IMG/VR virus record: IMGVR_UViG_3300026455_000022
Span: 1 to 43,856 of that record
Length of the DNA: 43,856 nt
From: a virus
Strand: one strand, 5' to 3'
Both the position numbers and the translations under genes were made by a program. The notes under the pieces are model-generated. The model did not search any database and was not told the origin of the DNA. It was given only the letters and a program-made list of their open reading frames with translations. Numbering within the stretch: position 1 is the first letter of the stretch; each line of letters starts with the position of its first letter. Positions 1-43,856 of the stretch are shown one piece after another.

Positions 1-7
1 TATCAAA

Positions 8-208
8 GTGACTTTCAAAGACCAGTGGTACAACCAGCAAGTGGACCACATCTCAGACGCTCTTCAAGAACTTCTTGTTGATGATGACCCCGCTATTGCC
101 ATCAAAGGATTAAGCGATGTTATTGCTAGCTGGGAAGACTACCACGGAAAGGAACTTGCTAAATGGAAGCGCCTCAGGGCGCTTCTGAATTGGGAAGCTG
201 GTACGTAA
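8..208 (+). CDS. Hypothetical protein, possibly 5'-partial
   Basis: I do not recognise this acidic, helical protein of 66 residues. The first usable start is a GTG at base 8, but the frame is open to the window edge, so the true start may lie upstream. It ends in TAA and overlaps the 3' end of the convergent minus-strand gene by 35 bp. The composition (many D/E/L/W, no low-complexity stretches) looks like real protein. No function can be inferred. Confidence 0.45.
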   Translation: MTFKDQWYNQQVDHISDALQELLVDDDPAIAIKGLSDVIASWEDYHGKELAKWKRLRALLNWEAGT

Positions 209-578
209 TCCTTAATTCTCCTCCCAGTGCCTTTACAGCCTCACTAGCGTCTGCTGGTGGGGCTGTTTCAATGAGGACAGACGGAACAATTGCGTCAGGA
301 AGAGGCGTCACCTTTGCTTTTGGATAAAGAGAGCGAGCTTTCTCCGCTAATGCATTTGCTTTTGTTTCTTTTTCTTCTTTCTCCCATTGCTTTACTAATA
401 CCGCCGCTTGTTCATCTACCTTTTCCATTACGATTTTAGTTTTCCATTCTGCCCAATCTGGACGGCAATACGCCATGAGCAGTTTGCACCATGGATTGAA
501 AGCAAGAGAGGGCCATTGTGAAACGGCCCAAAGTCCTGCTTCGTAGCAAAGCGCATTAAACCAACTTTGCCTGCTCAT
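174..578 (-). CDS. Hypothetical protein downstream of endolysin
   Basis: A 134-residue protein with a Trp-rich N-terminus and a long charged, probably helical middle (about residues 50-85), followed by a Pro-rich tail. Its ATG overlaps the endolysin stop codon by 4 bp (ATGA), so the two are probably translationally coupled. It is the last gene of the minus-strand lysis cluster. It has no signal peptide or transmembrane segment and does not look like a spanin. Function unknown. Confidence 0.6.
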   Translation of the reverse strand: MSRQSWFNALCYEAGLWAVSQWPSLAFNPWCKLLMAYCRPDWAEWKTKIVMEKVDEQAAVLVKQWEKEEKETKANALAEKARSLYPKAKVTPLPDAIVPSVLIETAPPADASEAVKALGGELRITYQLPNSEAP

Positions 579-1519
579 CCTTCTTGAAACACGCTGACGT
601 AAACAGTGCCTTGCTTGGTTAAAGGCAGAATCCTGTCACGTAGATCAATGTTGTGACAACGCACACAGCCATGGGTGGGGACTAGGGGTTGATTAGGCAC
701 CCATGCCCCAGGCCAACCATTGGCACTGCCACCGCCGTGGATCATAATTCCAGCGCGGCCATTGCCTGCTTCTTGATTTTCCAGTTCAATGAGATCGAAG
801 CTGTACCAGCCATAAGCCATGAGCGTGCGATCATAAGCAGGTTTATTGCCTACTTTTTCATAGTCTTTATAGACGGCGCCAATTTTATACAAACCGGGAG
901 GTGTGTCGGAATTTGTGGTTTTCCATTCAAAATCACTATATTGTCCACGAGCAAGGCATGGAATACCCCACAAAAGCTTGCCATCAGTAGAGAAAGCTTT
1001 CATAGTTTCTGCTGCATCGTTCACAATTAAATGCGAATCATTTGCTTTAAAGCCAAAATCTTGAGGGCGTTTTTTGGGGCCAATCATAGTAAATTGCGTA
1101 GTTTCTGGAGCATATTCCTTCATAAGCCTTGAAAGCTTTGCAGGATATTCTGGATCAGTGGCATACGATTGCTCTTTAAGCATGCGTGCCGCTGCGTAAC
1201 GATTGGGCGCATTATTGACGCCCTTAAATTGACGATAATCTTTGTACCATCGCGTGATTAAATATTCAATGCAAGCTGAGAGGCTAGGAAAATCAAGAAA
1301 CCCAGCCTTAATTGTCACCCATTGACCGTCGTACCATTCTTGAGTGGTAGTTCTAGTGCCATCTCCCTTGAGACCCAGATAATTATGGGTGCCAGATGTG
1401 TGCTTTCCAAAGCCACTTTCTAAGCAGCATTGAGCTGCGGCTAATTCTGGAAAACGCGCACCATGCCTACGGGCCAGAAGAAAGCACGAATCCCAGAATG
1501 CCTTGTCAGAAGCCGACAT
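575..1519 (-). CDS. Bifunctional endolysin: glucosaminidase-like plus L,D-transpeptidase (YkuD)-like domain
   Basis: A 314-residue peptidoglycan-active protein. Residues about 5-140 resemble FlgJ/LytF-type glucosaminidases: a helical start, LESGFGKH with Glu34 as the likely acid, then the NYLGLKG and Y-rich segments of that fold. Residues about 160-310 match the YkuD L,D-transpeptidase fold, with His261 in MIHGGG and the THGCVR signature (His283, Cys285, Arg287). The first domain should cut glycan strands. The second normally uses the Cys to cut or exchange peptide cross-links. It follows two small membrane genes, which fits a lysis cassette. There is no signal peptide, so a holin would be needed. 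The domain calls are strong, but lysis rather than a structural role is inferred from neighbours. Confidence 0.82.
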   Translation of the reverse strand: MSASDKAFWDSCFLLARRHGARFPELAAAQCCLESGFGKHTSGTHNYLGLKGDGTRTTTQEWYDGQWVTIKAGFLDFPSLSACIEYLITRWYKDYRQFKGVNNAPNRYAAARMLKEQSYATDPEYPAKLSRLMKEYAPETTQFTMIGPKKRPQDFGFKANDSHLIVNDAAETMKAFSTDGKLLWGIPCLARGQYSDFEWKTTNSDTPPGLYKIGAVYKDYEKVGNKPAYDRTLMAYGWYSFDLIELENQEAGNGRAGIMIHGGGSANGWPGAWVPNQPLVPTHGCVRCHNIDLRDRILPLTKQGTVYVSVFQEG

Positions 1520-1523
1520 GGCT

Positions 1524-1667
1524 TCACCCCTTGACGCGGAAAATCGACTTAAGCCCTTCCATCAGTAATTGCAGCACATTATTGCTTTTCCATGGTGAAT
1601 GATCAAGAATTTGGTCAGCAGCAGCAATAATAATGCCGCCAACAACAAACCATTCTGCACCAGACAT
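1524..1667 (-). CDS. Small membrane protein of lysis cassette
   Basis: A 47-residue protein starting MSGAEWFVVGG, with one hydrophobic helix (about residues 6-18) and then an amphipathic, C-terminally basic half. Its stop lies 4 bp from the endolysin start, between the holin-like gene and the endolysin. By size, topology and position it could be a second holin component, an antiholin or a pinholin-like protein. There is no sequence signature that decides between these. Confidence 0.6.
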   Translation of the reverse strand: MSGAEWFVVGGIIIAAADQILDHSPWKSNNVLQLLMEGLKSIFRVKG

Positions 1668-1697
1668 GGCTGATCTCCAAAGAGAATTTCTTATAGC

Positions 1698-1907
1698 CTA
1701 GCGTTCTGTTTCTAAACTGCGCACGCGACTTTCAATGCCACTCATATTATCAGTGAGAGTATTGAGTTTTTCAGTGATAGCTTCAATCTGCACTGCCACT
1801 TTGGCTTGCTGATTGCCGACAGCAATAAGCATAGCCCCCGTAGAAAGAAGCATGCCAGCCGTTATAGTGGCCACAAAGTTGGCCATGCCTTCTTTGAAAA
1901 AGTCCAT
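1698..1907 (-). CDS. Holin-like protein
   Basis: A 69-residue protein: a short N-terminal stretch (MDFFKEG), one transmembrane helix at about residues 10-31, then a hydrophilic coiled-coil tail (about 35-69) with heptad-spaced Leu/Ile/Val. One transmembrane segment with a charged coiled coil is a common phage holin architecture. It heads the minus-strand lysis run. The leader just before ATG is pyrimidine-rich (CTTCCC) with no Shine-Dalgarno site. The holin role is inferred from architecture and context. Confidence 0.6.
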   Translation of the reverse strand: MDFFKEGMANFVATITAGMLLSTGAMLIAVGNQQAKVAVQIEAITEKLNTLTDNMSGIESRVRSLETER

Positions 1908-1993
1908 GGGAAGTTCTGCAAACTTAATGTTAGCTAAAGCGCATTAATCAATAGGGGCTCGTTAGATTATTTGCAGAAAAAGTAAATAGCGCC

Positions 1994-2476
1994 ATGCATA
2001 GAGCGAATGGTCCTGATGAGCTTTTGTATTCTCTCATTGAACTTCGCCCTGGAGATGCTAGACGCCGATTTCGTAAAAGCATTTTTGAAGACTATCCGCT
2101 GCGGGGACCACTTGGACAATGCGCGTGCGCATATTGCGGACGGTGGAATGAGAAACTGACTATTGATCACATTGTGCCCAAAAGCAAAGGAGGGCCACAT
2201 TTCGCAAGGTATAATTTAGTGCCAAGTTGTAAGGCCTGTAATCTTTTAAAAGGAGCAGAGCCAATCTTTGAATGGTGGCGCCCCCAGCAGTTTTGGGCTG
2301 AGAAACGAGAAGAACTTCTTCTCTCATGGGTGCATCACAATAGCTTTGTCAGTGCCCATACTTCCTTGCAAGATATTGAAGCTTTTGCAGAAGAGCGCGA
2401 CTATTACATTCCACCGTCAAAAGAAGAAGCCCCCATTTCTGGGGGCTTTTGTTATACAGAATGGCAGGCAGCTTAG
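1994..2476 (+). CDS. HNH endonuclease
   Basis: A 160-residue protein with a clear HNH core at about residues 45-90: a CAYC zinc knuckle, the catalytic segment LTIDHIVPKSKGG, an Asn, and the second knuckle CKAC followed by NLLKG. This is the free-standing HNH type common in cyanophages, either a homing endonuclease or a packaging-related nickase. It stands alone on the plus strand between two minus-strand blocks, which is typical of a mobile HNH gene. Its last codons contain a terminator hairpin. Confidence 0.85.
   Translation: MHRANGPDELLYSLIELRPGDARRRFRKSIFEDYPLRGPLGQCACAYCGRWNEKLTIDHIVPKSKGGPHFARYNLVPSCKACNLLKGAEPIFEWWRPQQFWAEKREELLLSWVHHNSFVSAHTSLQDIEAFAEERDYYIPPSKEEAPISGGFCYTEWQAA
2427..2452. 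terminator. Terminator hairpin inside HNH coding sequence
   Basis: GCCCCC (2429-2434), a 6-nt loop, GGGGGC (2441-2446), then TTTT. It lies within the last ten codons of the plus-strand HNH gene. Because the stem is symmetric it could also act weakly for the convergent minus-strand transcript. Confidence 0.7.
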
Positions 2477-2478
2477 GG

Positions 2479-2859
2479 CTAGTCGATTGGACTAAAAATA
2501 TCTCCTGAATTTGCTGCTGGCATTGGAAGATCAAAGCGTACACCTGGAATAGGGCAAACGCCATCTTTGCAACCATTGTCAATATTATTTTCAATGGCAG
2601 CAAGAGCTTCGCGTTCTTGATCAGTTTCTAAGGCAAAGATGAGCTGACCAAGATACCACTTAGCTTTCTCTAAATCTTCTAAGCCATTCTTTTGTTCATA
2701 ACGCCAAACATATTTCAGAATGTTGCCTTTCAGGAAGCCGCGAAACGCTTCGGGCGTCATGCTTGCTTCCATGGCTTCAATTGCTTCTAAGCCACCGCTG
2801 GCATAATGAATAGGGCGCTCTACTGGATGGAAGGCTTCAGGAGCTTGTTCAAAAGGCAT
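2479..2859 (-). CDS. DUF3310-family protein
   Basis: A 126-residue protein with the DUF3310 pattern: HYASGGLEAIEAMEA, GFLKGNILKYVWRYE, then KNGLEDLEKAKWYL. This family is widespread in phages near nucleotide-metabolism genes and is sometimes labelled a nucleotide kinase on weak grounds. Its biochemical role is uncertain. I place the start at ATG 2859, because the longer frame upstream simply reads through the end of thyX. A GAGG motif precedes this ATG by about 9 nt, and the start overlaps the thyX stop, which implies coupling. Confidence 0.8.
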   Translation of the reverse strand: MPFEQAPEAFHPVERPIHYASGGLEAIEAMEASMTPEAFRGFLKGNILKYVWRYEQKNGLEDLEKAKWYLGQLIFALETDQEREALAAIENNIDNGCKDGVCPIPGVRFDLPMPAANSGDIFSPID

Positions 2860-3568
2860 TACCATTTTCCTCAAATGCTTGGAATGCTTCTTTAAAGAGG
2901 GGGCGGGCCAACGTGGCCAGTGCTTGAGCATAACATTGGATTTCGTTTTGCGCATCAGGCTTGTCGCGCAATGAAAGGAAATGCAGAAGGGCTTGCAAAC
3001 TACAAGTCCAGGTGAAGCTGGTGTATGTGCTCATGGGCAGAATGCCACGGGCCTGCTCTTTGCTTACGCCTAGCGTCAGGAGGGCCTTGTAAGCCTGCTT
3101 CGCCTGCTCTAGAGACTTGGCATATTCAATCATGGCCACGTGATTCATGGAGGGCTCTAGAGGTCCAGCAGAGGCTTGCTTATTGCTTGCGCTTTGCTGC
3201 CTGAACTCACGAGGCATGTAGTAAATTTCGTCATCTGCTTCGCAGTAACGAAAGCTTTTCTCATTCCAACCAAGCTGGTCATTCGCATAGGTGCCACCAA
3301 TCACATGCTTCCACCATTGCCGAGCAATAAATAGCGGAGCTTTCACTTGCCATTTCGTGACAACGCCTCTGAAGGGGCTGGTGTGCTGATGCTTTACCAA
3401 ATAGTTAAGAAGCTTCTGATCCTTATCAGTCCATTCAAAAGAGGCCTGATCGAAAGACTGCCGCGCATCACAAACGATGTCAAGCGAAGTTCCCATCCAA
3501 TCGATGAGCCTGACAAAGCTAATACCGTCACAGAGGGGATCAATGGTTTGCAGCGGAGAAGAAGTCAT
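2849..3568 (-). CDS. thyX: Flavin-dependent thymidylate synthase ThyX
   Basis: A 239-residue ThyX homologue, which makes dTMP from dUMP using methylenetetrahydrofolate, FAD and NADPH. The N-terminus has the family hallmark VRLIDWMGTSLDIVCDARQSF. The signature region is FIARQWWKH followed, after a short insertion, by NEKSFRY, in place of the usual RHRxxSxNExSxRY. The first Arg/His pair is altered (QWWKH), a divergence seen by eye whose effect I cannot judge. It lies in a minus-strand operon between DUF3310 and a small unknown gene, overlapping both. The Dcd-like deaminase at 4576 fits the same dTTP-supply pathway. Confidence 0.85.
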   Translation of the reverse strand: MTSSPLQTIDPLCDGISFVRLIDWMGTSLDIVCDARQSFDQASFEWTDKDQKLLNYLVKHQHTSPFRGVVTKWQVKAPLFIARQWWKHVIGGTYANDQLGWNEKSFRYCEADDEIYYMPREFRQQSASNKQASAGPLEPSMNHVAMIEYAKSLEQAKQAYKALLTLGVSKEQARGILPMSTYTSFTWTCSLQALLHFLSLRDKPDAQNEIQCYAQALATLARPLFKEAFQAFEENGNAF

Positions 3569-3869
3569 GAACTAAAAGAAAAGGACGCAGCCTCTGGAAA
3601 CCAATGATAGGCGCCACCTTTGTTTCTGCATGCCAAATAATGCGAGCTTTCGTTTGTTTTCCATCTTTCACGATGGCGGCAATAGTGCCGATCAGGCTAG
3701 TGGGCATCCAGCCAGCAGCCGTGGGCTGAACGTAGACAACGGTTTGTCCAGTGTCCCAAGTGTGGGAAGTTGGTGTGGATGGAAGCTTTCGGAAGGAAGC
3801 CGCACCTAATTTTTCGGCCTTCCTCCCATCATCCACTGGATAAACAAACTGCCTGCCTTTATGCTGCAT
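3540..3869 (-). CDS. Hypothetical protein with small beta-barrel look
   Basis: A 109-residue protein. The centre (TVVYVQPTAAGW, then GTIAAIVKDGKQTKARIIW) has the alternating beta pattern of a small SH3-like barrel, and nothing more specific. It is the first gene of the thyX run and overlaps thyX by 29 bp. It starts divergently from the gene at 3900, with only 30 bp between the two starts. Function unknown. Confidence 0.6.
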   Translation of the reverse strand: MQHKGRQFVYPVDDGRKAEKLGAASFRKLPSTPTSHTWDTGQTVVYVQPTAAGWMPTSLIGTIAAIVKDGKQTKARIIWHAETKVAPIIGFQRLRPFLLVHDFFSAANH

Positions 3870-3899
3870 CGCTAGGCTAAAGCAAACGACAGAGGAACA

Positions 3900-4277
3900 A
3901 TGTCAAGGATGTTTTCTGTTCCAGTAGGATTAAGCTACAACGGAAAAGAATGTATTGCTGCCATGGGGCCTTTTGAGCGAAGCATGGAAAGGGATTTTGC
4001 CCTTGTAGCCAATAAGAAAGCTTTAGCAGAATGTGATGACATTGATAAGCTTCGGGAAGTAGCCTGTACCATGATGGAAGGCTGGAGCAATATGCAAGAA
4101 GCCGTCACTGCATTGGTGAAAGAAAATCTTGAGCTGCGTCAAGCCATGCAAATGCAACAAATGGATTTAGAAGCCGCAGATCAGCTCCTTGGCGAAGCAG
4201 GAGAAGCCATTAAGACATTCGTAGAACAGCAGCAATCTTCTCAAGCCAGGCGATTTCTTTGGCCGTTTGGGAAGTAA
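3900..4277 (+). CDS. Coiled-coil hypothetical protein
   Basis: A 125-residue protein. The N-terminal 45 residues have mixed structure, and the rest (about 50-115) is a strongly heptad-patterned helix, LVKENLELRQAMQMQQMDLEAADQLL. AGGA precedes ATG by about 5 nt. It is a lone plus-strand gene, and its 3' end overlaps the convergent nuclease gene by 68 bp. I do not recognise the family. Confidence 0.6.
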   Translation: MSRMFSVPVGLSYNGKECIAAMGPFERSMERDFALVANKKALAECDDIDKLREVACTMMEGWSNMQEAVTALVKENLELRQAMQMQQMDLEAADQLLGEAGEAIKTFVEQQQSSQARRFLWPFGK

Positions 4278-4572
4278 GTAGAAATACTTTCCAGCCACAC
4301 ATCATGGCAAGGTTAAATTTTCTGGCGTCTCGTTCGTAGCCAGAGCCAGTAACATGACGGCCACGATTAAAAGTGCCACCTTGTATTTCAATGAGAGAGC
4401 GAGAAGGAAGATGTGCAAAATCGGCCCTGTAACGCTTTGATCGTTTACTTTTGGCGTAGCGCTCTTGAAAATCAGCTTCCCAAGCCTCTACATCGCTGAA
4501 TTCCCTGATCAATGAGAGATCGGGATAATGAGCCTGCCAAAGCCCGAGAAACTGATCTTCTAATGCGCTCAC
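4210..4572 (-). CDS. PD-(D/E)XK-type nuclease-like protein
   Basis: A 120-residue protein. YRADFAHLP followed by SLIEIQGG gives the D...ExQ spacing of a restriction-endonuclease fold. GYERDARKFNLAMMCGWKVFLLT is the helix-strand segment that follows in Vsr/DUF559-like nucleases. It ends convergently over the gene at 3900 and lies 3 bp downstream of the Dcd-like gene. It may take part in DNA repair, junction processing or host-DNA degradation. The fold is inferred from motif spacing, and the Gln in place of Lys leaves activity uncertain. Confidence 0.6.
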   Translation of the reverse strand: MSALEDQFLGLWQAHYPDLSLIREFSDVEAWEADFQERYAKSKRSKRYRADFAHLPSRSLIEIQGGTFNRGRHVTGSGYERDARKFNLAMMCGWKVFLLTSQTAKEIAWLEKIAAVLRMS

Positions 4573-4575
4573 GAG

Positions 4576-5160
4576 CTATACAGCAGCAAAAGCTACTTTA
4601 GCTCCTTGATTTTGATATTTACCATCGCCATAAGCGCTGGCCACATCGTTTTCCAGCTTCACGAACATCACTTGAACGATGCCTTCATTGGCATAGATGC
4701 GACATGGAAAAGCCAGGGGATTGACAATACAAATAGTGAGATGGCCAGACCAGCCAGGCTCAATTGGCGTAACGTTAATGATTGTGCCTTGACGAGCATA
4801 CGTTGACTTCCCATCTGTGATGCCCATCACATTGTTGGGCATTGAGATGCGCTCAAGGCTAACGCCTAATGCATAGGAAAAAGGCGGAAGAACGAAGAAG
4901 GTGGAGCCATTTTCCTGAACTGGCTTAGCTTCATACATCAAGCTGGCATTGAAGCTCTTCACGTCTAGAGCTTCTAGTTCTTTGTTGTTATTGATGACCA
5001 TGAAGCCTTCAGGAGAAAGGCGCAGGTCATAACCAGCATGGGATAGGCCGTAAGACAATGCTTTCGTGCCATTGTCCAGCTCGCGACGCTTCTCTCCCGT
5101 GAAAGGAAAGATAATGTCATTTTCAGCAAGAATGCTGATTTGCTTGTCGTTGAGGAGCAT
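4576..5160 (-). CDS. dcd: dCTP deaminase / dUTPase-family protein
   Basis: A 194-residue protein of the trimeric dCTP deaminase/dUTPase fold, which makes dUTP (or dUMP) for thymidylate synthesis by ThyX. Visible motifs are LSYGLSHAGYDLRL near the N-terminus, GKSTYARQG (the helix bearing the catalytic Ser/Arg), INVTPIEPGWSGHLT with the Glu-Pro-Gly-Trp-Ser-Gly core, and YGDGKYQNQ at the end. The length matches Dcd. Whether it is mono- or bifunctional cannot be read from sequence. It shares the minus-strand run with the nuclease-like gene. Confidence 0.85.
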   Translation of the reverse strand: MLLNDKQISILAENDIIFPFTGEKRRELDNGTKALSYGLSHAGYDLRLSPEGFMVINNNKELEALDVKSFNASLMYEAKPVQENGSTFFVLPPFSYALGVSLERISMPNNVMGITDGKSTYARQGTIINVTPIEPGWSGHLTICIVNPLAFPCRIYANEGIVQVMFVKLENDVASAYGDGKYQNQGAKVAFAAV

Positions 5161-5210
5161 GAAAGAAAAGGGGCGTTGCCGCCCCCAAGAAACAACGATG
5201 GAAGAAAACT

Positions 5211-5495
5211 TCAGAACAAATCGTCGTTAGACGAGGACGATGCGAAGCTGCCGCTTGCGCTCTCGCCGTTCTGCCAGAAGGAAGAATAAGCCTTGGGGCT
5301 GTTTTCCATCTTGTTGACAGTCACTTGCCCCTTGAAATGAGGGGCAGTGTCCTTGTCACGCTTGTCGTTGTTCCACAGTGCCACGCGGAAGCTGTAATTT
5401 CCTTGTGCATTGGGACCAGCCTTTTTGGCTGCATTCAGAATGTCGGGGGTGAGATCGACAGTGCCGCTGAAAACGGGAAGATTGCCAGAGGGCAT
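5211..5495 (-). CDS. Putative single-strand DNA-binding protein with acidic tail
   Basis: A 94-residue protein: a beta-rich body (FSGTVDLTP, NYSFRVALWNNDKRD, HFKGQVTVN), then a Gly/Ser linker and an acidic-aromatic tip ending NDDLF. A flexible linker with such a tip is the hallmark of SSB proteins, which recruit partners through it. The body is shorter than a classical OB fold. It lies beside the exonuclease gene and has its own promoter-like sequence and a GAGG site. The SSB role is inferred from tail and context. Confidence 0.5.
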   Translation of the reverse strand: MPSGNLPVFSGTVDLTPDILNAAKKAGPNAQGNYSFRVALWNNDKRDKDTAPHFKGQVTVNKMENSPKAYSSFWQNGESASGSFASSSSNDDLF

Positions 5496-5542
5496 GTAGT
5501 GTTCCTCAGAAGGAGAGTGGTCGGCCCTGGACGGGCTCCCTA

Positions 5543-5570
5543 AGCATAGTCACAAAACTTAATGAATCAA
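5543..5570 (-). promoter_or_regulatory. Sigma70-like promoter for the SSB-like gene
   Basis: On the minus strand, TTGATT (5565-5570) and TATGCT (5543-5548) are separated by 16 nt. The start of the SSB-like gene lies about 48 nt downstream. The -35 overlaps the stop codon of the exonuclease gene, so this would be an internal promoter of the minus-strand block. Confidence 0.45.
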
Positions 5571-6331
5571 GCTCCCCTATCCATAGAAATGGTTAAGGGG
5601 CGTCCGCCGGGATAATGCTCAAAGAAGAACTGCTGCGTCTTCTGTGCCATCACTCCTGCCTGCATGGCGAGGTCAGCGCCGTCAAGGCTGATAATTTGAG
5701 CTTCCTGGCCTTGATCAGTGTCTGGATCGTAAATAGCAATGGCGCAATGCGCCTCGCTGATCTCAATGCCATACATCTGTTCAATGGCCTGGGAATAAGC
5801 TCCGAGCTGCATCCGGTAGTCACCTAGTTGCGTGTCGGGCTTTTGCTTAAAGCTGGTCTTCCAATCGAGCAGCGCCGTTTTGCCATTGGCCATGGTGGCC
5901 AGCATGTCGAACGTGCCGGAGTAGCCAGTTTCAGTGGAGGGGCAATACCATGCGATGGCACTTTCCACCAACAAGGGGCTGGCTATGCCTGTGAGGAAGT
6001 TGGCAATGCTATCGAAATAGGGAACGAACAATGGATGGGAATCCAAATGGCAGTTAATGTCTTCGCCGTTCCAGAAATCTTCTAGGACGCCATGAAGCCA
6101 ATTGCCACGTTCTACGGCAGAGCGTGTGCGGCGATTTGCCTCTTCATCCCCGACTTTCTTTCGCCAGTTCATGAGCGCCGCAATCTTGCCAGGCGGCGAA
6201 CACGCGCTCGCAATAGTCGTCACAGAGGGCAAAACAATGCCTTCTGGGGCATTCGGAAAATCGTTTAAGACGTAATAACGACGGCGATTGATCTGCAGTC
6301 GATTGGGTTCGTACCGAGGAAGAGAAGGCAT
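5567..6331 (-). CDS. PD-(D/E)XK exonuclease (RecB/Cas4-like)
   Basis: A 254-residue protein. VERGNWLHGVLEDFW is the motif I helix of RecB-like nucleases. GYSGTFDMLA, then TALLDWKTS, gives the catalytic D...DxK. QLGAYSQAIE is the conserved QxxxY helix. Such enzymes in phages are exonucleases paired with annealing proteins, and the DUF1071-type protein at 7063 is in the same transcription unit. I chose ATG 6331 because the upstream frame only reads the previous gene's tail. The leader is pyrimidine-rich (CCCTTTC), without a Shine-Dalgarno site. Confidence 0.8.
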   Translation of the reverse strand: MPSLPRYEPNRLQINRRRYYVLNDFPNAPEGIVLPSVTTIASACSPPGKIAALMNWRKKVGDEEANRRTRSAVERGNWLHGVLEDFWNGEDINCHLDSHPLFVPYFDSIANFLTGIASPLLVESAIAWYCPSTETGYSGTFDMLATMANGKTALLDWKTSFKQKPDTQLGDYRMQLGAYSQAIEQMYGIEISEAHCAIAIYDPDTDQGQEAQIISLDGADLAMQAGVMAQKTQQFFFEHYPGGRPLTISMDRGA

Positions 6332-6366
6332 CGAAAGGGCGTCGAGACATAGATCGTAACAGGGCA

Positions 6367-6690
6367 CTATTTTTCGTTTATGTCCCAGAAATAATCGCAG
6401 CCTTCTTCCGTACAAGGCGGCGTTGCAAAATAACTTTGGAAGCGATCAGGGGGCGCCATGTAACGCCAGCAATTTTCCTTGACAAGGCATTCGTCGCCAT
6501 TACACATTGCAATATCAGGCATGAGAATAGTTCGTGCAGTTTGATAAAGGAAAGTGCGATCAGCCAGAGGATGTTCAGCAATAGCGTGCAAAATAGCAGC
6601 AATACGACGGTCACTGCTAAGCGTGTCGTCAGGAAAGCTCCAGAATGCTTCATGGCAGGAATCAAGCAATGAACGATGATTTATCGCCAT
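6367..6690 (-). CDS. Cysteine-cluster small protein
   Basis: A 107-residue protein. The C-terminal 45 residues carry CNGDECLVKENCWRY, then SYFATPPC and EEGCDYF: five Cys spaced like a metal-binding site, with conserved-looking Trp/Tyr/Phe. Similar Cys-cluster proteins are common in cyanophages, with unknown function. The start at ATG 6690 is a judgement, because the longer frame overlaps the upstream gene heavily and encodes an unlikely hydrophobic lead. Confidence 0.6.
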   Translation of the reverse strand: MAINHRSLLDSCHEAFWSFPDDTLSSDRRIAAILHAIAEHPLADRTFLYQTARTILMPDIAMCNGDECLVKENCWRYMAPPDRFQSYFATPPCTEEGCDYFWDINEK

Positions 6691-6874
6691 CTTTTGCATA
6701 GTCGTAATATTCTTCTGCTGCCTGATGGAAACAGTCAGCGACAGTGCCTTCAGTGAAACCAGCAGAAAGAAGAAACTGCTTGAAATGAATAACAATATCT
6801 GGGCAAAATACTCCCGAAAAGGAATAACTCACTTGAACACTGCCTTCATCTAGCTTGAAGACGTAATTACTCAT
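6662..6874 (-). CDS. Hypothetical protein
   Basis: A 70-residue protein starting MSNYVFKLDEG. The ATG at 6874 overlaps the stop of the upstream small membrane gene by 4 bp (ATGA), which supports this start over the longer frame. A beta-rich N-half (VQVSYSFSG) is followed by a helical C-half ending YYDYAKDGDKSSF. Family not recognised. Confidence 0.6.
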   Translation of the reverse strand: MSNYVFKLDEGSVQVSYSFSGVFCPDIVIHFKQFLLSAGFTEGTVADCFHQAAEEYYDYAKDGDKSSFIA

Positions 6875-7005
6875 GGCAGGATCCAGCTCACGATCAAGAT
6901 AATGGTCCATGCAATCAAGACTGCAGCAAAGGAAACAAGAAGGAAAAGGCCAAGCGGATCATTCGCTAAAAAGTCTGGGAGGAAGGCAATTAAGGGGGCT
7001 GTCAT
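6871..7005 (-). CDS. Small single-pass membrane protein
   Basis: A 44-residue protein starting MTAPLIAFLPDFL. From residue 18 onward it is almost wholly hydrophobic, making one long transmembrane helix and ending WILP. It is coupled by ATGA overlap to the next gene. This is a typical orphan phage membrane peptide of unknown target. Confidence 0.6.
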   Translation of the reverse strand: MTAPLIAFLPDFLANDPLGLFLLVSFAAVLIAWTIILIVSWILP

Positions 7006-7062
7006 TTTCAGAGAGGCAGATGGTTCCAGCAAAGGCCCGCGCAAAGCGGGCCGCTGCTAGAT

Positions 7063-8013
7063 CTATGGCTTTTTTGCTACAAAAGCCTTCATGGCTTCTG
7101 CCATTGCTTCGGCATTGTCACAGGCTCGGACAAGATCAATCTCCTTGGTCATGTCTGCCTTGGTGATAACCATTTGTTCTTCCTTGGCCCAGACCGTCAT
7201 CATGGCTGCTGCCACATTGCCAAACTGCTGCCACGTCTTCACTTCAGTGGCACGGGATAGGCCAATGGCTTCCAGGGCGGCTTTGCCAAGTGCCATGCTG
7301 TTCTTCTGATCGGCATAGCCAAACGGATTGGCTTTGCAAATTGTGGTCAGAGCAGTCTTGGCATCAAAGGCGTCTGCGTCATCGGAGGCAGTAGCTGCCG
7401 TTGCTCCAGAAGGCTCAGGAGCTGATGTAGTTGCCGCTGGCGCCTTGCTTGCCCGCGTAGCTTGCTTCGGAGTCTCCTGTTGCAACGAGAGTTTGGGTGG
7501 GTTTTTTTCATCTTCTTTGGGAATGTCTTCTCCTGCATAGAGACGCAGACCGAGACCAGTGAAGGTGGCAATAGCTTTTACTGCAGCACGCTGGCAGTTG
7601 TCGCTAATGGCGCGACCATCCAGTTCCTTGATGGAATTGTGCTTTCTGTCCATGATCGGGAAGATCAATGCAACAGTGCGACGGCAGCCATCAGTGAGGT
7701 AGGGGCGCAGGTAGTAAGCGCCGGGGGTGCCAAATACCACTTCGCCAATGGTCTTCTCTTCAAAGGCCACAAAGAGAGTCGGGAAATGCTCCTTTAAATA
7801 GCGGTAGGCAAACGGCCAAGACAAATAGGACAGGCCCTTGTAATCCTTCTCAATGTGTGGGCCAATGTCTGGAGTGTCATACGCAGCCTTAAAGGCTTCA
7901 GCGCTAATCTCAAGGGGGGCAAACAGACCGTTGTAGCGGTCCATCATTGCTTGCTGGGCGGGGTCTTGCATGGAAGAAACAACGTCGGTGGTGTAAACAG
8001 GCAGAGAAATCAC
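7063..8013 (-). CDS. Single-strand annealing protein, DUF1071/Sak3-like
   Basis: A 316-residue protein. Residues about 50-170 fit the DUF1071 (Sak3) annealing-protein family: YKGLSYLSWPFAYRYLKEHFP, a beta segment with YLRPYLTDG, LIFPIMDRK, then DNCQRAAVKAIATFTGLGLRLYAGEDIP, ending in the typical GEDIP. A Pro/Ala/Thr-rich linker (about 175-215) leads to a helical C-terminal extension of about 100 residues that I cannot assign. Together with the PD-(D/E)XK exonuclease and the SSB-like protein it forms a phage recombination module. The GTG start at 8013 overlaps the upstream stop (GTGA). ATG at 7971 is an alternative. Confidence 0.75.
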   Translation of the reverse strand: MISLPVYTTDVVSSMQDPAQQAMMDRYNGLFAPLEISAEAFKAAYDTPDIGPHIEKDYKGLSYLSWPFAYRYLKEHFPTLFVAFEEKTIGEVVFGTPGAYYLRPYLTDGCRRTVALIFPIMDRKHNSIKELDGRAISDNCQRAAVKAIATFTGLGLRLYAGEDIPKEDEKNPPKLSLQQETPKQATRASKAPAATTSAPEPSGATAATASDDADAFDAKTALTTICKANPFGYADQKNSMALGKAALEAIGLSRATEVKTWQQFGNVAAAMMTVWAKEEQMVITKADMTKEIDLVRACDNAEAMAEAMKAFVAKKP

Positions 8014-8273
8014 GATGCCATCACGGGAATATTTTCATATTCGCCATACATAATGACAAACAACATGCTCATCTCAGCGCCTTCGTTTTTAGTGACAAGG
8101 CTTTTGCCGGGGAGGGGCCAATCAGCTACAGCGCGAACGTCCGTAGGATTTTCGTAATACTTAGGATCAAAGCCCTCAGTAAGAGCCCCCTCTTCCCAAA
8201 GAAGCTTCACTTCTTCGTCGCCGTGCTCAAGAAGGAATTCTTCGCAGGCAAGTTTTAGCTCAGAGACTTTCAT
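8010..8273 (-). CDS. Hypothetical protein
   Basis: An acidic 87-residue protein starting MKVSELKLACEEFLLEHG. A helical N-half with hydrophobic periodicity is followed by a beta-like end (MSMLFVIMYGEYENIPV). It overlaps the upstream RHH-like gene by 14 bp and the downstream annealing-protein gene by 4 bp, so it sits in a coupled operon. Function unknown. Confidence 0.6.
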   Translation of the reverse strand: MKVSELKLACEEFLLEHGDEEVKLLWEEGALTEGFDPKYYENPTDVRAVADWPLPGKSLVTKNEGAEMSMLFVIMYGEYENIPVMAS

Positions 8274-8499
8274 CAAAAGAGGAATCAAGGGACACGGAAT
8301 AGTCTTCGATGAGATCGAAGGCGCCATTGGCCAAGGTGGCGCTACCTTCCCAGATGGGTGTGGAGCGGACTAGACGTTCAAGCGTCTCACTTAAAGACAG
8401 ACGCGCCTCGTGGGCAATGTTGCCGAGATGCGTATATGCAGTGTCCGTGAGGCTTAAATGCCGCCCTTTCTTTGGTTCAGCGTGAACGTTGGCTGTCAT
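8260..8499 (-). CDS. Ribbon-helix-helix DNA-binding protein (CopG/Arc-like)
   Basis: A 79-residue protein. RHLSLTDTAYTHLGNIAHEARLS then LSETLERLVRS reads as beta strand, helix and helix with the (S)LSETLERL turn of ribbon-helix-helix repressors, followed by an acidic tail. It lies near the promoter-proximal end of the minus-strand recombination/replication operon, so autoregulation of that operon or control of the divergent primase-helicase gene is plausible. Confidence 0.6.
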   Translation of the reverse strand: MTANVHAEPKKGRHLSLTDTAYTHLGNIAHEARLSLSETLERLVRSTPIWEGSATLANGAFDLIEDYSVSLDSSFDESL

Positions 8500-8591
8500 T
8501 TAAGGGGGTAGTCGAGAGGAGGAATCATGGACAACGTGTACAGACTAGCCATGAATTTCAGTTTGGCATCCCAAAATTCATCATTTGTCAT
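8496..8591 (-). CDS. 31-residue leader peptide or small protein
   Basis: ATG at 8591 encodes 31 residues starting MTNDEFWDAKLKFM. The stop overlaps the ATG of the RHH gene by 4 bp (ATGA), the coupling seen throughout this operon. It is the first ORF of the minus-strand transcript. It may be a small protein or a coupling leader peptide. Its reality is supported only by the overlap and its composition. Confidence 0.45.
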   Translation of the reverse strand: MTNDEFWDAKLKFMASLYTLSMIPPLDYPLK

Positions 8592-8681
8592 TATGTTTTG
8601 TAAACTCAACCATTAGTTTTACTGATCGACCTACCACTCCCGAAATTCCTTGCTACAACAGGACTCACACCTCCCTCTGTT
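8592..8681. promoter_or_regulatory. Divergent control region between RHH operon and primase-helicase
   Basis: Ninety bases between divergent starts. It contains TTTGTAAA (8597-8604), the same half-site as in the HLR1-like boxes further on, but without a convincing second half. TACCAC at 8632 lies 27 nt downstream. The plus-strand leader just before ATG 8682 is pyrimidine-rich and contains CACCTCC. No strong -35/-10 pair is visible for either strand. Confidence 0.35.
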
Positions 8682-10661
8682 ATGGCATTCTCCATCCTGG
8701 ACCACATTGAGAAGCTGGAAGCAAGCGATCATCCAGGGAAATATATGTGCCCAGCATGCGGAGGTAACGACCTTTCTATCAACACTGCCAACGGCGCCTA
8801 TAACTGCTTCAACGACGACTCCGCCAAGCACCGTGCCGAAATTCGCAACATCATTGCTCCGCTTGACCGCTGGGAGCGCCCTCTTCGCGAACCACAAGCT
8901 TACACTTTCGCTTACAAAAACCGCCAAGGCGAAACAACCATCAACGTGCATCGTGATGATGCAAGTGGCAAGAAAACTATCAAGCAAAGCTATCCTTCGG
9001 TGCCGCAAGGTGCTCATCAACGCAAAGCATATATTGATGAAATAAGAAGCAGCGTTCTCCCCTATCGTTTTGATGAAGCCCTAACGGCTTCTCAGGTAAC
9101 GGGACTTCCAATCTTCATTGTTGAAGGCGAACTCACTTGTGATCGCCTGTGGGAAATTGGCATTCCTTCTATCACTTTCCTTGGTGGTAGCGGTCAATAC
9201 CGCGCCAATGGTGACTATTCGCTGTTGTTTCGCGGCAAGAAGATTGTTTTATGCCCTGATCGCGATGAGCCTGGCGTGGCTCTTATGCGGGAAGTTGCTT
9301 CTGATAATCCTGGAGCACAATGGCTCTACGCGGATCCGGGCAACTTTGAATGGGACAGTTTGCCTCAGAATGGAGGCTATGACCTCGCGGATTGGTTAGA
9401 CGATGGTGCCGATCAAGAACTCATTCTTTCTTCCATCGTTTCTAAAGATCGCCATGAAGGTAAAGATGGTCTTCCTTCTTATGAGGAGATCATTGGCACC
9501 TTTGAGCGCATGGTTGGCCTTTTTGATAATGATTCCCGCATTGCCTATGAAGCAGCAAATTGGCTAGAAAGCCATGGCGTAAAGATGAGCCAGGCCAATG
9601 TCGACAAGATGATCGACGAAGCAAAGGCTCGTTTATTCGGCAAGGAAGAAATTGAAACTATTGACGTGTTGCAACTGATCGATGATGATTCCGTTCGTGA
9701 ATGGTTAATTGCTGGCATCGTTCCGCTTGGTAGTGTCACTCTTCTTGCTGCACAAGGCGGCACTGGCAAAACGTCTCTTGTCTACAACTGGGCACTGGGC
9801 GTTGCCACTGGCTCATCATGGTCTGGTCGCCGTTGTCTCCCTGGCAAATGCCTTCTCATCTCTGCTGACGAGCCGCTGTCAGACACCAAAGAAAAGCTTT
9901 CCATCATCGGCTACCAAGAAGCCAATATTAAGCCTGGCATGATTTCCTTCTGGGAAACCTGGCGCTTTGCTCACATCCAACAGTTAGAACGCTTCATCAA
10001 AAAGCACCGTCCAGTGCTGGTGGTGATTGATTCGCTCACTGCCTGTTTTGCTGGCATGAACGTCGACCTCATCAAAAGTAATGCTGGCGATTCGCTTTAT
10101 GCATTGCGGGACATGGCCAATGTCTACAAATGCTCCATCGTCATTCTTCACCACTTAAACCGTCAAGGTGGCTTACGTGATAGTTCTAGTTTTGTTGATA
10201 ACGTCAGCGAAGTTGTGAAGCTTTACCGTCAAGAAGGGAATTTTGATCAAAACCAGTTCATCCTTGAATGGGTGAAGAGCCGGAGTGGCCTGGCAGGAAA
10301 ACACGTTTTGAAGCGCAATGCCGTCAATTACGGCTGGGACTACGCTGGCCCTCTCGGCAATTCCATTGCTGAGTTGGATCGTGTGGCGAACTATGTGAAC
10401 ATGCGTCCGCATGAGCGTTTCAGCAAGCAGCAAGTGTCGCTGGGGACTGGCATGAATGAAAATGTCACCACCGGCAAGCTCCTTGAAATGGCGCGTCGCC
10501 AAGGCTTGATCACCAGCAGCTTCATTGTTGGCCCGCACGACGAACGCACCCGCATGTACCACTCATGGGACTATCAAGGGCCTGATCTGGACTTCACTTC
10601 TCCTAATGCGCCCATAGAAAGCATCCCCCATAAAGAGGATGCTGATCACGATTTTTTCTAA
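8682..10661 (+). CDS. Primase-helicase (zinc finger, TOPRIM and RecA-like ATPase)
   Basis: A 659-residue replication protein. The N-terminus has a CPACGG zinc knuckle. The TOPRIM domain shows FIVEGELTCDRL (Glu148) and VLCPDRDEPG (Asp193 onwards). The C-terminal half is a RecA/RepA-type ATPase with Walker A QGGTGKTS (about 357-364), a strand-Asp Walker B VLVVIDSLTA, and a downstream VILHHLNRQGG motif. The last about 90 residues look like a winged-helix tail. It should prime and unwind DNA at the phage fork. It is monocistronic, with a C/U-rich leader and no Shine-Dalgarno site. Confidence 0.85.
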   Translation: MAFSILDHIEKLEASDHPGKYMCPACGGNDLSINTANGAYNCFNDDSAKHRAEIRNIIAPLDRWERPLREPQAYTFAYKNRQGETTINVHRDDASGKKTIKQSYPSVPQGAHQRKAYIDEIRSSVLPYRFDEALTASQVTGLPIFIVEGELTCDRLWEIGIPSITFLGGSGQYRANGDYSLLFRGKKIVLCPDRDEPGVALMREVASDNPGAQWLYADPGNFEWDSLPQNGGYDLADWLDDGADQELILSSIVSKDRHEGKDGLPSYEEIIGTFERMVGLFDNDSRIAYEAANWLESHGVKMSQANVDKMIDEAKARLFGKEEIETIDVLQLIDDDSVREWLIAGIVPLGSVTLLAAQGGTGKTSLVYNWALGVATGSSWSGRRCLPGKCLLISADEPLSDTKEKLSIIGYQEANIKPGMISFWETWRFAHIQQLERFIKKHRPVLVVIDSLTACFAGMNVDLIKSNAGDSLYALRDMANVYKCSIVILHHLNRQGGLRDSSSFVDNVSEVVKLYRQEGNFDQNQFILEWVKSRSGLAGKHVLKRNAVNYGWDYAGPLGNSIAELDRVANYVNMRPHERFSKQQVSLGTGMNENVTTGKLLEMARRQGLITSSFIVGPHDERTRMYHSWDYQGPDLDFTSPNAPIESIPHKEDADHDFF

Positions 10662-10674
10662 CTTCGCAATAGGA

Positions 10675-10698
10675 GGGAGGCTCTATTGCTAGCCTCCC
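10675..10698 (+). terminator. Hairpin after primase-helicase
   Basis: GGGAGGCT (10675-10682), 8-nt loop, AGCCTCCC (10691-10698), an eight-pair stem. It is followed by a second weaker GCTGC...GCAGC hairpin and only later by T-rich sequence. It is probably a 3'-end stabilising or leaky terminator structure. Confidence 0.5.
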
Positions 10699-10774
10699 CG
10701 CTGCCGACCGTAGCGAGCAGCTTTAAATAGTTTAGCTTTTTGTTTACGATGGAAGTAATAATTTCTTAAAGATC

Positions 10775-10981
10775 ATGAAATTGATTTTTGACAATAATGA
10801 GAGCGCGGCGCCTTTAGCGCCGCTTTTGCTTGCAACCGAAGAAGACACAGAAGCTTTCTTCGATGCGATGGAAGAAATGATCGAAGGAACCGAGGGAGGT
10901 GCTGAGCAGTCAGGCGAGCCATTTATTGAAGCCCAACAGAGCACTGACCCTGACAACACTTGGCTCATTGTAGGACGATAG
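10775..10981 (+). CDS. Small acidic protein
   Basis: A 68-residue, strongly acidic protein starting MKLIFDNNESAAP, with clusters EEDTEAFFDAMEEMIEGTEGG. The charge pattern recalls DNA-mimic or inhibitor proteins, but no family is recognised. A perfect terminator-like hairpin lies inside codons 11-18. Confidence 0.5.
   Translation: MKLIFDNNESAAPLAPLLLATEEDTEAFFDAMEEMIEGTEGGAEQSGEPFIEAQQSTDPDNTWLIVGR
10805..10827 (+). terminator. Intragenic terminator-like hairpin
   Basis: GCGGCGC (10805-10811), 5-nt loop, GCGCCGC (10817-10823), then TTTT. It lies within the first 20 codons of the small acidic gene. It would act as an attenuator if the leader is not being translated. Confidence 0.5.
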
Positions 10982-11009
10982 ATCAACTGGCACATTTGCG
11001 CTTGTGGCG

Positions 11010-11150
11010 ATGGAGTACAGTGGTGCCGGAAAGTCCCGAGCGCACCCCAAAATCAGCGCTTGGCTCTCCAGCTTCTACGGCATGGCCATCCAGCCAGAGC
11101 GGAGCCCCCACAGGGCGGAGCGTTCAGTCCAGCAGGCCAAGATTCCCTAA
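11010..11150 (+). CDS. Possible small ORF in a repeated region
   Basis: ATG 11010 opens a 46-codon frame whose middle (KISAWLSSFYGMAIQ) looks protein-like. The flanking repeat is read in a different frame, so the region may be a decayed gene. Other frames (10960-11241, 11060-11299) are open but have basic, low-quality composition. From 10982 to 11302 I can otherwise support nothing except the repeat below. Confidence 0.25.
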   Translation: MEYSGAGKSRAHPKISAWLSSFYGMAIQPERSPHRAERSVQQAKIP

Positions 11151-11247
11151 AAAGAACAAAAGCCTGCACAAGACCAAACACTCCCGCGATGCCGCTCAAG
11201 CCAGAGTGGAGCCCCCAAAGGGCGAAACGTTCATCACGTAAGGCAAA
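11081..11247. repeat. Imperfect direct repeat, about 60 bp, two copies
   Basis: Copies at 11081-11140 and about 11188-11247 share CCAGAG-GGAGCCCCCA-AGGGCG-CGTTCA blocks, roughly 70% identical by eye. They are offset by 107 bp, which is not a multiple of three, so they cannot encode an in-frame protein repeat. Confidence 0.55.
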
Positions 11248-11302
11248 TAAGCCTTCATTGAACAAAACTCTCTTTAGCATTGCAAAGGAATTTTCCTGAA
11301 CA

Positions 11303-11542
11303 ATGCTTAACGCTCCGCGAGCAGTCGATCACTTGCCATTGCTGGAACATAACGGCGTAGAAATTTTGCCAATTGTTCACTATGGCTTTTCTTCTCCTAA
11401 GAAAGGGCCGCAACCAGCGGCCCGTACTATTTATGGAGCACGTGATATTAAAGGAGAGCGCCATTGGCGCTCTAGCCTGCATGAAATTGAAAAGCTAATT
11501 GATAGTGGCTTTGCTATTGAGGAGGAAATCAATGCAGAATGA
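11303..11542 (+). CDS. Hypothetical protein
   Basis: A 79-residue protein starting MLNAPRAVDHLPLL. It has a beta-like N-half (HNGVEILPIVHYGF) and a helical C-terminus (LHEIEKLIDSGFAIEEEI). A GGGCCGC-loop-GCGGCCC hairpin (11405-11423) lies in the middle of the coding sequence. Its end overlaps the next gene by 11 bp. Family not recognised. Confidence 0.55.
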   Translation: MLNAPRAVDHLPLLEHNGVEILPIVHYGFSSPKKGPQPAARTIYGARDIKGERHWRSSLHEIEKLIDSGFAIEEEINAE

Positions 11543-11750
11543 ATTCTGCGAGAGTCCTAAGTCATGCATGGCAGTTGCTTATCGCCGCGAGACTGGAGAA
11601 GAGCTATCCCCTGCTGGCCTCGATGCTGCCTATGCGGAACTGGTGGATAGCTTCCAGCATGAAATGGAAGAATTTGTTAGGAAGTATTGTCCTAAACGCT
11701 TAACTGACTTCGACCAGCTCATGGAGCAGGCATTCTGGCAGTATCATTAG
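11532..11750 (+). CDS. Hypothetical protein
   Basis: A 72-residue protein starting MQNEFCESPKSCM. The ATG at 11532 follows a good GAGGAGG site, which fixes the start and shows translation within an operon. It is mostly helical, with a conserved-looking AYAELVDSFQHEMEEF core and KRLTDFDQLMEQAFW end. Function unknown. A strong terminator follows. Confidence 0.65.
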   Translation: MQNEFCESPKSCMAVAYRRETGEELSPAGLDAAYAELVDSFQHEMEEFVRKYCPKRLTDFDQLMEQAFWQYH

Positions 11751-11762
11751 AAAGCTAGAAAG

Positions 11763-11787
11763 GGGGCGCTTGTGCGCCCCTTTTTTG
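11763..11787 (+). terminator. Strong intrinsic terminator
   Basis: GGGGCGC (11763-11769), TTGT loop, GCGCCCC (11774-11780), then six T. Immediately after the T-tract is TATTGT (11788-11793), the -10-like hexamer seen in the 17-20 kb cassettes. No HLR1-like box is present at the matching distance here. Confidence 0.85.
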
Positions 11788-11814
11788 TATTGTGTGCCTG
11801 CGCTAAACGAAACA

Positions 11815-12327
11815 ATGCCAGATCAGTTTTACGCAACCATTTCGCAAACACCAGATGCCCTGACGGAAGCCATCCGCTCCATTGATAAAGAGAGCCAGGC
11901 GTGGTCAGAGCATTTTGGCTTTAATGCCATCGAACTTCCCATGGGCTTGATTGCAGAAGATTCTGCTCTGCGAGCAGTGCATGCAGTGCAGCCAGTAGCA
12001 AGATTGGGGCTGTTAATGGTGCAGGCGTCAACGTTTTACAAATGGCACAAAGATGTATTTAGGCAATGCTGCCTCAATATGCTGATCAGTGAGGATCACC
12101 ATAGTCATACGCTTTTTGGCGAAGATCTCCACAATCAAAACATGAAGATTACGGAGCTTAAATATATCCCCAACACGCTTTATTTGTTCAACAATCAAGC
12201 CGAGCATTGCGTGGTTAATTTAGACGGGCCACGCTATTTGTTTAGTCTTTATTTCCAGCAAGAAACTCCCTACGAAATTGTAAAGAACAAGCTCGCAATT
12301 GCCGGCTTAATTCAGGAGGTAAAATGA
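11815..12327 (+). CDS. 2OG-Fe(II) oxygenase-like protein
   Basis: A 170-residue protein. FYKWHKD (His78, Asp80) and AEHCV (His131) give an HxD...H facial triad, with GPRYLFSLYF (Arg140) as the likely co-substrate-binding Arg. The beta pattern between them fits a jelly-roll hydroxylase of the aspartyl/prolyl-hydroxylase type. Such genes are frequent in cyanophages, though substrates are unknown. I chose ATG 11815 because the longer frame starts inside the terminator. It probably forms an operon with the next small gene. Confidence 0.55.
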   Translation: MPDQFYATISQTPDALTEAIRSIDKESQAWSEHFGFNAIELPMGLIAEDSALRAVHAVQPVARLGLLMVQASTFYKWHKDVFRQCCLNMLISEDHHSHTLFGEDLHNQNMKITELKYIPNTLYLFNNQAEHCVVNLDGPRYLFSLYFQQETPYEIVKNKLAIAGLIQEVK

Positions 12328-12503
12328 TGACTATTTTCCCTGCATCGTCAGAAGAAGAGCTTTCGCAAGAAGAATGGCAAGAGCTATGTAGCCTGAAAGA
12401 AGCCATTGATGGCTATCCGGCAAGCATGGCCACTGCACAAATGGAACGCTTCACTGAATTGTTCGTTCGTTCTCTCCATGGAAAAGGAGATACAATTCAC
12501 TAG
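12327..12503 (+). CDS. Small hypothetical protein
   Basis: A 58-residue protein starting MTIFPASSEEELSQEEW, acidic and helical. AGGAGGT at 12314-12320 lies 6 nt before ATG 12327. An ATG at 12324 is the alternative. It overlaps the preceding stop, so it is coupled to the oxygenase-like gene. Family not recognised. Confidence 0.6.
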   Translation: MTIFPASSEEELSQEEWQELCSLKEAIDGYPASMATAQMERFTELFVRSLHGKGDTIH

Positions 12504-12518
12504 AGAATAGAGCTGCGC

Positions 12519-13268
12519 ATGGCTAAGCCTGAGATTGAATTTACAACGCCAGAAGAAGAGCTTGAATATGCTGCTAACGCATTGAAAAAAGCAGGCGTAA
12601 GCTTGACGCAATTTGAAGCAGTAAGAGAAACCGAAGTAAATGGCGGGCGTGGTTCTGCTGGTTATTCCAAGGAAATGCTTGGTCTTAGGCGATGGATGGT
12701 GCAAGAGCTTCTTGCTGCAAAGATGAGCAATCGTCAAATTGCAAATGTTCTAAAGCTGAGCAAGGAAACAGTCAATGGAGATAGGCATTTCAATAGACAG
12801 TTATACACAGAAGAAATTCTCAAGAATCAAGACGTGCATCGAGCACGTCTTCTAAAGGAGCAAATGGATTTGAAAGACCTGGCTCTTGATAGTTTTGAGA
12901 AGAGCAAAAGGAAGCGCGTGATAACAATGATGGAAGGTGGTGACGATGGAAGCAAAGAGATGATCAAGATTGAAGAAAGCGCTGGTGATGCATCGTTTCT
13001 CAATGTGGCAAAGAACTCCCTTGTTGAACAAGCAAAGCTTCTTGGTCTCAACGAAATCAAACAAGAATCACAACAAGACAATTCCTACAGGAAATTCCTC
13101 AAAGATCTTTCCACTACCATTGCAAAAGAAAAAGAAGCCAATGCCACTGAAGAACGCAGGAAGAATTCCTTGCCTGCATCAGCAGAGGTGAGCTTTGATG
13201 CAGAACCAGAAAAAGAGGAATGGCCTGAAGCCATTCCTTTACAAACAATTAATAAAGACGACTATTGA
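12519..13268 (+). CDS. Putative terminase small subunit (HTH protein)
   Basis: A 249-residue protein. Residues about 65-95 form a helix-turn-helix, LLAAKMSNRQIANVLKLSKETVNGD, very like the N-terminal HTH of phage small terminases. It is followed by a long charged, helical, coiled-coil region and an acidic tail. That order (DNA-binding HTH, oligomerising helices, tail that binds the large subunit) fits TerS. The large-subunit gene is about 14 kb away on the other strand, so context does not help. A transcription regulator is the alternative. Confidence 0.45.
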   Translation: MAKPEIEFTTPEEELEYAANALKKAGVSLTQFEAVRETEVNGGRGSAGYSKEMLGLRRWMVQELLAAKMSNRQIANVLKLSKETVNGDRHFNRQLYTEEILKNQDVHRARLLKEQMDLKDLALDSFEKSKRKRVITMMEGGDDGSKEMIKIEESAGDASFLNVAKNSLVEQAKLLGLNEIKQESQQDNSYRKFLKDLSTTIAKEKEANATEERRKNSLPASAEVSFDAEPEKEEWPEAIPLQTINKDDY

Positions 13269-13313
13269 CAAGCGGCGCTAGCGTTGGCACACTGTCATTG
13301 TTGCCCCCTTCCA

Positions 13314-13748
13314 TTGTCTGATTTTACGTTCTCCACTGCCGAAGCCTTCCTGCGAGAGGCTGCTGCAGCCAAGCAAAGCAAGCGTGATGCCATCTCTGCT
13401 TCCATTGCGCCCCACATTGCTGACCATGGCACGGTAGGCATTCCGCCTAGGCTCCACAAGGGCATCGATAAGCTCCTGGAGCGCTATGGCGATGAGGCTT
13501 ATCGCCAGGTGGCACTGTACTGCCTGGGTAAGTGGTTTGAAGCTCATACGGAAGCAGCAGAGGATCTTTTTGCCACTGGTCAAATGCCGGAAGCAGTGGC
13601 TTGCATGATGGATGCCACTCGCATTTCAGACAGCCTCCATCTCGTTTGTGAAGTGGGAAGTCTCGGCGGTGATCAAGATTGGAAAATTATGCTAGAGGAA
13701 GAACTCTCTCAAGCCATTCTTGAACACATCGAGGAAGATTGTTTATGA
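13314..13748 (+). CDS. Hypothetical helical protein
   Basis: A 144-residue mostly helical protein (SDFTFSTAEAFLREAAAAKQ, later DKLLERYGDEAYRQVALYCLGKWFE). There is no ATG at the front. TTG 13314 follows a CCCCCTTCC leader like the other unit-start leaders, and TTG 13284 is the alternative. It is coupled to the next gene by ATGA overlap. Function unknown. Confidence 0.55.
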   Translation: MSDFTFSTAEAFLREAAAAKQSKRDAISASIAPHIADHGTVGIPPRLHKGIDKLLERYGDEAYRQVALYCLGKWFEAHTEAAEDLFATGQMPEAVACMMDATRISDSLHLVCEVGSLGGDQDWKIMLEEELSQAILEHIEEDCL

Positions 13749-13921
13749 CGCCATGTCGCACCTTCAAAATTACCACTTCTGAAGGTAAAACCATTGCCCT
13801 GGGCGCAATGTCTCCAAAGCAAGCTGAACACTTCATGCTTGCAATGCGCCCTGATATCAAAATTGCAATGATTGAAGAGATAAAGCCTCTTCCCGAACCT
13901 TCCGCTGATCAATGGGAATGA
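13745..13921 (+). CDS. Small repeat-domain protein (one copy)
   Basis: A 58-residue protein starting MTPCRTFKITTSEG. It is made of one copy of a pattern also seen twice in the protein at 19419: a beta strand, then MSPKQAEHFMLAMRPDIKI, then MIEEIKPL. ATGA overlaps on both sides place it in a tightly coupled operon. The fold is probably beta-alpha-beta. Function unknown. Confidence 0.6.
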   Translation: MTPCRTFKITTSEGKTIALGAMSPKQAEHFMLAMRPDIKIAMIEEIKPLPEPSADQWE

Positions 13922-14085
13922 ATGATTTCATTGGCTTAATTTGCACCAGCGATTGGGGAACAATGTGGTTCGGCCCACTTTCTATTAGCTGGCAGAACAG
14001 CATGGGCATGTATTCCTTGCTTCCTCGTCGCGAATGGGGAAACGTGCTTATCATCTTCCAAGATCGTGAATTCCTTCTCCATTGA
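13918..14085 (+). CDS. Small hypothetical protein
   Basis: A 55-residue protein starting MNDFIGLICTSDWG, rich in Trp and aromatic residues with alternating beta periodicity (WFGPLSISW, NVLIIF). ATG overlaps the upstream stop (ATGA). No transmembrane helix and no recognised family. Confidence 0.55.
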   Translation: MNDFIGLICTSDWGTMWFGPLSISWQNSMGMYSLLPRREWGNVLIIFQDREFLLH

Positions 14086-14091
14086 TTTTTC

Positions 14092-14532
14092 ATGGACTCG
14101 CATCAGCCTTCCTTCATTGTTGAAGGCACACCATTGGCCCCCACAGTTCATATTGTGCTTCCTCCTGAGCTTCAGGAAGATGCCAAAGCTCTAGCAGCAG
14201 AAAACGTGCATCCTGCTTGGTCTAAGGCCCATCGTCGTGGTCGCCATTTCGTGATAACGACCAATTTGCTAGATGATCTTTCTGAGTTAGCGGACTATGC
14301 CCGCGTGGGCATTGAAGAGCCAGAGCCTGATCTTTCCAAGCGGAAGCGCCAGGCTTTGCAAATTCTCCTAGACAGGACCAACAGGCATGCCGTGTTGGAG
14401 CCCATGGGCACTTGCCATTGCATTGCTACCAAATGGCGAGACAAGCCATTGCCTAGCCACAAAGCTGCCTATCGCACCACGCTAGAACTCAGGGAAAAGG
14501 CAGGCAATGTAAAGAATTGTTACAACGCTTGA
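14092..14532 (+). CDS. Hypothetical protein
   Basis: A 146-residue protein starting MDSHQPSFIVEG. The N-half is beta-like (TVHIVLPPELQE). The middle is helical (LLDDLSELADYARVGIE, then RKRQALQILLDRTNRH). It closes the operon that begins at 13314. The HLR1-like box of the next unit overlaps its last codons. Confidence 0.55.
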   Translation: MDSHQPSFIVEGTPLAPTVHIVLPPELQEDAKALAAENVHPAWSKAHRRGRHFVITTNLLDDLSELADYARVGIEEPEPDLSKRKRQALQILLDRTNRHAVLEPMGTCHCIATKWRDKPLPSHKAAYRTTLELREKAGNVKNCYNA

Positions 14533-14557
14533 CCTTGCCTGCTGAAGTCGGCATACT
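14506..14557 (+). promoter_or_regulatory. Promoter with HLR1-like tandem box (cassette 1)
   Basis: AATGTAAA (14506-14513) and ATTGTTAC (14516-14523) are spaced two bases apart. Together they match the inverse complement of HLR1 with one mismatch in 16. TTGACC (14529-14534) and CATACT (14552-14557) are 17 nt apart, so this is also a good sigma70 promoter. The gap from box to -10 is 28 nt. Start codon at 14605. Confidence 0.6.
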
Positions 14558-14604
14558 ACTGGGCATGCGGGCGAGAGCTTGCATACCCTTTCTCTTTCAA
14601 ACAG

Positions 14605-14940
14605 ATGACTACAAGGTTTTATCATTGGTTAGGCGAAGAAGGCGGCATTAGCGCCTTTCATGGCAACAATCTTGTGATGAGCCTCGGCTCTCCCATGGTC
14701 AATGTCAATATCAGCCTTCAAGAGCTACAAGAATTTATCTGCACATTAGAAAAGGCTTCTGATGAAGAGCCTAACGTTGTGCAGCAAATAGCTCTTAATT
14801 CTATTCGCCACGTATTTCAAGCAGCTCTGCAGCATCACAAGAAGGACCATGAAGCCCTCGTCGAAGAAGCTCCTACTGGCGCAGATCTGGAAGAATATCT
14901 GCTTGCTTACGCGCGTGCCGTCAAAGAAGGAGCTCTGTGA
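14605..14940 (+). CDS. Hypothetical protein
   Basis: A 111-residue protein starting MTTRFYHWLGEEGG. It has a beta-rich N-terminus (AFHGNNLVMSLG, VNVNISLQELQEF) then helices. The leader has GCGAGAG and CTTTCTCTTTC before ATGAC, related to the 19-20 kb leaders, with no Shine-Dalgarno site. First gene of a run to 15943. Confidence 0.6.
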   Translation: MTTRFYHWLGEEGGISAFHGNNLVMSLGSPMVNVNISLQELQEFICTLEKASDEEPNVVQQIALNSIRHVFQAALQHHKKDHEALVEEAPTGADLEEYLLAYARAVKEGAL

Positions 14941-14942
14941 TC

Positions 14943-15143
14943 ATGGGCTTGCTTAAAAATCAGGAAGCTATTCGCGACTATTCCTACATTGAACTTGCCA
15001 TTGATTTCGGCAGGCGCATCACTGCAGAAGAAATCTTTGCCTTCACAGAGCGCATAAGAGACGAAGTGGAACAACATGCTGGTATTGATTATTGCGTAAA
15101 TATTAAACGCATTGACCTTGAATTCCCGGAGGATGAACAATGA
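14943..15143 (+). CDS. Small hypothetical protein
   Basis: A 66-residue protein starting MGLLKNQEAIRDYS. It is helical, then beta-like (YCVNIKRIDLEF), with a ferredoxin-like alpha/beta rhythm. GTG 14937, overlapping the upstream stop, is an alternative start. Coupled to the next gene by ATGA. Family not recognised. Confidence 0.55.
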   Translation: MGLLKNQEAIRDYSYIELAIDFGRRITAEEIFAFTERIRDEVEQHAGIDYCVNIKRIDLEFPEDEQ

Positions 15144-15304
15144 TTTGTGAAGAATATGAAAACGATCCCGAGCTTGATTGGGAGCGTCCTCAGCGCTTAA
15201 ACAGACAGCTTTCTCTGCAACAGTTGGAGAGTCGTCTTGAGCTATGGAAACAAAAGCATGAGGATATATGTCTTAAGCTCTATCGTGCCGCCACTGGCAT
15301 TTAA
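15140..15304 (+). CDS. Small hypothetical protein
   Basis: A 54-residue protein starting MICEEYENDPELDW, charged and helical (LSLQQLESRLELWKQKHEDI). GGAGG precedes the ATG by 7 nt and ATG overlaps the upstream stop. Function unknown. Confidence 0.55.
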   Translation: MICEEYENDPELDWERPQRLNRQLSLQQLESRLELWKQKHEDICLKLYRAATGI

Positions 15305-15306
15305 TC

Positions 15307-15546
15307 ATGGCTACCAAACTTCAGGAAATGATTGGCGAAACGATTTGTCAAGAGCCAAACAGTAGCTACGTGGCGGAAGTCATTGAAACAATGGCAAAAT
15401 GGTTTGATTTTGTTTTAGAAGACATAGGCATTGAACCATCGGCCATCCCTGCTCTTCTCCGTTGGCAATATCATGAAACGGACTGGCCAGATTTTGGAGA
15501 ATCCATTTTGCCTCCAGAAGATGCTTTTGAAATTAACCACGAGTAG
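15307..15546 (+). CDS. Hypothetical protein
   Basis: A 79-residue acidic helical protein starting MATKLQEMIGETIC. It begins 2 bp after the previous stop, so it belongs to the same operon. Pattern: helix, FDFVLEDIGIEPSAIPALLRW, acidic tail. No recognised family. Confidence 0.55.
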   Translation: MATKLQEMIGETICQEPNSSYVAEVIETMAKWFDFVLEDIGIEPSAIPALLRWQYHETDWPDFGESILPPEDAFEINHE

Positions 15547-15565
15547 TCATTACCACTAATCACCC

Positions 15566-15943
15566 ATGACACAACAACATCCCATCACCCCACCACCGGA
15601 GCTGGTGCAGCAGTGGGACTGCGAATGGAGGGAGCAGCAAAACGCCCCAGTTATCGGCTGGTCGGCCAATCTTCTTGCCTATGTCGCTGCTCGCGCCGCA
15701 CAATGGGGCGCCGACCAGGAACTGGAGGCGTGTTGTGAGTGGCTTCACTGGCAAAACCTGGCCACACATCCCGAACTGATCCCTTCGCTCCGCGCCGCCC
15801 GCCGCCCCAAGCCACCAAGCTTGAAGGAGCAGGCACTCCTTGCGCTATCGCACCTGCTCGATGGTGCAGCTCACTCGATGGACACAACGGAGCCTGCCGA
15901 TTACATCCGCCGCGCCCTTGAACAACTTCCCGACGCCCAGTAG
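15566..15943 (+). CDS. Synechococcus-type conserved protein
   Basis: A 125-residue protein with the pattern PPPELVQQW...ARAAQWGADQELEACCEWL...LRAARRPKPPSLKEQALLAL. I recognise this from Synechococcus and their phages, where it is always hypothetical. Base composition is visibly more GC- and C-rich than its neighbours, suggesting exchange with a host-type genome. ATG follows a weak leader (AATCACCC). A terminator lies 25 bp past the stop. Confidence 0.65.
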   Translation: MTQQHPITPPPELVQQWDCEWREQQNAPVIGWSANLLAYVAARAAQWGADQELEACCEWLHWQNLATHPELIPSLRAARRPKPPSLKEQALLALSHLLDGAAHSMDTTEPADYIRRALEQLPDAQ

Positions 15944-15958
15944 CCACCTTCTCTAAAT

Positions 15959-16114
15959 TCAATTAACGGCCCCATCAGGGGCCTTTTCTTTTGCCCAGCT
16001 ATGGTCTCCAGGAATAGGCTCAGTTCCATATTCCCAATCATCATATTGTTCACCATTTCTCAACCATCGTGCAAGACGTTCACGCTCTTGCTCTGCAGAC
16101 AGTTTCCTTTCCAT
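15959..16114 (-). CDS. Small hypothetical protein
   Basis: A 51-residue protein starting MERKLSAEQERERL, with a charged helix and then an acidic aromatic end (YDDWEYGTEPIPGDHSW). ATG 16114 is preferred because the upstream extension reads through repeats and a terminator. The plus-strand terminator hairpin is encoded by its 3' end. Weakly supported. Confidence 0.4.
   Translation of the reverse strand: MERKLSAEQERERLARWLRNGEQYDDWEYGTEPIPGDHSWAKEKAPDGAVN
15968..15987. terminator. Terminator between convergent genes
   Basis: GGCCCC (15968-15973), ATCA loop, GGGGCC (15978-15983), TTTT. It serves the plus-strand run and lies inside the last codons of the convergent minus-strand gene. Confidence 0.75.
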
Positions 16115-16121
16115 AAAGAAT

Positions 16122-16163
16122 CGGCTGGCCTTGTATAGCCTACCTCCGGCTGGCTTTGTATAG
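16122..16163 (-). repeat. Tandem 17-bp repeat upstream of small minus-strand gene
   Basis: Two copies of a 17-mer (16122-16138 and 16147-16163) with one mismatch, at 25-bp period. Each contains TATACAA on the minus strand, so the pair may be a double operator or tandem -10 elements for the gene starting at 16114. Confidence 0.45.
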
Positions 16164-16173
16164 GCACAAAGAA

Positions 16174-16191
16174 AGGGGGCCAAAGCCCCCT
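16174..16191. terminator. Symmetric hairpin terminator
   Basis: AGGGGGC, CAAA loop, GCCCCCT with pyrimidine tracts on both sides, so it can stop transcription on either strand. From here to 16465 (about 270 bp) I see no gene. A TTGACA at 16432 lacks a good -10. Confidence 0.55.
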
Positions 16192-16465
16192 CTCTTTCAC
16201 AGCCTCCGATACCCAACAACAACTAGGGGAAATCTCCTCGCCTAGAAGGGAAATGTGCCTCTCAGGAGAATGACTAGCTCCCTGGCAAAGCCATACAGCA
16301 TTGCCCACACTTCCGTCAAGTGTCCACCCTCACGGCCCGCCTTGCGACAGGAGAAGCAACTAAGCCTCTAGAACCGACTGCTCCATAAGCATAGCATCCC
16401 ATGACACCCCTGGCAGTTCCCTTGACAATCGTGAGACAATAGGAAGACTGTCGTCCGCGAGGGCG

Positions 16466-16852
16466 ATGGGCCTCTCTAGCTATTTCACCATCTTGATGCT
16501 TTCACGATTTCTTCTTTCCCTGCTCCTTCTGGCCCCTACCATGCCCGCCCACGCTCTGTCAAGACAATGTGGCACTGCCTCTCATTACGGCATTGGTGAT
16601 GGCTATGACGGACAACGCACTGCTAGTGGCTCTCGGTTCAATGCTTACGGCTCTACTGCTGCCCATCCATCTCTTCCATTTGGCACGCGCCTTCTCGTTA
16701 CAAACCGTGACAATGGAAAGCAGACGATTGTCATGATCAATGATCGCGGCCCATATTACGGCGGACGCATTCTTGATCTCTCCTACGGGAGCTTCTCAAA
16801 GCTTGCTTCGCCTGGACAGGGGACTGCCCGCATTTGCTTCTCTCGCATTTGA
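16466..16852 (+). CDS. RlpA-like secreted double-psi beta-barrel protein
   Basis: A 128-residue protein: signal peptide (SRFLLSLLLLAPTMPAHA, cleaved near residue 31), then an RlpA domain with GTASHYGIGDGYDGQRTASGSRF, STAAHPSLPFGTRLLVTN, INDRGPYYGGRILDLS. The His in AAH and the Asp in NDRGP correspond to active residues of the septal lytic transglycosylase RlpA. It is the size of a minimal RlpA domain without SPOR. It would act on peptidoglycan in the periplasm. M11 at 16496 gives a more typical signal peptide and may be the true start. Confidence 0.75.
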   Translation: MGLSSYFTILMLSRFLLSLLLLAPTMPAHALSRQCGTASHYGIGDGYDGQRTASGSRFNAYGSTAAHPSLPFGTRLLVTNRDNGKQTIVMINDRGPYYGGRILDLSYGSFSKLASPGQGTARICFSRI

Positions 16853-17037
16853 TGACCATGCTTACCAACATCGCTTCGTTCATGCTTGTCACCACTGCTT
16901 TCGGGCTTGGTGCTTTCGCTATTGTTGCTGCCCCTAATGCAATGCCCAATCACGAGGGCTTGACAAAATGCATGCAGCTCCATCCAGAACGGTATTGCCG
17001 AATTGCCAATGGCTTCTCGGTGGAACCAAGGCCGTGA
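16852..17037 (+). CDS. Small secreted or membrane protein
   Basis: A 61-residue protein starting MTMLTNIASFML. It has a hydrophobic segment to about residue 32 with AAPNA at a possible cleavage site, then a short polar part with two Cys (KCMQLHPERYC) able to form a disulfide. ATG overlaps the stop of the RlpA-like gene (TGATG), so both envelope proteins are made together. Confidence 0.6.
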   Translation: MTMLTNIASFMLVTTAFGLGAFAIVAAPNAMPNHEGLTKCMQLHPERYCRIANGFSVEPRP

Positions 17038-17064
17038 TAGGCTTTGTCACGGAATGTTCTGCTG

Positions 17065-17099
17065 AGCCCCTTGACAGGGGCTTTTTTGTGGCCTACCAT
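17065..17099 (+). terminator. Terminator with a -35 element in its loop
   Basis: AGCCCC (17065-17070), loop TTGACA (17071-17076), GGGGCT, six T. The loop is a perfect -35, and TACCAT (17094-17099) lies 17 nt later as a -10. The terminator of the secreted-protein operon thus overlaps the promoter of the next unit. A GCCCC-TTCG-GGGGC tetraloop hairpin follows at 17119-17132. Confidence 0.6.
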
Positions 17100-17216
17100 T
17101 CTGCCGGGTGGAACCACAGCCCCTTCGGGGGCCTTTCACCAGCCCTTTACCAGCGATGGTGCCTCCAATGACTTGTACTCCCTTTCCTGACAAATTCCCA
17201 GCGTGCTATTTCCCGC

Positions 17217-17411
17217 ATGGTGAAAGACGCATCAGGGTATTCTTTGTCTTGTTATTCCGCTGATGATCGCGCTGCTGCTCGCACTAAGCTTCTGGCCATG
17301 GTTCCTAAAGCGCCTGATCACGCCCCTGTCAACAAGCCAGCAAAGCGTACAAAGGATTATTTGCGCACGTTAGCTGACAGCATGGAAGATAGCGTCTGGA
17401 GATTCTTGTAA
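17217..17411 (+). CDS. Small basic hypothetical protein
   Basis: A 64-residue protein starting MVKDASGYSLSCYS, with an AAARTKLLAMVPK helix and basic middle. TTTCCCGC precedes the ATG. An alternative 31-codon ORF from ATG 17168 overlaps in another frame. Family not recognised. Confidence 0.5.
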   Translation: MVKDASGYSLSCYSADDRAAARTKLLAMVPKAPDHAPVNKPAKRTKDYLRTLADSMEDSVWRFL

Positions 17412-17636
17412 TTAATGGGGCAGAGCTGGAATGAAATTGTTCCAATAATGCGCTCCTTGAATATGCTGGCCACTACTCGGACTATGTGGTGGGGAAAAAC
17501 AATTGATTGCCGTCAATTGATAATCTAGCCTCTATTCTGAACACAAGGTCCCATCGAGGAGTGTAAGGAGATCCAGGGTCTGTTCATGCACCTGATAGCC
17601 TTGCATTAAGCGCATGCTCGTAAGTCCCCAACCATT
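17412..17636 (+). other. Gap with possible 37-codon ORF and repeated CAATTG
   Basis: About 225 bp with no firm gene. ATG 17415 to TAG 17528 encodes 37 residues (MGQSWNEIVPIM...), plausible but unsupported. Two CAATTG palindromes 16 bp apart near 17500-17520 could be an operator. AAGGAG at about 17566 is too far from the next ATG to matter. Confidence 0.3.
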
Positions 17637-17840
17637 ATGAAATTCTCCGTTGGTTTAGTCGTCGATCTATATGATTTCGGCTTTAAACAATGGAGAGGGG
17701 AATATATCGTGACAAAAATATATCCTGAAACTGGCCTTTACAGAGTAAAGAATGTCAGGACAAATAGCCAGCAGACGGTTAAAGAAAAAGCTCTCCGCAT
17801 AGGCCGCCTTGGCCCATTCCGCATTGAAAGCCTCCATTGA
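17637..17840 (+). CDS. Small SH3/KOW-like protein
   Basis: A 67-residue protein starting MKFSVGLVVDLYDFG. It has the beta rhythm of a small barrel (GLVVDLYD, WRGEYIVTKIYPETGLYRVKNV, QQTVKEKALRIG), as in SH3/KOW-like phage proteins. Its stop abuts the HLR1-like box of cassette 2. Function unknown. Confidence 0.6.
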   Translation: MKFSVGLVVDLYDFGFKQWRGEYIVTKIYPETGLYRVKNVRTNSQQTVKEKALRIGRLGPFRIESLH

Positions 17841-17891
17841 TTGTTACGAAATATGACAGGCCCCGCTCAAGGGGCCTTTTTGCTGTATTGT
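17840..17891 (+). promoter_or_regulatory. HLR1-like box, terminator and -10 (cassette 2)
   Basis: ATTGTTAC (17840-17847), two bases, AATATGAC (17850-17857), then 28 nt to TATTGT (17886-17891). Between them lies a terminator, GGCCCC-GCTCAA-GGGGCC with TTTTT (17859-17881). No TTGACA-like -35 is present, so the box would have to recruit polymerase. Confidence 0.55.
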
Positions 17892-17923
17892 TCTGGGGTG
17901 TTCAGGCAGAGATGCCTCCTCTC

Positions 17924-18202
17924 ATGGACAAAACCGCTCTTATCAAGCAGTTCATCTTCAACGCTGGCAGCAGCATCGTCAGCGTGGAATTCATCAAGGC
18001 TGATGGTTCCGTTCGTCGCCTCCAGTTCAATCCCCGCGACAGCAAGGAAATCAAGGGCACTGGCACTCCCATAAAGAAGCCCAGCATCGTGCGTTGCCGC
18101 GATTTTCGCATTGCTCGCACTGCAGGCGAAGGTGCATGGCGCTCCTTTGATTGCGAGCGCGTGATCAGCGTTAAAAGCAACGGCCAAGCCATTTATTTCT
18201 GA
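17924..18202 (+). CDS. Small conserved-looking beta protein
   Basis: A 92-residue protein starting MDKTALIKQFIF. It is a beta-rich basic protein (SSIVSVEFIKADGSVRRLQF; ACREF-like segment CRDFRIA; WRSFDCERVISV). The C-terminal W-R-S-F...R-(V/I)-I pattern is reminiscent of WYL-type modules, but it is too short for a confident call. ATG at 17915 (GCCTCCT leader) is an in-frame alternative. First and only gene of its cassette. Confidence 0.55.
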   Translation: MDKTALIKQFIFNAGSSIVSVEFIKADGSVRRLQFNPRDSKEIKGTGTPIKKPSIVRCRDFRIARTAGEGAWRSFDCERVISVKSNGQAIYF

Positions 18203-18243
18203 TTGTTACAACGGGGCCGCAAAGCCCCAAGCTGATATATAGT
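18192..18243 (+). promoter_or_regulatory. HLR1-like box, hairpin and -10 (cassette 3)
   Basis: TTTATTTC (18192-18199, degenerate) and ATTGTTAC (18202-18209) are followed after 28 nt by TATAGT (18238-18243). A GGGGC...GCCCC hairpin (18213-18228) lies between. Start codon at 18279, 36 nt on. Confidence 0.5.
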
Positions 18244-18278
18244 TCTCTCAACGGCAGAGATGCCTCCTCCCAAGTTCC

Positions 18279-18500
18279 ATGACTTCCTCCTTGCCTCCCA
18301 TCAAGCGCACCTATCGCGTTTACGTCTGCATCCCCTGGGGCGCAGAAAAGGAATACAAGCGCTTTGAGACTGTCACTGTCGATGCAGTGGACGAAGCTGC
18401 TGCTGCCTATGTGGCACGTGATCGTTATGAACTGTTCGCTCGCGTGCATAACAGCGAAGTGCAGTGCCGCGTAGAAGAACTGCCTCGCGCTGCCTGGTAA
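18279..18500 (+). CDS. Small hypothetical protein
   Basis: A 73-residue protein starting MTSSLPPIKRTYRVYV. The beta-helix-beta pattern (YRVYVCIPWG, VDEAAAAYVARDRYELF, EVQCRVEEL) is loosely like the repeated small domain seen at 13745 and 19419. The leader contains CCTCCTCCC before ATGAC. Function unknown. Confidence 0.55.
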   Translation: MTSSLPPIKRTYRVYVCIPWGAEKEYKRFETVTVDAVDEAAAAYVARDRYELFARVHNSEVQCRVEELPRAAW

Positions 18501-18501
18501 A

Positions 18502-18537
18502 CCTCCGAACCCTCCGCACCCTCCGCAACCTCCCCAA
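18502..18537 (+). repeat. Four tandem copies of a 9-bp CCTCC repeat at a start codon
   Basis: CCTCCGAAC, CCTCCGCAC, CCTCCGCAA and CCTCCCCAA follow one another, and the last A is the first base of the next ATG. Each unit repeats the anti-Shine-Dalgarno core CCTCC. There is no GGAGG. Confidence 0.8.
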
Positions 18538-18794
18538 TGGCAATTGTTCCCACTCTCCATCTCAACGGCACTGGCAAGACAACGCTCCGTGATGAATACG
18601 CTGCTGCTTACGATGCGCTCACCAAAGCCCTAGAAGCTTTTGCTTCTACAACGTGCAACGGACGCGATTTCTATCCACAAGGCCCTGATGCTTACTATCG
18701 GGCTCGTGATGAACGCTCTAAAGCTTTTGGCCATTTAAAAGCAGCAAGGAAATACGTTGGTGAAGTGCTGATGGGAATTTGCGATCAAATGTGA
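18537..18794 (+). CDS. Conserved phage protein (HLNGT / NGRDFYPQGPDA type)
   Basis: An 85-residue protein. PTLHLNGTGKTTLRDEY, ALTKALEAF, NGRDFYPQGPDAY and the helical end match a small protein family I recognise from many phages and bacteria, always hypothetical. It is translated from the tandem CCTCC leader and shares a transcript with the gene at 18279. Confidence 0.7.
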   Translation: MAIVPTLHLNGTGKTTLRDEYAAAYDALTKALEAFASTTCNGRDFYPQGPDAYYRARDERSKAFGHLKAARKYVGEVLMGICDQM

Positions 18795-19027
18795 TGGAAA
18801 CAATGAACTCAGGACTTTCTATCAATCAGCGCAATCTTTATTCCTATTTTCTTGTGCATCAGAAGCGCAATAAAAATGCGCCATGCTTTATACCGAAAAG
18901 CTGCCTCGTTGGCAATCGTTTAGAAACGTATTTAAATGCTCTTACAGCCTTGGAAAGGAAAGGGCTCATCCGCGTGGATCGTTCTGCTCCTAACTACACC
19001 GGCTGGATCATGCTGCCAGCTTTGTAA
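18794..19027 (+). CDS. Small winged-helix-like protein
   Basis: A 77-residue protein. NQRNLYSYFLVHQKRN, FIPKSCLVGNRLETYLNALTALERKGLIRVD and WIMLPAL give the helix-helix-recognition helix-wing order of a winged helix. It may be a small DNA-binding regulator. ATG overlaps the previous stop (TGATG). Its stop lies inside the HLR1-like box of cassette 4. Confidence 0.55.
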   Translation: METMNSGLSINQRNLYSYFLVHQKRNKNAPCFIPKSCLVGNRLETYLNALTALERKGLIRVDRSAPNYTGWIMLPAL

Positions 19028-19072
19028 AGCTTTGTAACAGGCGCCGCTCAAGGCGCCTTCATGCTGTATTGT
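19021..19072 (+). promoter_or_regulatory. Perfect HLR1-like box, terminator and -10 (cassette 4)
   Basis: TTTGTAAA (19021-19028), GC, TTTGTAAC (19031-19038) matches all 16 positions of the inverse complement of HLR1. TATTGT (19067-19072) follows after exactly 28 nt. A GGCGCC-GCTCAA-GGCGCC hairpin (19040-19057) lies between, with only TTC after it. Confidence 0.65.
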
Positions 19073-19110
19073 TTGTCCAACGGGGCGCGAGTCCCTCCTT
19101 TTCAAGATCA

Positions 19111-19326
19111 ATGACCCTCACCGACAAAGAACAGCTTCTCTACAGCTCCATCCAGGAAGGCATGGATGAGCCTGGCTGCGGCTGGCTTCACGAGCTATCT
19201 CCTTTCAACAATGATCACGTTTGCGCTGGCGTGCTGAGCGCTTTGATCAGCAAAGGACTAGTACATTCCTACCAAGACGAAGATTTTCCTGATTGCTACT
19301 GGGTGAGCCTGATTGAACAAGCCTGA
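19111..19326 (+). CDS. Small winged-helix-like protein
   Basis: A 71-residue protein starting MTLTDKEQLLYSSI. Helices and a wing-like end (VLSALISKGLVHSYQDEDF, YWVSLIE) parallel the protein at 18794. The two may be diverged duplicates. ATG 19111 is preferred because the longer frame covers the leader. The leader has GCGAG and CCTCCTTTT. Confidence 0.55.
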   Translation: MTLTDKEQLLYSSIQEGMDEPGCGWLHELSPFNNDHVCAGVLSALISKGLVHSYQDEDFPDCYWVSLIEQA

Positions 19327-19328
19327 GC

Positions 19329-19380
19329 TTTGTAACGATTTATGAACAGGGGGCTTCTGGCCCCCTTTCTGCTGTATTGT
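19329..19380 (+). promoter_or_regulatory. HLR1-like box, terminator and -10 (cassette 5)
   Basis: TTTGTAAC (19329-19336, perfect half) and TTTATGAA (19339-19346, two mismatches) are followed after 28 nt by TATTGT (19375-19380). The terminator AGGGGGC...GCCCCCT with TTTCT (19348-19366) lies between. Confidence 0.55.
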
Positions 19381-19418
19381 TGTTTCAACGAGGCGCGAGT
19401 CTCTCCTTCCCAAGACCA

Positions 19419-19709
19419 ATGACTTCCTATTCCATCCTCTGCACCAACTCCCGCAATGGCGGCCAGTGCGAGCTTCTCATTGATGCTGCTTCCCCTGAAC
19501 AGGCTACGCAGCACGTGGCAGATTCCCGCCCCCACTACATCATCAAGACCATCGAACCAGTAGAGCGCAAATTCGTCTGCCATGGTTTCTGCCGCAGGAA
19601 TCAGCGTTATGACGCACTTGCATATATCGCCTTCTCTGCTGACCAGGCTCGTTCCGTGTGCCAACAGCTCCACCCCGATTTCGCCATTGACCGCATCGAG
19701 CTTGTGTGA
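19419..19709 (+). CDS. Protein with two tandem small repeat domains
   Basis: A 96-residue protein starting MTSYSILCTNSRNG. Residues about 1-48 and 50-96 are two copies of one pattern: strand, then ASPEQATQHVADSRPHYIIKTIEPV, and FSADQARSVCQQLHPDFAIDRIELV. The protein at 13745 carries a single copy. Probably a beta-alpha-beta domain for protein or nucleic acid binding. ATG 19419 is chosen over the longer frame, which covers the leader. Confidence 0.6.
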   Translation: MTSYSILCTNSRNGGQCELLIDAASPEQATQHVADSRPHYIIKTIEPVERKFVCHGFCRRNQRYDALAYIAFSADQARSVCQQLHPDFAIDRIELV

Positions 19710-19754
19710 AGCTTTGTAACAAAGGGGCCATCAGGCCCCTTCTGCATATATATT
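19703..19754 (+). promoter_or_regulatory. HLR1-like box, terminator and -10 (cassette 6)
   Basis: TGTGTGAA (19703-19710, two mismatches) and TTTGTAAC (19713-19720, perfect) are followed after 28 nt by TATATT (19749-19754). The terminator AGGGGCC-ATCA-GGCCCCT (19723-19740) lies between. The box overlaps the end of the upstream gene. Confidence 0.55.
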
Positions 19755-19793
19755 GGTTTCACTGAGGCGCGAGCTTCTCCTCTTCTTCTTCCA

Positions 19794-20066
19794 ATGACTG
19801 ACCGTCTTATCTTCACCATGGCTGCCTTCTCCCCCACCCAGGGGCAGTGGTGGCGCTCCTGCGCTCCTAAAGGCACTGAGCGGCGCGTGAAGCTTGTTGC
19901 TTCTTGCCAGGGCTTCTGGCTATGGACAGCAGACTTCCGTGATGCTCGCACCAGCAAGCTACTCACCAGCAAGTTCTTCTGCACCAAGCCCAACAGCGAT
20001 GAGCCAGTGGCGCTTTTTGAAAGCGCTGATGATCGCCAGCGTTGGATGCAGAAGCAAACTGCCTGA
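19794..20066 (+). CDS. Hypothetical protein
   Basis: A 90-residue basic, Trp-rich protein starting MTDRLIFTMAAFSP, beta-like (RRVKLVASCQGFWLWTADFRD) with a helical end. The leader has GCGAG then CTCCTCTTCTTCTTCC before ATGAC. Function unknown. Confidence 0.5.
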   Translation: MTDRLIFTMAAFSPTQGQWWRSCAPKGTERRVKLVASCQGFWLWTADFRDARTSKLLTSKFFCTKPNSDEPVALFESADDRQRWMQKQTA

Positions 20067-20075
20067 TTCGCACAA

Positions 20076-20094
20076 GGGCCGCCACAAGCGGCCC
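20076..20094 (+). terminator. Hairpin GGGCCGC-CACAA-GCGGCCC
   Basis: Seven-pair stem just after the gene at 19794, followed by a pyrimidine tract that also serves as leader of the next gene. One of five dispersed copies of this hairpin type. Confidence 0.6.
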
Positions 20095-20112
20095 GCTCTC
20101 CTCTTTAAAACA

Positions 20113-20301
20113 ATGCCTGATATTATTTCTATCCTTGCCATTTCAAAGAAAGGCAAATCTCGCATTGGCAATAGCGTCACTGCTGCCATTGTTGAACAAG
20201 ACCATCATGACAAGCTATTTATTGTCATTCCTGGCATGAATCAATGTCGATGGATTAAAAAAGACAACGATCCCGATTTTCGTATTATTGCTGAGATTTG
20301 A
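20113..20301 (+). CDS. Small SH3-like protein
   Basis: A 62-residue protein starting MPDIISILAISKKG, beta throughout (VTAAIVEQ, KLFIVIPG, RWIKKD), like other SH3-like phage minis here. The CTCTCCTCTTT leader precedes the ATG. It is followed after 2 bp by the next gene. Confidence 0.5.
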   Translation: MPDIISILAISKKGKSRIGNSVTAAIVEQDHHDKLFIVIPGMNQCRWIKKDNDPDFRIIAEI

Positions 20302-20303
20302 TC

Positions 20304-20603
20304 ATGCTTACTATTGCCACTTTTCAAGACAACGGCCCGTATTTCCCTCCCAGCAAGGGCCGCTACCAGGCGGCCCGTCTGAGAGACCTGCTATTTCACG
20401 TGAGGCTCGCTATGGAGGACAGGGAGGACACTATTGCCATCTTTGACCAGCAAGGCTGCTGCAAAGGCCTCTGGAGGCGCGATCTGGAGGGGCATGTGGA
20501 TAGTGCTGGTGATGCCATCATTGACCATGAAGGCTATGAACTGATGCGCCCTGATACCAAGGAGCAATGGCTGTTCAATCGCCTGCAGGAGCAGTTCAAA
20601 TGA
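20304..20603 (+). CDS. Hypothetical protein
   Basis: A 99-residue protein starting MLTIATFQDNGPYF, acidic, with IAIFDQQGCCKGLWRRD in the centre. A GGGCCGC...GCGGCCC hairpin (20357-20376) is encoded by codons 18-25, so this dispersed hairpin also occurs within genes. Coupled to the next gene by ATGA. Family not recognised. Confidence 0.55.
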   Translation: MLTIATFQDNGPYFPPSKGRYQAARLRDLLFHVRLAMEDREDTIAIFDQQGCCKGLWRRDLEGHVDSAGDAIIDHEGYELMRPDTKEQWLFNRLQEQFK

Positions 20604-20758
20604 TTCTCGTGGACTTTTTCTCCGAAGATTGCTGTAAAGGCACTGAATTGGTGGAAGGCTGGTATTTCTATGCTGATGATGATGAAAGCTTTGTAGGAGG
20701 ACCGTTTACCAGCGAAGAAGCCGCCCTAAAGGCGGCTTTTGATGGTCATGGTTGGTAG
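20600..20758 (+). CDS. Small hypothetical protein
   Basis: A 52-residue acidic protein starting MILVDFFSEDCC. EGWYFYADDDESFVGGPFTSEEAALKAAF resembles small phage proteins with a Y-F-Y-x-D...GPF-x-(S/T)-xEEA pattern. Its 3' end encodes a terminator (20720-20740). Confidence 0.55.
   Translation: MILVDFFSEDCCKGTELVEGWYFYADDDESFVGGPFTSEEAALKAAFDGHGW
20720..20740 (+). terminator. Terminator inside the end of a coding sequence
   Basis: GCCGCC, CTAAA loop, GGCGGC, TTTT, within the last 13 codons of the gene at 20600. Placing the terminator in the coding end saves space, as in the HNH gene at 1994. Confidence 0.65.
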
Positions 20759-20842
20759 GGAAAATAATTGCTAGCATGGCGAAACATCGCGAGATGCCAG
20801 TCTCGTGACGTTTCTAACCACTACCAAAGGAGCAGTTTGGCC

Positions 20843-20989
20843 ATGGCTGAATACAAGCATAGCAGCGTGCCTGCAGGGTTTAAGGAGATCCCTGGGTATG
20901 ACGGACGCTATTTCATCTGCGTTCAATCTAAAGAAGGGGCAAGATTTGCCTACATTGGCAGAAGTGAGCACAATTGTAGGCGGCAATAG
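20843..20989 (+). CDS. Overlapping small ORF with NUMOD4-like stretch
   Basis: A 48-residue frame starting MAEYKHSSVPAG, with AGGAG 10 nt before its ATG. GFKEIPGYDGRYFI resembles the NUMOD4 motif found in homing endonucleases. It overlaps the gene at 20898 in another frame for 92 bp. It may be a remnant of a homing gene, or a translated leader that delivers ribosomes to the next start. Confidence 0.35.
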   Translation: MAEYKHSSVPAGFKEIPGYDGRYFICVQSKEGARFAYIGRSEHNCRRQ

Positions 20990-21134
20990 CCTCACTTTCT
21001 TGCCTGTTTGTGATGGTGACTTGACCGACTTCAGGCCTTCTGATCCTACTGGCGGCCACATCATCGGCCTACGCTTCAAGCTACCCCACGGCATCGCCTA
21101 CACTGACGCCGAAAAATCAGCCTTCTGTATGTAG
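20898..21134 (+). CDS. Conserved-looking hypothetical protein
   Basis: A 78-residue protein starting MTDAISSAFNLKKG. TLAEVSTIVGGNSLTFLPV and GGHIIGLRFKLPHGIAYTDAEKSAF look strongly constrained. AAGGAGAT lies about 9 nt before ATG 20898, supporting this start over the longer frame. A terminator follows. Confidence 0.6.
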   Translation: MTDAISSAFNLKKGQDLPTLAEVSTIVGGNSLTFLPVCDGDLTDFRPSDPTGGHIIGLRFKLPHGIAYTDAEKSAFCM

Positions 21135-21140
21135 CCTGCA

Positions 21141-21158
21141 GGGCCGCAATTGCGGCCC
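21141..21158. terminator. Palindromic hairpin GGGCCGC...GCGGCCC
   Basis: An 18-bp near-perfect palindrome followed by CATTGTTT, after the gene at 20898. One of the dispersed hairpin family. Confidence 0.55.
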
Positions 21159-21185
21159 CATTGTTTACCCTCTCACAATTGCACA

Positions 21186-21380
21186 ATGTTCCACATCACA
21201 ACCACAGAATACGGCCAAACTTTCAACGCCGAAACATTCGCCACGTTTGATGAGGCCTGCGACTTTCTGAACATGCTAGAAATCTCTCAGGAAGATGCCT
21301 ACAGTTTCGAGCGTGAATGTTCCATTGCTGAGCTTAAGCAGCAGATCCTAGATCTTATGACTGAGAATCAAGAACCCTAA
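21186..21380 (+). CDS. Small hypothetical protein
   Basis: A 64-residue acidic protein starting MFHITTTEYGQTF, with a beta start and then helices (FATFDEACDFLNML, SIAELKQQILDLMTENQ). The leader has CCCTCTC and no Shine-Dalgarno site. Last of the small plus-strand genes. Confidence 0.55.
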   Translation: MFHITTTEYGQTFNAETFATFDEACDFLNMLEISQEDAYSFERECSIAELKQQILDLMTENQEP

Positions 21381-21417
21381 GAGGCCCCCACAAGCTCCCA
21401 CAAGCGGCCAAAACCTA

Positions 21418-21443
21418 GCCCGGTATGTTTCATCATGCCGGGC
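21418..21443 (+). terminator. Terminator after the small-gene block
   Basis: GCCCGGTATG, 6-nt loop, CATGCCGGGC, then CTTTC. A ten-pair stem with one G-T pair. Confidence 0.65.
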
Positions 21444-21516
21444 CTTTCTAGCGTCAGGATGCCGATCCTAGGAAGTGCTGGCGGCCAGTCCCGGACTAGC
21501 TGTCCTGTAGGGATGA

Positions 21517-21582
21517 GGGATTAACTTTCTCCACAGGGCTGTGGAAAACTAATCCCGACCTCCCAACTCGGGATTAACTTTT
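21517..21582. repeat. Origin-like repeat cluster with DnaA-box-like sites
   Basis: A 40-bp imperfect inverted repeat (21517-21556) has arms starting GGGATTA and meeting at CCACAG-GG-CTGTGG. The minus strand at 21540-21548 reads TTTTCCACA, the form I know for cyanobacterial DnaA boxes, and the other arm has a one-mismatch copy. GGGATTAACTTT recurs directly at 21570. The intergenic stretch 21381-21748 holds no gene. An origin or a partition/regulatory site is inferred. Confidence 0.4.
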
Positions 21583-21594
21583 GCAACAATCCGC

Positions 21595-21647
21595 CGTGTA
21601 ACGTATTGTGACAAACGCTTGACATTTGCGCCGATCTAGCCTAGCCT
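21595..21647 (+). promoter_or_regulatory. Promoter with HLR1-like tandem box (cassette 7)
   Basis: CGTGTAAC (21595-21602) and ATTGTGAC (21605-21612) form the tandem box. TTGACA (21619-21624, perfect -35) and TAGCCT (21642-21647) are 17 nt apart. The box-to-(-10) gap is 29 nt. The nearest plus-strand gene is more than 1 kb downstream, so the product may be a noncoding RNA. Confidence 0.5.
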
Positions 21648-21748
21648 GGAGCAGTAGAAGCTACGCCTGCGGTTTTGGGGCGGCGGTATACACCAAAAAA
21701 AGTGGCGCTATTTTTCACCTGGAAAATTCGACTTCTAAGTATAAATAC

Positions 21749-22336
21749 TCACCAATTACATAAATGCTCATTGGCTTTCATTTCGCGCCACCAAGCATGA
21801 GAACGTCCTTGTCCACGTTGACAGTCAAGTTGTTCTGGCCACCAATATGCATTCTTTTCAATATTCTGAGAAGCCTCTAGGACCATTAAGTTTGCTGGTA
21901 CATGCAAGCCGCATACAAAATCGTTTTGCAAAGGAACAATATGGTCCACGTGAAATGGTGTTTCAATAATTTTTTCTAGCCATTCTGCATGAAGGTAGTG
22001 AGCTTGTATCTCTTTGCGAACAATACCTTTTTGTGCCCATGGAGGACAAGCATTAATTTTTTGTGCTTCTCTCATGCGTTTTATAGCACGAGCCTTGCCA
22101 GGGTTTTCTTTACGCCAACGTTTTACTCTTGCGCGAATCATATGAGCTTTGCGTTTGCCATAGTCACGATTGCGAATGCGTTCTTTTTCTCGATTTGCCT
22201 CACGGTAGTTATGAGTTCTTGTTTTATCGCAAGTTGAACACCAATTCATTCGCCCGTCTTTATTAGATTTGACTTTATAAAAAGCATTAAAGGACTGAAA
22301 AGTGCGACATATGGAACAAGCCTTGATTGCTGCCAT
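21749..22336 (-). CDS. HNH endonuclease with N-terminal zinc fingers
   Basis: A 195-residue basic protein. The N-terminus has CSIC...CSTC knuckles, then a long Arg/Lys-rich helix, then an HNH core FHVDHIVPLQ...GLHVPANLMVLEASQNIEKN. This matches phage homing-type HNH nucleases. It is isolated on the minus strand within a noncoding region next to the origin-like repeats, as expected for an inserted selfish gene. Confidence 0.85.
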   Translation of the reverse strand: MAAIKACSICRTFQSFNAFYKVKSNKDGRMNWCSTCDKTRTHNYREANREKERIRNRDYGKRKAHMIRARVKRWRKENPGKARAIKRMREAQKINACPPWAQKGIVRKEIQAHYLHAEWLEKIIETPFHVDHIVPLQNDFVCGLHVPANLMVLEASQNIEKNAYWWPEQLDCQRGQGRSHAWWREMKANEHLCNW

Positions 22337-22375
22337 AAATTTAAAAATGCTCCATGGAATATAGCCAGCAAAAAG

Positions 22376-22501
22376 CTAGTTGCCATACGCTGAAAGCAAG
22401 CCGTAGGCGCCGCTTGAAGCGTTTCTAGCAATAGGCAAGACTAATGGAGACGGCCCCAAGCCGTCGTAATGACGCACAAAATCGCGCATTTTCCTTTCCA
22501 T
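22376..22501 (-). CDS. Possible 41-residue protein
   Basis: ATG 22501 encodes 41 residues starting MERKMRDFVRHYDG, with GPSPLVLPIARNASSGAYGLL. The composition is protein-like, but there is no Shine-Dalgarno site or recognised family. A GGCGGCC-loop-GGCCGCC hairpin (22517-22536) lies 15 nt upstream and could control it. Confidence 0.35.
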   Translation of the reverse strand: MERKMRDFVRHYDGLGPSPLVLPIARNASSGAYGLLSAYGN

Positions 22502-22516
22502 CGTTTTTAGCAAGAA

Positions 22517-22536
22517 GGCGGCCCTCAAAGGCCGCC
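22517..22536. terminator. Hairpin GGCGGCC-CTCAAA-GGCCGCC
   Basis: A perfect seven-pair stem without a clear T-tract on the plus strand. On the minus strand it precedes the possible 41-residue ORF. Confidence 0.45.
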
Positions 22537-22599
22537 GTTCAAGCTTTTAAAGATAGAAAAAGCAATTTTTAAGCCCTGTCTGGCACCAAGCACATTTTT

Positions 22600-22865
22600 G
22601 GCGACTCATTACTTAGGAACTGAGTCAGCCTTTTTTGTATTTCGCCCCTCGTTGTGAAAGCTCCGTCCCTTTGGGGGGACTGCGCGGAGGAGAGCGTCGG
22701 GGCTTATCTAGCTTTTTTGTTTATCGTTCCGCGCTTGGGGCGCTTCACTAGCTAGAGACGCTCGGGAGGGGCTAAGCAAGGAGCTGAGTGATTTTTGACG
22801 GCACCTTGCCTACGGCTATCGTATCTCGGCCTGTGGCTCAAACGTGGCTTTTTTCGTATCATGGC
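22600..22865 (+). other. Structured noncoding region
   Basis: About 385 bp (22560-22945) have no credible gene. GACTCA...TGAGTC then TTTTTT ends near 22636. Next come nested stems GCCCC (22644) / GGGGC (22699) and CTCCG (22661) / CGGAG (22685) with an inner TCCC/GGGA, then GCTTTTTT at about 22711. A third GGCTTTTTT is at about 22844. The T-tracts look like plus-strand terminators, so this may be one or more small RNAs, possibly driven from the promoter at 21595. Confidence 0.35.
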
Positions 22866-22999
22866 GATACAAAACCTTAAAAATCTTCACAATCTTTTAA
22901 GCATTCATGGAAATCATGGTCGTTTGCTGAAGAATGTATTAAATAATGCATGTAGAGTTTGTAATAAGAACTAGCGTGGTAAAACTACGAACTATTGTT

Positions 23000-23191
23000 A
23001 TGTTCGGTCTGCCAGAACGTCAGCCATTTAACTATGGTCCCTACAAGCTTTGGCCCTGTTTCAGCAGGCCAGAATTTCAATGGTTTGCAGCGATAGACGG
23101 GGCTCCTCATTACTTTCGGAGTTTGAACGAGGCGAAGCTCTTCATTAAAGACCGTCTCTCCATGGAAGATGCTGAAAATCCTTGCGACTAA
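23000..23191 (+). CDS. Small hypothetical protein
   Basis: A 63-residue protein starting MFGLPERQPFNYGPY, Trp/Phe/Pro-rich, with FQWFAAIDGAPHYFRSLNEAKLFIKDRL (a beta hairpin then a helix). An ATG at 22946 in frame would add 18 residues. ATGA-coupled to the next gene. Confidence 0.5.
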   Translation: MFGLPERQPFNYGPYKLWPCFSRPEFQWFAAIDGAPHYFRSLNEAKLFIKDRLSMEDAENPCD

Positions 23192-23331
23192 TGACTGAAG
23201 AAGAAATGAAAGCTTTTGTCCATCGTTCCATCCGCGAGCATGAGCTGCGTGTGGCGCTATGGTCGGGCCTGCTTGGTGCTGCATTATTAGCTGGCACTTG
23301 GCATGCCATCAGGCTCTGTTATTTGCATTAA
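23191..23331 (+). CDS. Small membrane protein
   Basis: A 46-residue protein starting MTEEEMKAFVHRSI. A charged N-half is followed by one transmembrane helix (LWSGLLGAALLAGTWHAI). ATG overlaps the previous stop. Function unknown. Confidence 0.55.
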   Translation: MTEEEMKAFVHRSIREHELRVALWSGLLGAALLAGTWHAIRLCYLH

Positions 23332-23380
23332 GAAGCATGTGGATAATGGCATTTGCGCTAGCCTTCCTAAGTTAATCGCC

Positions 23381-23400
23381 AGGGGGCAGCGCCCCCTTTT
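23381..23400 (+). terminator. Terminator before RNR
   Basis: AGGGGGC, AGC loop, GCCCCCT, TTTT. It ends 9 bp before the RNR alpha ATG, so RNR probably has an overlapping promoter or receives read-through. Confidence 0.75.
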
Positions 23401-23408
23401 GTTGTCTC

Positions 23409-24860
23409 ATGGGACTTAAGGACAAGGCAAAATGTGAGCCAATTGCACGCACGGGAAGGGTTCAAGACTGGCTGGATAATTCCGAAAGTCGCCTGCCTGT
23501 TAGTTGCACGGTTTTCAACGTAGAAGATTCAATGGAGGGGCCAGATGGCATTGAAGCATCTTGGCGGTTTGTTAGCCACGGCTTGCGCAATGGTGCGGGG
23601 GTCGCTGTTCATTTGTCTTCTTTGCGTCCGAGGAATGCTGAAAATGGCAAAGGCTTGGTGGCAAGCGGACCAGTAAGTTTTGGCAAGATTTATTCCACGC
23701 TTAATGAAATCTTGAGAAGGGGCGGTGTATACAAAAATGGTGCGATAGTGCTGCATCTTGACTATGACTGCCCTGATGCGCTGGAATTTATTAATGCATC
23801 ACGCAGTGAACTGCCTTGGGTGAAGCGTTGCATCAATGTAGATGAGAAGTTTATTGAGAATAGTTCTCAAGAATTTATTGATGCATTGCTGAAAGGAATT
23901 GGCAATGGTGATATTTGGTTGAACAAAATTCGTTTCAATGCAAAAGGCGAACGCATTCGGGCGAATGTATGTTTAGAAGTTTATCTTCCACATCGCGGCA
24001 CTTGTTTGCTGCAGCACGTCAATCTTGGCGCCTGTAGTTTTGAAAATTTGCAAGGTGCTTTCGTTGAAGGCATGACGCAACTTTGCGAGCTTCATCCTTC
24101 TACTGGCGTTGGTGACACTGGAGAATATCTTTCTCCCACCATTGACAAACAAATTGGTCTGGGCGTGCTCGGCCTGGCTAATTTCCTGGCCATCCATGGC
24201 ATTAGCTACGAAGATTTTGGCTATGCATTGAATGCATTCCTTGCTGAGGATCCTCGTGCATGGTTTGAACAATGGAAAGACACCGTAGCTGGTGAAGCGG
24301 TGTGGCAAATGGATCAGGGTATTCAGAAAGCTGCTGAAATTGCCCGCGAGCATGGCATGGAGCGTGCGTTCTGTATTGCCCCCACTGCATCGTGCTCCTA
24401 TCGCTATCTCGATACTCGCGGCTTTACCACTGCTCCTGAAATTGCCCCTCCCATTGGCCGCATTGTTGATCGTGACAGCGGCACGTTTGGCGTGGAAAGC
24501 TTTGATTATGGCGATGTGGAAATTGCTGCTGAAGTTGGCTGGGCGAACTATAAGCGCGTTGCTGATGGCATTGTTTCGCTTTATCAACGCACTGGGCTTT
24601 TCCATGGTTATTCGTTTAATTCATGGAGTGATATGGTCATTTACGACGAAGCATTCCTTCGTGATTGGCTAGAATCTTCACAGACGAGCCTCTATTACAG
24701 CCTGCAAGTCCTGCCTGATACTCAGCGCAAGGACGATGCATACGCTGCATTGGACGACGATTTTAAGAGCATGTTTGGCTTAGACGAAGAGTCTGAAGCT
24801 GATGAATCTTCTGCGTCTTGCAATTTAGAGGCTGGCTTTTGCGCTGCTTGCGCTGAATAA
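23409..24860 (+). CDS. nrdA: Ribonucleotide reductase class I alpha subunit, compact form
   Basis: A 483-residue protein, far shorter than the usual 700 or more, with no N-terminal ATP cone. It keeps the catalytic core: Cys33 (RLPVSC), ANVCLE (Asn186, Cys188, Glu190), APTASCSYRY, the tyrosine pair in SLYYSLQ used for radical transfer to a class I partner, and a C-terminal CAAC pair (Cys478, Cys481) for re-reduction. It makes deoxynucleotides for phage replication. The beta gene follows after a hairpin. Loss of the ATP cone suggests no dATP shut-off at that site. Confidence 0.85.
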   Translation: MGLKDKAKCEPIARTGRVQDWLDNSESRLPVSCTVFNVEDSMEGPDGIEASWRFVSHGLRNGAGVAVHLSSLRPRNAENGKGLVASGPVSFGKIYSTLNEILRRGGVYKNGAIVLHLDYDCPDALEFINASRSELPWVKRCINVDEKFIENSSQEFIDALLKGIGNGDIWLNKIRFNAKGERIRANVCLEVYLPHRGTCLLQHVNLGACSFENLQGAFVEGMTQLCELHPSTGVGDTGEYLSPTIDKQIGLGVLGLANFLAIHGISYEDFGYALNAFLAEDPRAWFEQWKDTVAGEAVWQMDQGIQKAAEIAREHGMERAFCIAPTASCSYRYLDTRGFTTAPEIAPPIGRIVDRDSGTFGVESFDYGDVEIAAEVGWANYKRVADGIVSLYQRTGLFHGYSFNSWSDMVIYDEAFLRDWLESSQTSLYYSLQVLPDTQRKDDAYAALDDDFKSMFGLDEESEADESSASCNLEAGFCAACAE

Positions 24861-24866
24861 AAAAGA

Positions 24867-24886
24867 AGGGGGCTTTAAGCCCCCTT
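24867..24886 (+). terminator. Hairpin between RNR genes
   Basis: AAGGGGGCTT paired with AAGCCCCCTT, then TCTCCTC. It may limit beta expression relative to alpha. The C/U-rich stretch behind it begins the beta-gene leader. Confidence 0.65.
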
Positions 24887-24919
24887 TCTCCTCACACACC
24901 ACCGAATGATACTACGACC

Positions 24920-25654
24920 ATGACCGTGAAGAGCCCCTATCTGTCGATGATCGCCAAGAAACGGCCTTGGCAGGCGGTGCCTGTTAGCAAGGGCAAGCTA
25001 AAAGAAGGTGGCGAGGACACGATTTACAATTTGCTGGCTCTGCGTCATTTGGAACTGCCCGTGAAGGACTTCTTGGAGCAGGGGCTGCAGCGTGATCTTC
25101 CTTCCACGCCTGGCGTTATTGAAGCGCTGCGTCATAACCAAGACGATGAGCAGCGGCATGACGAGGCACTGAATTATGTGACGGCTGCCCACGGCACCAA
25201 TGAGAAAGCTGAAAAGGAAGTGGCAAACATCCTCAAGGCATGGCAGGAGCATCCCGCTCATCCCATTTTGAAAGCTGCCATTTTGGAGCGGAGTATTTTC
25301 TTCGTTGCATTGCCATTTTTCCGTTTCAATGGAGATATTGGCATTCGCACTGTGGCGGCTGATATTAGTCGGGATGAGATTACGCACGTTGGCGTGCATA
25401 GTCTTGTTGCTCGGGAGCTGGGCGAAACTGCTGGTCAGAGCCTGAATAAACTGCGTCGGGCCACTGTATTGTGGGCTTTTGATGCGCTGCAGGCGAGCAC
25501 GGATAAGTGGTTGAACAAGGATTTCTGGCTGCGTCAGAGTGATAGCTTGTTTGAGAAGGGCAAAGCTGAAGAGCTGAATGATACGGCTCGCAGTCGCATG
25601 CCTTCTTTCTTTGAAGCTGCTAACAATGATCTGCCCCAATACGGGCGGGCATGA
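24920..25654 (+). CDS. nrdB: Ribonucleotide reductase beta-like subunit, compact, lacking the usual radical Tyr
   Basis: A 244-residue ferritin-like protein (usual R2 about 320-380). Metal ligands are visible: EQRH (Glu77, His80), ILERSIFF (Glu123) and DEITH (Glu153, His156), with an acidic first ligand near residue 45. In the canonical ExxHxxxY pattern the fourth residue after His is Leu84, not Tyr. Tyr86 is two further on. It should generate the radical for the alpha subunit, perhaps by a tyrosine-independent cofactor as in class Ic. Oxidation chemistry is inferred, not seen. Confidence 0.75.
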   Translation: MTVKSPYLSMIAKKRPWQAVPVSKGKLKEGGEDTIYNLLALRHLELPVKDFLEQGLQRDLPSTPGVIEALRHNQDDEQRHDEALNYVTAAHGTNEKAEKEVANILKAWQEHPAHPILKAAILERSIFFVALPFFRFNGDIGIRTVAADISRDEITHVGVHSLVARELGETAGQSLNKLRRATVLWAFDALQASTDKWLNKDFWLRQSDSLFEKGKAEELNDTARSRMPSFFEAANNDLPQYGRA

Positions 25655-25685
25655 TATAGTTAGCTAGTTCCCCCTCTCTTTTCGA

Positions 25686-25759
25686 TGGGGCCTGGGAGGC
25701 TAAGACAGCGCTGAGCAGATAGCTCAGAAGAGCCAGGTGCAATTCCTGGCCCTCTCGTT
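25686..25759 (+). tRNA. tRNA-like element, possibly degenerate
   Basis: CCAGG-TGCAATT-CCTGG (25735-25751) is a perfect T-arm shape and CTGAG-CAGATAG-CTCAG (25713-25729) a perfect anticodon-arm shape. GGGAGG (25696) pairs with CCTCTC (25753-25758) in a 64-nt model without a D-arm. A 74-nt model from 25686 pairs more weakly. The loop has A, not U, at position 33, and would read GAU. A standard functional tRNA is doubtful. Confidence 0.35.
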
Positions 25760-25771
25760 TTAATTCTTGTT

Positions 25772-26326
25772 ATGAGCGCGTTCGTCACGTCAGACTTGCA
25801 TCTTGGCCATATCAAGATGCTGAGCTTTTCCCGGCCTGATGGTGAGCTGCTAAGACCATTTTCCTCCATTGAAGAGATGCATGAAACGCTTGTAGAGCGT
25901 TGGAACAAAATGGTCCATGCAAAGGACAGAATTTACATCCTGGGAGACGTGGCTATTCCACGGTCTGGACTGAAAGTGTTAGAGCGTCTCAACGGAAATA
26001 AAGTGTTAATTCGCGGAAATCATGATATTTTTAAAATTCAAGATTATCTTCCATATTTTGAGGACATTCGTGGTGCCTTCTATCGTGATGGGCTTATTTT
26101 TACGCACATCCCTGTGCATCCAGAAGGTTTAGACGGCAAGCGCTATGTTGGTAATGTGCATGGCCATTTACATTGCCATCGCGTGTTGAACGGCAATGGA
26201 GAAATAGACGAGCGTTATTTTAATGCGTGTGTGGAAGTGAATAATTTTTCTCCTGTAGCATTGGAACATATAAAGGCTTATTTTCAAGCCAATGAACGAG
26301 CGCCGCACATTCAACACTCCCATTAG
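25772..26326 (+). CDS. Calcineurin-like metallophosphoesterase
   Basis: A 184-residue protein with the full set of metallophosphoesterase motifs: SDLHLGH, ILGDVA, LIRGNHD, FTHIPVHP and NVHGHLH. It is a hydrolase of phosphodiester or phosphomonoester bonds, and the substrate cannot be read from sequence. Small versions are common in phages, perhaps for host nucleotide-signal or RNA-end processing. Its end overlaps the next gene by 35 bp. Confidence 0.85.
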   Translation: MSAFVTSDLHLGHIKMLSFSRPDGELLRPFSSIEEMHETLVERWNKMVHAKDRIYILGDVAIPRSGLKVLERLNGNKVLIRGNHDIFKIQDYLPYFEDIRGAFYRDGLIFTHIPVHPEGLDGKRYVGNVHGHLHCHRVLNGNGEIDERYFNACVEVNNFSPVALEHIKAYFQANERAPHIQHSH

Positions 26327-26519
26327 GGAGCCATGGAACGCTCCTATTCATAATATTCTTAAAGCTATAGACGCTCACATGGCTTTATATTTTGTCCATC
26401 GTGATCCATGGCATTTAGAGAAGGCGGCCATGCTTAGAGCTTATCTTCATGAACTAAAATCTTACATTCATCGACAAGAAGCAAATGTGGCGAGTGTGGG
26501 CAAAAGCGCTGGGGAGTAA
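26292..26519 (+). CDS. Hypothetical protein
   Basis: A 75-residue protein. ILKAIDAHMALYFVHRDPWHLEKAAMLRAYLHELKSYIH forms two amphipathic helices with many His. It overlaps both neighbours by 35 bp in other frames, but the composition is protein-like. Function unknown. Confidence 0.5.
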   Translation: MNERRTFNTPIREPWNAPIHNILKAIDAHMALYFVHRDPWHLEKAAMLRAYLHELKSYIHRQEANVASVGKSAGE

Positions 26520-26676
26520 GGAGAGCAATTGTGACAAGGAAGCGGACAAAGTGGCAATTGTCCGCACGCTTATTTTTGCTTCTTATTTGATCACTAATAT
26601 TGCAATTGTTGCTAATGCCTGGCGGCATTGGAATGACAACGAATGTATCCCACAGGCTACAAAAAAGGGGCCTTGA
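26485..26676 (+). CDS. Small membrane protein
   Basis: A 63-residue protein starting MWRVWAKALGSKES, with DKEADKVAIVRTLIFASYLITNIAIVANAWRHW making one transmembrane helix. I recall similar short proteins in cyanophages, without function. Its last codons and stop lie inside the terminator. Confidence 0.55.
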   Translation: MWRVWAKALGSKESNCDKEADKVAIVRTLIFASYLITNIAIVANAWRHWNDNECIPQATKKGP

Positions 26677-26684
26677 GGCCCCTT
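26665..26684. terminator. Bidirectional terminator
   Basis: AAGGGGCC, TTGA, GGCCCCTT, with A-run before and T-rich after, between convergent transcripts (phosphoesterase run and the minus-strand tRNA-Leu unit). Confidence 0.75.
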
Positions 26685-26693
26685 ACTTAATGC

Positions 26694-26813
26694 TTAGAAC
26701 CAGTGAGGCTTGGGTACGTAGGCAACGCCACGATAGACAAGCGAAGCCATTTGAGCTTCACGCAGACGCGCAGCTTTCTCAAGCTGCTGCTTGATGAGAG
26801 CGAGGGGGTTCAT
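26694..26813 (-). CDS. Small DUF4278-like protein
   Basis: A 39-residue protein: a charged helix (LALIKQQLEKAARLREAQ), then SLVYRGVAYVPKP, the (L)xYRGxxY motif of the cyanobacterial DUF4278 family, whose function is unknown. It lies downstream of tRNA-Leu on the same strand and ends at the shared terminator. Confidence 0.6.
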   Translation of the reverse strand: MNPLALIKQQLEKAARLREAQMASLVYRGVAYVPKPHWF

Positions 26814-26903
26814 GATGGTTCCCGATGATGCGCGGTCCCGTTCCGTACCGTGCGAGTCATGCACTCCATCGCTGGAGCGAACGTCCTTTCAGCTTAGCAT
26901 GAT

Positions 26904-26992
26904 GCCCTTGGTGGGATTTGAACCCACATGGGAAAGACTGTGTTCCCTACGGCTTTTAAGGCCGTTGCATAAACCAGTTCTGCTACAAGGGC
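26904..26992 (-). tRNA. trnL-UAA: tRNA-Leu (anticodon UAA)
   Basis: An 89-nt complete cloverleaf on the minus strand: acceptor GCCCTTG / CAAGGGC, anticodon stem ACGGC / GCCGT around loop CTTAAAA (anticodon TAA, U33 present), a long variable arm GGGAACACAGTCTTTCCC typical of Leu, and T-arm GTGGG-TTCAAAT-CCCAC. No CCA is encoded in the acceptor. It should read UUA/UUG codons. Confidence 0.93.
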
Positions 26993-27048
26993 GTGAGGAG
27001 CGAAGGTACTGAGAGCGGAGCTTCAATCCGCCGTTATACAGCTTTTAA

Positions 27049-27066
27049 CCATGGGTCGGCCCATGG
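27049..27066 (-). other. Leader hairpin upstream of tRNA-Leu
   Basis: CCATGGG-TCGG-CCCATGG, a perfect seven-pair stem in the 150-nt leader (26993-27143) between the promoter and the tRNA. A second GCGGA...TCCGC stem lies at about 27014-27032. No gene in this stretch. Possible processing signal. Confidence 0.45.
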
Positions 27067-27150
27067 CCTTTGCTCCATTGTGGCAACGAACAGCATCCCC
27101 CGATACTGTCCTTTAAAACGCTGGCCAGCGTGCTTCGCGAAAGCTTTGAA

Positions 27151-27179
27151 ATCATAACACGACGATAGTCAGGCGTCAT
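27151..27179 (-). promoter_or_regulatory. Sigma70-like promoter for tRNA-Leu unit
   Basis: On the minus strand, ATGACG (27174-27179) and TATGAT (27151-27156) are exactly 17 nt apart. The -35 overlaps the stop region of the upstream gene. It would drive the tRNA and the DUF4278-like gene. Confidence 0.55.
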
Positions 27180-27411
27180 ATTCTCTTAAGCTTTCATCGC
27201 CATGATGATCTGGCATGTAGTCATCAGTGGTGGCGTCTGCTTCCCAAGAGCGCTCCAGTTGCTCCTCTTCTTTCAGGCGCTTGGCATGAGCCTTGAGTTT
27301 TGGAAGCAATGTAGGAATATATAAGTGTTCAGCAGCAAGAAGCTGGAGAGAAGTTTGCTTGCTAGTAGGAGCATTTTCAAGCAATGCAACAAGAAACTTC
27401 GTTTCCTGCAT
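27169..27411 (-). CDS. Hypothetical protein downstream of terminase
   Basis: An 80-residue protein starting MQETKFLVALLENA: helical, a charged middle (KLKAHAKRLKEEEQLERSW) and an acidic end. GTG 27432 would add seven residues. Last gene of the minus-strand terminase run. Function unknown. Confidence 0.55.
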   Translation of the reverse strand: MQETKFLVALLENAPTSKQTSLQLLAAEHLYIPTLLPKLKAHAKRLKEEEQLERSWEADATTDDYMPDHHGDESLREYDA

Positions 27412-27463
27412 GGTTAATTTGCAATAAGTCACTTCATGACAGAACTATTGTTTGAAAATCATA

Positions 27464-28834
27464 CTAGGAGATTAGGCTTTCGATCCAGCCAATGTCATCA
27501 TCTTTACTTGCGGCGAGAATGGCACCGGCCATGGCAAATGCTAAGTCGTCAATACCAGTGGCCTTGCCACCAGTCACACTCCATTGCCCGCTTGGTTTAT
27601 AGACCACAGTTAGATTTTTGAGCTGCATGATTGCCTTTTCGTGGCGATAGATATTGATTTGCCCTGCATTAAAAAGCTCTCGCATTTTGCTGAAAGCTTT
27701 CATTTTTGAACTGACGGTCCAAGTGAGTTCTGTGATGGGAAGGTCACTGGCCAAGCTTTGAATGGTGCCAGCGCTATTGAACTGGTCCATCACAATGGTG
27801 TCAAAAATATATAGGCGGTGTTGTTCTTTAATCCAATCTTCTACTGCATTGATATTGACTTCCATCCGTCCGTTGATTTCAAAATCAGCAACGAAAGAAT
27901 GGAACTTGTCAACAACCAAAGTGCCGTTCTCATAGTGAACAATGCAAGCAGTGTAGTCGTCGCGGCCAACGCCACCACGGGCGGGGTCAAGGGCAAGGAC
28001 GTAAGCTCCTTGGAATTCAGGACGTGGTGGTAGTGCTGCACGGCGATCATCAATACAGGCATCAATTACATCACTATTCACCAGCGCGGAAAGATTGCTA
28101 GCGAATTGGGCTCCATACTCAACTTTAAATTTTTCGGGATCACGCTGTCTCTCTGTGTCAAGAAACTCTTGCGAAATATTTGGGTTCATCTCCCACGTTG
28201 GGAGATTCACTGCCTGCATGAAAGGGAAACGGCCTGATGATGCTTCTTTGAAATGCTGGTAGAAGATACCGTCAGTTAGCCACGGGGAGGACAGTTCAAG
28301 GATGCGCCCCTTTCCTCCAAACTGAGCGATGGCAGGAGACAATGCGTCATAAATGCCACGGCCTCCACTGTTTGCATCGCCTTCGGTGGCAAATGCAAGC
28401 TCGTCGAAAACTGCTCCGGCGCAAGCAAGGCCACGAGCAGCCCGGCCAGAAGTGGGGATGGCCTTAAACACGCAATTATTGCTCAGCTCAATGATGTCGG
28501 CGGTTTCGCGGACAATTTCTTGAGCAAAGGGACTCTCAATGATTAGCTGACGGATGTTGTTTAAAGCAATGCGAGCTTGATCCTGGCTGTTTGCCACTGT
28601 CACCACATACCATCGCTCCCCTTTTCTGACTTTGCGGCGATATTCCTCTTCTAAAACGAAGCACATATAGAGACATGCCACGGCAGCCATCAAAGTTTTG
28701 CCGCTTCTTCGCCCTAATGCCCATACTGCATGCGACTTTCCTGGCTGGAAGAATTCATCCAGAATGCGAGCCTGTGCCGGATAAAGCTCTAGCTTGAGAG
28801 CGTGCTTTGCAAATTGGCTGCAAGTAAGGTTCAC
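27464..28834 (-). CDS. terL: Terminase large subunit
   Basis: A 456-residue packaging motor. ATPase: Walker A GRRSGKT (41-47) and Walker B AGAVFDELAF (Asp144, Glu145), followed by a coupling segment ILELSSPW. Nuclease: LALDPARGG (Asp283), IVMDQFNS, and GIDDLAFAMAGA near the end, the RNase H-like acidic triad. It pumps DNA through the portal and cuts the concatemer. Unusually, it faces away from the portal gene. It overlaps the upstream nuclease-like gene by 4 bp. Confidence 0.93.
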   Translation of the reverse strand: MNLTCSQFAKHALKLELYPAQARILDEFFQPGKSHAVWALGRRSGKTLMAAVACLYMCFVLEEEYRRKVRKGERWYVVTVANSQDQARIALNNIRQLIIESPFAQEIVRETADIIELSNNCVFKAIPTSGRAARGLACAGAVFDELAFATEGDANSGGRGIYDALSPAIAQFGGKGRILELSSPWLTDGIFYQHFKEASSGRFPFMQAVNLPTWEMNPNISQEFLDTERQRDPEKFKVEYGAQFASNLSALVNSDVIDACIDDRRAALPPRPEFQGAYVLALDPARGGVGRDDYTACIVHYENGTLVVDKFHSFVADFEINGRMEVNINAVEDWIKEQHRLYIFDTIVMDQFNSAGTIQSLASDLPITELTWTVSSKMKAFSKMRELFNAGQINIYRHEKAIMQLKNLTVVYKPSGQWSVTGGKATGIDDLAFAMAGAILAASKDDDIGWIESLIS

Positions 28835-29343
28835 TTGTATTTCAATCGAGATAGAGACTTTAATTCGTCTTTAGGAACAAAATATGCAGGGCGTCCTCCT
28901 GCTGGATCTTTCTTCCATTGTTCCTTCATTGCATCAGCAGCTTGTATCCAACCATGGATGAGCGTAATGCGATTTTCAATTGTGACGAGCACCAATATCT
29001 TATCTGGGCTTTCATCAAGCTGCACTATTAAATCGTAATAATGACGGGAGCGAGTTTTAACATCGATATTGGGAGGAAGATCTGCGGAACCGCGTTTTGC
29101 TTCTGTTTCTTGATAGAGCTTATCTTCCATACCGAGCATGACTGCTACTGCCATTTCGCCTGCAGCGCCGAGCATGTGATAGCGGAGCGCCAGTTCGCCT
29201 TTTTCCGCTTTTTCCCCACCATTGTTCCGGCTTTTTCTGCATTGCTGCTCATTGAGGGCCTGCCTGCGAAAGGCTTCAGTGCGAGCGCGTTGCCGCTGAT
29301 CAGCGCTAAAGGCGAAGGTCAGTGGAGGCGCCAGGAAGTCCAT
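28831..29343 (-). CDS. Putative nuclease-fold protein upstream of terminase
   Basis: A 170-residue protein. LGAAGEMAVAVML supplies the helix Glu, NIDVKTR the D-x-K core, and the strands YYDLIVQL and ILVLVTIENRITLIHGW follow, giving an E...D-x-K restriction-endonuclease-like pattern. It is ATGA-coupled to terL, which suggests a role in packaging or DNA-end processing. The fold call is from motif spacing. Confidence 0.5.
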   Translation of the reverse strand: MDFLAPPLTFAFSADQRQRARTEAFRRQALNEQQCRKSRNNGGEKAEKGELALRYHMLGAAGEMAVAVMLGMEDKLYQETEAKRGSADLPPNIDVKTRSRHYYDLIVQLDESPDKILVLVTIENRITLIHGWIQAADAMKEQWKKDPAGGRPAYFVPKDELKSLSRLKYK

Positions 29344-29411
29344 AGTGTGCAGTTTCTACGGACAATGTATACAGGAATTAGACTGAATGCAATACAACTT
29401 AGCCATTAGCG
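29344..29411. promoter_or_regulatory. Divergent control region of the late genes
   Basis: Sixty-eight bases between the divergent nuclease/terL and portal genes. GTATAC sits centrally and can act as part of a -10 in either direction (TATACA on plus; TTGCAT-17-TACATT on minus). No repeat or HLR1-like box. Confidence 0.35.
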
Positions 29412-31289
29412 TTGGTTATGGAAGGCGAAGCAATTGATTTAGGGCATGCCACTGCAGGTGGAGTGCGTGCAGATGGCCTTCAGAACGTACTGATTGGCAT
29501 GGGAACTGGCCGCGACAAGAGCCAGTACACCAAAACCACTGCGACTGTTTTCCTGCCGCAAGAAGATCTTGAAAATCTCTATGGCGAATGGTTACCTCGC
29601 CGCATTGTCGATATTTATGCAGATCAAGCCACGCGAAAAGGTTTTAAGGTGCTGTTTGGTGGTGAAGGCGTAAGAGCCGAAGAAGTACAGGGCATTGAGC
29701 AAACAATTGAAGATCTTTATATTCTTGAAAATTTAAATCTTGCAGCAAAAAATTCCCGCCTTTACGGAGGAGCTTGTCTGTTGCTCTTTATTGACGATGG
29801 GCGTCCCGCTTATATGCCTGTCGATAAACGTAACATCCGTCGCATTGAAGAAATTGAATGTCTCGATCGATGGCAAATTGCCCCAGTTATCAACGAAGAA
29901 AACTTATACGACTATTCAAAAGCCACGTATTATCAGATTATTTCTGGAGATCTAATTAACGAACAAACGCTGTCTTACATTCATAAGGATAGGATTTTGC
30001 GTTTTGATGGAGACTGGCTCCCTTATCGCGTGAGGCAGCGTAATTATGGATGGGGTATGAGCAGTTTACAAACTATTTATGACAGCTTCCGTCATTATTG
30101 GACTGGCCTTAATTCTGCAGCAACGCTTCTCACTGAGTTTGATATTTTTGTTCACAAGGTGAGGGGCTTGGCGGCAATGCTTGCTGCTGGCAAGGAAAGC
30201 TCCATTCGTGATCGTTTGCAAGTGAACGATATGAGCAAGAGCATCTATCGCGGCTATGCGATTGATGCAGAGAAGGAAGAGCTGGAATTTATTAGTCGTA
30301 ACTTTGGCGGCATTGGAGAAGTGTTGGAGAAGCTGCGCGTTGACATTATTGGCGCTAGCAAAATTCCCCATACCGTGCTGTTTGGCGAAAGCCCTGGTGG
30401 GCTTGGCTCCACTGGTCGCAGCGAAGAACGTGATTTTGCGAAGACGCTGGCCGATTATCAGAGCGTGCATTTCAAGCGGCCAATGAAGAAGCTGATGGAA
30501 TACATCATGCTGAGCAAAGAAGGTCCGACACAAGGAAAACTGCCTGAGTCATGGCGCATCTCCTTCAATCCATTGTTTGAATTGAATGAGCGTGAAATGG
30601 CTGACGTGCGTGCGCGTGTGGCAGCCGTGGATGGTCGTTACATCCAGCTTGGCGTGCTGAGTCCCAAGGAAGTAGCTGATGCACGTTATGGGGGCTCTGA
30701 GTGGTCAATGGAGCTTACTTTGGATCCGACTGTTGTTCGCGAGCTGCCCCAAGCCGCAGGTTCCACTCAAGGTGGGGGTGGCTCCACCCAAGGACGGGGT
30801 GGTTTTGCTGTTCCTCCAGGTGGGCGTGATCCATTAGACGAGGAAAACGGCACACTTCCCATGGATGGCAGCAGGGATGTTGAAGATAGTGCAGGTCTTT
30901 ATCTCCCACGCGATCTGGAGAAGATCCGTGGAGACGTGGAATTTACGGACAAAGACTTACACCAGCAGGCAATTGCATCAGCAAAGGCCAAATTCAAAGA
31001 ATGGCCAAGTGCAGTTGCAGGAGCTTATGTGACGCGCAAGTACAAAGACTTATACAAGCGTAAGCATGGCTCTATGGAAGGTGCATTCAAGGGCAAGAAA
31101 ACTACCGCCGAATATTTCAAGGAGGATGCGATTGATCCACTAAAAACCAGTGGTCTTATTCTTGCTGATATTGACGAGGCTTCTCTCATTGACGAAGAAG
31201 ACATTTCTGCTGCATTGAATCAGTGGAAAGAAGAAGCGCCTGAGCGTTTCAAAGATATCTTGGAGGCAGAGGATGTCCAGCCTCAATGA
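29412..31289 (+). CDS. Portal protein (DUF1073-like) with extra C-terminal domain
   Basis: A 625-residue protein. Residues about 40-440 fit the portal core: YGEWLPRRIVDIYADQATRKGF, SRLYGGACLLLFID, RILRFDGDWLPY, IPHTVLFGESPGGLGSTGRSEERDFAKTLADYQ. A Gly/Ser/Gln linker (GSTQGGGGSTQGRGG, near 450) leads to a tail with KFKEWPSAVAGAYVTRKYKDLYKRKHG, a small basic (W)PSA...KYK domain I have seen elsewhere in phages. It is the head vertex and DNA channel. Overlaps the next gene by 17 bp. Confidence 0.88.
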   Translation: MVMEGEAIDLGHATAGGVRADGLQNVLIGMGTGRDKSQYTKTTATVFLPQEDLENLYGEWLPRRIVDIYADQATRKGFKVLFGGEGVRAEEVQGIEQTIEDLYILENLNLAAKNSRLYGGACLLLFIDDGRPAYMPVDKRNIRRIEEIECLDRWQIAPVINEENLYDYSKATYYQIISGDLINEQTLSYIHKDRILRFDGDWLPYRVRQRNYGWGMSSLQTIYDSFRHYWTGLNSAATLLTEFDIFVHKVRGLAAMLAAGKESSIRDRLQVNDMSKSIYRGYAIDAEKEELEFISRNFGGIGEVLEKLRVDIIGASKIPHTVLFGESPGGLGSTGRSEERDFAKTLADYQSVHFKRPMKKLMEYIMLSKEGPTQGKLPESWRISFNPLFELNEREMADVRARVAAVDGRYIQLGVLSPKEVADARYGGSEWSMELTLDPTVVRELPQAAGSTQGGGGSTQGRGGFAVPPGGRDPLDEENGTLPMDGSRDVEDSAGLYLPRDLEKIRGDVEFTDKDLHQQAIASAKAKFKEWPSAVAGAYVTRKYKDLYKRKHGSMEGAFKGKKTTAEYFKEDAIDPLKTSGLILADIDEASLIDEEDISAALNQWKEEAPERFKDILEAEDVQPQ

Positions 31290-31953
31290 TCTCTCTCAAT
31301 TCTCTGAAACTATTGTTCGTTTTGATGAATCATCCTGGCGCTTCGACCCTATTAGTGGTCGGTATCGCGGCGCCAATGGACGCTTTCTCAGCGCTCGTGC
31401 AGTGGAAGCATTGGTGGATGGTCGAATTAACAAGCTTGGCGCTGAGTTACGGCGTTTTACACGTATGCTTAGCAATGGCGATATTACGCTCGATCAATGG
31501 CAAGGAAGCGTAAGAGAAGCTCTTAAGCTTGTTCACGTACAGACAGCGATCATTGGCAATGGTGGCAGGGAAACAATGGGAGCCACGGAATGGGGGCGCA
31601 TCGGGCAACGTCTCCGTTTGGAATATGCTTTCTTACAGGGCTTTGCTCGCGATCTTTTGGATGGGCGTGTTTCTTATCCCATGGCTGCTGCTCGTATCGG
31701 GCTGTATGCTCAGAGCGTGCGAGGTAGTTTTTGGGAAGGCGCCAGTATTCGTCAAGAAAAGCAAGGATATTCCTTGATGCGACGAGTGCTTGATTCACAA
31801 GCAAAGCATTGTCAAGACTGCTTAGATTATGCAGCTCGCGGAATGGTTCCAATTGGCAGCGTGCCGCTTCCTGGGCAGCGTTGCGCATGCCGTTCAAACT
31901 GTCGGTGCAGCGTAAAATACTTCCGACAACAAGCGCCGACTGTGGCAGTTTGA
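31273..31953 (+). CDS. Head morphogenesis / minor head protein (Mu gpF-like)
   Basis: A 226-residue protein. The helical body is typical of the minor head protein that follows the portal. The C-terminus has HCQDCLDYAARGMVPIGSVPLPGQ then CRSNCRC, the Cys pattern of the gpF-like family. A GGAGG site precedes ATG inside the portal gene. Required for head assembly in relatives. Confidence 0.8.
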   Translation: MSSLNDLSQFSETIVRFDESSWRFDPISGRYRGANGRFLSARAVEALVDGRINKLGAELRRFTRMLSNGDITLDQWQGSVREALKLVHVQTAIIGNGGRETMGATEWGRIGQRLRLEYAFLQGFARDLLDGRVSYPMAAARIGLYAQSVRGSFWEGASIRQEKQGYSLMRRVLDSQAKHCQDCLDYAARGMVPIGSVPLPGQRCACRSNCRCSVKYFRQQAPTVAV

Positions 31954-31954
31954 G

Positions 31955-32680
31955 ATGGATGTTTTAGTGGGCAGCACTGGCCTGATTGGCACCGTGCTTC
32001 GTGAGCACCATGATTTTGACTGCCGTTTCAATTCCGAAAACATCCACCTAGCTCCATTGTTGAAAGAGGATATTGATACGCTTTACCTGGCGTGCTTACC
32101 GGCGGAGAAATGGAAGGCAAATCAGGCGCCAATGGCTGATTTTGACAATATGTACCACGTGTTGTCAAAGATGAGACTATGGAAACCGAAGGAGATTATT
32201 CTCTATTCGACTATTGATATTTATAGTCAAACCTATAAATACGTGCAAGATTTTCCGGAACTGCATGCTATTGATTATGGCTCTGTTCGCTACATCTTTG
32301 AGCTACTAGTGAAGCAAACATTTCCCGACGCCATTGTTACCATTATTCGCCTTCCGGCGTTGTTTCATAGGCGCATTAAAAAGAATGCTTTATTTGACTT
32401 GTTGAATCGGCACAATGTAGAGAAAATTAACGCTAATTCTTGTTATCAATGGTACGACTTAAGTGATCTGTGGACAGATACCGAAGCATGCGAAAAAGGA
32501 CGAAACCACCAATGGTTTTCGTCTCCCATCGAAACATTAGAAATTATTGACAAATGGTTCCCATGGGCCAGAACAGAAGTTGATTGCAGCACTCGCATTG
32601 AATACAATTACGGGCCTTATTTTGCTAGCAAGGAAACAATTATGAAAAAGATGGAGGCTTTTATTAATGCTTGGAATTAG
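31955..32680 (+). CDS. NAD-dependent epimerase/dehydratase-like protein
   Basis: A 241-residue short-chain dehydrogenase-like protein. VLVGSTGLIGTVL is the Rossmann glycine motif, YSTIDIYS the Ser/Thr strand, and YGSVRYIFE gives a YxxxR in place of the usual YxxxK, so catalytic activity may be altered. First gene of the carbohydrate island. Probably acts on a nucleotide sugar. Confidence 0.65.
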   Translation: MDVLVGSTGLIGTVLREHHDFDCRFNSENIHLAPLLKEDIDTLYLACLPAEKWKANQAPMADFDNMYHVLSKMRLWKPKEIILYSTIDIYSQTYKYVQDFPELHAIDYGSVRYIFELLVKQTFPDAIVTIIRLPALFHRRIKKNALFDLLNRHNVEKINANSCYQWYDLSDLWTDTEACEKGRNHQWFSSPIETLEIIDKWFPWARTEVDCSTRIEYNYGPYFASKETIMKKMEAFINAWN

Positions 32681-33407
32681 TGCTATCGGCTGGAACGATG
32701 AAGAAGAAGAGCAAATTTTGAGCGCTAATGCTGGCGCTTTTAATGTACTGGAAATCATTCCGGCTCGCATTTTTGCTCAAAACAAAGACTACGCAGATAT
32801 GGCCAAAGAATATAGAGAGCGCTATGGACTATGGGCGTATTCAGCGCAAGCATTATTCTTTCAAAGCAATGTGCAAAGCTTTGAAGACACGACTGCTGTG
32901 TCCGAGCATTTATTGCGCGTGATTAGCCTTGGTTCTCTGATGGGGATCAAACGTTTTGTTTTGGGAAGCCCGAATTTGCGCAAGGGGAGTCCATCATGCT
33001 TGATGAATGTTTTAAAGCGCATGGATGCAGTGCTGGAAGCGAACGATGCCATCCTTTGCATTGAACCTGTAGCAAGATGCTATGGAGGATCTTATTTCTT
33101 TACAGTCAGCGAGATTGTTAATCATATTGATTTCTGTAATCTCAAGAACGTTAAAACAATGCTAGACACAAATAATGCATGGTTACAAGGAGACAGTCCC
33201 AAGAAACTTTTAAATCATTACTGGCCTTACATTGCCCATGTTCATATTAGTGATACAGACAACGGACCCCTATTAAATAAATACGAGCACATGCAAATTA
33301 AGAAGATGCTCGATGGAATTAATTATGAAGGCGCTATTGTTCGTGAGCTGTTTCAAGCGAAAAAGTATATGCGCGATTATCCATTGTTCCGGAGCATTTA
33401 CGCTTGA
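32667..33407 (+). CDS. Sugar isomerase/epimerase-like TIM barrel
   Basis: A 246-residue protein of the xylose-isomerase-like AP endonuclease 2 superfamily. FNVLEIIPAR, LWAYSAQALFF, RFVLGSPN, ILCIEPVA, TMLDTNNAWL, IAHVHISD and GAIVRELF mark the successive strands, with the metal-ligand Glu, Asp, His and Glu at strand ends. Overlaps the upstream gene by 14 bp. Likely converts a sugar or sugar phosphate. Confidence 0.7.
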   Translation: MLGISAIGWNDEEEEQILSANAGAFNVLEIIPARIFAQNKDYADMAKEYRERYGLWAYSAQALFFQSNVQSFEDTTAVSEHLLRVISLGSLMGIKRFVLGSPNLRKGSPSCLMNVLKRMDAVLEANDAILCIEPVARCYGGSYFFTVSEIVNHIDFCNLKNVKTMLDTNNAWLQGDSPKKLLNHYWPYIAHVHISDTDNGPLLNKYEHMQIKKMLDGINYEGAIVRELFQAKKYMRDYPLFRSIYA

Positions 33408-34378
33408 TCTAGTGCATCATTTACCATTTTTTCAATGGTATAAATACCTTGAATTTTGCCGGTATAAAACGAGAGAAGATTGCCATGCTGCCTAAAAATT
33501 GGCGTACGTTGAGCGCTGGCATTCTTACTTTTAGCTTTAATCGATACCACCGGAAAAACATATTTTAAGTGATCTTCGAAATCAGGCCAATAACGCACCA
33601 CGTGATCTTCCATTAATTGACGGTGGGTGGTGAGCTTGCCGTAATTATTACCGAAAGAATGAACATTTTTTGTTTCTATAACACCAAGACTTACATGGCT
33701 TAAAGAAAACATCGATGAGCCATATGGATAGATGGAGAATAGATTGCCATCAATGAAAGTAATAGCGCCAAATGGGAGCGTTTTAAGGGGGCGATAAATA
33801 AACATTACAACTGCTTCAAAATAATCACCGTCCCTAGGGGGCAGCAAAGCATTATTAGTGCAATCAAAAACAAAGTCATAGTCTTGCTGCAATAATTCCA
33901 ATGAGCCATTGCTAATTTCTTCGCGCCGAACAATGGGAAGCAATAATTCGTCAAAATGTTTTCCAGTGGCCGTTGGCGAAATGTATTTCTCAATAGTGTG
34001 CATCACCATGGACGTGTGATTTAGCAAGCCTGCGTCTGCTTCTGCATGAGGCCAGTCTTTAAAAATCAAGCGAATAGTGTCTGCATCCAACAGGCTCTCA
34101 TCTTCTGAAACTGCATAGAAATTATTATTGATGTTTTCTGTTAGATGGCCGTAGTCCATCATGAAGCGTTCAAATGTATTTTTACACAGCATGCGCGTGG
34201 CATGATTTCTGGCATAGTGGTAGCCATAGTGCAGTCTATTTTGATTGATAAGCGATGTTTCAGAAATGAGCGTTTCATTGCGCTCAAATAATGTCACATC
34301 AGCTTCATTCATAAAGCGCGAAGCCAAATGGCATCCAGTCCATCCGCCGCCAATAATTGCAATCTTGAGCGCCATCAA
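33398..34378 (-). CDS. FAD-dependent oxidoreductase
   Basis: A 326-residue protein. IAIIGGGWTGCHLASRF is the dinucleotide-binding GxGxxG with VTLFER as the second strand Glu. NQNRLHYGYHYARN is a conserved FAD/substrate segment. The C-terminus (FYTGKIQGIYTIEKMV) fits the closing FAD motif. Resembles UDP-sugar mutase or DAO-type enzymes. It is on the minus strand, convergent with the TIM-barrel gene (10-bp overlap). Confidence 0.7.
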   Translation of the reverse strand: MMALKIAIIGGGWTGCHLASRFMNEADVTLFERNETLISETSLINQNRLHYGYHYARNHATRMLCKNTFERFMMDYGHLTENINNNFYAVSEDESLLDADTIRLIFKDWPHAEADAGLLNHTSMVMHTIEKYISPTATGKHFDELLLPIVRREEISNGSLELLQQDYDFVFDCTNNALLPPRDGDYFEAVVMFIYRPLKTLPFGAITFIDGNLFSIYPYGSSMFSLSHVSLGVIETKNVHSFGNNYGKLTTHRQLMEDHVVRYWPDFEDHLKYVFPVVSIKAKSKNASAQRTPIFRQHGNLLSFYTGKIQGIYTIEKMVNDALDQA

Positions 34379-35064
34379 ATGTCAATACAAAGCGTTGGCT
34401 GTACTCCTTGCCAATTTGACTTGGCTTTAAACAGGTCCAACTGTGGGAAGTATTCTATGCGCCGAGACATGCCAGTTCCATACATATCAGCATGCCCTTG
34501 ATAATTCCATTCATCAGGGCCATGCTTATCGGGGTGGTAAAGGCCGGCAGGTGAATCCTGTAGCTTCCAAAGCATGTAGTCTTCATTCGGCACTCCCCAT
34601 TGCTTCCATGCTTGCAACGCCGGTGGCGAGCTGTCCATGTTCTTAATTGCCGTGAGACGGTCTTTGTGGCGCATGAGATAGTCCATGCCGTAAAGGCCAA
34701 TGCTCATTGATGGTGTGTGCTTCATCGCCACCTTCTCAAAGCCTTCCGGAGGTTCATAGACCAGACTTTTAAACGCTGGTCCAGCAATGCACGTGTCATG
34801 CAAGAGAAACCAGAAGGAACTAGTCAACTTATGCTCAACAATTTCAATGAGCGGAGTATATTCAAAGGAATTTTGTGGGGTGCAGATCATTGGTACATCA
34901 CCATAATGATCAATGCGCCAGTCCTCGCATCCACCATTGACGATCAAAATTTCGCTTGTACCAATACCAGCGCGAGTAAGAGAAGGGATAATGACGGGAA
35001 GTGTATAAGCTGCAAAACGCTGGCATGTACTGATACAAAAGCGCACAGAAGATGGTGGTAGCAT
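34375..35064 (-). CDS. Glycosyltransferase-like protein (GT-A type)
   Basis: A 229-residue protein. RFCISTCQRFAAYTLPVIIPSLTRAG, EILIVNGGCEDW, FEYTPLIEIVEH and FWFLLHDTC give the GT-A order, with HD in place of a DxD. ATG 35064 follows AGGAGA and is preferred over the longer frame. ATGA-coupled to the oxidoreductase gene. Confidence 0.55.
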   Translation of the reverse strand: MLPPSSVRFCISTCQRFAAYTLPVIIPSLTRAGIGTSEILIVNGGCEDWRIDHYGDVPMICTPQNSFEYTPLIEIVEHKLTSSFWFLLHDTCIAGPAFKSLVYEPPEGFEKVAMKHTPSMSIGLYGMDYLMRHKDRLTAIKNMDSSPPALQAWKQWGVPNEDYMLWKLQDSPAGLYHPDKHGPDEWNYQGHADMYGTGMSRRIEYFPQLDLFKAKSNWQGVQPTLCIDI

Positions 35065-35126
35065 GATTCTCTCCTTGTGCCGTAAGTATAGAAGCTGTTT
35101 ATGATGACGAAGATTTCTGGGAAACC

Positions 35127-36350
35127 ATGGCAAAAATTCTTTATTGCGGAGACGCTTTTGTAGAAACTGGTTTTGGGCGGGTCGCTCAGTATTTGCTGCC
35201 GGCGCTAGCCAAGGAACATGATGTGGCGGTGCTAGCAGTCAATTACCATGGCGACCCGCATTCAGAAGCACAGAAATACAGGGTATATCCTGCAATGTTG
35301 CATGGTTCCGATCCATTTGGTTCTCATCGGATTAATGAAATTATTCAAAGAGAAAAGCCAGACCTGGTTTGGGTGACGAATGATATTTGGATTGCCATTA
35401 GCCTTTGGCAGAAAGCCAAATCCTTGCAAGAACAAATCCCTTTCAAGTGGTTTGTTTATACGCCCATTGATTCTTATGGTCTATTTCCTGAGCTGAAAAG
35501 CCAGATGGAAGGGTGGGATGGTCTTGCCACATACACGCAATTTGCCGAAAAAGAACTTCGTCTAATGGGATATGATAAGCCCATTGATATTATTGGGCAT
35601 GGTACTGATTTTGATAAATTTTTCCCACTTGATAAGCAGCAATGCCGAAAAGATTTAGGGATTCCCGCTGATGCATTTGTTGTTTTCAATGGGAACAGGA
35701 ATCAGCCACGCAAGCGCATTGATTTGACAATCAAGGCATTTATCAAGTTTGCCAAAGACAAGGACGATGCTCGCCTTTGGTTGAATATGGGCAGCAAAGA
35801 CATGGGATGGGACTTAATTCCATTATTTAAGCGGGTAGCTCGCGACGAAGGGTTTGACGCCACCGGGAAACTGATTATTACTAGCCCTCATTTCTCCACT
35901 GAAAACTGCCTGCCAGTTGAGCAATTAAATAAAGTGTATAACGCAGTTGACATTGGCTTGAATACATGCATTGGTGAAGGTTGGGGGTTGGTTAATACAG
36001 AACATGGATCAGTGGGTGTGACGCAAGTTGTACCAGATCATACAAGCCTGGCGGAGATCTTTGATGAGCTTCCCCGTATTCAGTGCAATGCTTACGAAAC
36101 AGACAGAAACTATGGTCTTGAGCGTCCTCTTCCTGACCCGGAAAGTGCTGCAGAGATTTTGTCTTATTACTATGAGAACCGCGATGCACTGAGAAAGGAT
36201 GGGAAATGGTGCTACAAGCGTCTGCGAGAAGATTTCTGCACGTGGCCTTATATTCAAGGGCAATTGCTTGACGCGGTAGAACGCACTCTTAATACAAAGT
36301 CTGCCGCGACTGAATTCAAAGGTTTTGATACTCCTGCAAAAATTATTTGA
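35127..36350 (+). CDS. Glycosyltransferase, GT4-like (GT-B fold)
   Basis: A 407-residue protein. GFGRVAQYLLPALAKEHDVAVLA is the N-terminal domain, FVVFNGNRNQPRKRIDLTIKAF the start of the C-terminal domain (with donor-binding R/K), and GEGWGLVNTEHGSVGVTQVVPDH the E-x7-E donor site. It transfers a sugar from a nucleotide donor. Starts divergently from the GT-A gene, 62 bp away. Confidence 0.85.
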   Translation: MAKILYCGDAFVETGFGRVAQYLLPALAKEHDVAVLAVNYHGDPHSEAQKYRVYPAMLHGSDPFGSHRINEIIQREKPDLVWVTNDIWIAISLWQKAKSLQEQIPFKWFVYTPIDSYGLFPELKSQMEGWDGLATYTQFAEKELRLMGYDKPIDIIGHGTDFDKFFPLDKQQCRKDLGIPADAFVVFNGNRNQPRKRIDLTIKAFIKFAKDKDDARLWLNMGSKDMGWDLIPLFKRVARDEGFDATGKLIITSPHFSTENCLPVEQLNKVYNAVDIGLNTCIGEGWGLVNTEHGSVGVTQVVPDHTSLAEIFDELPRIQCNAYETDRNYGLERPLPDPESAAEILSYYYENRDALRKDGKWCYKRLREDFCTWPYIQGQLLDAVERTLNTKSAATEFKGFDTPAKII

Positions 36351-36352
36351 TT

Positions 36353-37069
36353 ATGCAAATTTCACAAATCTTTCTTTCCACTGATCCAACGGAAAAGCTT
36401 AGTCCATTTTTGGAACACGCCACGGGCACTATTGATGCTTGTTTCCCTGAAGCAAAGCATGTTATTTACAACAATGATTCGCTTCGCGCTTTCATTGCTG
36501 ATAATTACGAAGAAGAAGTGTTGTGGGCATATGATACGCTTAAGCCCTTCTCTTACAAGGCAGATCTTGGTCGTTTTTGTTTGTTGAACAAGCTGGGCGG
36601 CTGGTATTTTGATATTGGCATTAGGGCCTTTAATGCAGTGGAACTTGGCGATCGTATTAAGTTTCTTGCTTTCCGTGATATTCAGCGCTTTAGTTACACA
36701 AGCTGGGCGTGTGCAACTACAGTGCTTTATTCTCAGCCCGACAATCCCGCTTTGCAAACTGCCATTGAGATGATTGTGGCAAATTGCGTAGAACAATACT
36801 ATGGCATCACTCCATTGTGCCCCACTGGTCCTACATTGTTAGGTAAAGCCTTGGCGGCGAACGGAAGCCAAGCTGATTTTATCTATGGCGATTATCTTGA
36901 ACTAACGCCTACGCATGGACAAAAGAATAGGGCCTTTGTGCTTCCCGATGGCACAATCATGGCATGGAGTAAGCCTGCTGGTGGTGGTGACTTAACTGGA
37001 CTTGGCGCCAAGGGCGTCAACAATTACAATGAGCTGTGGCAGGCCCGCAAGGTGTATGGCGATGGTTGA
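36353..37069 (+). CDS. Glycosyltransferase, GT32-like (DXD sugar-transferase family)
   Basis: A 238-residue protein. PFSYKADLGRFCLLNKLGGWYFDIG is the classic donor-binding block of the capsular/TcdA-like transferases, with DIG in place of DxD. PLCPTGPTLLGKAL is the downstream motif. ATG 36353 overlaps no upstream sequence, while TTG 36347 does. Probably adds a sugar to the same glycan. Confidence 0.75.
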   Translation: MQISQIFLSTDPTEKLSPFLEHATGTIDACFPEAKHVIYNNDSLRAFIADNYEEEVLWAYDTLKPFSYKADLGRFCLLNKLGGWYFDIGIRAFNAVELGDRIKFLAFRDIQRFSYTSWACATTVLYSQPDNPALQTAIEMIVANCVEQYYGITPLCPTGPTLLGKALAANGSQADFIYGDYLELTPTHGQKNRAFVLPDGTIMAWSKPAGGGDLTGLGAKGVNNYNELWQARKVYGDG

Positions 37070-37772
37070 TAGCACCATTTATGCGGTATGCATCCCAGGG
37101 GAGAAAGTGCGTTACACGGCCAGGTCTCGCATTGTTCCCATTATGGGAGGAAGCCACGTGCTGAGCAAAGAAGAGCGCGAAAGTCTTCGTGCCGAAGGTT
37201 ATGCTTTTGACGATGAAAATGCCGTGCTGTCTCCATTAAATGATCGATGGGGAGAGCTTTCGTGCGTGCATTGGATGATTCTTAATGCAAAAGAAAACAA
37301 TATTGGCAATGCTCAATATCGGCGCAATTGGCTAGAACCGGAAGATCAATGGTATTGCCCAGAAACTTTGTATGTGCCAGAACCAGCTCAATTTTCTTGT
37401 ACGCTTGAACAACAGTTTTATGGTGGCCATTCTGCTTTTGATGCACCAGTAATTACGCGCAAATTAGCAGACGAAGGCAAGTGGATTTTTACTCGCGAAG
37501 AAATTGATAAAATCTGGGCGCAATCTTCTTTCATCGGCTGCAATATGGCACGCGGACCGAGGCAGGCCTACCTGCGCTTCATGACAACACTATTTGCTGG
37601 ACTTGCACCAATTTGGCGCGAACACAAAGAACACTTTCTTTCCATTGAAGGCTATGACAAACGTGCAATTGCGTTCATTGCCGAACGCTTGATTACTGGT
37701 ATGGTTTTATGCAGAGACAGGATTTTTCCTGGCGTAAAAATTGCCACTGCTCCGATAGGATTTATTAATTGA
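37062..37772 (+). CDS. DUF4422-like glycosyltransferase
   Basis: A 236-residue protein. LNDRWGELSCVHWMILNAKENNIGNAQYRRNW is the DUF4422 hallmark (EL...W...N.....G..(H/Q)YRR). The C-terminus (IAFIAERLITGMVLCRD) also fits. These are putative glycosyltransferases in surface-polysaccharide loci. Overlaps the upstream gene by 8 bp. Last gene of the island. Confidence 0.7.
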   Translation: MVDSTIYAVCIPGEKVRYTARSRIVPIMGGSHVLSKEERESLRAEGYAFDDENAVLSPLNDRWGELSCVHWMILNAKENNIGNAQYRRNWLEPEDQWYCPETLYVPEPAQFSCTLEQQFYGGHSAFDAPVITRKLADEGKWIFTREEIDKIWAQSSFIGCNMARGPRQAYLRFMTTLFAGLAPIWREHKEHFLSIEGYDKRAIAFIAERLITGMVLCRDRIFPGVKIATAPIGFIN

Positions 37773-37786
37773 TCGGCTGCAAATCG

Positions 37787-38476
37787 ATGGAATGTCCATT
37801 AGAAATTATTGACGCTAGTGCAAACAAAACAAATCATCGCTTTGCCATTGCTAATGCAATGCTTGGGCCAGCTAATCCATCGCTACCCAACACTGCTTAT
37901 TGGCAAGAACTAGCTAAACGTTGGGAAGTTGGCCTGTCAGATGCCTTGGCTCGTCGATGCAATAATTGCGAGCATTACATTGATACTGCAGTCATTCAGA
38001 ATTGCATTCAAAGGCATGGTCGGTTTGATATTACTAGTCTTGGTTCCGAATTTAAAGACATGAAAGATGCAAGTGGCTATTGCACGTTGTATCACATTAC
38101 TTGTACAGCCAGTCGTGTATGTGTAGACTGGGAAGAAGGCGGTCCAATTACAACTACCAAAGAAGGTGCCATGGCTATCGAAAATGAAGGGCGCGAAGAC
38201 GCTAAAAAAATGAGCGCGAAGCAAAAGAAAATTGCAAAAGTGATGCGCGAATTTAAGGCTGGTACTTTGAAGGGCAGTGACAAAAAGCCAATCAAGAATA
38301 AAAAACAAGCCATTGCTATTGCCCTCTCGGAAGCTGGCATGAGTCGCATGAACAAAAGCGATGAGTATTGGGATGCCTATGTTGACACCATGATGTGCAT
38401 GGAAGTTGAAGACCCTGAAGAAGAAGGCATGGGAAGCATGAAAACTGAAGACGGTTCCTGCGGAAAAAAGCGCTAA
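37787..38476 (+). CDS. Cys-rich and DUF6496-like head-region protein; frameshift donor
   Basis: A 229-residue protein. Residues about 60-115 have CNNCEHY, CIQRHG, GYCTLYHITC and CVDWEEGG, a six-Cys cluster that could bind metal, with a spacing loosely like high-potential iron-sulfur proteins. Residues about 145-190 (KIAKVMREFKAGTLKGSDKKPIKNKKQAIAIALSEAG) match the DUF6496 pattern. It ends GKKR at a slippery site that allows -1 shift into the next ORF. ATG 37787 is chosen over TTG 37769. Confidence 0.7.
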   Translation: MECPLEIIDASANKTNHRFAIANAMLGPANPSLPNTAYWQELAKRWEVGLSDALARRCNNCEHYIDTAVIQNCIQRHGRFDITSLGSEFKDMKDASGYCTLYHITCTASRVCVDWEEGGPITTTKEGAMAIENEGREDAKKMSAKQKKIAKVMREFKAGTLKGSDKKPIKNKKQAIAIALSEAGMSRMNKSDEYWDAYVDTMMCMEVEDPEEEGMGSMKTEDGSCGKKR

Positions 38477-38502
38477 GGGGTGATGCTGGAAGCTTTGCCC
38501 CT
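38464..38502 (+). promoter_or_regulatory. Candidate -1 programmed frameshift signal
   Basis: Slippery heptamer A-AAA-AAG at 38464-38470 lies in the correct zero frame, two codons before the TAA. After a 5-nt spacer a hairpin follows: AGGGG (38476-38480) with CCCCT (38498-38502) and an inner GCT/AGC. Slippage by -1 joins the ORF at 37787 to the one ending at 38823. Confidence 0.6.
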
Positions 38503-38823
38503 CCTGCTGCTGTTCGATCTGCTGCCCGTCGTGGCTTAGAGCTACGCAAGAAATATGGCAAAGGAGGCTTGACGACGCAAGAAGCGGGCAAGCAGGGCAT
38601 TGGCAGTGGCGTGGCGAGAGCTACAAGTCTGGCCAATGGAGAGAATGTGAGCTATGAGACAATCAAGCGCATGGCCGCATTCTTCTCTCGCCATGAAAAG
38701 AATAAGAGTGGCGAAGAAGATGATGCTGGAAAAATTGCATGGGATTTATGGGGCGGCGATGCTGGTAGGGCGTGGGCAAATCGCATTATTAAGATGGTAG
38801 AAAATCGCAAAAAAGACCAATGA
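38470..38823 (+). CDS. Downstream ORF reached by -1 frameshift
   Basis: 117 codons in the -1 frame relative to the preceding gene. AARRGLELRKKYGKGG, GSGVARATSLANGENVS, TIKRMAAFFSRHEKNK and GKIAWDLWGGDAGRAWA match a small phage domain I recognise from head-gene regions. The conserved part begins about 20 residues before the only possible independent start (TTG 38569), and no ATG or GTG lies in frame, so frameshifting is the simplest route. A sequencing or real indel is the alternative. Confidence 0.65.
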   Translation, partial: ALRGDAGSFAPPAAVRSAARRGLELRKKYGKGGLTTQEAGKQGIGSGVARATSLANGENVSYETIKRMAAFFSRHEKNKSGEEDDAGKIAWDLWGGDAGRAWANRIIKMVENRKKDQ

Positions 38824-39131
38824 GCGAATATGTGCGCGTCATCGAAGAAGAGGACGAAGGTATTGGTCTTTTAAAGGCGCTTTCAATTCTTTCTGCCAAT
38901 GAACATCGCAATACTTCACGATGGGAATTGGTCGAAAAGCAATGCTTCAAAAATGGTCGGCTAGATGAAACACACATTTATGTGATGAGCGTTTACGAGA
39001 AGCCCGACCCTCATTTTGAGCCGACAAAGTTCTTGACTTTTGAAATTGAGGCAATGGCAAAGTCCTACATTATGGAAGACATTGAGCATCAACTTGCCAG
39101 TATTCGCGGCGAAGACGACGACGAGGATTGA
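38820..39131 (+). CDS. Hypothetical protein
   Basis: A 103-residue acidic protein starting MSEYVRVIEEEDEG, alternating helix and strand (HIYVMSVYEKPD, KFLTFEIEAMAKSYI), ending in a DDDED tail. ATGA-coupled to the frameshift ORF. Function unknown. Confidence 0.6.
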   Translation: MSEYVRVIEEEDEGIGLLKALSILSANEHRNTSRWELVEKQCFKNGRLDETHIYVMSVYEKPDPHFEPTKFLTFEIEAMAKSYIMEDIEHQLASIRGEDDDED

Positions 39132-39139
39132 TTATTACG

Positions 39140-39168
39140 TTTCTCAATAAGTGCTGTTTATTGAGAAA
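39140..39168. terminator. Bidirectional hairpin between convergent genes
   Basis: TTTCTCAATAA, loop GTGCTGT-like, TTATTGAGAAA, an 11-pair AT-rich stem. It sits between the plus-strand head operon and the convergent repressor gene. Confidence 0.6.
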
Positions 39169-39169
39169 A

Positions 39170-39448
39170 CTAATTGATTTTTGCGATGAAAGATGGATAG
39201 CCCATCAGCCACAACACGCTAATTCCATAGAGACCACTGAGAGTGCGAATCTGTACGCAATCTGGCGGGGCGGTGCCCTTCTCAATGCGGCAATAAGAAC
39301 TTTGACTGATGTGCAGTTCTTTTGCCACATCATGCTGAGTGAGTCCGGCATTTAGCCGGGCTTCTTTAATGCGACCAGCAATAAGAATGCGTGCTTCCTG
39401 GTGGGGAAGTTTAAGAGCATCCGTTGCACTACGCGCCAAAAACATCAC
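39170..39448 (-). CDS. XRE-family HTH regulator
   Basis: A 92-residue protein. Residues about 25-80 are a classic HTH_3: IKEARLNAGLTQHDVAKELHISQSSYCRIEKGTAPP then IRTLSGLYGIS. It binds DNA as a repressor or activator. It is the only minus-strand gene among the head genes and is divergent from the protease/scaffold gene, whose promoter it probably controls. Confidence 0.8.
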   Translation of the reverse strand: MMFLARSATDALKLPHQEARILIAGRIKEARLNAGLTQHDVAKELHISQSSYCRIEKGTAPPDCVQIRTLSGLYGISVLWLMGYPSFIAKIN

Positions 39449-39507
39449 AAGCTTTTATTCCGTTTTGCATAAGCTTACAAAGTATAACATTCGCTTCTTG
39501 ATAAAGT
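39449..39507. promoter_or_regulatory. Operator/promoter region between XRE gene and protease gene
   Basis: Holds AAGCTT twice (about 39450 and 39471), a TATAAC (39485) on plus and TATACT on minus as -10 candidates, and an HLR1-like tandem CTTACAAA-GT-ATAACATT (39474-39491, 13 of 16 matches, forward orientation). No clear -35. Confidence 0.4.
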
Positions 39508-40707
39508 ATGAATATGAGCACCATTTCTTGCCGATACGATTTCTCTCCTATTGAGAAATACGAACTCACGCCAGAAGGTTATCTTCGGGCATGGGCTTCT
39601 ATCGCACGCACTGGCATCCAGCATTACACAGATAGTGATGGTTCCATTCGTCGCGAATATCGTCCCGAGACAGAAGTGGCGTCTCCCGAAAGCCTTGCTT
39701 CATTTGCGGGCAAGGCAATCACTTCGGAACACCCCCCTGTGCTTCTCGATTCCGAGAATACTAAAGACTACCAAGTAGGATTTAGTGGCACTGAAGTGGT
39801 ATACGACAATGGTTTCGTGAAGGCAGTGATGACAATCACTGACGAAGATACCATTAAGCGCATCATGAAGGGGGATGCTCGTGAGGTAAGCGCGGGCTAT
39901 AGGGTGAATTATGATCCCACGCCCGGCGTTACAGAAAACGGCGAACATTACGATGGTATCCAAAAAGAAATCATCGGTAATCACATCGCTGTTGTCCGCC
40001 GGGGCCGCGCTGGCCCGCAAGTGAAGCTCCATCTTGATCGCCAAGATGCTGCTGACCCATCTTTAATCTCTAATACAGGAGACCATCTAATGACTGCAAA
40101 AGTCGTTTTTGATGGCGCCGAGTTTGAAGTGACGGAGAGCGTTGCTCTTGCGATCACTAAAGAACGTGAAGACGCCAAGATGTCCTACGAGGACATGAAG
40201 AAAAAGTACGACGAACTGCAGGCCGCTGCCGATTCCATGAAGTCCGAAATGGATGCTATGGGAAAGGAAATGCAAGGCAAGTGCGATTCCGCTGAGGGTC
40301 GTGCTGATGCACTGGCTGAGCAGATCGAAGAACTGAAGACTGAACTGGCTGCCGCCAAGGAAATCAATCTTGATTCCCTGGTTAAAGAGCGCGTGGCTCT
40401 CGTTGAGAAAGCCAAGCCTGTTCTGGATAGCGCCTATGAATTCGCTGGCAAAACTGCCCGTGAAGTGATGGTTGATTCCATCAAGGCAGTGCGTGGTGAT
40501 GAGCTTGATCTCTCTGAGAAGAGCGATGACTACGTGCAGGCAATGTTTGACACTCTCTCTGAGGGCCGTTCTGACTCTGCCACCACCGACGAGCTGCGCA
40601 AAGCCGTAGCTTCCATTGCTTCTCCTGTTTCTGCACCCTCTGCCTATATGGACATGCTGCAGAATGCATGGAAGAAGCCCCTTTCCATCTCCAAGGAGGC
40701 TAAGTAA
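39508..40707 (+). CDS. Prohead protease fused to scaffold (DUF2213-like)
   Basis: A 399-residue protein. Residues 1-190 fit the DUF2213 protease: YLRAWASIARTGIQHY, GKAITSEHPP with the catalytic-type His, DAREVSAGYR with Ser, and G.....IVVRRGRAG-like NHIAVVRRGRAG. Residues about 195-400 are a charged coiled coil (MKKKYDELQAAADSMKSEMDAM) typical of scaffold. It processes and shapes the prohead. An internal start at 40090 can make scaffold alone. Confidence 0.8.
   Translation: MNMSTISCRYDFSPIEKYELTPEGYLRAWASIARTGIQHYTDSDGSIRREYRPETEVASPESLASFAGKAITSEHPPVLLDSENTKDYQVGFSGTEVVYDNGFVKAVMTITDEDTIKRIMKGDAREVSAGYRVNYDPTPGVTENGEHYDGIQKEIIGNHIAVVRRGRAGPQVKLHLDRQDAADPSLISNTGDHLMTAKVVFDGAEFEVTESVALAITKEREDAKMSYEDMKKKYDELQAAADSMKSEMDAMGKEMQGKCDSAEGRADALAEQIEELKTELAAAKEINLDSLVKERVALVEKAKPVLDSAYEFAGKTAREVMVDSIKAVRGDELDLSEKSDDYVQAMFDTLSEGRSDSATTDELRKAVASIASPVSAPSAYMDMLQNAWKKPLSISKEAK
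40090..40707 (+). CDS. Nested scaffold protein from internal start
   Basis: ATG 40090 is in frame within the protease gene and preceded by AGGAGA at 40077-40082, about 8 nt away. It would give a 205-residue protein starting MTAKVVFDGAEF, containing exactly the coiled-coil scaffold part. Protease-scaffold nesting of this kind is well known (lambda C/Nu3). Confidence 0.55.
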   Translation: MTAKVVFDGAEFEVTESVALAITKEREDAKMSYEDMKKKYDELQAAADSMKSEMDAMGKEMQGKCDSAEGRADALAEQIEELKTELAAAKEINLDSLVKERVALVEKAKPVLDSAYEFAGKTAREVMVDSIKAVRGDELDLSEKSDDYVQAMFDTLSEGRSDSATTDELRKAVASIASPVSAPSAYMDMLQNAWKKPLSISKEAK

Positions 40708-40709
40708 TC

Positions 40710-41270
40710 ATGGCCGTAACTTTCTCTGCTTCGGGCACTGCCTCCGCTGGTGGCGTGCAACAGAGCTACGCTCTGGAGCACACCGCACTGCTGGAAGGTC
40801 AACTGTCCGATATTCGCAGCAACACCATTGGCACTAGCGTCAATGAAACTGGTGCTGTCGTGGCTTTTGGTAACGTTGTTGTTTATAACAACGCTGGTAC
40901 TGTTGAAAATTCCGCTTGCACTATCTCGGGCGCTTCCGATACCGTGCTTGGCGTAAACGTGCTCACCTATGTTGATGAAACCGCCCTGGACACCAATAGC
41001 CGTCCTGGCGTGAAGAATCAGCAGGTGATGAACGTGGCCAACGAAGGCGCAGTGGCCGTCTATGTGACCGGCGCTGTAACTCCTAAGAGCCCCGTGCGTG
41101 TGCTGTATTCCGCCAGTGGCACTGGCAAGGCTGGTCAGTTTTCGCATGCTTTTGCTTCTGGCAAGACCGTTCGCCTCGCTGGCGCACGCTTCCTGAGCAC
41201 CACCACTTCCAGCGGCATTGCAATTCTGGAGCTGAATGGCCCCAGCTTTACTCTTTCCGCTGATTCTTGA
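40710..41270 (+). CDS. Head decoration-like protein (DUF2190-type)
   Basis: A 186-residue protein, beta-rich, Gly/Ala/Val/Thr-heavy (GTASAGGVQQSYALEH, AVVAFGNVVVYNNAGT, AVYVTGAVTPKSPVRV). It sits between scaffold and capsid where decoration proteins lie, and resembles DUF2190 proteins. AAGGAGG precedes ATG. Codon use is that of a highly expressed late gene. Confidence 0.6.
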   Translation: MAVTFSASGTASAGGVQQSYALEHTALLEGQLSDIRSNTIGTSVNETGAVVAFGNVVVYNNAGTVENSACTISGASDTVLGVNVLTYVDETALDTNSRPGVKNQQVMNVANEGAVAVYVTGAVTPKSPVRVLYSASGTGKAGQFSHAFASGKTVRLAGARFLSTTTSSGIAILELNGPSFTLSADS

Positions 41271-41285
41271 TAGGAGGCCCTAACA

Positions 41286-42194
41286 ATGTCTGAATTCCGT
41301 ATGGATGACGCGGGTCTGTTCCTTGAGCGTCAGCTTGAGTACATCCGCCCCCAAGTGTTTGAAGTGCAGTATGCGGATATTAAGTATCCGACCATTCTGC
41401 CTGTTACCAGTGAAGCTGGCCCTGGCGCTCAGACCTTCACTTACCGCATCATGGACTCCACTGGTGAGTTCAAGCTGATCGCTGATGCTGCTGATGATCT
41501 GCCCCGTGCTGACATCAGCCAGACCGAGAAGAGCATCAACATCCGCTCCTTCGGTGGTTCCTTCGGTTATACCGTGCAGGAACTGCGTGCCGCTCAGATG
41601 GCCAACATCGCTCTGGAGCAGCGTCGTGCTGCTGCTGTGCGTCGTGCCTATGAAGAGAAGGTGGAAGAAGTGGCCCTGTTCGGTGAGAGCACCGTGGGTC
41701 TTTCCGGTTTCTTCAACAACTCCACCGTGGATGTTGTGGCCGCTGATAAGTGGTTCACCACTGCAAGCATCACCGCCCAGGAAATGCTTGAGCTGCTGAA
41801 CTATGGCGTGACTGCCATTATCAATGGCTCCAAAATGAAGGAGCAGCCCGACACTATCCTCATGGCTTATGAGGATTACAACAAGGTGAGCACCACTCGC
41901 AACTCCGACTCCTCGGATGTGACCGTGCTGGAATACTTCCTGCGCACCAACCCCTACATCCGCAATGTTGAGCCCATCAACCAACTGGATGCTGATAACA
42001 GCGTGCTGAACACCAACCGCATGGTTGTGTATAAGCGCGATCCCGAGAAAGTGCAACTGCACATTCCTCAGCCCCTGGAACTCTTCCCGCCCCAACAGCG
42101 CGGCCTTGAGTTCATCGTTCCCGCTCATGCTCGCGTGGGTGGCGTGGCTCTGTACTATCCCAAGAGCGTTATCTACGTTCAGGCTTCTAGCTGA
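41286..42194 (+). CDS. Major capsid protein (DUF2184-like)
   Basis: A 302-residue protein. LEYIRPQVFEVQYADIKYPTILPV, TFTYRIMDSTGEFKLIADAADDLPRADI, FGGSFGYTVQELRAAQ, NVEPINQLDAD and PLELFPPQQRGLEFIVPAHARVGGVALYYP match the DUF2184 HK97-fold capsid family. AGGAGG lies before ATG. It builds the icosahedral head. Confidence 0.85.
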   Translation: MSEFRMDDAGLFLERQLEYIRPQVFEVQYADIKYPTILPVTSEAGPGAQTFTYRIMDSTGEFKLIADAADDLPRADISQTEKSINIRSFGGSFGYTVQELRAAQMANIALEQRRAAAVRRAYEEKVEEVALFGESTVGLSGFFNNSTVDVVAADKWFTTASITAQEMLELLNYGVTAIINGSKMKEQPDTILMAYEDYNKVSTTRNSDSSDVTVLEYFLRTNPYIRNVEPINQLDADNSVLNTNRMVVYKRDPEKVQLHIPQPLELFPPQQRGLEFIVPAHARVGGVALYYPKSVIYVQASS

Positions 42195-42249
42195 GGATAG
42201 TTAATCAAGGGAGGGACGTTAAGCTATGAACAATTGTTTTTTTTGAACA

Positions 42250-42636
42250 ATGCTAATTGCTTATCGTCCCGAACTTGAAAACCCGCCCCGTGAAGGCGGG
42301 TTTGGCATTATTACGCAAACAGGTATGATCCAACTCACGCCTGGTCTTAATCAAGATATTCCAGAACATCAATGGAAAGTGGCTCGTGAGAATAAGGCAG
42401 TAAAACGCCTTATGAACATTGGAGCCATTGAGGAAGTGCGAGAGCAGATCATGGTGGAAGACATTCCGCAAGATGTGCAAACGCTTTCTCAGATGCCAAT
42501 GGTGGAAGCCATCCGCATGATTGAACTCATTCATGATCCAGATCAATTGAATGGCTGGAAAAAGATTGAAGGCCGCGTGCGCGTGCGCAATGCCATTAAT
42601 AAGCGCATTGAAAACATTCGCATTGGGAAAGCCTGA
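42250..42636 (+). CDS. Hypothetical structural-region protein
   Basis: A 128-residue protein starting MLIAYRPELENPPREGGFG, with a helical C-half (KAVKRLMNIGAIEEVREQ, MVEAIRMIELIHD). It lies between capsid and connector, so a head or connector accessory role is likely. Codons 10-18 form a strong hairpin. Confidence 0.6.
   Translation: MLIAYRPELENPPREGGFGIITQTGMIQLTPGLNQDIPEHQWKVARENKAVKRLMNIGAIEEVREQIMVEDIPQDVQTLSQMPMVEAIRMIELIHDPDQLNGWKKIEGRVRVRNAINKRIENIRIGKA
42279..42303 (+). terminator. Hairpin inside the gene after the capsid gene
   Basis: AAACCCGCC (42279-42287), 7-nt loop, GGCGGGTTT (42295-42303): a perfect nine-pair terminator-like stem within the first 20 codons. It may lower transcription past the capsid gene. 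Confidence 0.5.
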
Positions 42637-42638
42637 TT

Positions 42639-42950
42639 ATGGCCGTTACTTATGCGAGTTTTCTTGAGCGGTTCCCTGAATTCACTCCCCATCCATCGGG
42701 AATTGTGAATGGCGCCATCTCTGAAGCCACCTACGATGCTTCTGCAGACGTGTTTGGGGAACAAACTGATAGAGCAGTTAAATTTCTTGCTGCTCATATC
42801 ATTGCCATCCAACTTGCACAAATGGGCATTCAAATTGGTGCCACTGAAGGCAAGGTGTATGGTGAGGGGCTAGATGCCACTCAATACGGTCAAGAGTTTA
42901 AGCGTATGCTGAATACGCTGCCTTCTTCTTCTGTTGGTTTCGTTGTATGA
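42639..42950 (+). CDS. Head-tail connector, DUF4054-like
   Basis: A 103-residue protein. YASFLERFPEF, GAISEATYDAS and AVKFLAAHIIAIQLAQMG match the DUF4054 pattern (F..(R/A)FPEF ... AAH.(L/I)A). Likely adaptor below the portal. ATGA-coupled to the next gene. Confidence 0.65.
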   Translation: MAVTYASFLERFPEFTPHPSGIVNGAISEATYDASADVFGEQTDRAVKFLAAHIIAIQLAQMGIQIGATEGKVYGEGLDATQYGQEFKRMLNTLPSSSVGFVV

Positions 42951-43336
42951 GCAATTTTCTGGAGCCACTTGCCAATTCCACACTGGTATGGTCGGTGGCT
43001 TCAGGCTATGCACTTGATAGCGAAACTGGAAATTACGTTGCCGTTGCAACAGGCGTCACTTATTACGCCACGTTAAGGCAGAAGCGTAATCCTCAGTACG
43101 ATTATTTGCTTGGTGCAGATCAAACTGCTGTCTACATGGAGGGGCGTCTCACTTCTCCATTAACGCTTTCCGGCGTAACGCCTGGTGATTCTGCTCAAGC
43201 AACGATCAATGGAAGAGAAGGGCGCTTTGAACTGTTGCCAAACGAGGAGATTGCTATTCATTATTGGCAGTTCCTCGGCACGCCAATTAGAGGAATTTTT
43301 AGACTAATTGGCAAAGGAAGCGTTGATAACGCTTAA
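42947..43336 (+). CDS. Head-tail joining-type protein
   Basis: A 129-residue beta-rich protein: TLVWSVASGYALDSETGNYVAVA, YYATLRQKRNPQYDYLLGADQT, VYMEGRLTSPLTLSGVTPGD, IAIHYWQFLGTPIRGIFRLIG. Position and beta-sandwich look suggest a neck or head-closure protein. Identity by context. Confidence 0.55.
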   Translation: MSNFLEPLANSTLVWSVASGYALDSETGNYVAVATGVTYYATLRQKRNPQYDYLLGADQTAVYMEGRLTSPLTLSGVTPGDSAQATINGREGRFELLPNEEIAIHYWQFLGTPIRGIFRLIGKGSVDNA

Positions 43337-43368
43337 TCACTTTTCTTTCCATTGCTGAGGATCTTCTC

Positions 43369-43856
43369 ATGCTTTACCATCCCACAGAACTGGTGAAGAG
43401 CCAAGACGTGATTGTGCGTGTTGGCTCGATCAGTGGCACCAGCCGCCCCGTAATCACCCAGAGCGGCGCCACCTTCAGCGTAAGCGGCGCTCCCACTCTT
43501 TACACTCTGCAAGCTGCTACCACGGCTTCTGTTGCCTTCAATGATGGCAATACTGAGTTCTACCTGCTTGGCGGCGGTGGTTTTGCTGATAGCGTAATTG
43601 TTACCAGCCAAGCCACTGCATCCATTACTTCCTATTTCCAAAAGGATGTTGATGGCACCGTGTTTGTGCCGAATAGCTTTGACGAGGCTTTCCAGGTGAT
43701 CAGCTCGGCTCGTTATGACAAGAACGCTGAGGTGTACGTGGAAATCAACAAGCAGCTTGGCGCTTCAGGCACCACTTATTACTATGACCGAGTGGCTTAC
43801 GTGGGTCGCGTGATGAACTACAACGAGAGCTATCCTGCTGATAACCTCGTGGAATG
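43369..43856 (+). CDS. Putative tail tube protein, 3'-partial
   Basis: The open frame runs off the window. It starts MLYHPTELVKSQDVIVRVG and is Gly/Ser/Thr-rich with tail-tube-like beta pattern (SVAFNDGNTEFYLLGGGGF, FVPNSFDEAFQVISSAR, EVYVEINKQLG). GAGG precedes the ATG by 9 nt. The position after connectors fits the tail tube. Not certain without the rest. Confidence 0.5.
   Translation, partial: MLYHPTELVKSQDVIVRVGSISGTSRPVITQSGATFSVSGAPTLYTLQAATTASVAFNDGNTEFYLLGGGGFADSVIVTSQATASITSYFQKDVDGTVFVPNSFDEAFQVISSARYDKNAEVYVEINKQLGASGTTYYYDRVAYVGRVMNYNESYPADNLVE

Follow-up and report, generated by a model that had tools for sequence, protein, structure and literature searches.

A conserved HLR1-like tandem box in small-gene promoters of cyanosiphoviruses related to S-CBS4, with host RpaB as candidate regulator

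Light is needed by cyanophages for optimal reproduction, as described in PMC5082946, and PMC10976474 reports that cyanophage genes (pstS of P-SSM2 and genes of S-PM2d) come under the host PhoBR system in the phosphate response, a case in which a host response regulator is used through host-type boxes and which includes PhoB gel shifts; the same source cautions against relying on boxes predicted in phage genomes. In the cyanobacteria PCC 6803 and PCC 7942, RpaB binds the direct repeat HLR1 (KTTACAWW-N2-KTTACAWW), with an activation zone from −66 to −45 (PMC13421787), and hli genes are described as RpaB targets in model strains (PMC6331805). A literature search at the level of result lists returned no RpaB sites in phages, and a search of PMC5785211 for HLR1 gave no mention of it.

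Here we analyze a window of 43,856 nt, the whole of IMG/VR record IMGVR_UViG_3300026455_000022, which is a relative of the Synechococcus siphovirus S-CBS4; the host of S-CBS4 is Synechococcus CB0101. The window carries the same direct repeat as the HLR1 sites of PCC 6803 and PCC 7942, in reverse complement and at a predicted upstream, activation-type position. It differs from those sites in that the boxes precede small genes of unknown function at a fixed, repeated spacing, and in that the candidate sites add a gap hairpin together with a GNRA leader. We propose, with a probability of roughly 60%, that S-CBS4-like cyanosiphoviruses use a standard promoter cassette in which the boxes are the activator sites, most likely read by host RpaB.

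An earlier note on this DNA had listed seven HLR1-like 18-mers. All seven lie at the coordinates and on the strand that it gave, and rescoring against WWTGTAAM-N2-WWTGTAAM (scores out of 16 below) returned its 16/16 at 19021 and its 15/16 at 14506. The gap between box and −10-like hexamer, when remeasured, is again 28 nt in six of the seven and 29 nt at 21595. In the cassette the box comes first, and the gap behind it holds a G+C hairpin; next is the −10, in most cases lacking a −35, and the predicted mRNA then has a GNRA-loop hairpin at about +4, ahead of the ORF. The G+C gap hairpin and the GNRA leader go beyond the earlier note. The features are as follows.

14506–14523, + strand: HLR1-like box, 15/16, variant promoter
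14529–14534, + strand: TTGACC of the variant promoter, 17 nt from CATACT
14552–14557, + strand: CATACT, −10-like, of the variant promoter
14561–14588, + strand: long leader hairpin, GAGA loop, one mismatch, read by eye (box 14506)
17840–17857, + strand: HLR1-like tandem box, 13/16 by pattern score
17859–17876, + strand: G+C hairpin in the gap, then TTTTT, terminator-like for the upstream ORF (from sequence)
17886–17891, + strand: −10-like TATTGT, 28 nt past box 17840
17904–17917, + strand: leader hairpin, GAGA loop (box 17840)
17924–18202, + strand: small ORF, 92 aa, phrog_2267 (unknown function)
18192–18209, + strand: HLR1-like box with weak distal half, 12/16
18213–18228, + strand: G+C hairpin in the gap (box 18192)
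18238–18243, + strand: −10-like TATAGT (box 18192)
18253–18264, + strand: leader hairpin, GAGA loop (box 18192)
18279–18500, + strand: small ORF, 73 aa
19021–19038, + strand: HLR1-like box, perfect 16/16
19040–19057, + strand: G+C hairpin in the gap (box 19021)
19067–19072, + strand: −10-like TATTGT (box 19021)
19082–19095, + strand: leader hairpin, GCGA loop (box 19021)
19111–19326, + strand: small ORF, 71 aa, without match in Pfam (E up to 0.05) or PHROGs
19329–19346, + strand: HLR1-like box, 14/16
19349–19365, + strand: G+C hairpin in the gap (box 19329)
19375–19380, + strand: −10-like TATTGT (box 19329)
19390–19403, + strand: leader hairpin, GCGA loop (box 19329)
19419–19709, + strand: small ORF, 96 aa
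19703–19720, + strand: HLR1-like box, 14/16, overlapping the stop codon of the preceding ORF
19724–19739, + strand: G+C hairpin in the gap (box 19703)
19749–19754, + strand: −10-like TATATT (box 19703)
19764–19777, + strand: leader hairpin, GCGA loop (box 19703)
19794–20066, + strand: small ORF, 90 aa, without match in Pfam (E up to 0.05) or PHROGs
21595–21612, + strand: divergent box, 13/16, 29 nt before TAGCCT, with TTGACA 17 nt from it

The box at 18192, with four mismatches, is weak; its distal half is TTTATTTC. The 96-aa ORF at 19419–19709 has six related ORFs in other phages, which stand behind the same kind of promoter. Because the promoters at 14506 and 21595 also possess a −35-like hexamer (TTGACC and TTGACA), 17 nt from their −10, we regard them as a different promoter type; no GNRA leader was seen at the promoter of box 21595, and this box adjoins a putative replication origin. 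A further box on the minus strand at 16714 scores 15/16, but no −10 of the cassette type follows this box and it lies under an ORF, so the box alone is not diagnostic.

Allowing up to three mismatches on both strands of the window, the bare pattern occurs 22 times, against 10.6 expected and a maximum of 20 in 100 shuffles, an excess that constitutes only moderate support. Since this count is weak, we relied instead on the fixed spacing and on promoters defined without the box. Boxes that score at least 13/16 and end exactly 28 nt before the −10 number five in the window and zero in every one of 40 shuffles, and relaxing the score to 12/16 gives six against a shuffle mean of 0.12 (maximum 2); the list of −10 hexamers used here took in the CATACT of the earlier note and also TAGCCT. 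For the combination of box and gap, the statistics in the window are strong.

Promoters in related phages were collected without reference to the box, by the succession of TANNNT, GNRA hairpin and ORF, yielding 100 distinct instances; the sequence covered came to 2.59 Mb and 180 sources, some of which overlap. Setting aside 25 whose −10 hexamer differs or whose leader is of the 'CGC' kind leaves a core set of 75, among which 52 carry a box of at least 11/16 at −48 to −45 (200 shuffles: mean 0.71, maximum 3) and 23 score below 11/16 at the expected place; once copies of at least 70% identity are removed, the box is found in 32 of 49. The half-sites are separated by 2 bp in 54 of the 75 at 13/16 or better, spacers of 0, 1 and 3–8 bp giving at most 8. 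Among 93 promoters (the 100 less those with a 'CGC' leader), 51 have the box only, 2 both, 8 the −35 only and 32 neither (Fisher p 0.017). A gap stem of at least 5 bp is present in 59 of 75 core promoters, but shuffles already show one in 44.6 on average.

The reverse search, starting from the box, gave 67 sites, of which 47 have a leader tetraloop hairpin (GCGA or GAGA in 45 of these) and 20 lack the GNRA leader hairpin. Their gaps measure 28 nt in 46 cases, 29 in 15, 30 in four and 27 in two, so that the spacing looked for in related phages is held to 27–30 nt. These promoters precede 22 ORF families, 11 of which have at least two members. Leader folding energy was dropped as a discriminator, since just 12 of the 67 leaders surpass 95% of their own shuffles in stability. 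Taken together, the comparison supports reading the boxes as a conserved promoter element of the cyanosiphovirus family related to S-CBS4. Conservation is uneven within it. The boxes of S-CBS4 itself are poor: 11/16 with the right gap at one place, and 14/16 but with a gap of 41 nt at another. In a low-threshold count (11/16 plus a listed −10) over six sequences with five shuffles each, the window and genomes G023 and G025 exceed all five shuffles, whereas S-CBS4, G022 and G017 do not; G017 (78.8 kb) has no site of at least 13/16 and none with a GNRA leader. A pattern scan with TTGTAACA-N24-TGTATTGTT found 48 stretches, five of which were looked at further; because the collection is large, we judge them to be mostly chance.

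Could the box be a stop-codon or terminator context, or an A+T-rich UP-type element, and no regulator site at all? The stop of the longest upstream frame falls between −11 and +14 relative to the start of the box in 53 of the 67 box-first sites, often inside the box, and some of the sequence might therefore act as a stop codon; at least 20 of those 53 stops use the TAA or TGA of the distal half, and a G+C hairpin follows the box in the window's five. Yet the distance from box to −10 is held to 27–30 nt while that from box to stop varies more, and in the other 14 sites the stop lies 35–199 nt upstream. Two sites, at 8401 on the minus strand of L146 (stem of 3) and in L519 (stem of 2), keep box and spacing without a 5-bp gap stem, and a plain A+T tract would not show a 10-bp repeat in which G and C are favored at set places. 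We consider this explanation very improbable.

Placing the first base of the −10 hexamer at −12, we predict the box at about −58 to −41, near the RpaB activation zone, a placement that would suit activation. Other box types were tried on the 75 core promoters and rejected, each with no occurrence: the NtcA box (GTA-N8-TAC), the Pho box (YTTAAYYW repeated after a 3-bp spacer, scoring 13/16 or better) and a CRP-type box (TGTGA-N6-TCACA, up to two mismatches).

Host genomes contain comparable elements. Across 16 picocyanobacterial genomes a like pattern matches 11 times, five of them directly upstream of hli genes; a reversed control, compared by number only, gives nine, so there is no excess, and eight host genomes gave no match to an exact TGTAAC dimer. 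The psaA and psaD promoters of picocyanobacteria share the TTTGTAAC half-site in the same orientation. At psaA this half-site, or a near variant, stands 29–30 nt before a TATACT-type −10. The element occurs in 11 of the 12 psaA loci examined (out of 30 fetched, the others including psaB or partial genes), eight times as exactly GGATTGAACCTTTGTAAC, with a gap of 30 nt in ten and 29 nt in one. The psaA promoters differ from the phage boxes in their distal half, ATTGAAC, placed 8 bp upstream and not as a 10-bp repeat, and their elements score only 2.5–5.4 on the phage matrix. At psaD, TTTGTTGACGGGTGTGAA is found in 10 of 15 loci and variants in five; at psaF (16 loci) the only conserved stretch, GTCACAACTTGTTTCGAG, is low-scoring (0.1). 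The regions upstream of psaC (80 loci) score mostly 9–12/16, with 14 in two Prochlorococcus loci, and were set aside as uninformative for the host comparison.

The earlier note had proposed that the phage uses host RpaB to place an early small-gene array under light or redox control. The boxes do match HLR1 in sequence and half-site spacing, they are conserved, and host elements are alike; RpaB is probably the regulator that reads them, and is the best candidate. Any light or redox control of the cassette genes would be a further step, and an early role of the small genes is suggested by their position and host-type promoters. The RpaB model NF045944 scores 395 bits in the Cyanobium genome L434, but a close paralogue also passes, its 362 bits exceeding the cut-off of 330. 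We take this paralogue to be RpaA.

The boxes might accordingly be read by another OmpR-family regulator of the host, such as RpaA (clock output), or by several in competition: two host genomes have ten OmpR-type matches each, and RpaA and RpaB are reported to compete for shared sites in PCC 7942 (PMC13421787). We hold this to be unlikely, as the consensus and the 2-bp spacer are those published for RpaB and HLR1 and five of the 11 host pattern matches lie at hli genes, an RpaB target class. Less likely still is a DNA-binding protein encoded by the phage, with the likeness to HLR1 convergent. Candidates for such a protein include the product of window positions 12519–13268, which matches phrog_645 ('Rnase E') and shows weak HTH similarity (to GerE at E 0.0014, short of the Pfam cut-off), and S-CBS4 gp021, annotated as a transcriptional repressor. 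However, an OmpR-type domain (PF00486, E up to 0.1) is absent from 12 phage records, some of which may be fragments; host psaA, psaD and hli elements resemble the boxes; and genes needed first could presumably not await a phage activator.

In the mechanism that we infer, a response regulator of the host's OmpR family, with RpaB in its phosphorylated form the likeliest, would bind the direct repeat of 10-bp period and help host RNA polymerase to start at a promoter that usually has no −35. The gap hairpin would end the preceding transcript, so that each small gene would get its own, and in most cases the transcript would start with a GNRA-loop hairpin, probably protecting or marking the mRNA 5′ end. 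Compared with the PhoBR case, S-CBS4-like siphoviruses carry a different box, within a standard cassette that recurs ahead of numerous unrelated small genes. A broader proposal, which we advance tentatively and hold doubtful, is that the early programme is wired as an RpaB regulon through a transferable cassette (HLR1 box, spacer terminator, −35-less promoter and GNRA-capped leader) set before newly gained small genes, the photosynthetic redox state of the host setting the expression strength of takeover genes and the GNRA leader marking mRNAs for survival or for handling by a phage factor.

If RpaB reads the boxes, the photosynthetic state of the host could influence infection, and a phage promoter family resting on a host light regulator would connect the two in a concrete way that can be tested. 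This would extend the hijacking of host response regulators from the nutrient case of PhoB to light and redox control, and the cassette provides a means of recognizing probable early takeover genes in uncultured cyanophages.

The window, a virus record of 43,856 bases, encodes a portal protein that shares 70% identity with its counterpart in Synechococcus phage S-CBS4, which infects Synechococcus CB0101, and its identified genes follow an S-CBS4-like order: Sak-like protein, primase/helicase, small-gene array, ribonucleotide reductase, terminase, portal, protease and major head protein. The earlier note had described seven tandem boxes (WWTGTAAM-N2-WWTGTAAM, scored out of 16) resembling HLR1, the site of the host regulator RpaB, and direct inspection reproduced the 18-mers, their scores and their gaps to a -10-like hexamer:

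14506 (+), box and long GAGA hairpin, with an extra -35 element, TTGACC
17840 (+), box
18192 (+), box, the lowest-scoring of the seven (12/16)
19021 (+), box
19329 (+), box
19703 (+), box
21595 (+), box of a TTGACA-17-TAGCCT promoter in which no GNRA leader was seen

Six lie within the small-gene array, between primase and ribonucleotide reductase, and the seventh just past ribonucleotide reductase. The genes behind the boxes are probably early, judging by the number of short, functionally uncharacterised ORFs there and by their host-type promoters. The weakest promoter, 21595, adjoins a putative replication origin at 21517-21588, where inverted TTCTCCACAG/CTGTGGAAAA, which we take to be DnaA-box-like, accompany repeated GGGATTAACTTT; the cumulative GC skew has a local minimum there, at about 21-23 kb.

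The bare box pattern is only moderately enriched (22 matches versus 10.6 expected), and the box by itself is weak evidence, since a 15/16 example at 16714 (-) stands apart from any promoter of this kind. Set against shuffled controls, as the earlier note had proposed, boxes of at least 13/16 with a 28-nt gap occurred five times in the window and never in 40 shuffles. The boxes belong to a larger unit: a common cassette recurs at five of the seven sites, in which the box is followed by a G+C hairpin in the gap (stems of 5-8 bp), a -10 hexamer (TATTGT, TATAGT or TATATT), a spacer placing the leader hairpin 9 or 12 nt from the -10, a GNRA hairpin whose loop is GCGA or GAGA, a stretch rich in pyrimidines and an ORF. 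With the hexamer start taken as -12, the predicted positions are about -58 to -41 for the box and about +4 to +7 for the start of the leader hairpin.

A box-blind search for TANNNT, a GNRA hairpin and an ORF across 180 partly overlapping sources (2.59 Mb) yielded 167 matches, 100 of them distinct; 75 formed the core set, and 25 were left out because their -10 hexamer differed or because they had the 'CGC' leader, which by eye lies beside tRNA-like ends. Of the 75 core promoters, 52 carry a box of at least 11/16 at -48 to -45 from the -10, where 200 shuffles averaged 0.71 and never exceeded 3; so do 32/49 once copies with at least 70% identity are removed. A half-site spacer of 2 gave boxes of at least 13/16 in 54/75, whereas none of the remaining spacers between 0 and 8 gave more than 8. 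We place the probability that the cassette is real and conserved at about 0.95. Loci in relatives such as L059 (- 7527), L065 (- 7508) and L079 (- 3230), where a putative tRNA 3' end precedes TACACT, a CCCCGYAAGGGG hairpin and a 54-codon ORF, were left out of cassette counts. A second promoter class (L164 + 2240, L164 + 2897, L175 + 2962) has TAAATT and the GNRA leader hairpin with no clear box, and in L164 a TTGACA-like -35.

Searching conversely with only a box of at least 13/16 and a -10 gave 67 sites, 47 with a tetraloop leader hairpin (GCGA or GAGA in 45/47) and 20 without a GNRA hairpin of the cassette kind. Many hairpin-free leaders carry a recurring short TTGTTCGC ahead of ATG, an arrangement common to box promoters of some gene families (L140 + 1074, L148 + 2181, L162 + 1696, others). 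A looser threshold, which admits many chance sites, gave a GNRA hairpin in 51/142 (shuffles 0.11). Later pattern scans plus five earlier loci gave 85 distinct sites from 115 loci, a sample biased by its own search pattern in which 53 loci had no site; 46 sites were new, 28 with the hairpin. One 4.5-kb viral contig, L498, carries five consecutive box-GNRA cassettes with gaps of 28-30 nt. Since 22 ORF families (11 of them having two or more members; a few may reflect wrong ORF choice) lie downstream of the 67 sites, the cassette is a part reused ahead of unrelated genes.

Among 93 promoters, 51 had only the box, 2 box and -35, 8 only a -35 and 32 neither (Fisher p 0.017). Such rare co-occurrence is what one would predict for a box protein that takes the place of the -35 contact. 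Some promoters on the other strand from the array retain the box at 28-29 nt (L028, L032, L069, L146, L162). In many cases the box also forms the end of the preceding gene: in 53/67 box-first sites the longest open frame upstream stops between -11 and +14 relative to the box start, often on a half-site's TAA or TGA. In the other 14 the stop lies 35-199 nt before the box, and the box-to--10 distance is tighter than the box-to-stop distance. Gap stems of at least 5 bp occur in 59/75 core promoters versus 44.6 in shuffles, and because such stems are common in shuffles too, the predicted general role of the gap hairpin as terminator has the weaker case; the box persists without the hairpin in L519 and in L146 at 8401 (-).

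According to PMC13421787 (also PMC6331805, PMC11633204), the HLR1 consensus is KTTACAWW-N2-KTTACAWW; RpaB sites at about -66 to -45 serve activation, and those overlapping the start serve repression. The phage sites thus carry an HLR1-type repeat whose predicted position would suit activation. In 16 picocyanobacterial genomes, WWTGTRAMNNWWTGTRAC with at most one mismatch gave 11 matches versus 9 for a reversed control; five (L376, L377, L382, L383, L384) lie immediately upstream of hli ORFs, and L380 also precedes such an ORF, at a distance of about 0.3 kb. As hli-type genes are a very small share of these genomes, such clustering is unlikely by chance, although the genomes are related and placement covered the pattern matches only. 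The five loci have HLR1-like repeats close ahead of the start codon, KTTACAWW reading toward the gene, a position that would suit repression. At psaA, GGATTGAACCTTTGTAAC or a close variant occurs in 11/12 loci examined (10/11 genomes), in phage orientation 29-30 nt before TATACT, TATAGT or TATGCT; its proximal half equals the phage half-site, and the distal half does not continue it as a 10-bp repeat. psaD has TTTGTTGACGGGTGTGAA in 10/15 loci and variants in 5, and no convincing element was found upstream of psaF and psaC. Several phage sites are nearer the published consensus than these psaA and psaD elements.

RpaB is the best candidate reader, and the full explanation is somewhat favoured. 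Against naming RpaB outright, each of two host genomes contains ten OmpR-type matches, and a paralogue, which we take to be RpaA, passes the RpaB model as well. The boxes may instead be read by a phage HTH protein (12519-13268), a possible alternative; however, 12 phage records contained no detectable OmpR-type DNA-binding domain, which favours a host factor. The 12519-13268 product matches phrog_645 ('Rnase E'), its Pfam matches being weak and the best an HTH. S-CBS4 has -10/GNRA promoters, with only a single 11/16 box spaced correctly and a 14/16 box at 41 nt, which also counts against RpaB as the named reader. PMC10976474 shows that Pho boxes predicted in a cyanophage could not be relied on before they were tested.

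Light or redox control of infection through the cassette is a good hypothesis rather than a finding. Control of a cyanophage by a host response regulator is already known from PhoBR; another regulator, working through a cassette that contains a hairpin and a GNRA leader and is spread over many genes, would be a novel form of such control.

Follow-up and report, generated by a model that had tools for sequence, protein, structure and literature searches.

Between two head-region genes of the virus analyzed here, ribosomes very probably undergo a programmed -1 frameshift like that of dnaX, which is predicted to yield a short DUF6496 protein together with a DUF6496-GRAWA fusion. The sequence is an IMG/VR virus record of 43,856 bases, which is referred to in full as the window. 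Three observations lead us to propose a conserved frameshift that makes a fusion with the GRAWA-type domain (phrog_2859): (i) the slippery heptamer is conserved, (ii) the bases of the downstream stem covary, and (iii) the stem has decayed in loci where the two genes are fused. The functionality of the signal is strongly supported by this comparison of homologues. The mechanism class itself, -1 frameshifting, is already well known.

The slip site and its surroundings

The elements of the putative signal and the two reading frames are as follows:

37769-38476, plus strand: zero-frame ORF of 235 aa, with a Cys-rich N-terminal part, DUF6496 and an acidic tail, and with the end GKKR-stop
38210-38473, plus strand: DUF6496 part, the whole zero-frame product in S-CBS4 and most relatives
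38464-38470, plus strand: slippery heptamer A_AAA_AAG; X_XXA_AAG stands at the equivalent place in 107 of 107 frameshift-class loci
38471-38475, plus strand: spacer CGCTA of 5 nt, by direct reading
38474-38476, plus strand: zero-frame stop TAA, one codon past the heptamer (0-1 codons past it in the 107 loci)
38476-38502, plus strand: predicted stimulatory hairpin with an 8-bp stem, AGGGGUGA/UUUGCCCCU (fold z -2.2; covariation; loss in in-frame fusions)
38470-38823, plus strand: -1-frame ORF with the GRAWA domain (phrog_2859, E 1.2e-20; 78% identity to S-CBS4)

Direct reading of the letters gives GGA-AAA-AAG-CGC-TAA in the frame of the upstream ORF, and the coordinates that the earlier note had assigned to the in-frame heptamer, the 5-nt spacer, the stop and the hairpin proved exact. 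The listed start of this ORF is a TTG, the true start being uncertain. The -1 frame begins GCG CTA AGG GGT and, as had been claimed, stays open until the TGA at 38821-38823, which adds 117 residues past the shift and gives a predicted fusion of about 351 aa. The claim that the second domain begins upstream of any usable start also holds: the first ATG, GTG or TTG of the -1 frame is the TTG at 38569, 33 codons into the conserved domain, and none upstream of the domain is usable.

A scan of both strands of the whole window found the site at 38464-38470 to be the only one of its kind. Since 0.33 such sites are expected by chance per random strand, the site is weak evidence within the window alone; the window proving little by itself, the case for a frameshift was decided by the comparison of homologues. 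No Rfam family covers the slip site.

Conservation of the heptamer in homologous loci

The homologous loci were fetched by scans of IMG/VR with the -1-frame GRAWA protein, a query that does not select for the signal. The resulting set comprises 130 distinct loci from IMG/VR and phage S-CBS4. X_XXA_AAG is present in frame in 107 of them (72 AAAAAAG, 29 GGGAAAG and 6 CCCAAAG), and the zero-frame stop follows one codon past the heptamer in 96 of the 107 and immediately in 11. The earlier note had proposed comparing the heptamer across related phages; these 107 loci keep not only the heptamer but also the stop and the covarying stem. It had further held that a single uninterrupted frame in relatives would speak against a frameshift. 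Such frames do occur, in 20 of the 130 loci, but there they join the same two domains, DUF6496 and GRAWA, and the heptamer and hairpin have been lost.

The remaining three loci are all explicable. L116 has an imperfect, near-slippery heptamer (G_AAA_AAG), L293 is a fused gene ended by a contig edge, and L382 (approximately positions 1988-2036) keeps both heptamer and stem but has its zero-frame stop five codons on, inside the hairpin. The last of these offers a natural test of whether proximity of the stop matters. Within the 107, L078 and L151 were counted by their local signature, yet an insertion or deletion next to their A-run shifts DUF6496 into a different frame, so that 105 loci are clean. 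After clustering at 85% identity, 56 frameshift groups and 6 fused groups remain.

The base ahead of the P-site codon is the last one of the codon before it, and in each of the three heptamer versions it is invariably identical to the two bases that follow. In trees built without the slip-site columns, the version switches at least 15 or at least 17 times, depending on the tree, and the X_XXA_AAG rule is never broken. Placement of the GGG heptamers in a single clade is rejected (p-AU 2e-87), as is a single clade of fused loci (p-AU 0.0003), which are polyphyletic; the fused state was gained or reverted more than once.

This diversity bears on two explanations that dispense with ribosomal slippage. 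That the gene is truly continuous and that its six-A run contains an indel from assembly or sequencing is practically out of the question. A homopolymer is indeed present, fused relatives are known, and L078 and L151 resemble local indels; however, the same frame break recurs in S-CBS4 and in some 107 distinct loci, and the GGGAAAG and CCCAAAG sites contain no homopolymer. Two further loci (L004 and L005) match the window exactly in the -1-frame domain and the heptamer region; they come from IMG datasets with different numbers, and their A-run is the same. For the family, an indel is refuted. Transcriptional slippage on the A-run, which would create an mRNA subpopulation of altered length, is very improbable as well. 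In its favor, most loci have six As and one (L272) has eight. Against it, slippage of this kind has been reported for runs of more than seven As (PMC3711429), the 29 GGGAAAG and 6 CCCAAAG loci lack a long enough run, and neither the phase of X_XXA_AAG nor a stop-adjacent stem would be required. Since the GGG and CCC heptamers offer no homopolymer able to cause transcriptional slippage, they indicate tandem re-pairing of tRNAs.

Scans of genome contigs returned one metagenome-assembled contig and nothing else. A contig (L391, NYTN01000090.1), binned into a Rhodobiaceae metagenome-assembled genome, is apparently a 12,725-base IMG/VR virus contig of the group; its placement is possibly a binning error or possibly a real host link.

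The same arrangement in Synechococcus phage S-CBS4

S-CBS4 is the sole phage record with DNA similarity across this stretch. It is an independently sequenced isolate with an arrangement equal to that of the window, and its gene order matches: glycosyltransferases, two small frames, a further small gene, an opposite-strand repressor, the protease and the capsid genes. Its slip site reads A_AAA_AAG GGC TAA and is followed by the stem GGGGCGA/UUCGCCCC. The DUF6496 part of the window protein is 64% identical to gp018 of S-CBS4. The -1-frame proteins share 78% identity, and their alignment sets in within two residues of the slip site. The S-CBS4 annotation lists two genes, the second of which (gp019) starts at a GTG inside the domain.

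Covariation and decay of the downstream stem

In the window, the stem, with inner GCU/AGC, pairs exactly over 38476-38502. It sets in 5 nt past the heptamer, and its outer pair uses the last base of the zero-frame stop. The hairpin has a predicted energy of -15.0 kcal/mol, and comparison with shuffles gives z -2.2. When a longer stretch of 107 nt is folded, no excess stability is seen (z 0.05), and for this reason no larger structure or pseudoknot is claimed.

Among 74 distinct sequences, 97.5% of the stem cells are paired, compared with 54-69% in slid registers. Double changes in the stem number 28 versus 12.6 in shuffles, and none of 500 shuffles scored as high, although these figures ignore the relatedness of the loci, which inflates shuffle tests. 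The middle pair couples the synonymous base of a Gly codon to the choice between Ala and Ser: GGA occurs with Ser UCC, and GGC or GGU mostly with Ala GCC. Asp GAC occurs with Val GUC, and pairing is kept across two amino-acid changes.

The GGGG/CCCC stem is kept in the 107 loci with X_XXA_AAG. All seven inner pairs are intact in 95 of these and in 1 of the 20 fused loci (Fisher p 1.4e-13, a figure that likewise takes no account of relatedness); the pair at columns 18/34 is missing in 12 of the 107, which counts against a frameshift. The Arg codon at the site is AGG in 107/107 frameshift loci versus 6/20 fused loci, in which any of six codons stands there, and no consensus hairpin was found at the equivalent place in the fused loci. 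The Gly/Ala/Ser and Asp/Val pairing and the decay of the stem in fusions do not depend on relatedness alone. Covarying in the frameshift loci and decaying where the genes are fused, the hairpin appears to be under selection. No clear enrichment of a Shine-Dalgarno-like stimulator was found upstream of the heptamer in 88 loci: SD-like 5-mers occur in 26 of them at 5-17 nt upstream and in 27 at 20-32 nt, with Glu-rich codons as a confounder.

These features also have to be explained if the two proteins come from separate genes, in which case ribosomes would begin GRAWA at an initiation codon of its own, through re-initiation or coupling behind the DUF6496 stop, and no frameshift would occur. This arrangement is improbable. 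It accords with the annotated GTG start of gp019 and with the start codon, usually TTG or GTG, that 33 of 90 frameshift loci have farther upstream in this frame, but the other 57 have no start ahead of domain codon 10, and the first start in the window falls inside the domain. Moreover, protein conservation begins right at the slip site, and X_XXA_AAG, the covarying stem and their loss in fused relatives would be left unexplained. Neither sequencing error nor transcriptional slippage nor independent starts fit the data well.

The proteins joined by the proposed frameshift

The partners had been named in the earlier note as a DUF6496-like protein and a GRAWA-type domain, and the profile searches agree. 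The zero-frame protein matches DUF6496 (PF20106) over residues 151-189 with E 5.2e-7 and a score of 30.4 bits, above the Pfam gathering cut-off of 24, and 31 of 33 aligned members match the same family. In the window protein, a Cys-rich N-terminal part precedes DUF6496. The GRAWA domain corresponds to phrog_2859; it has no Pfam match and no meaningful NCBIfam match, and the PDB contains neither a sequence relative nor a matching fold (best E 2.8). An AlphaFold model of the in-frame fusion is helical, with a mean pLDDT of 81 and a pTM of 0.55, the latter making the mutual placement of the domains unsure.

Elsewhere, GRAWA is an in-frame part of larger proteins whose annotations are prohead protease, portal, ParB or Dps. 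Its carriers, identified by sequence and predicted fold, include the protease-capsid polyprotein of Roseobacter CRP-811, where GRAWA is N-terminal and accompanied by prohead protease and capsid, as well as Limnohabitans DC31 and prohead proteases in BFVD. GRAWA is a widespread head-region domain. The CRP-811 locus (L236, positions 3444-5894) is a single gene of 816 aa that encodes GRAWA, a TUDOR-like domain, prohead protease and a capsid domain.

Gene neighborhood

The flanking genes include:

38820-39131, plus strand: next gene, with a start that overlaps the -1-frame stop (ATGA)
39508-40707, plus strand: head maturation protease/scaffold (DUF2213, phrog_530)
40710-41270, plus strand: capsid cement protein (PF22758)
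41286-42194, plus strand: major capsid protein (PF09950, phrog_264)
29412-31289, plus strand: portal protein (PF06381, phrog_146)

In 120 of the 130 loci, the stop codon of the -1 frame shares bases with the start codon of the following gene (ATGA or GTGA), which is consistent with translational coupling to that gene.

Several other genes of the window were recorded. An HTH repressor-like gene (39170-39448, minus strand) separates the small head-region genes from the protease, and the S-CBS4 repressor is equivalently placed. An apparently non-structural cassette at 31955-37772 splits the portal-side from the capsid-side head genes; it contains a xylose-isomerase-like TIM barrel, a possible FAD oxidoreductase, glycosyltransferases and DUF4422. 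Farther away are a ribonucleotide-reductase-like protein of 483 aa (23409-24860) whose match to the barrel-domain profile is confined to the profile's first ~100 residues, a phage tRNA-Leu with anticodon TAA (26903-26992, minus strand), and a possible lysis enzyme with glucosaminidase and L,D-transpeptidase (YkuD) domains (575-1519, minus strand).

Comparison with known frameshifts

Among the closest known cases is E. coli dnaX, where -1 frameshifting occurs at A_AAA_AAG with a stem-loop (PMC5009743, PMC3711429): the heptamer is identical, a stem-loop lies a few nucleotides downstream, and a zero- or shifted-frame stop is nearby. The genes are unrelated, however; the dnaX frameshift product is the shorter one (gamma), whereas here it would be a longer fusion, and no Shine-Dalgarno stimulator is clearly conserved upstream.

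Tail assembly chaperones G/GT of tailed phages also use a -1 frameshift, with in-frame fusions in T4-like phages (PMC10885494). As is proposed here, the shift gives a short and a C-terminally extended protein in a phage morphogenesis operon, and relatives with in-frame fusions exist. The genes described here differ in being DUF6496 and phrog_2859 instead of tail genes, and in lying between glycosyltransferases and the protease-cement-capsid genes instead of ahead of the tape measure gene.

Frameshifts in capsid proteins are known for gene 10 of T7/T3, Lactobacillus phage A2, and Listeria phages A118, A500 and PSA (PMC5009743). Like the proposed shift, they add a C-terminal domain in the head region that elsewhere can be joined in frame, and indifference between the two ways of joining has been noted for Ig-like domains (PMC5009743). 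Here, in contrast, the major capsid protein is separate from the zero-frame product, and the extension is predicted to be all-helical rather than Ig-like. Other GRAWA proteins have the domain in frame within a larger protein, whereas here it would be reached by a frameshift and joined to DUF6496.

Described phage frameshifts include those of tail chaperones and of major capsid or tail proteins. In the open-access papers that our search covered, subscription journals being outside it, no frameshift was found for S-CBS4-like phages or for the DUF6496/GRAWA gene pair, and none of these papers mentions DUF6496.

Proposed mechanism and implications

Ribosomes translating the Cys-rich/DUF6496 gene would reach X_XXA_AAG, where the P- and A-site tRNAs would re-pair one base back under stimulation by the stem-loop 5 nt downstream. 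A fraction of ribosomes would then bypass the adjacent zero-frame stop and read on into the GRAWA domain. Two products would result, the short DUF6496 protein and the DUF6496-GRAWA fusion, in a ratio fixed by slip efficiency, and the shifted ribosomes may also arrive at the ATGA overlap where the next gene starts. The sequences themselves show conservation, covariation and replacement by in-frame fusion; slippage in host cells, and its efficiency, we infer.

Gene position and domain associations suggest that the fusion may be a minor component of the prohead or of virion assembly. Since phages with the fused gene make the long form only, it is probably the fusion that is required, and the short form may be dispensable or regulatory. 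A more speculative and rather unlikely proposal is that GRAWA serves as a module, attached to various cargoes (protease, portal, ParB, Dps), that targets them to the prohead or virion; the frameshift would then set the tagged fraction of DUF6496 carried into the head, coupled to translation of the next gene.

With the DUF6496/GRAWA pair, one more gene family joins the few known conserved phage frameshifts; it belongs neither to the tail chaperones nor to the capsid genes, and the S-CBS4-related virus group that carries it is aquatic and widespread. Gene callers split this frame or cut the second protein short, as happened in S-CBS4. The proposed frameshift is unusually well documented through natural controls, and because different phages join the same proteins by frameshift or in frame, the need for two products versus one becomes testable.
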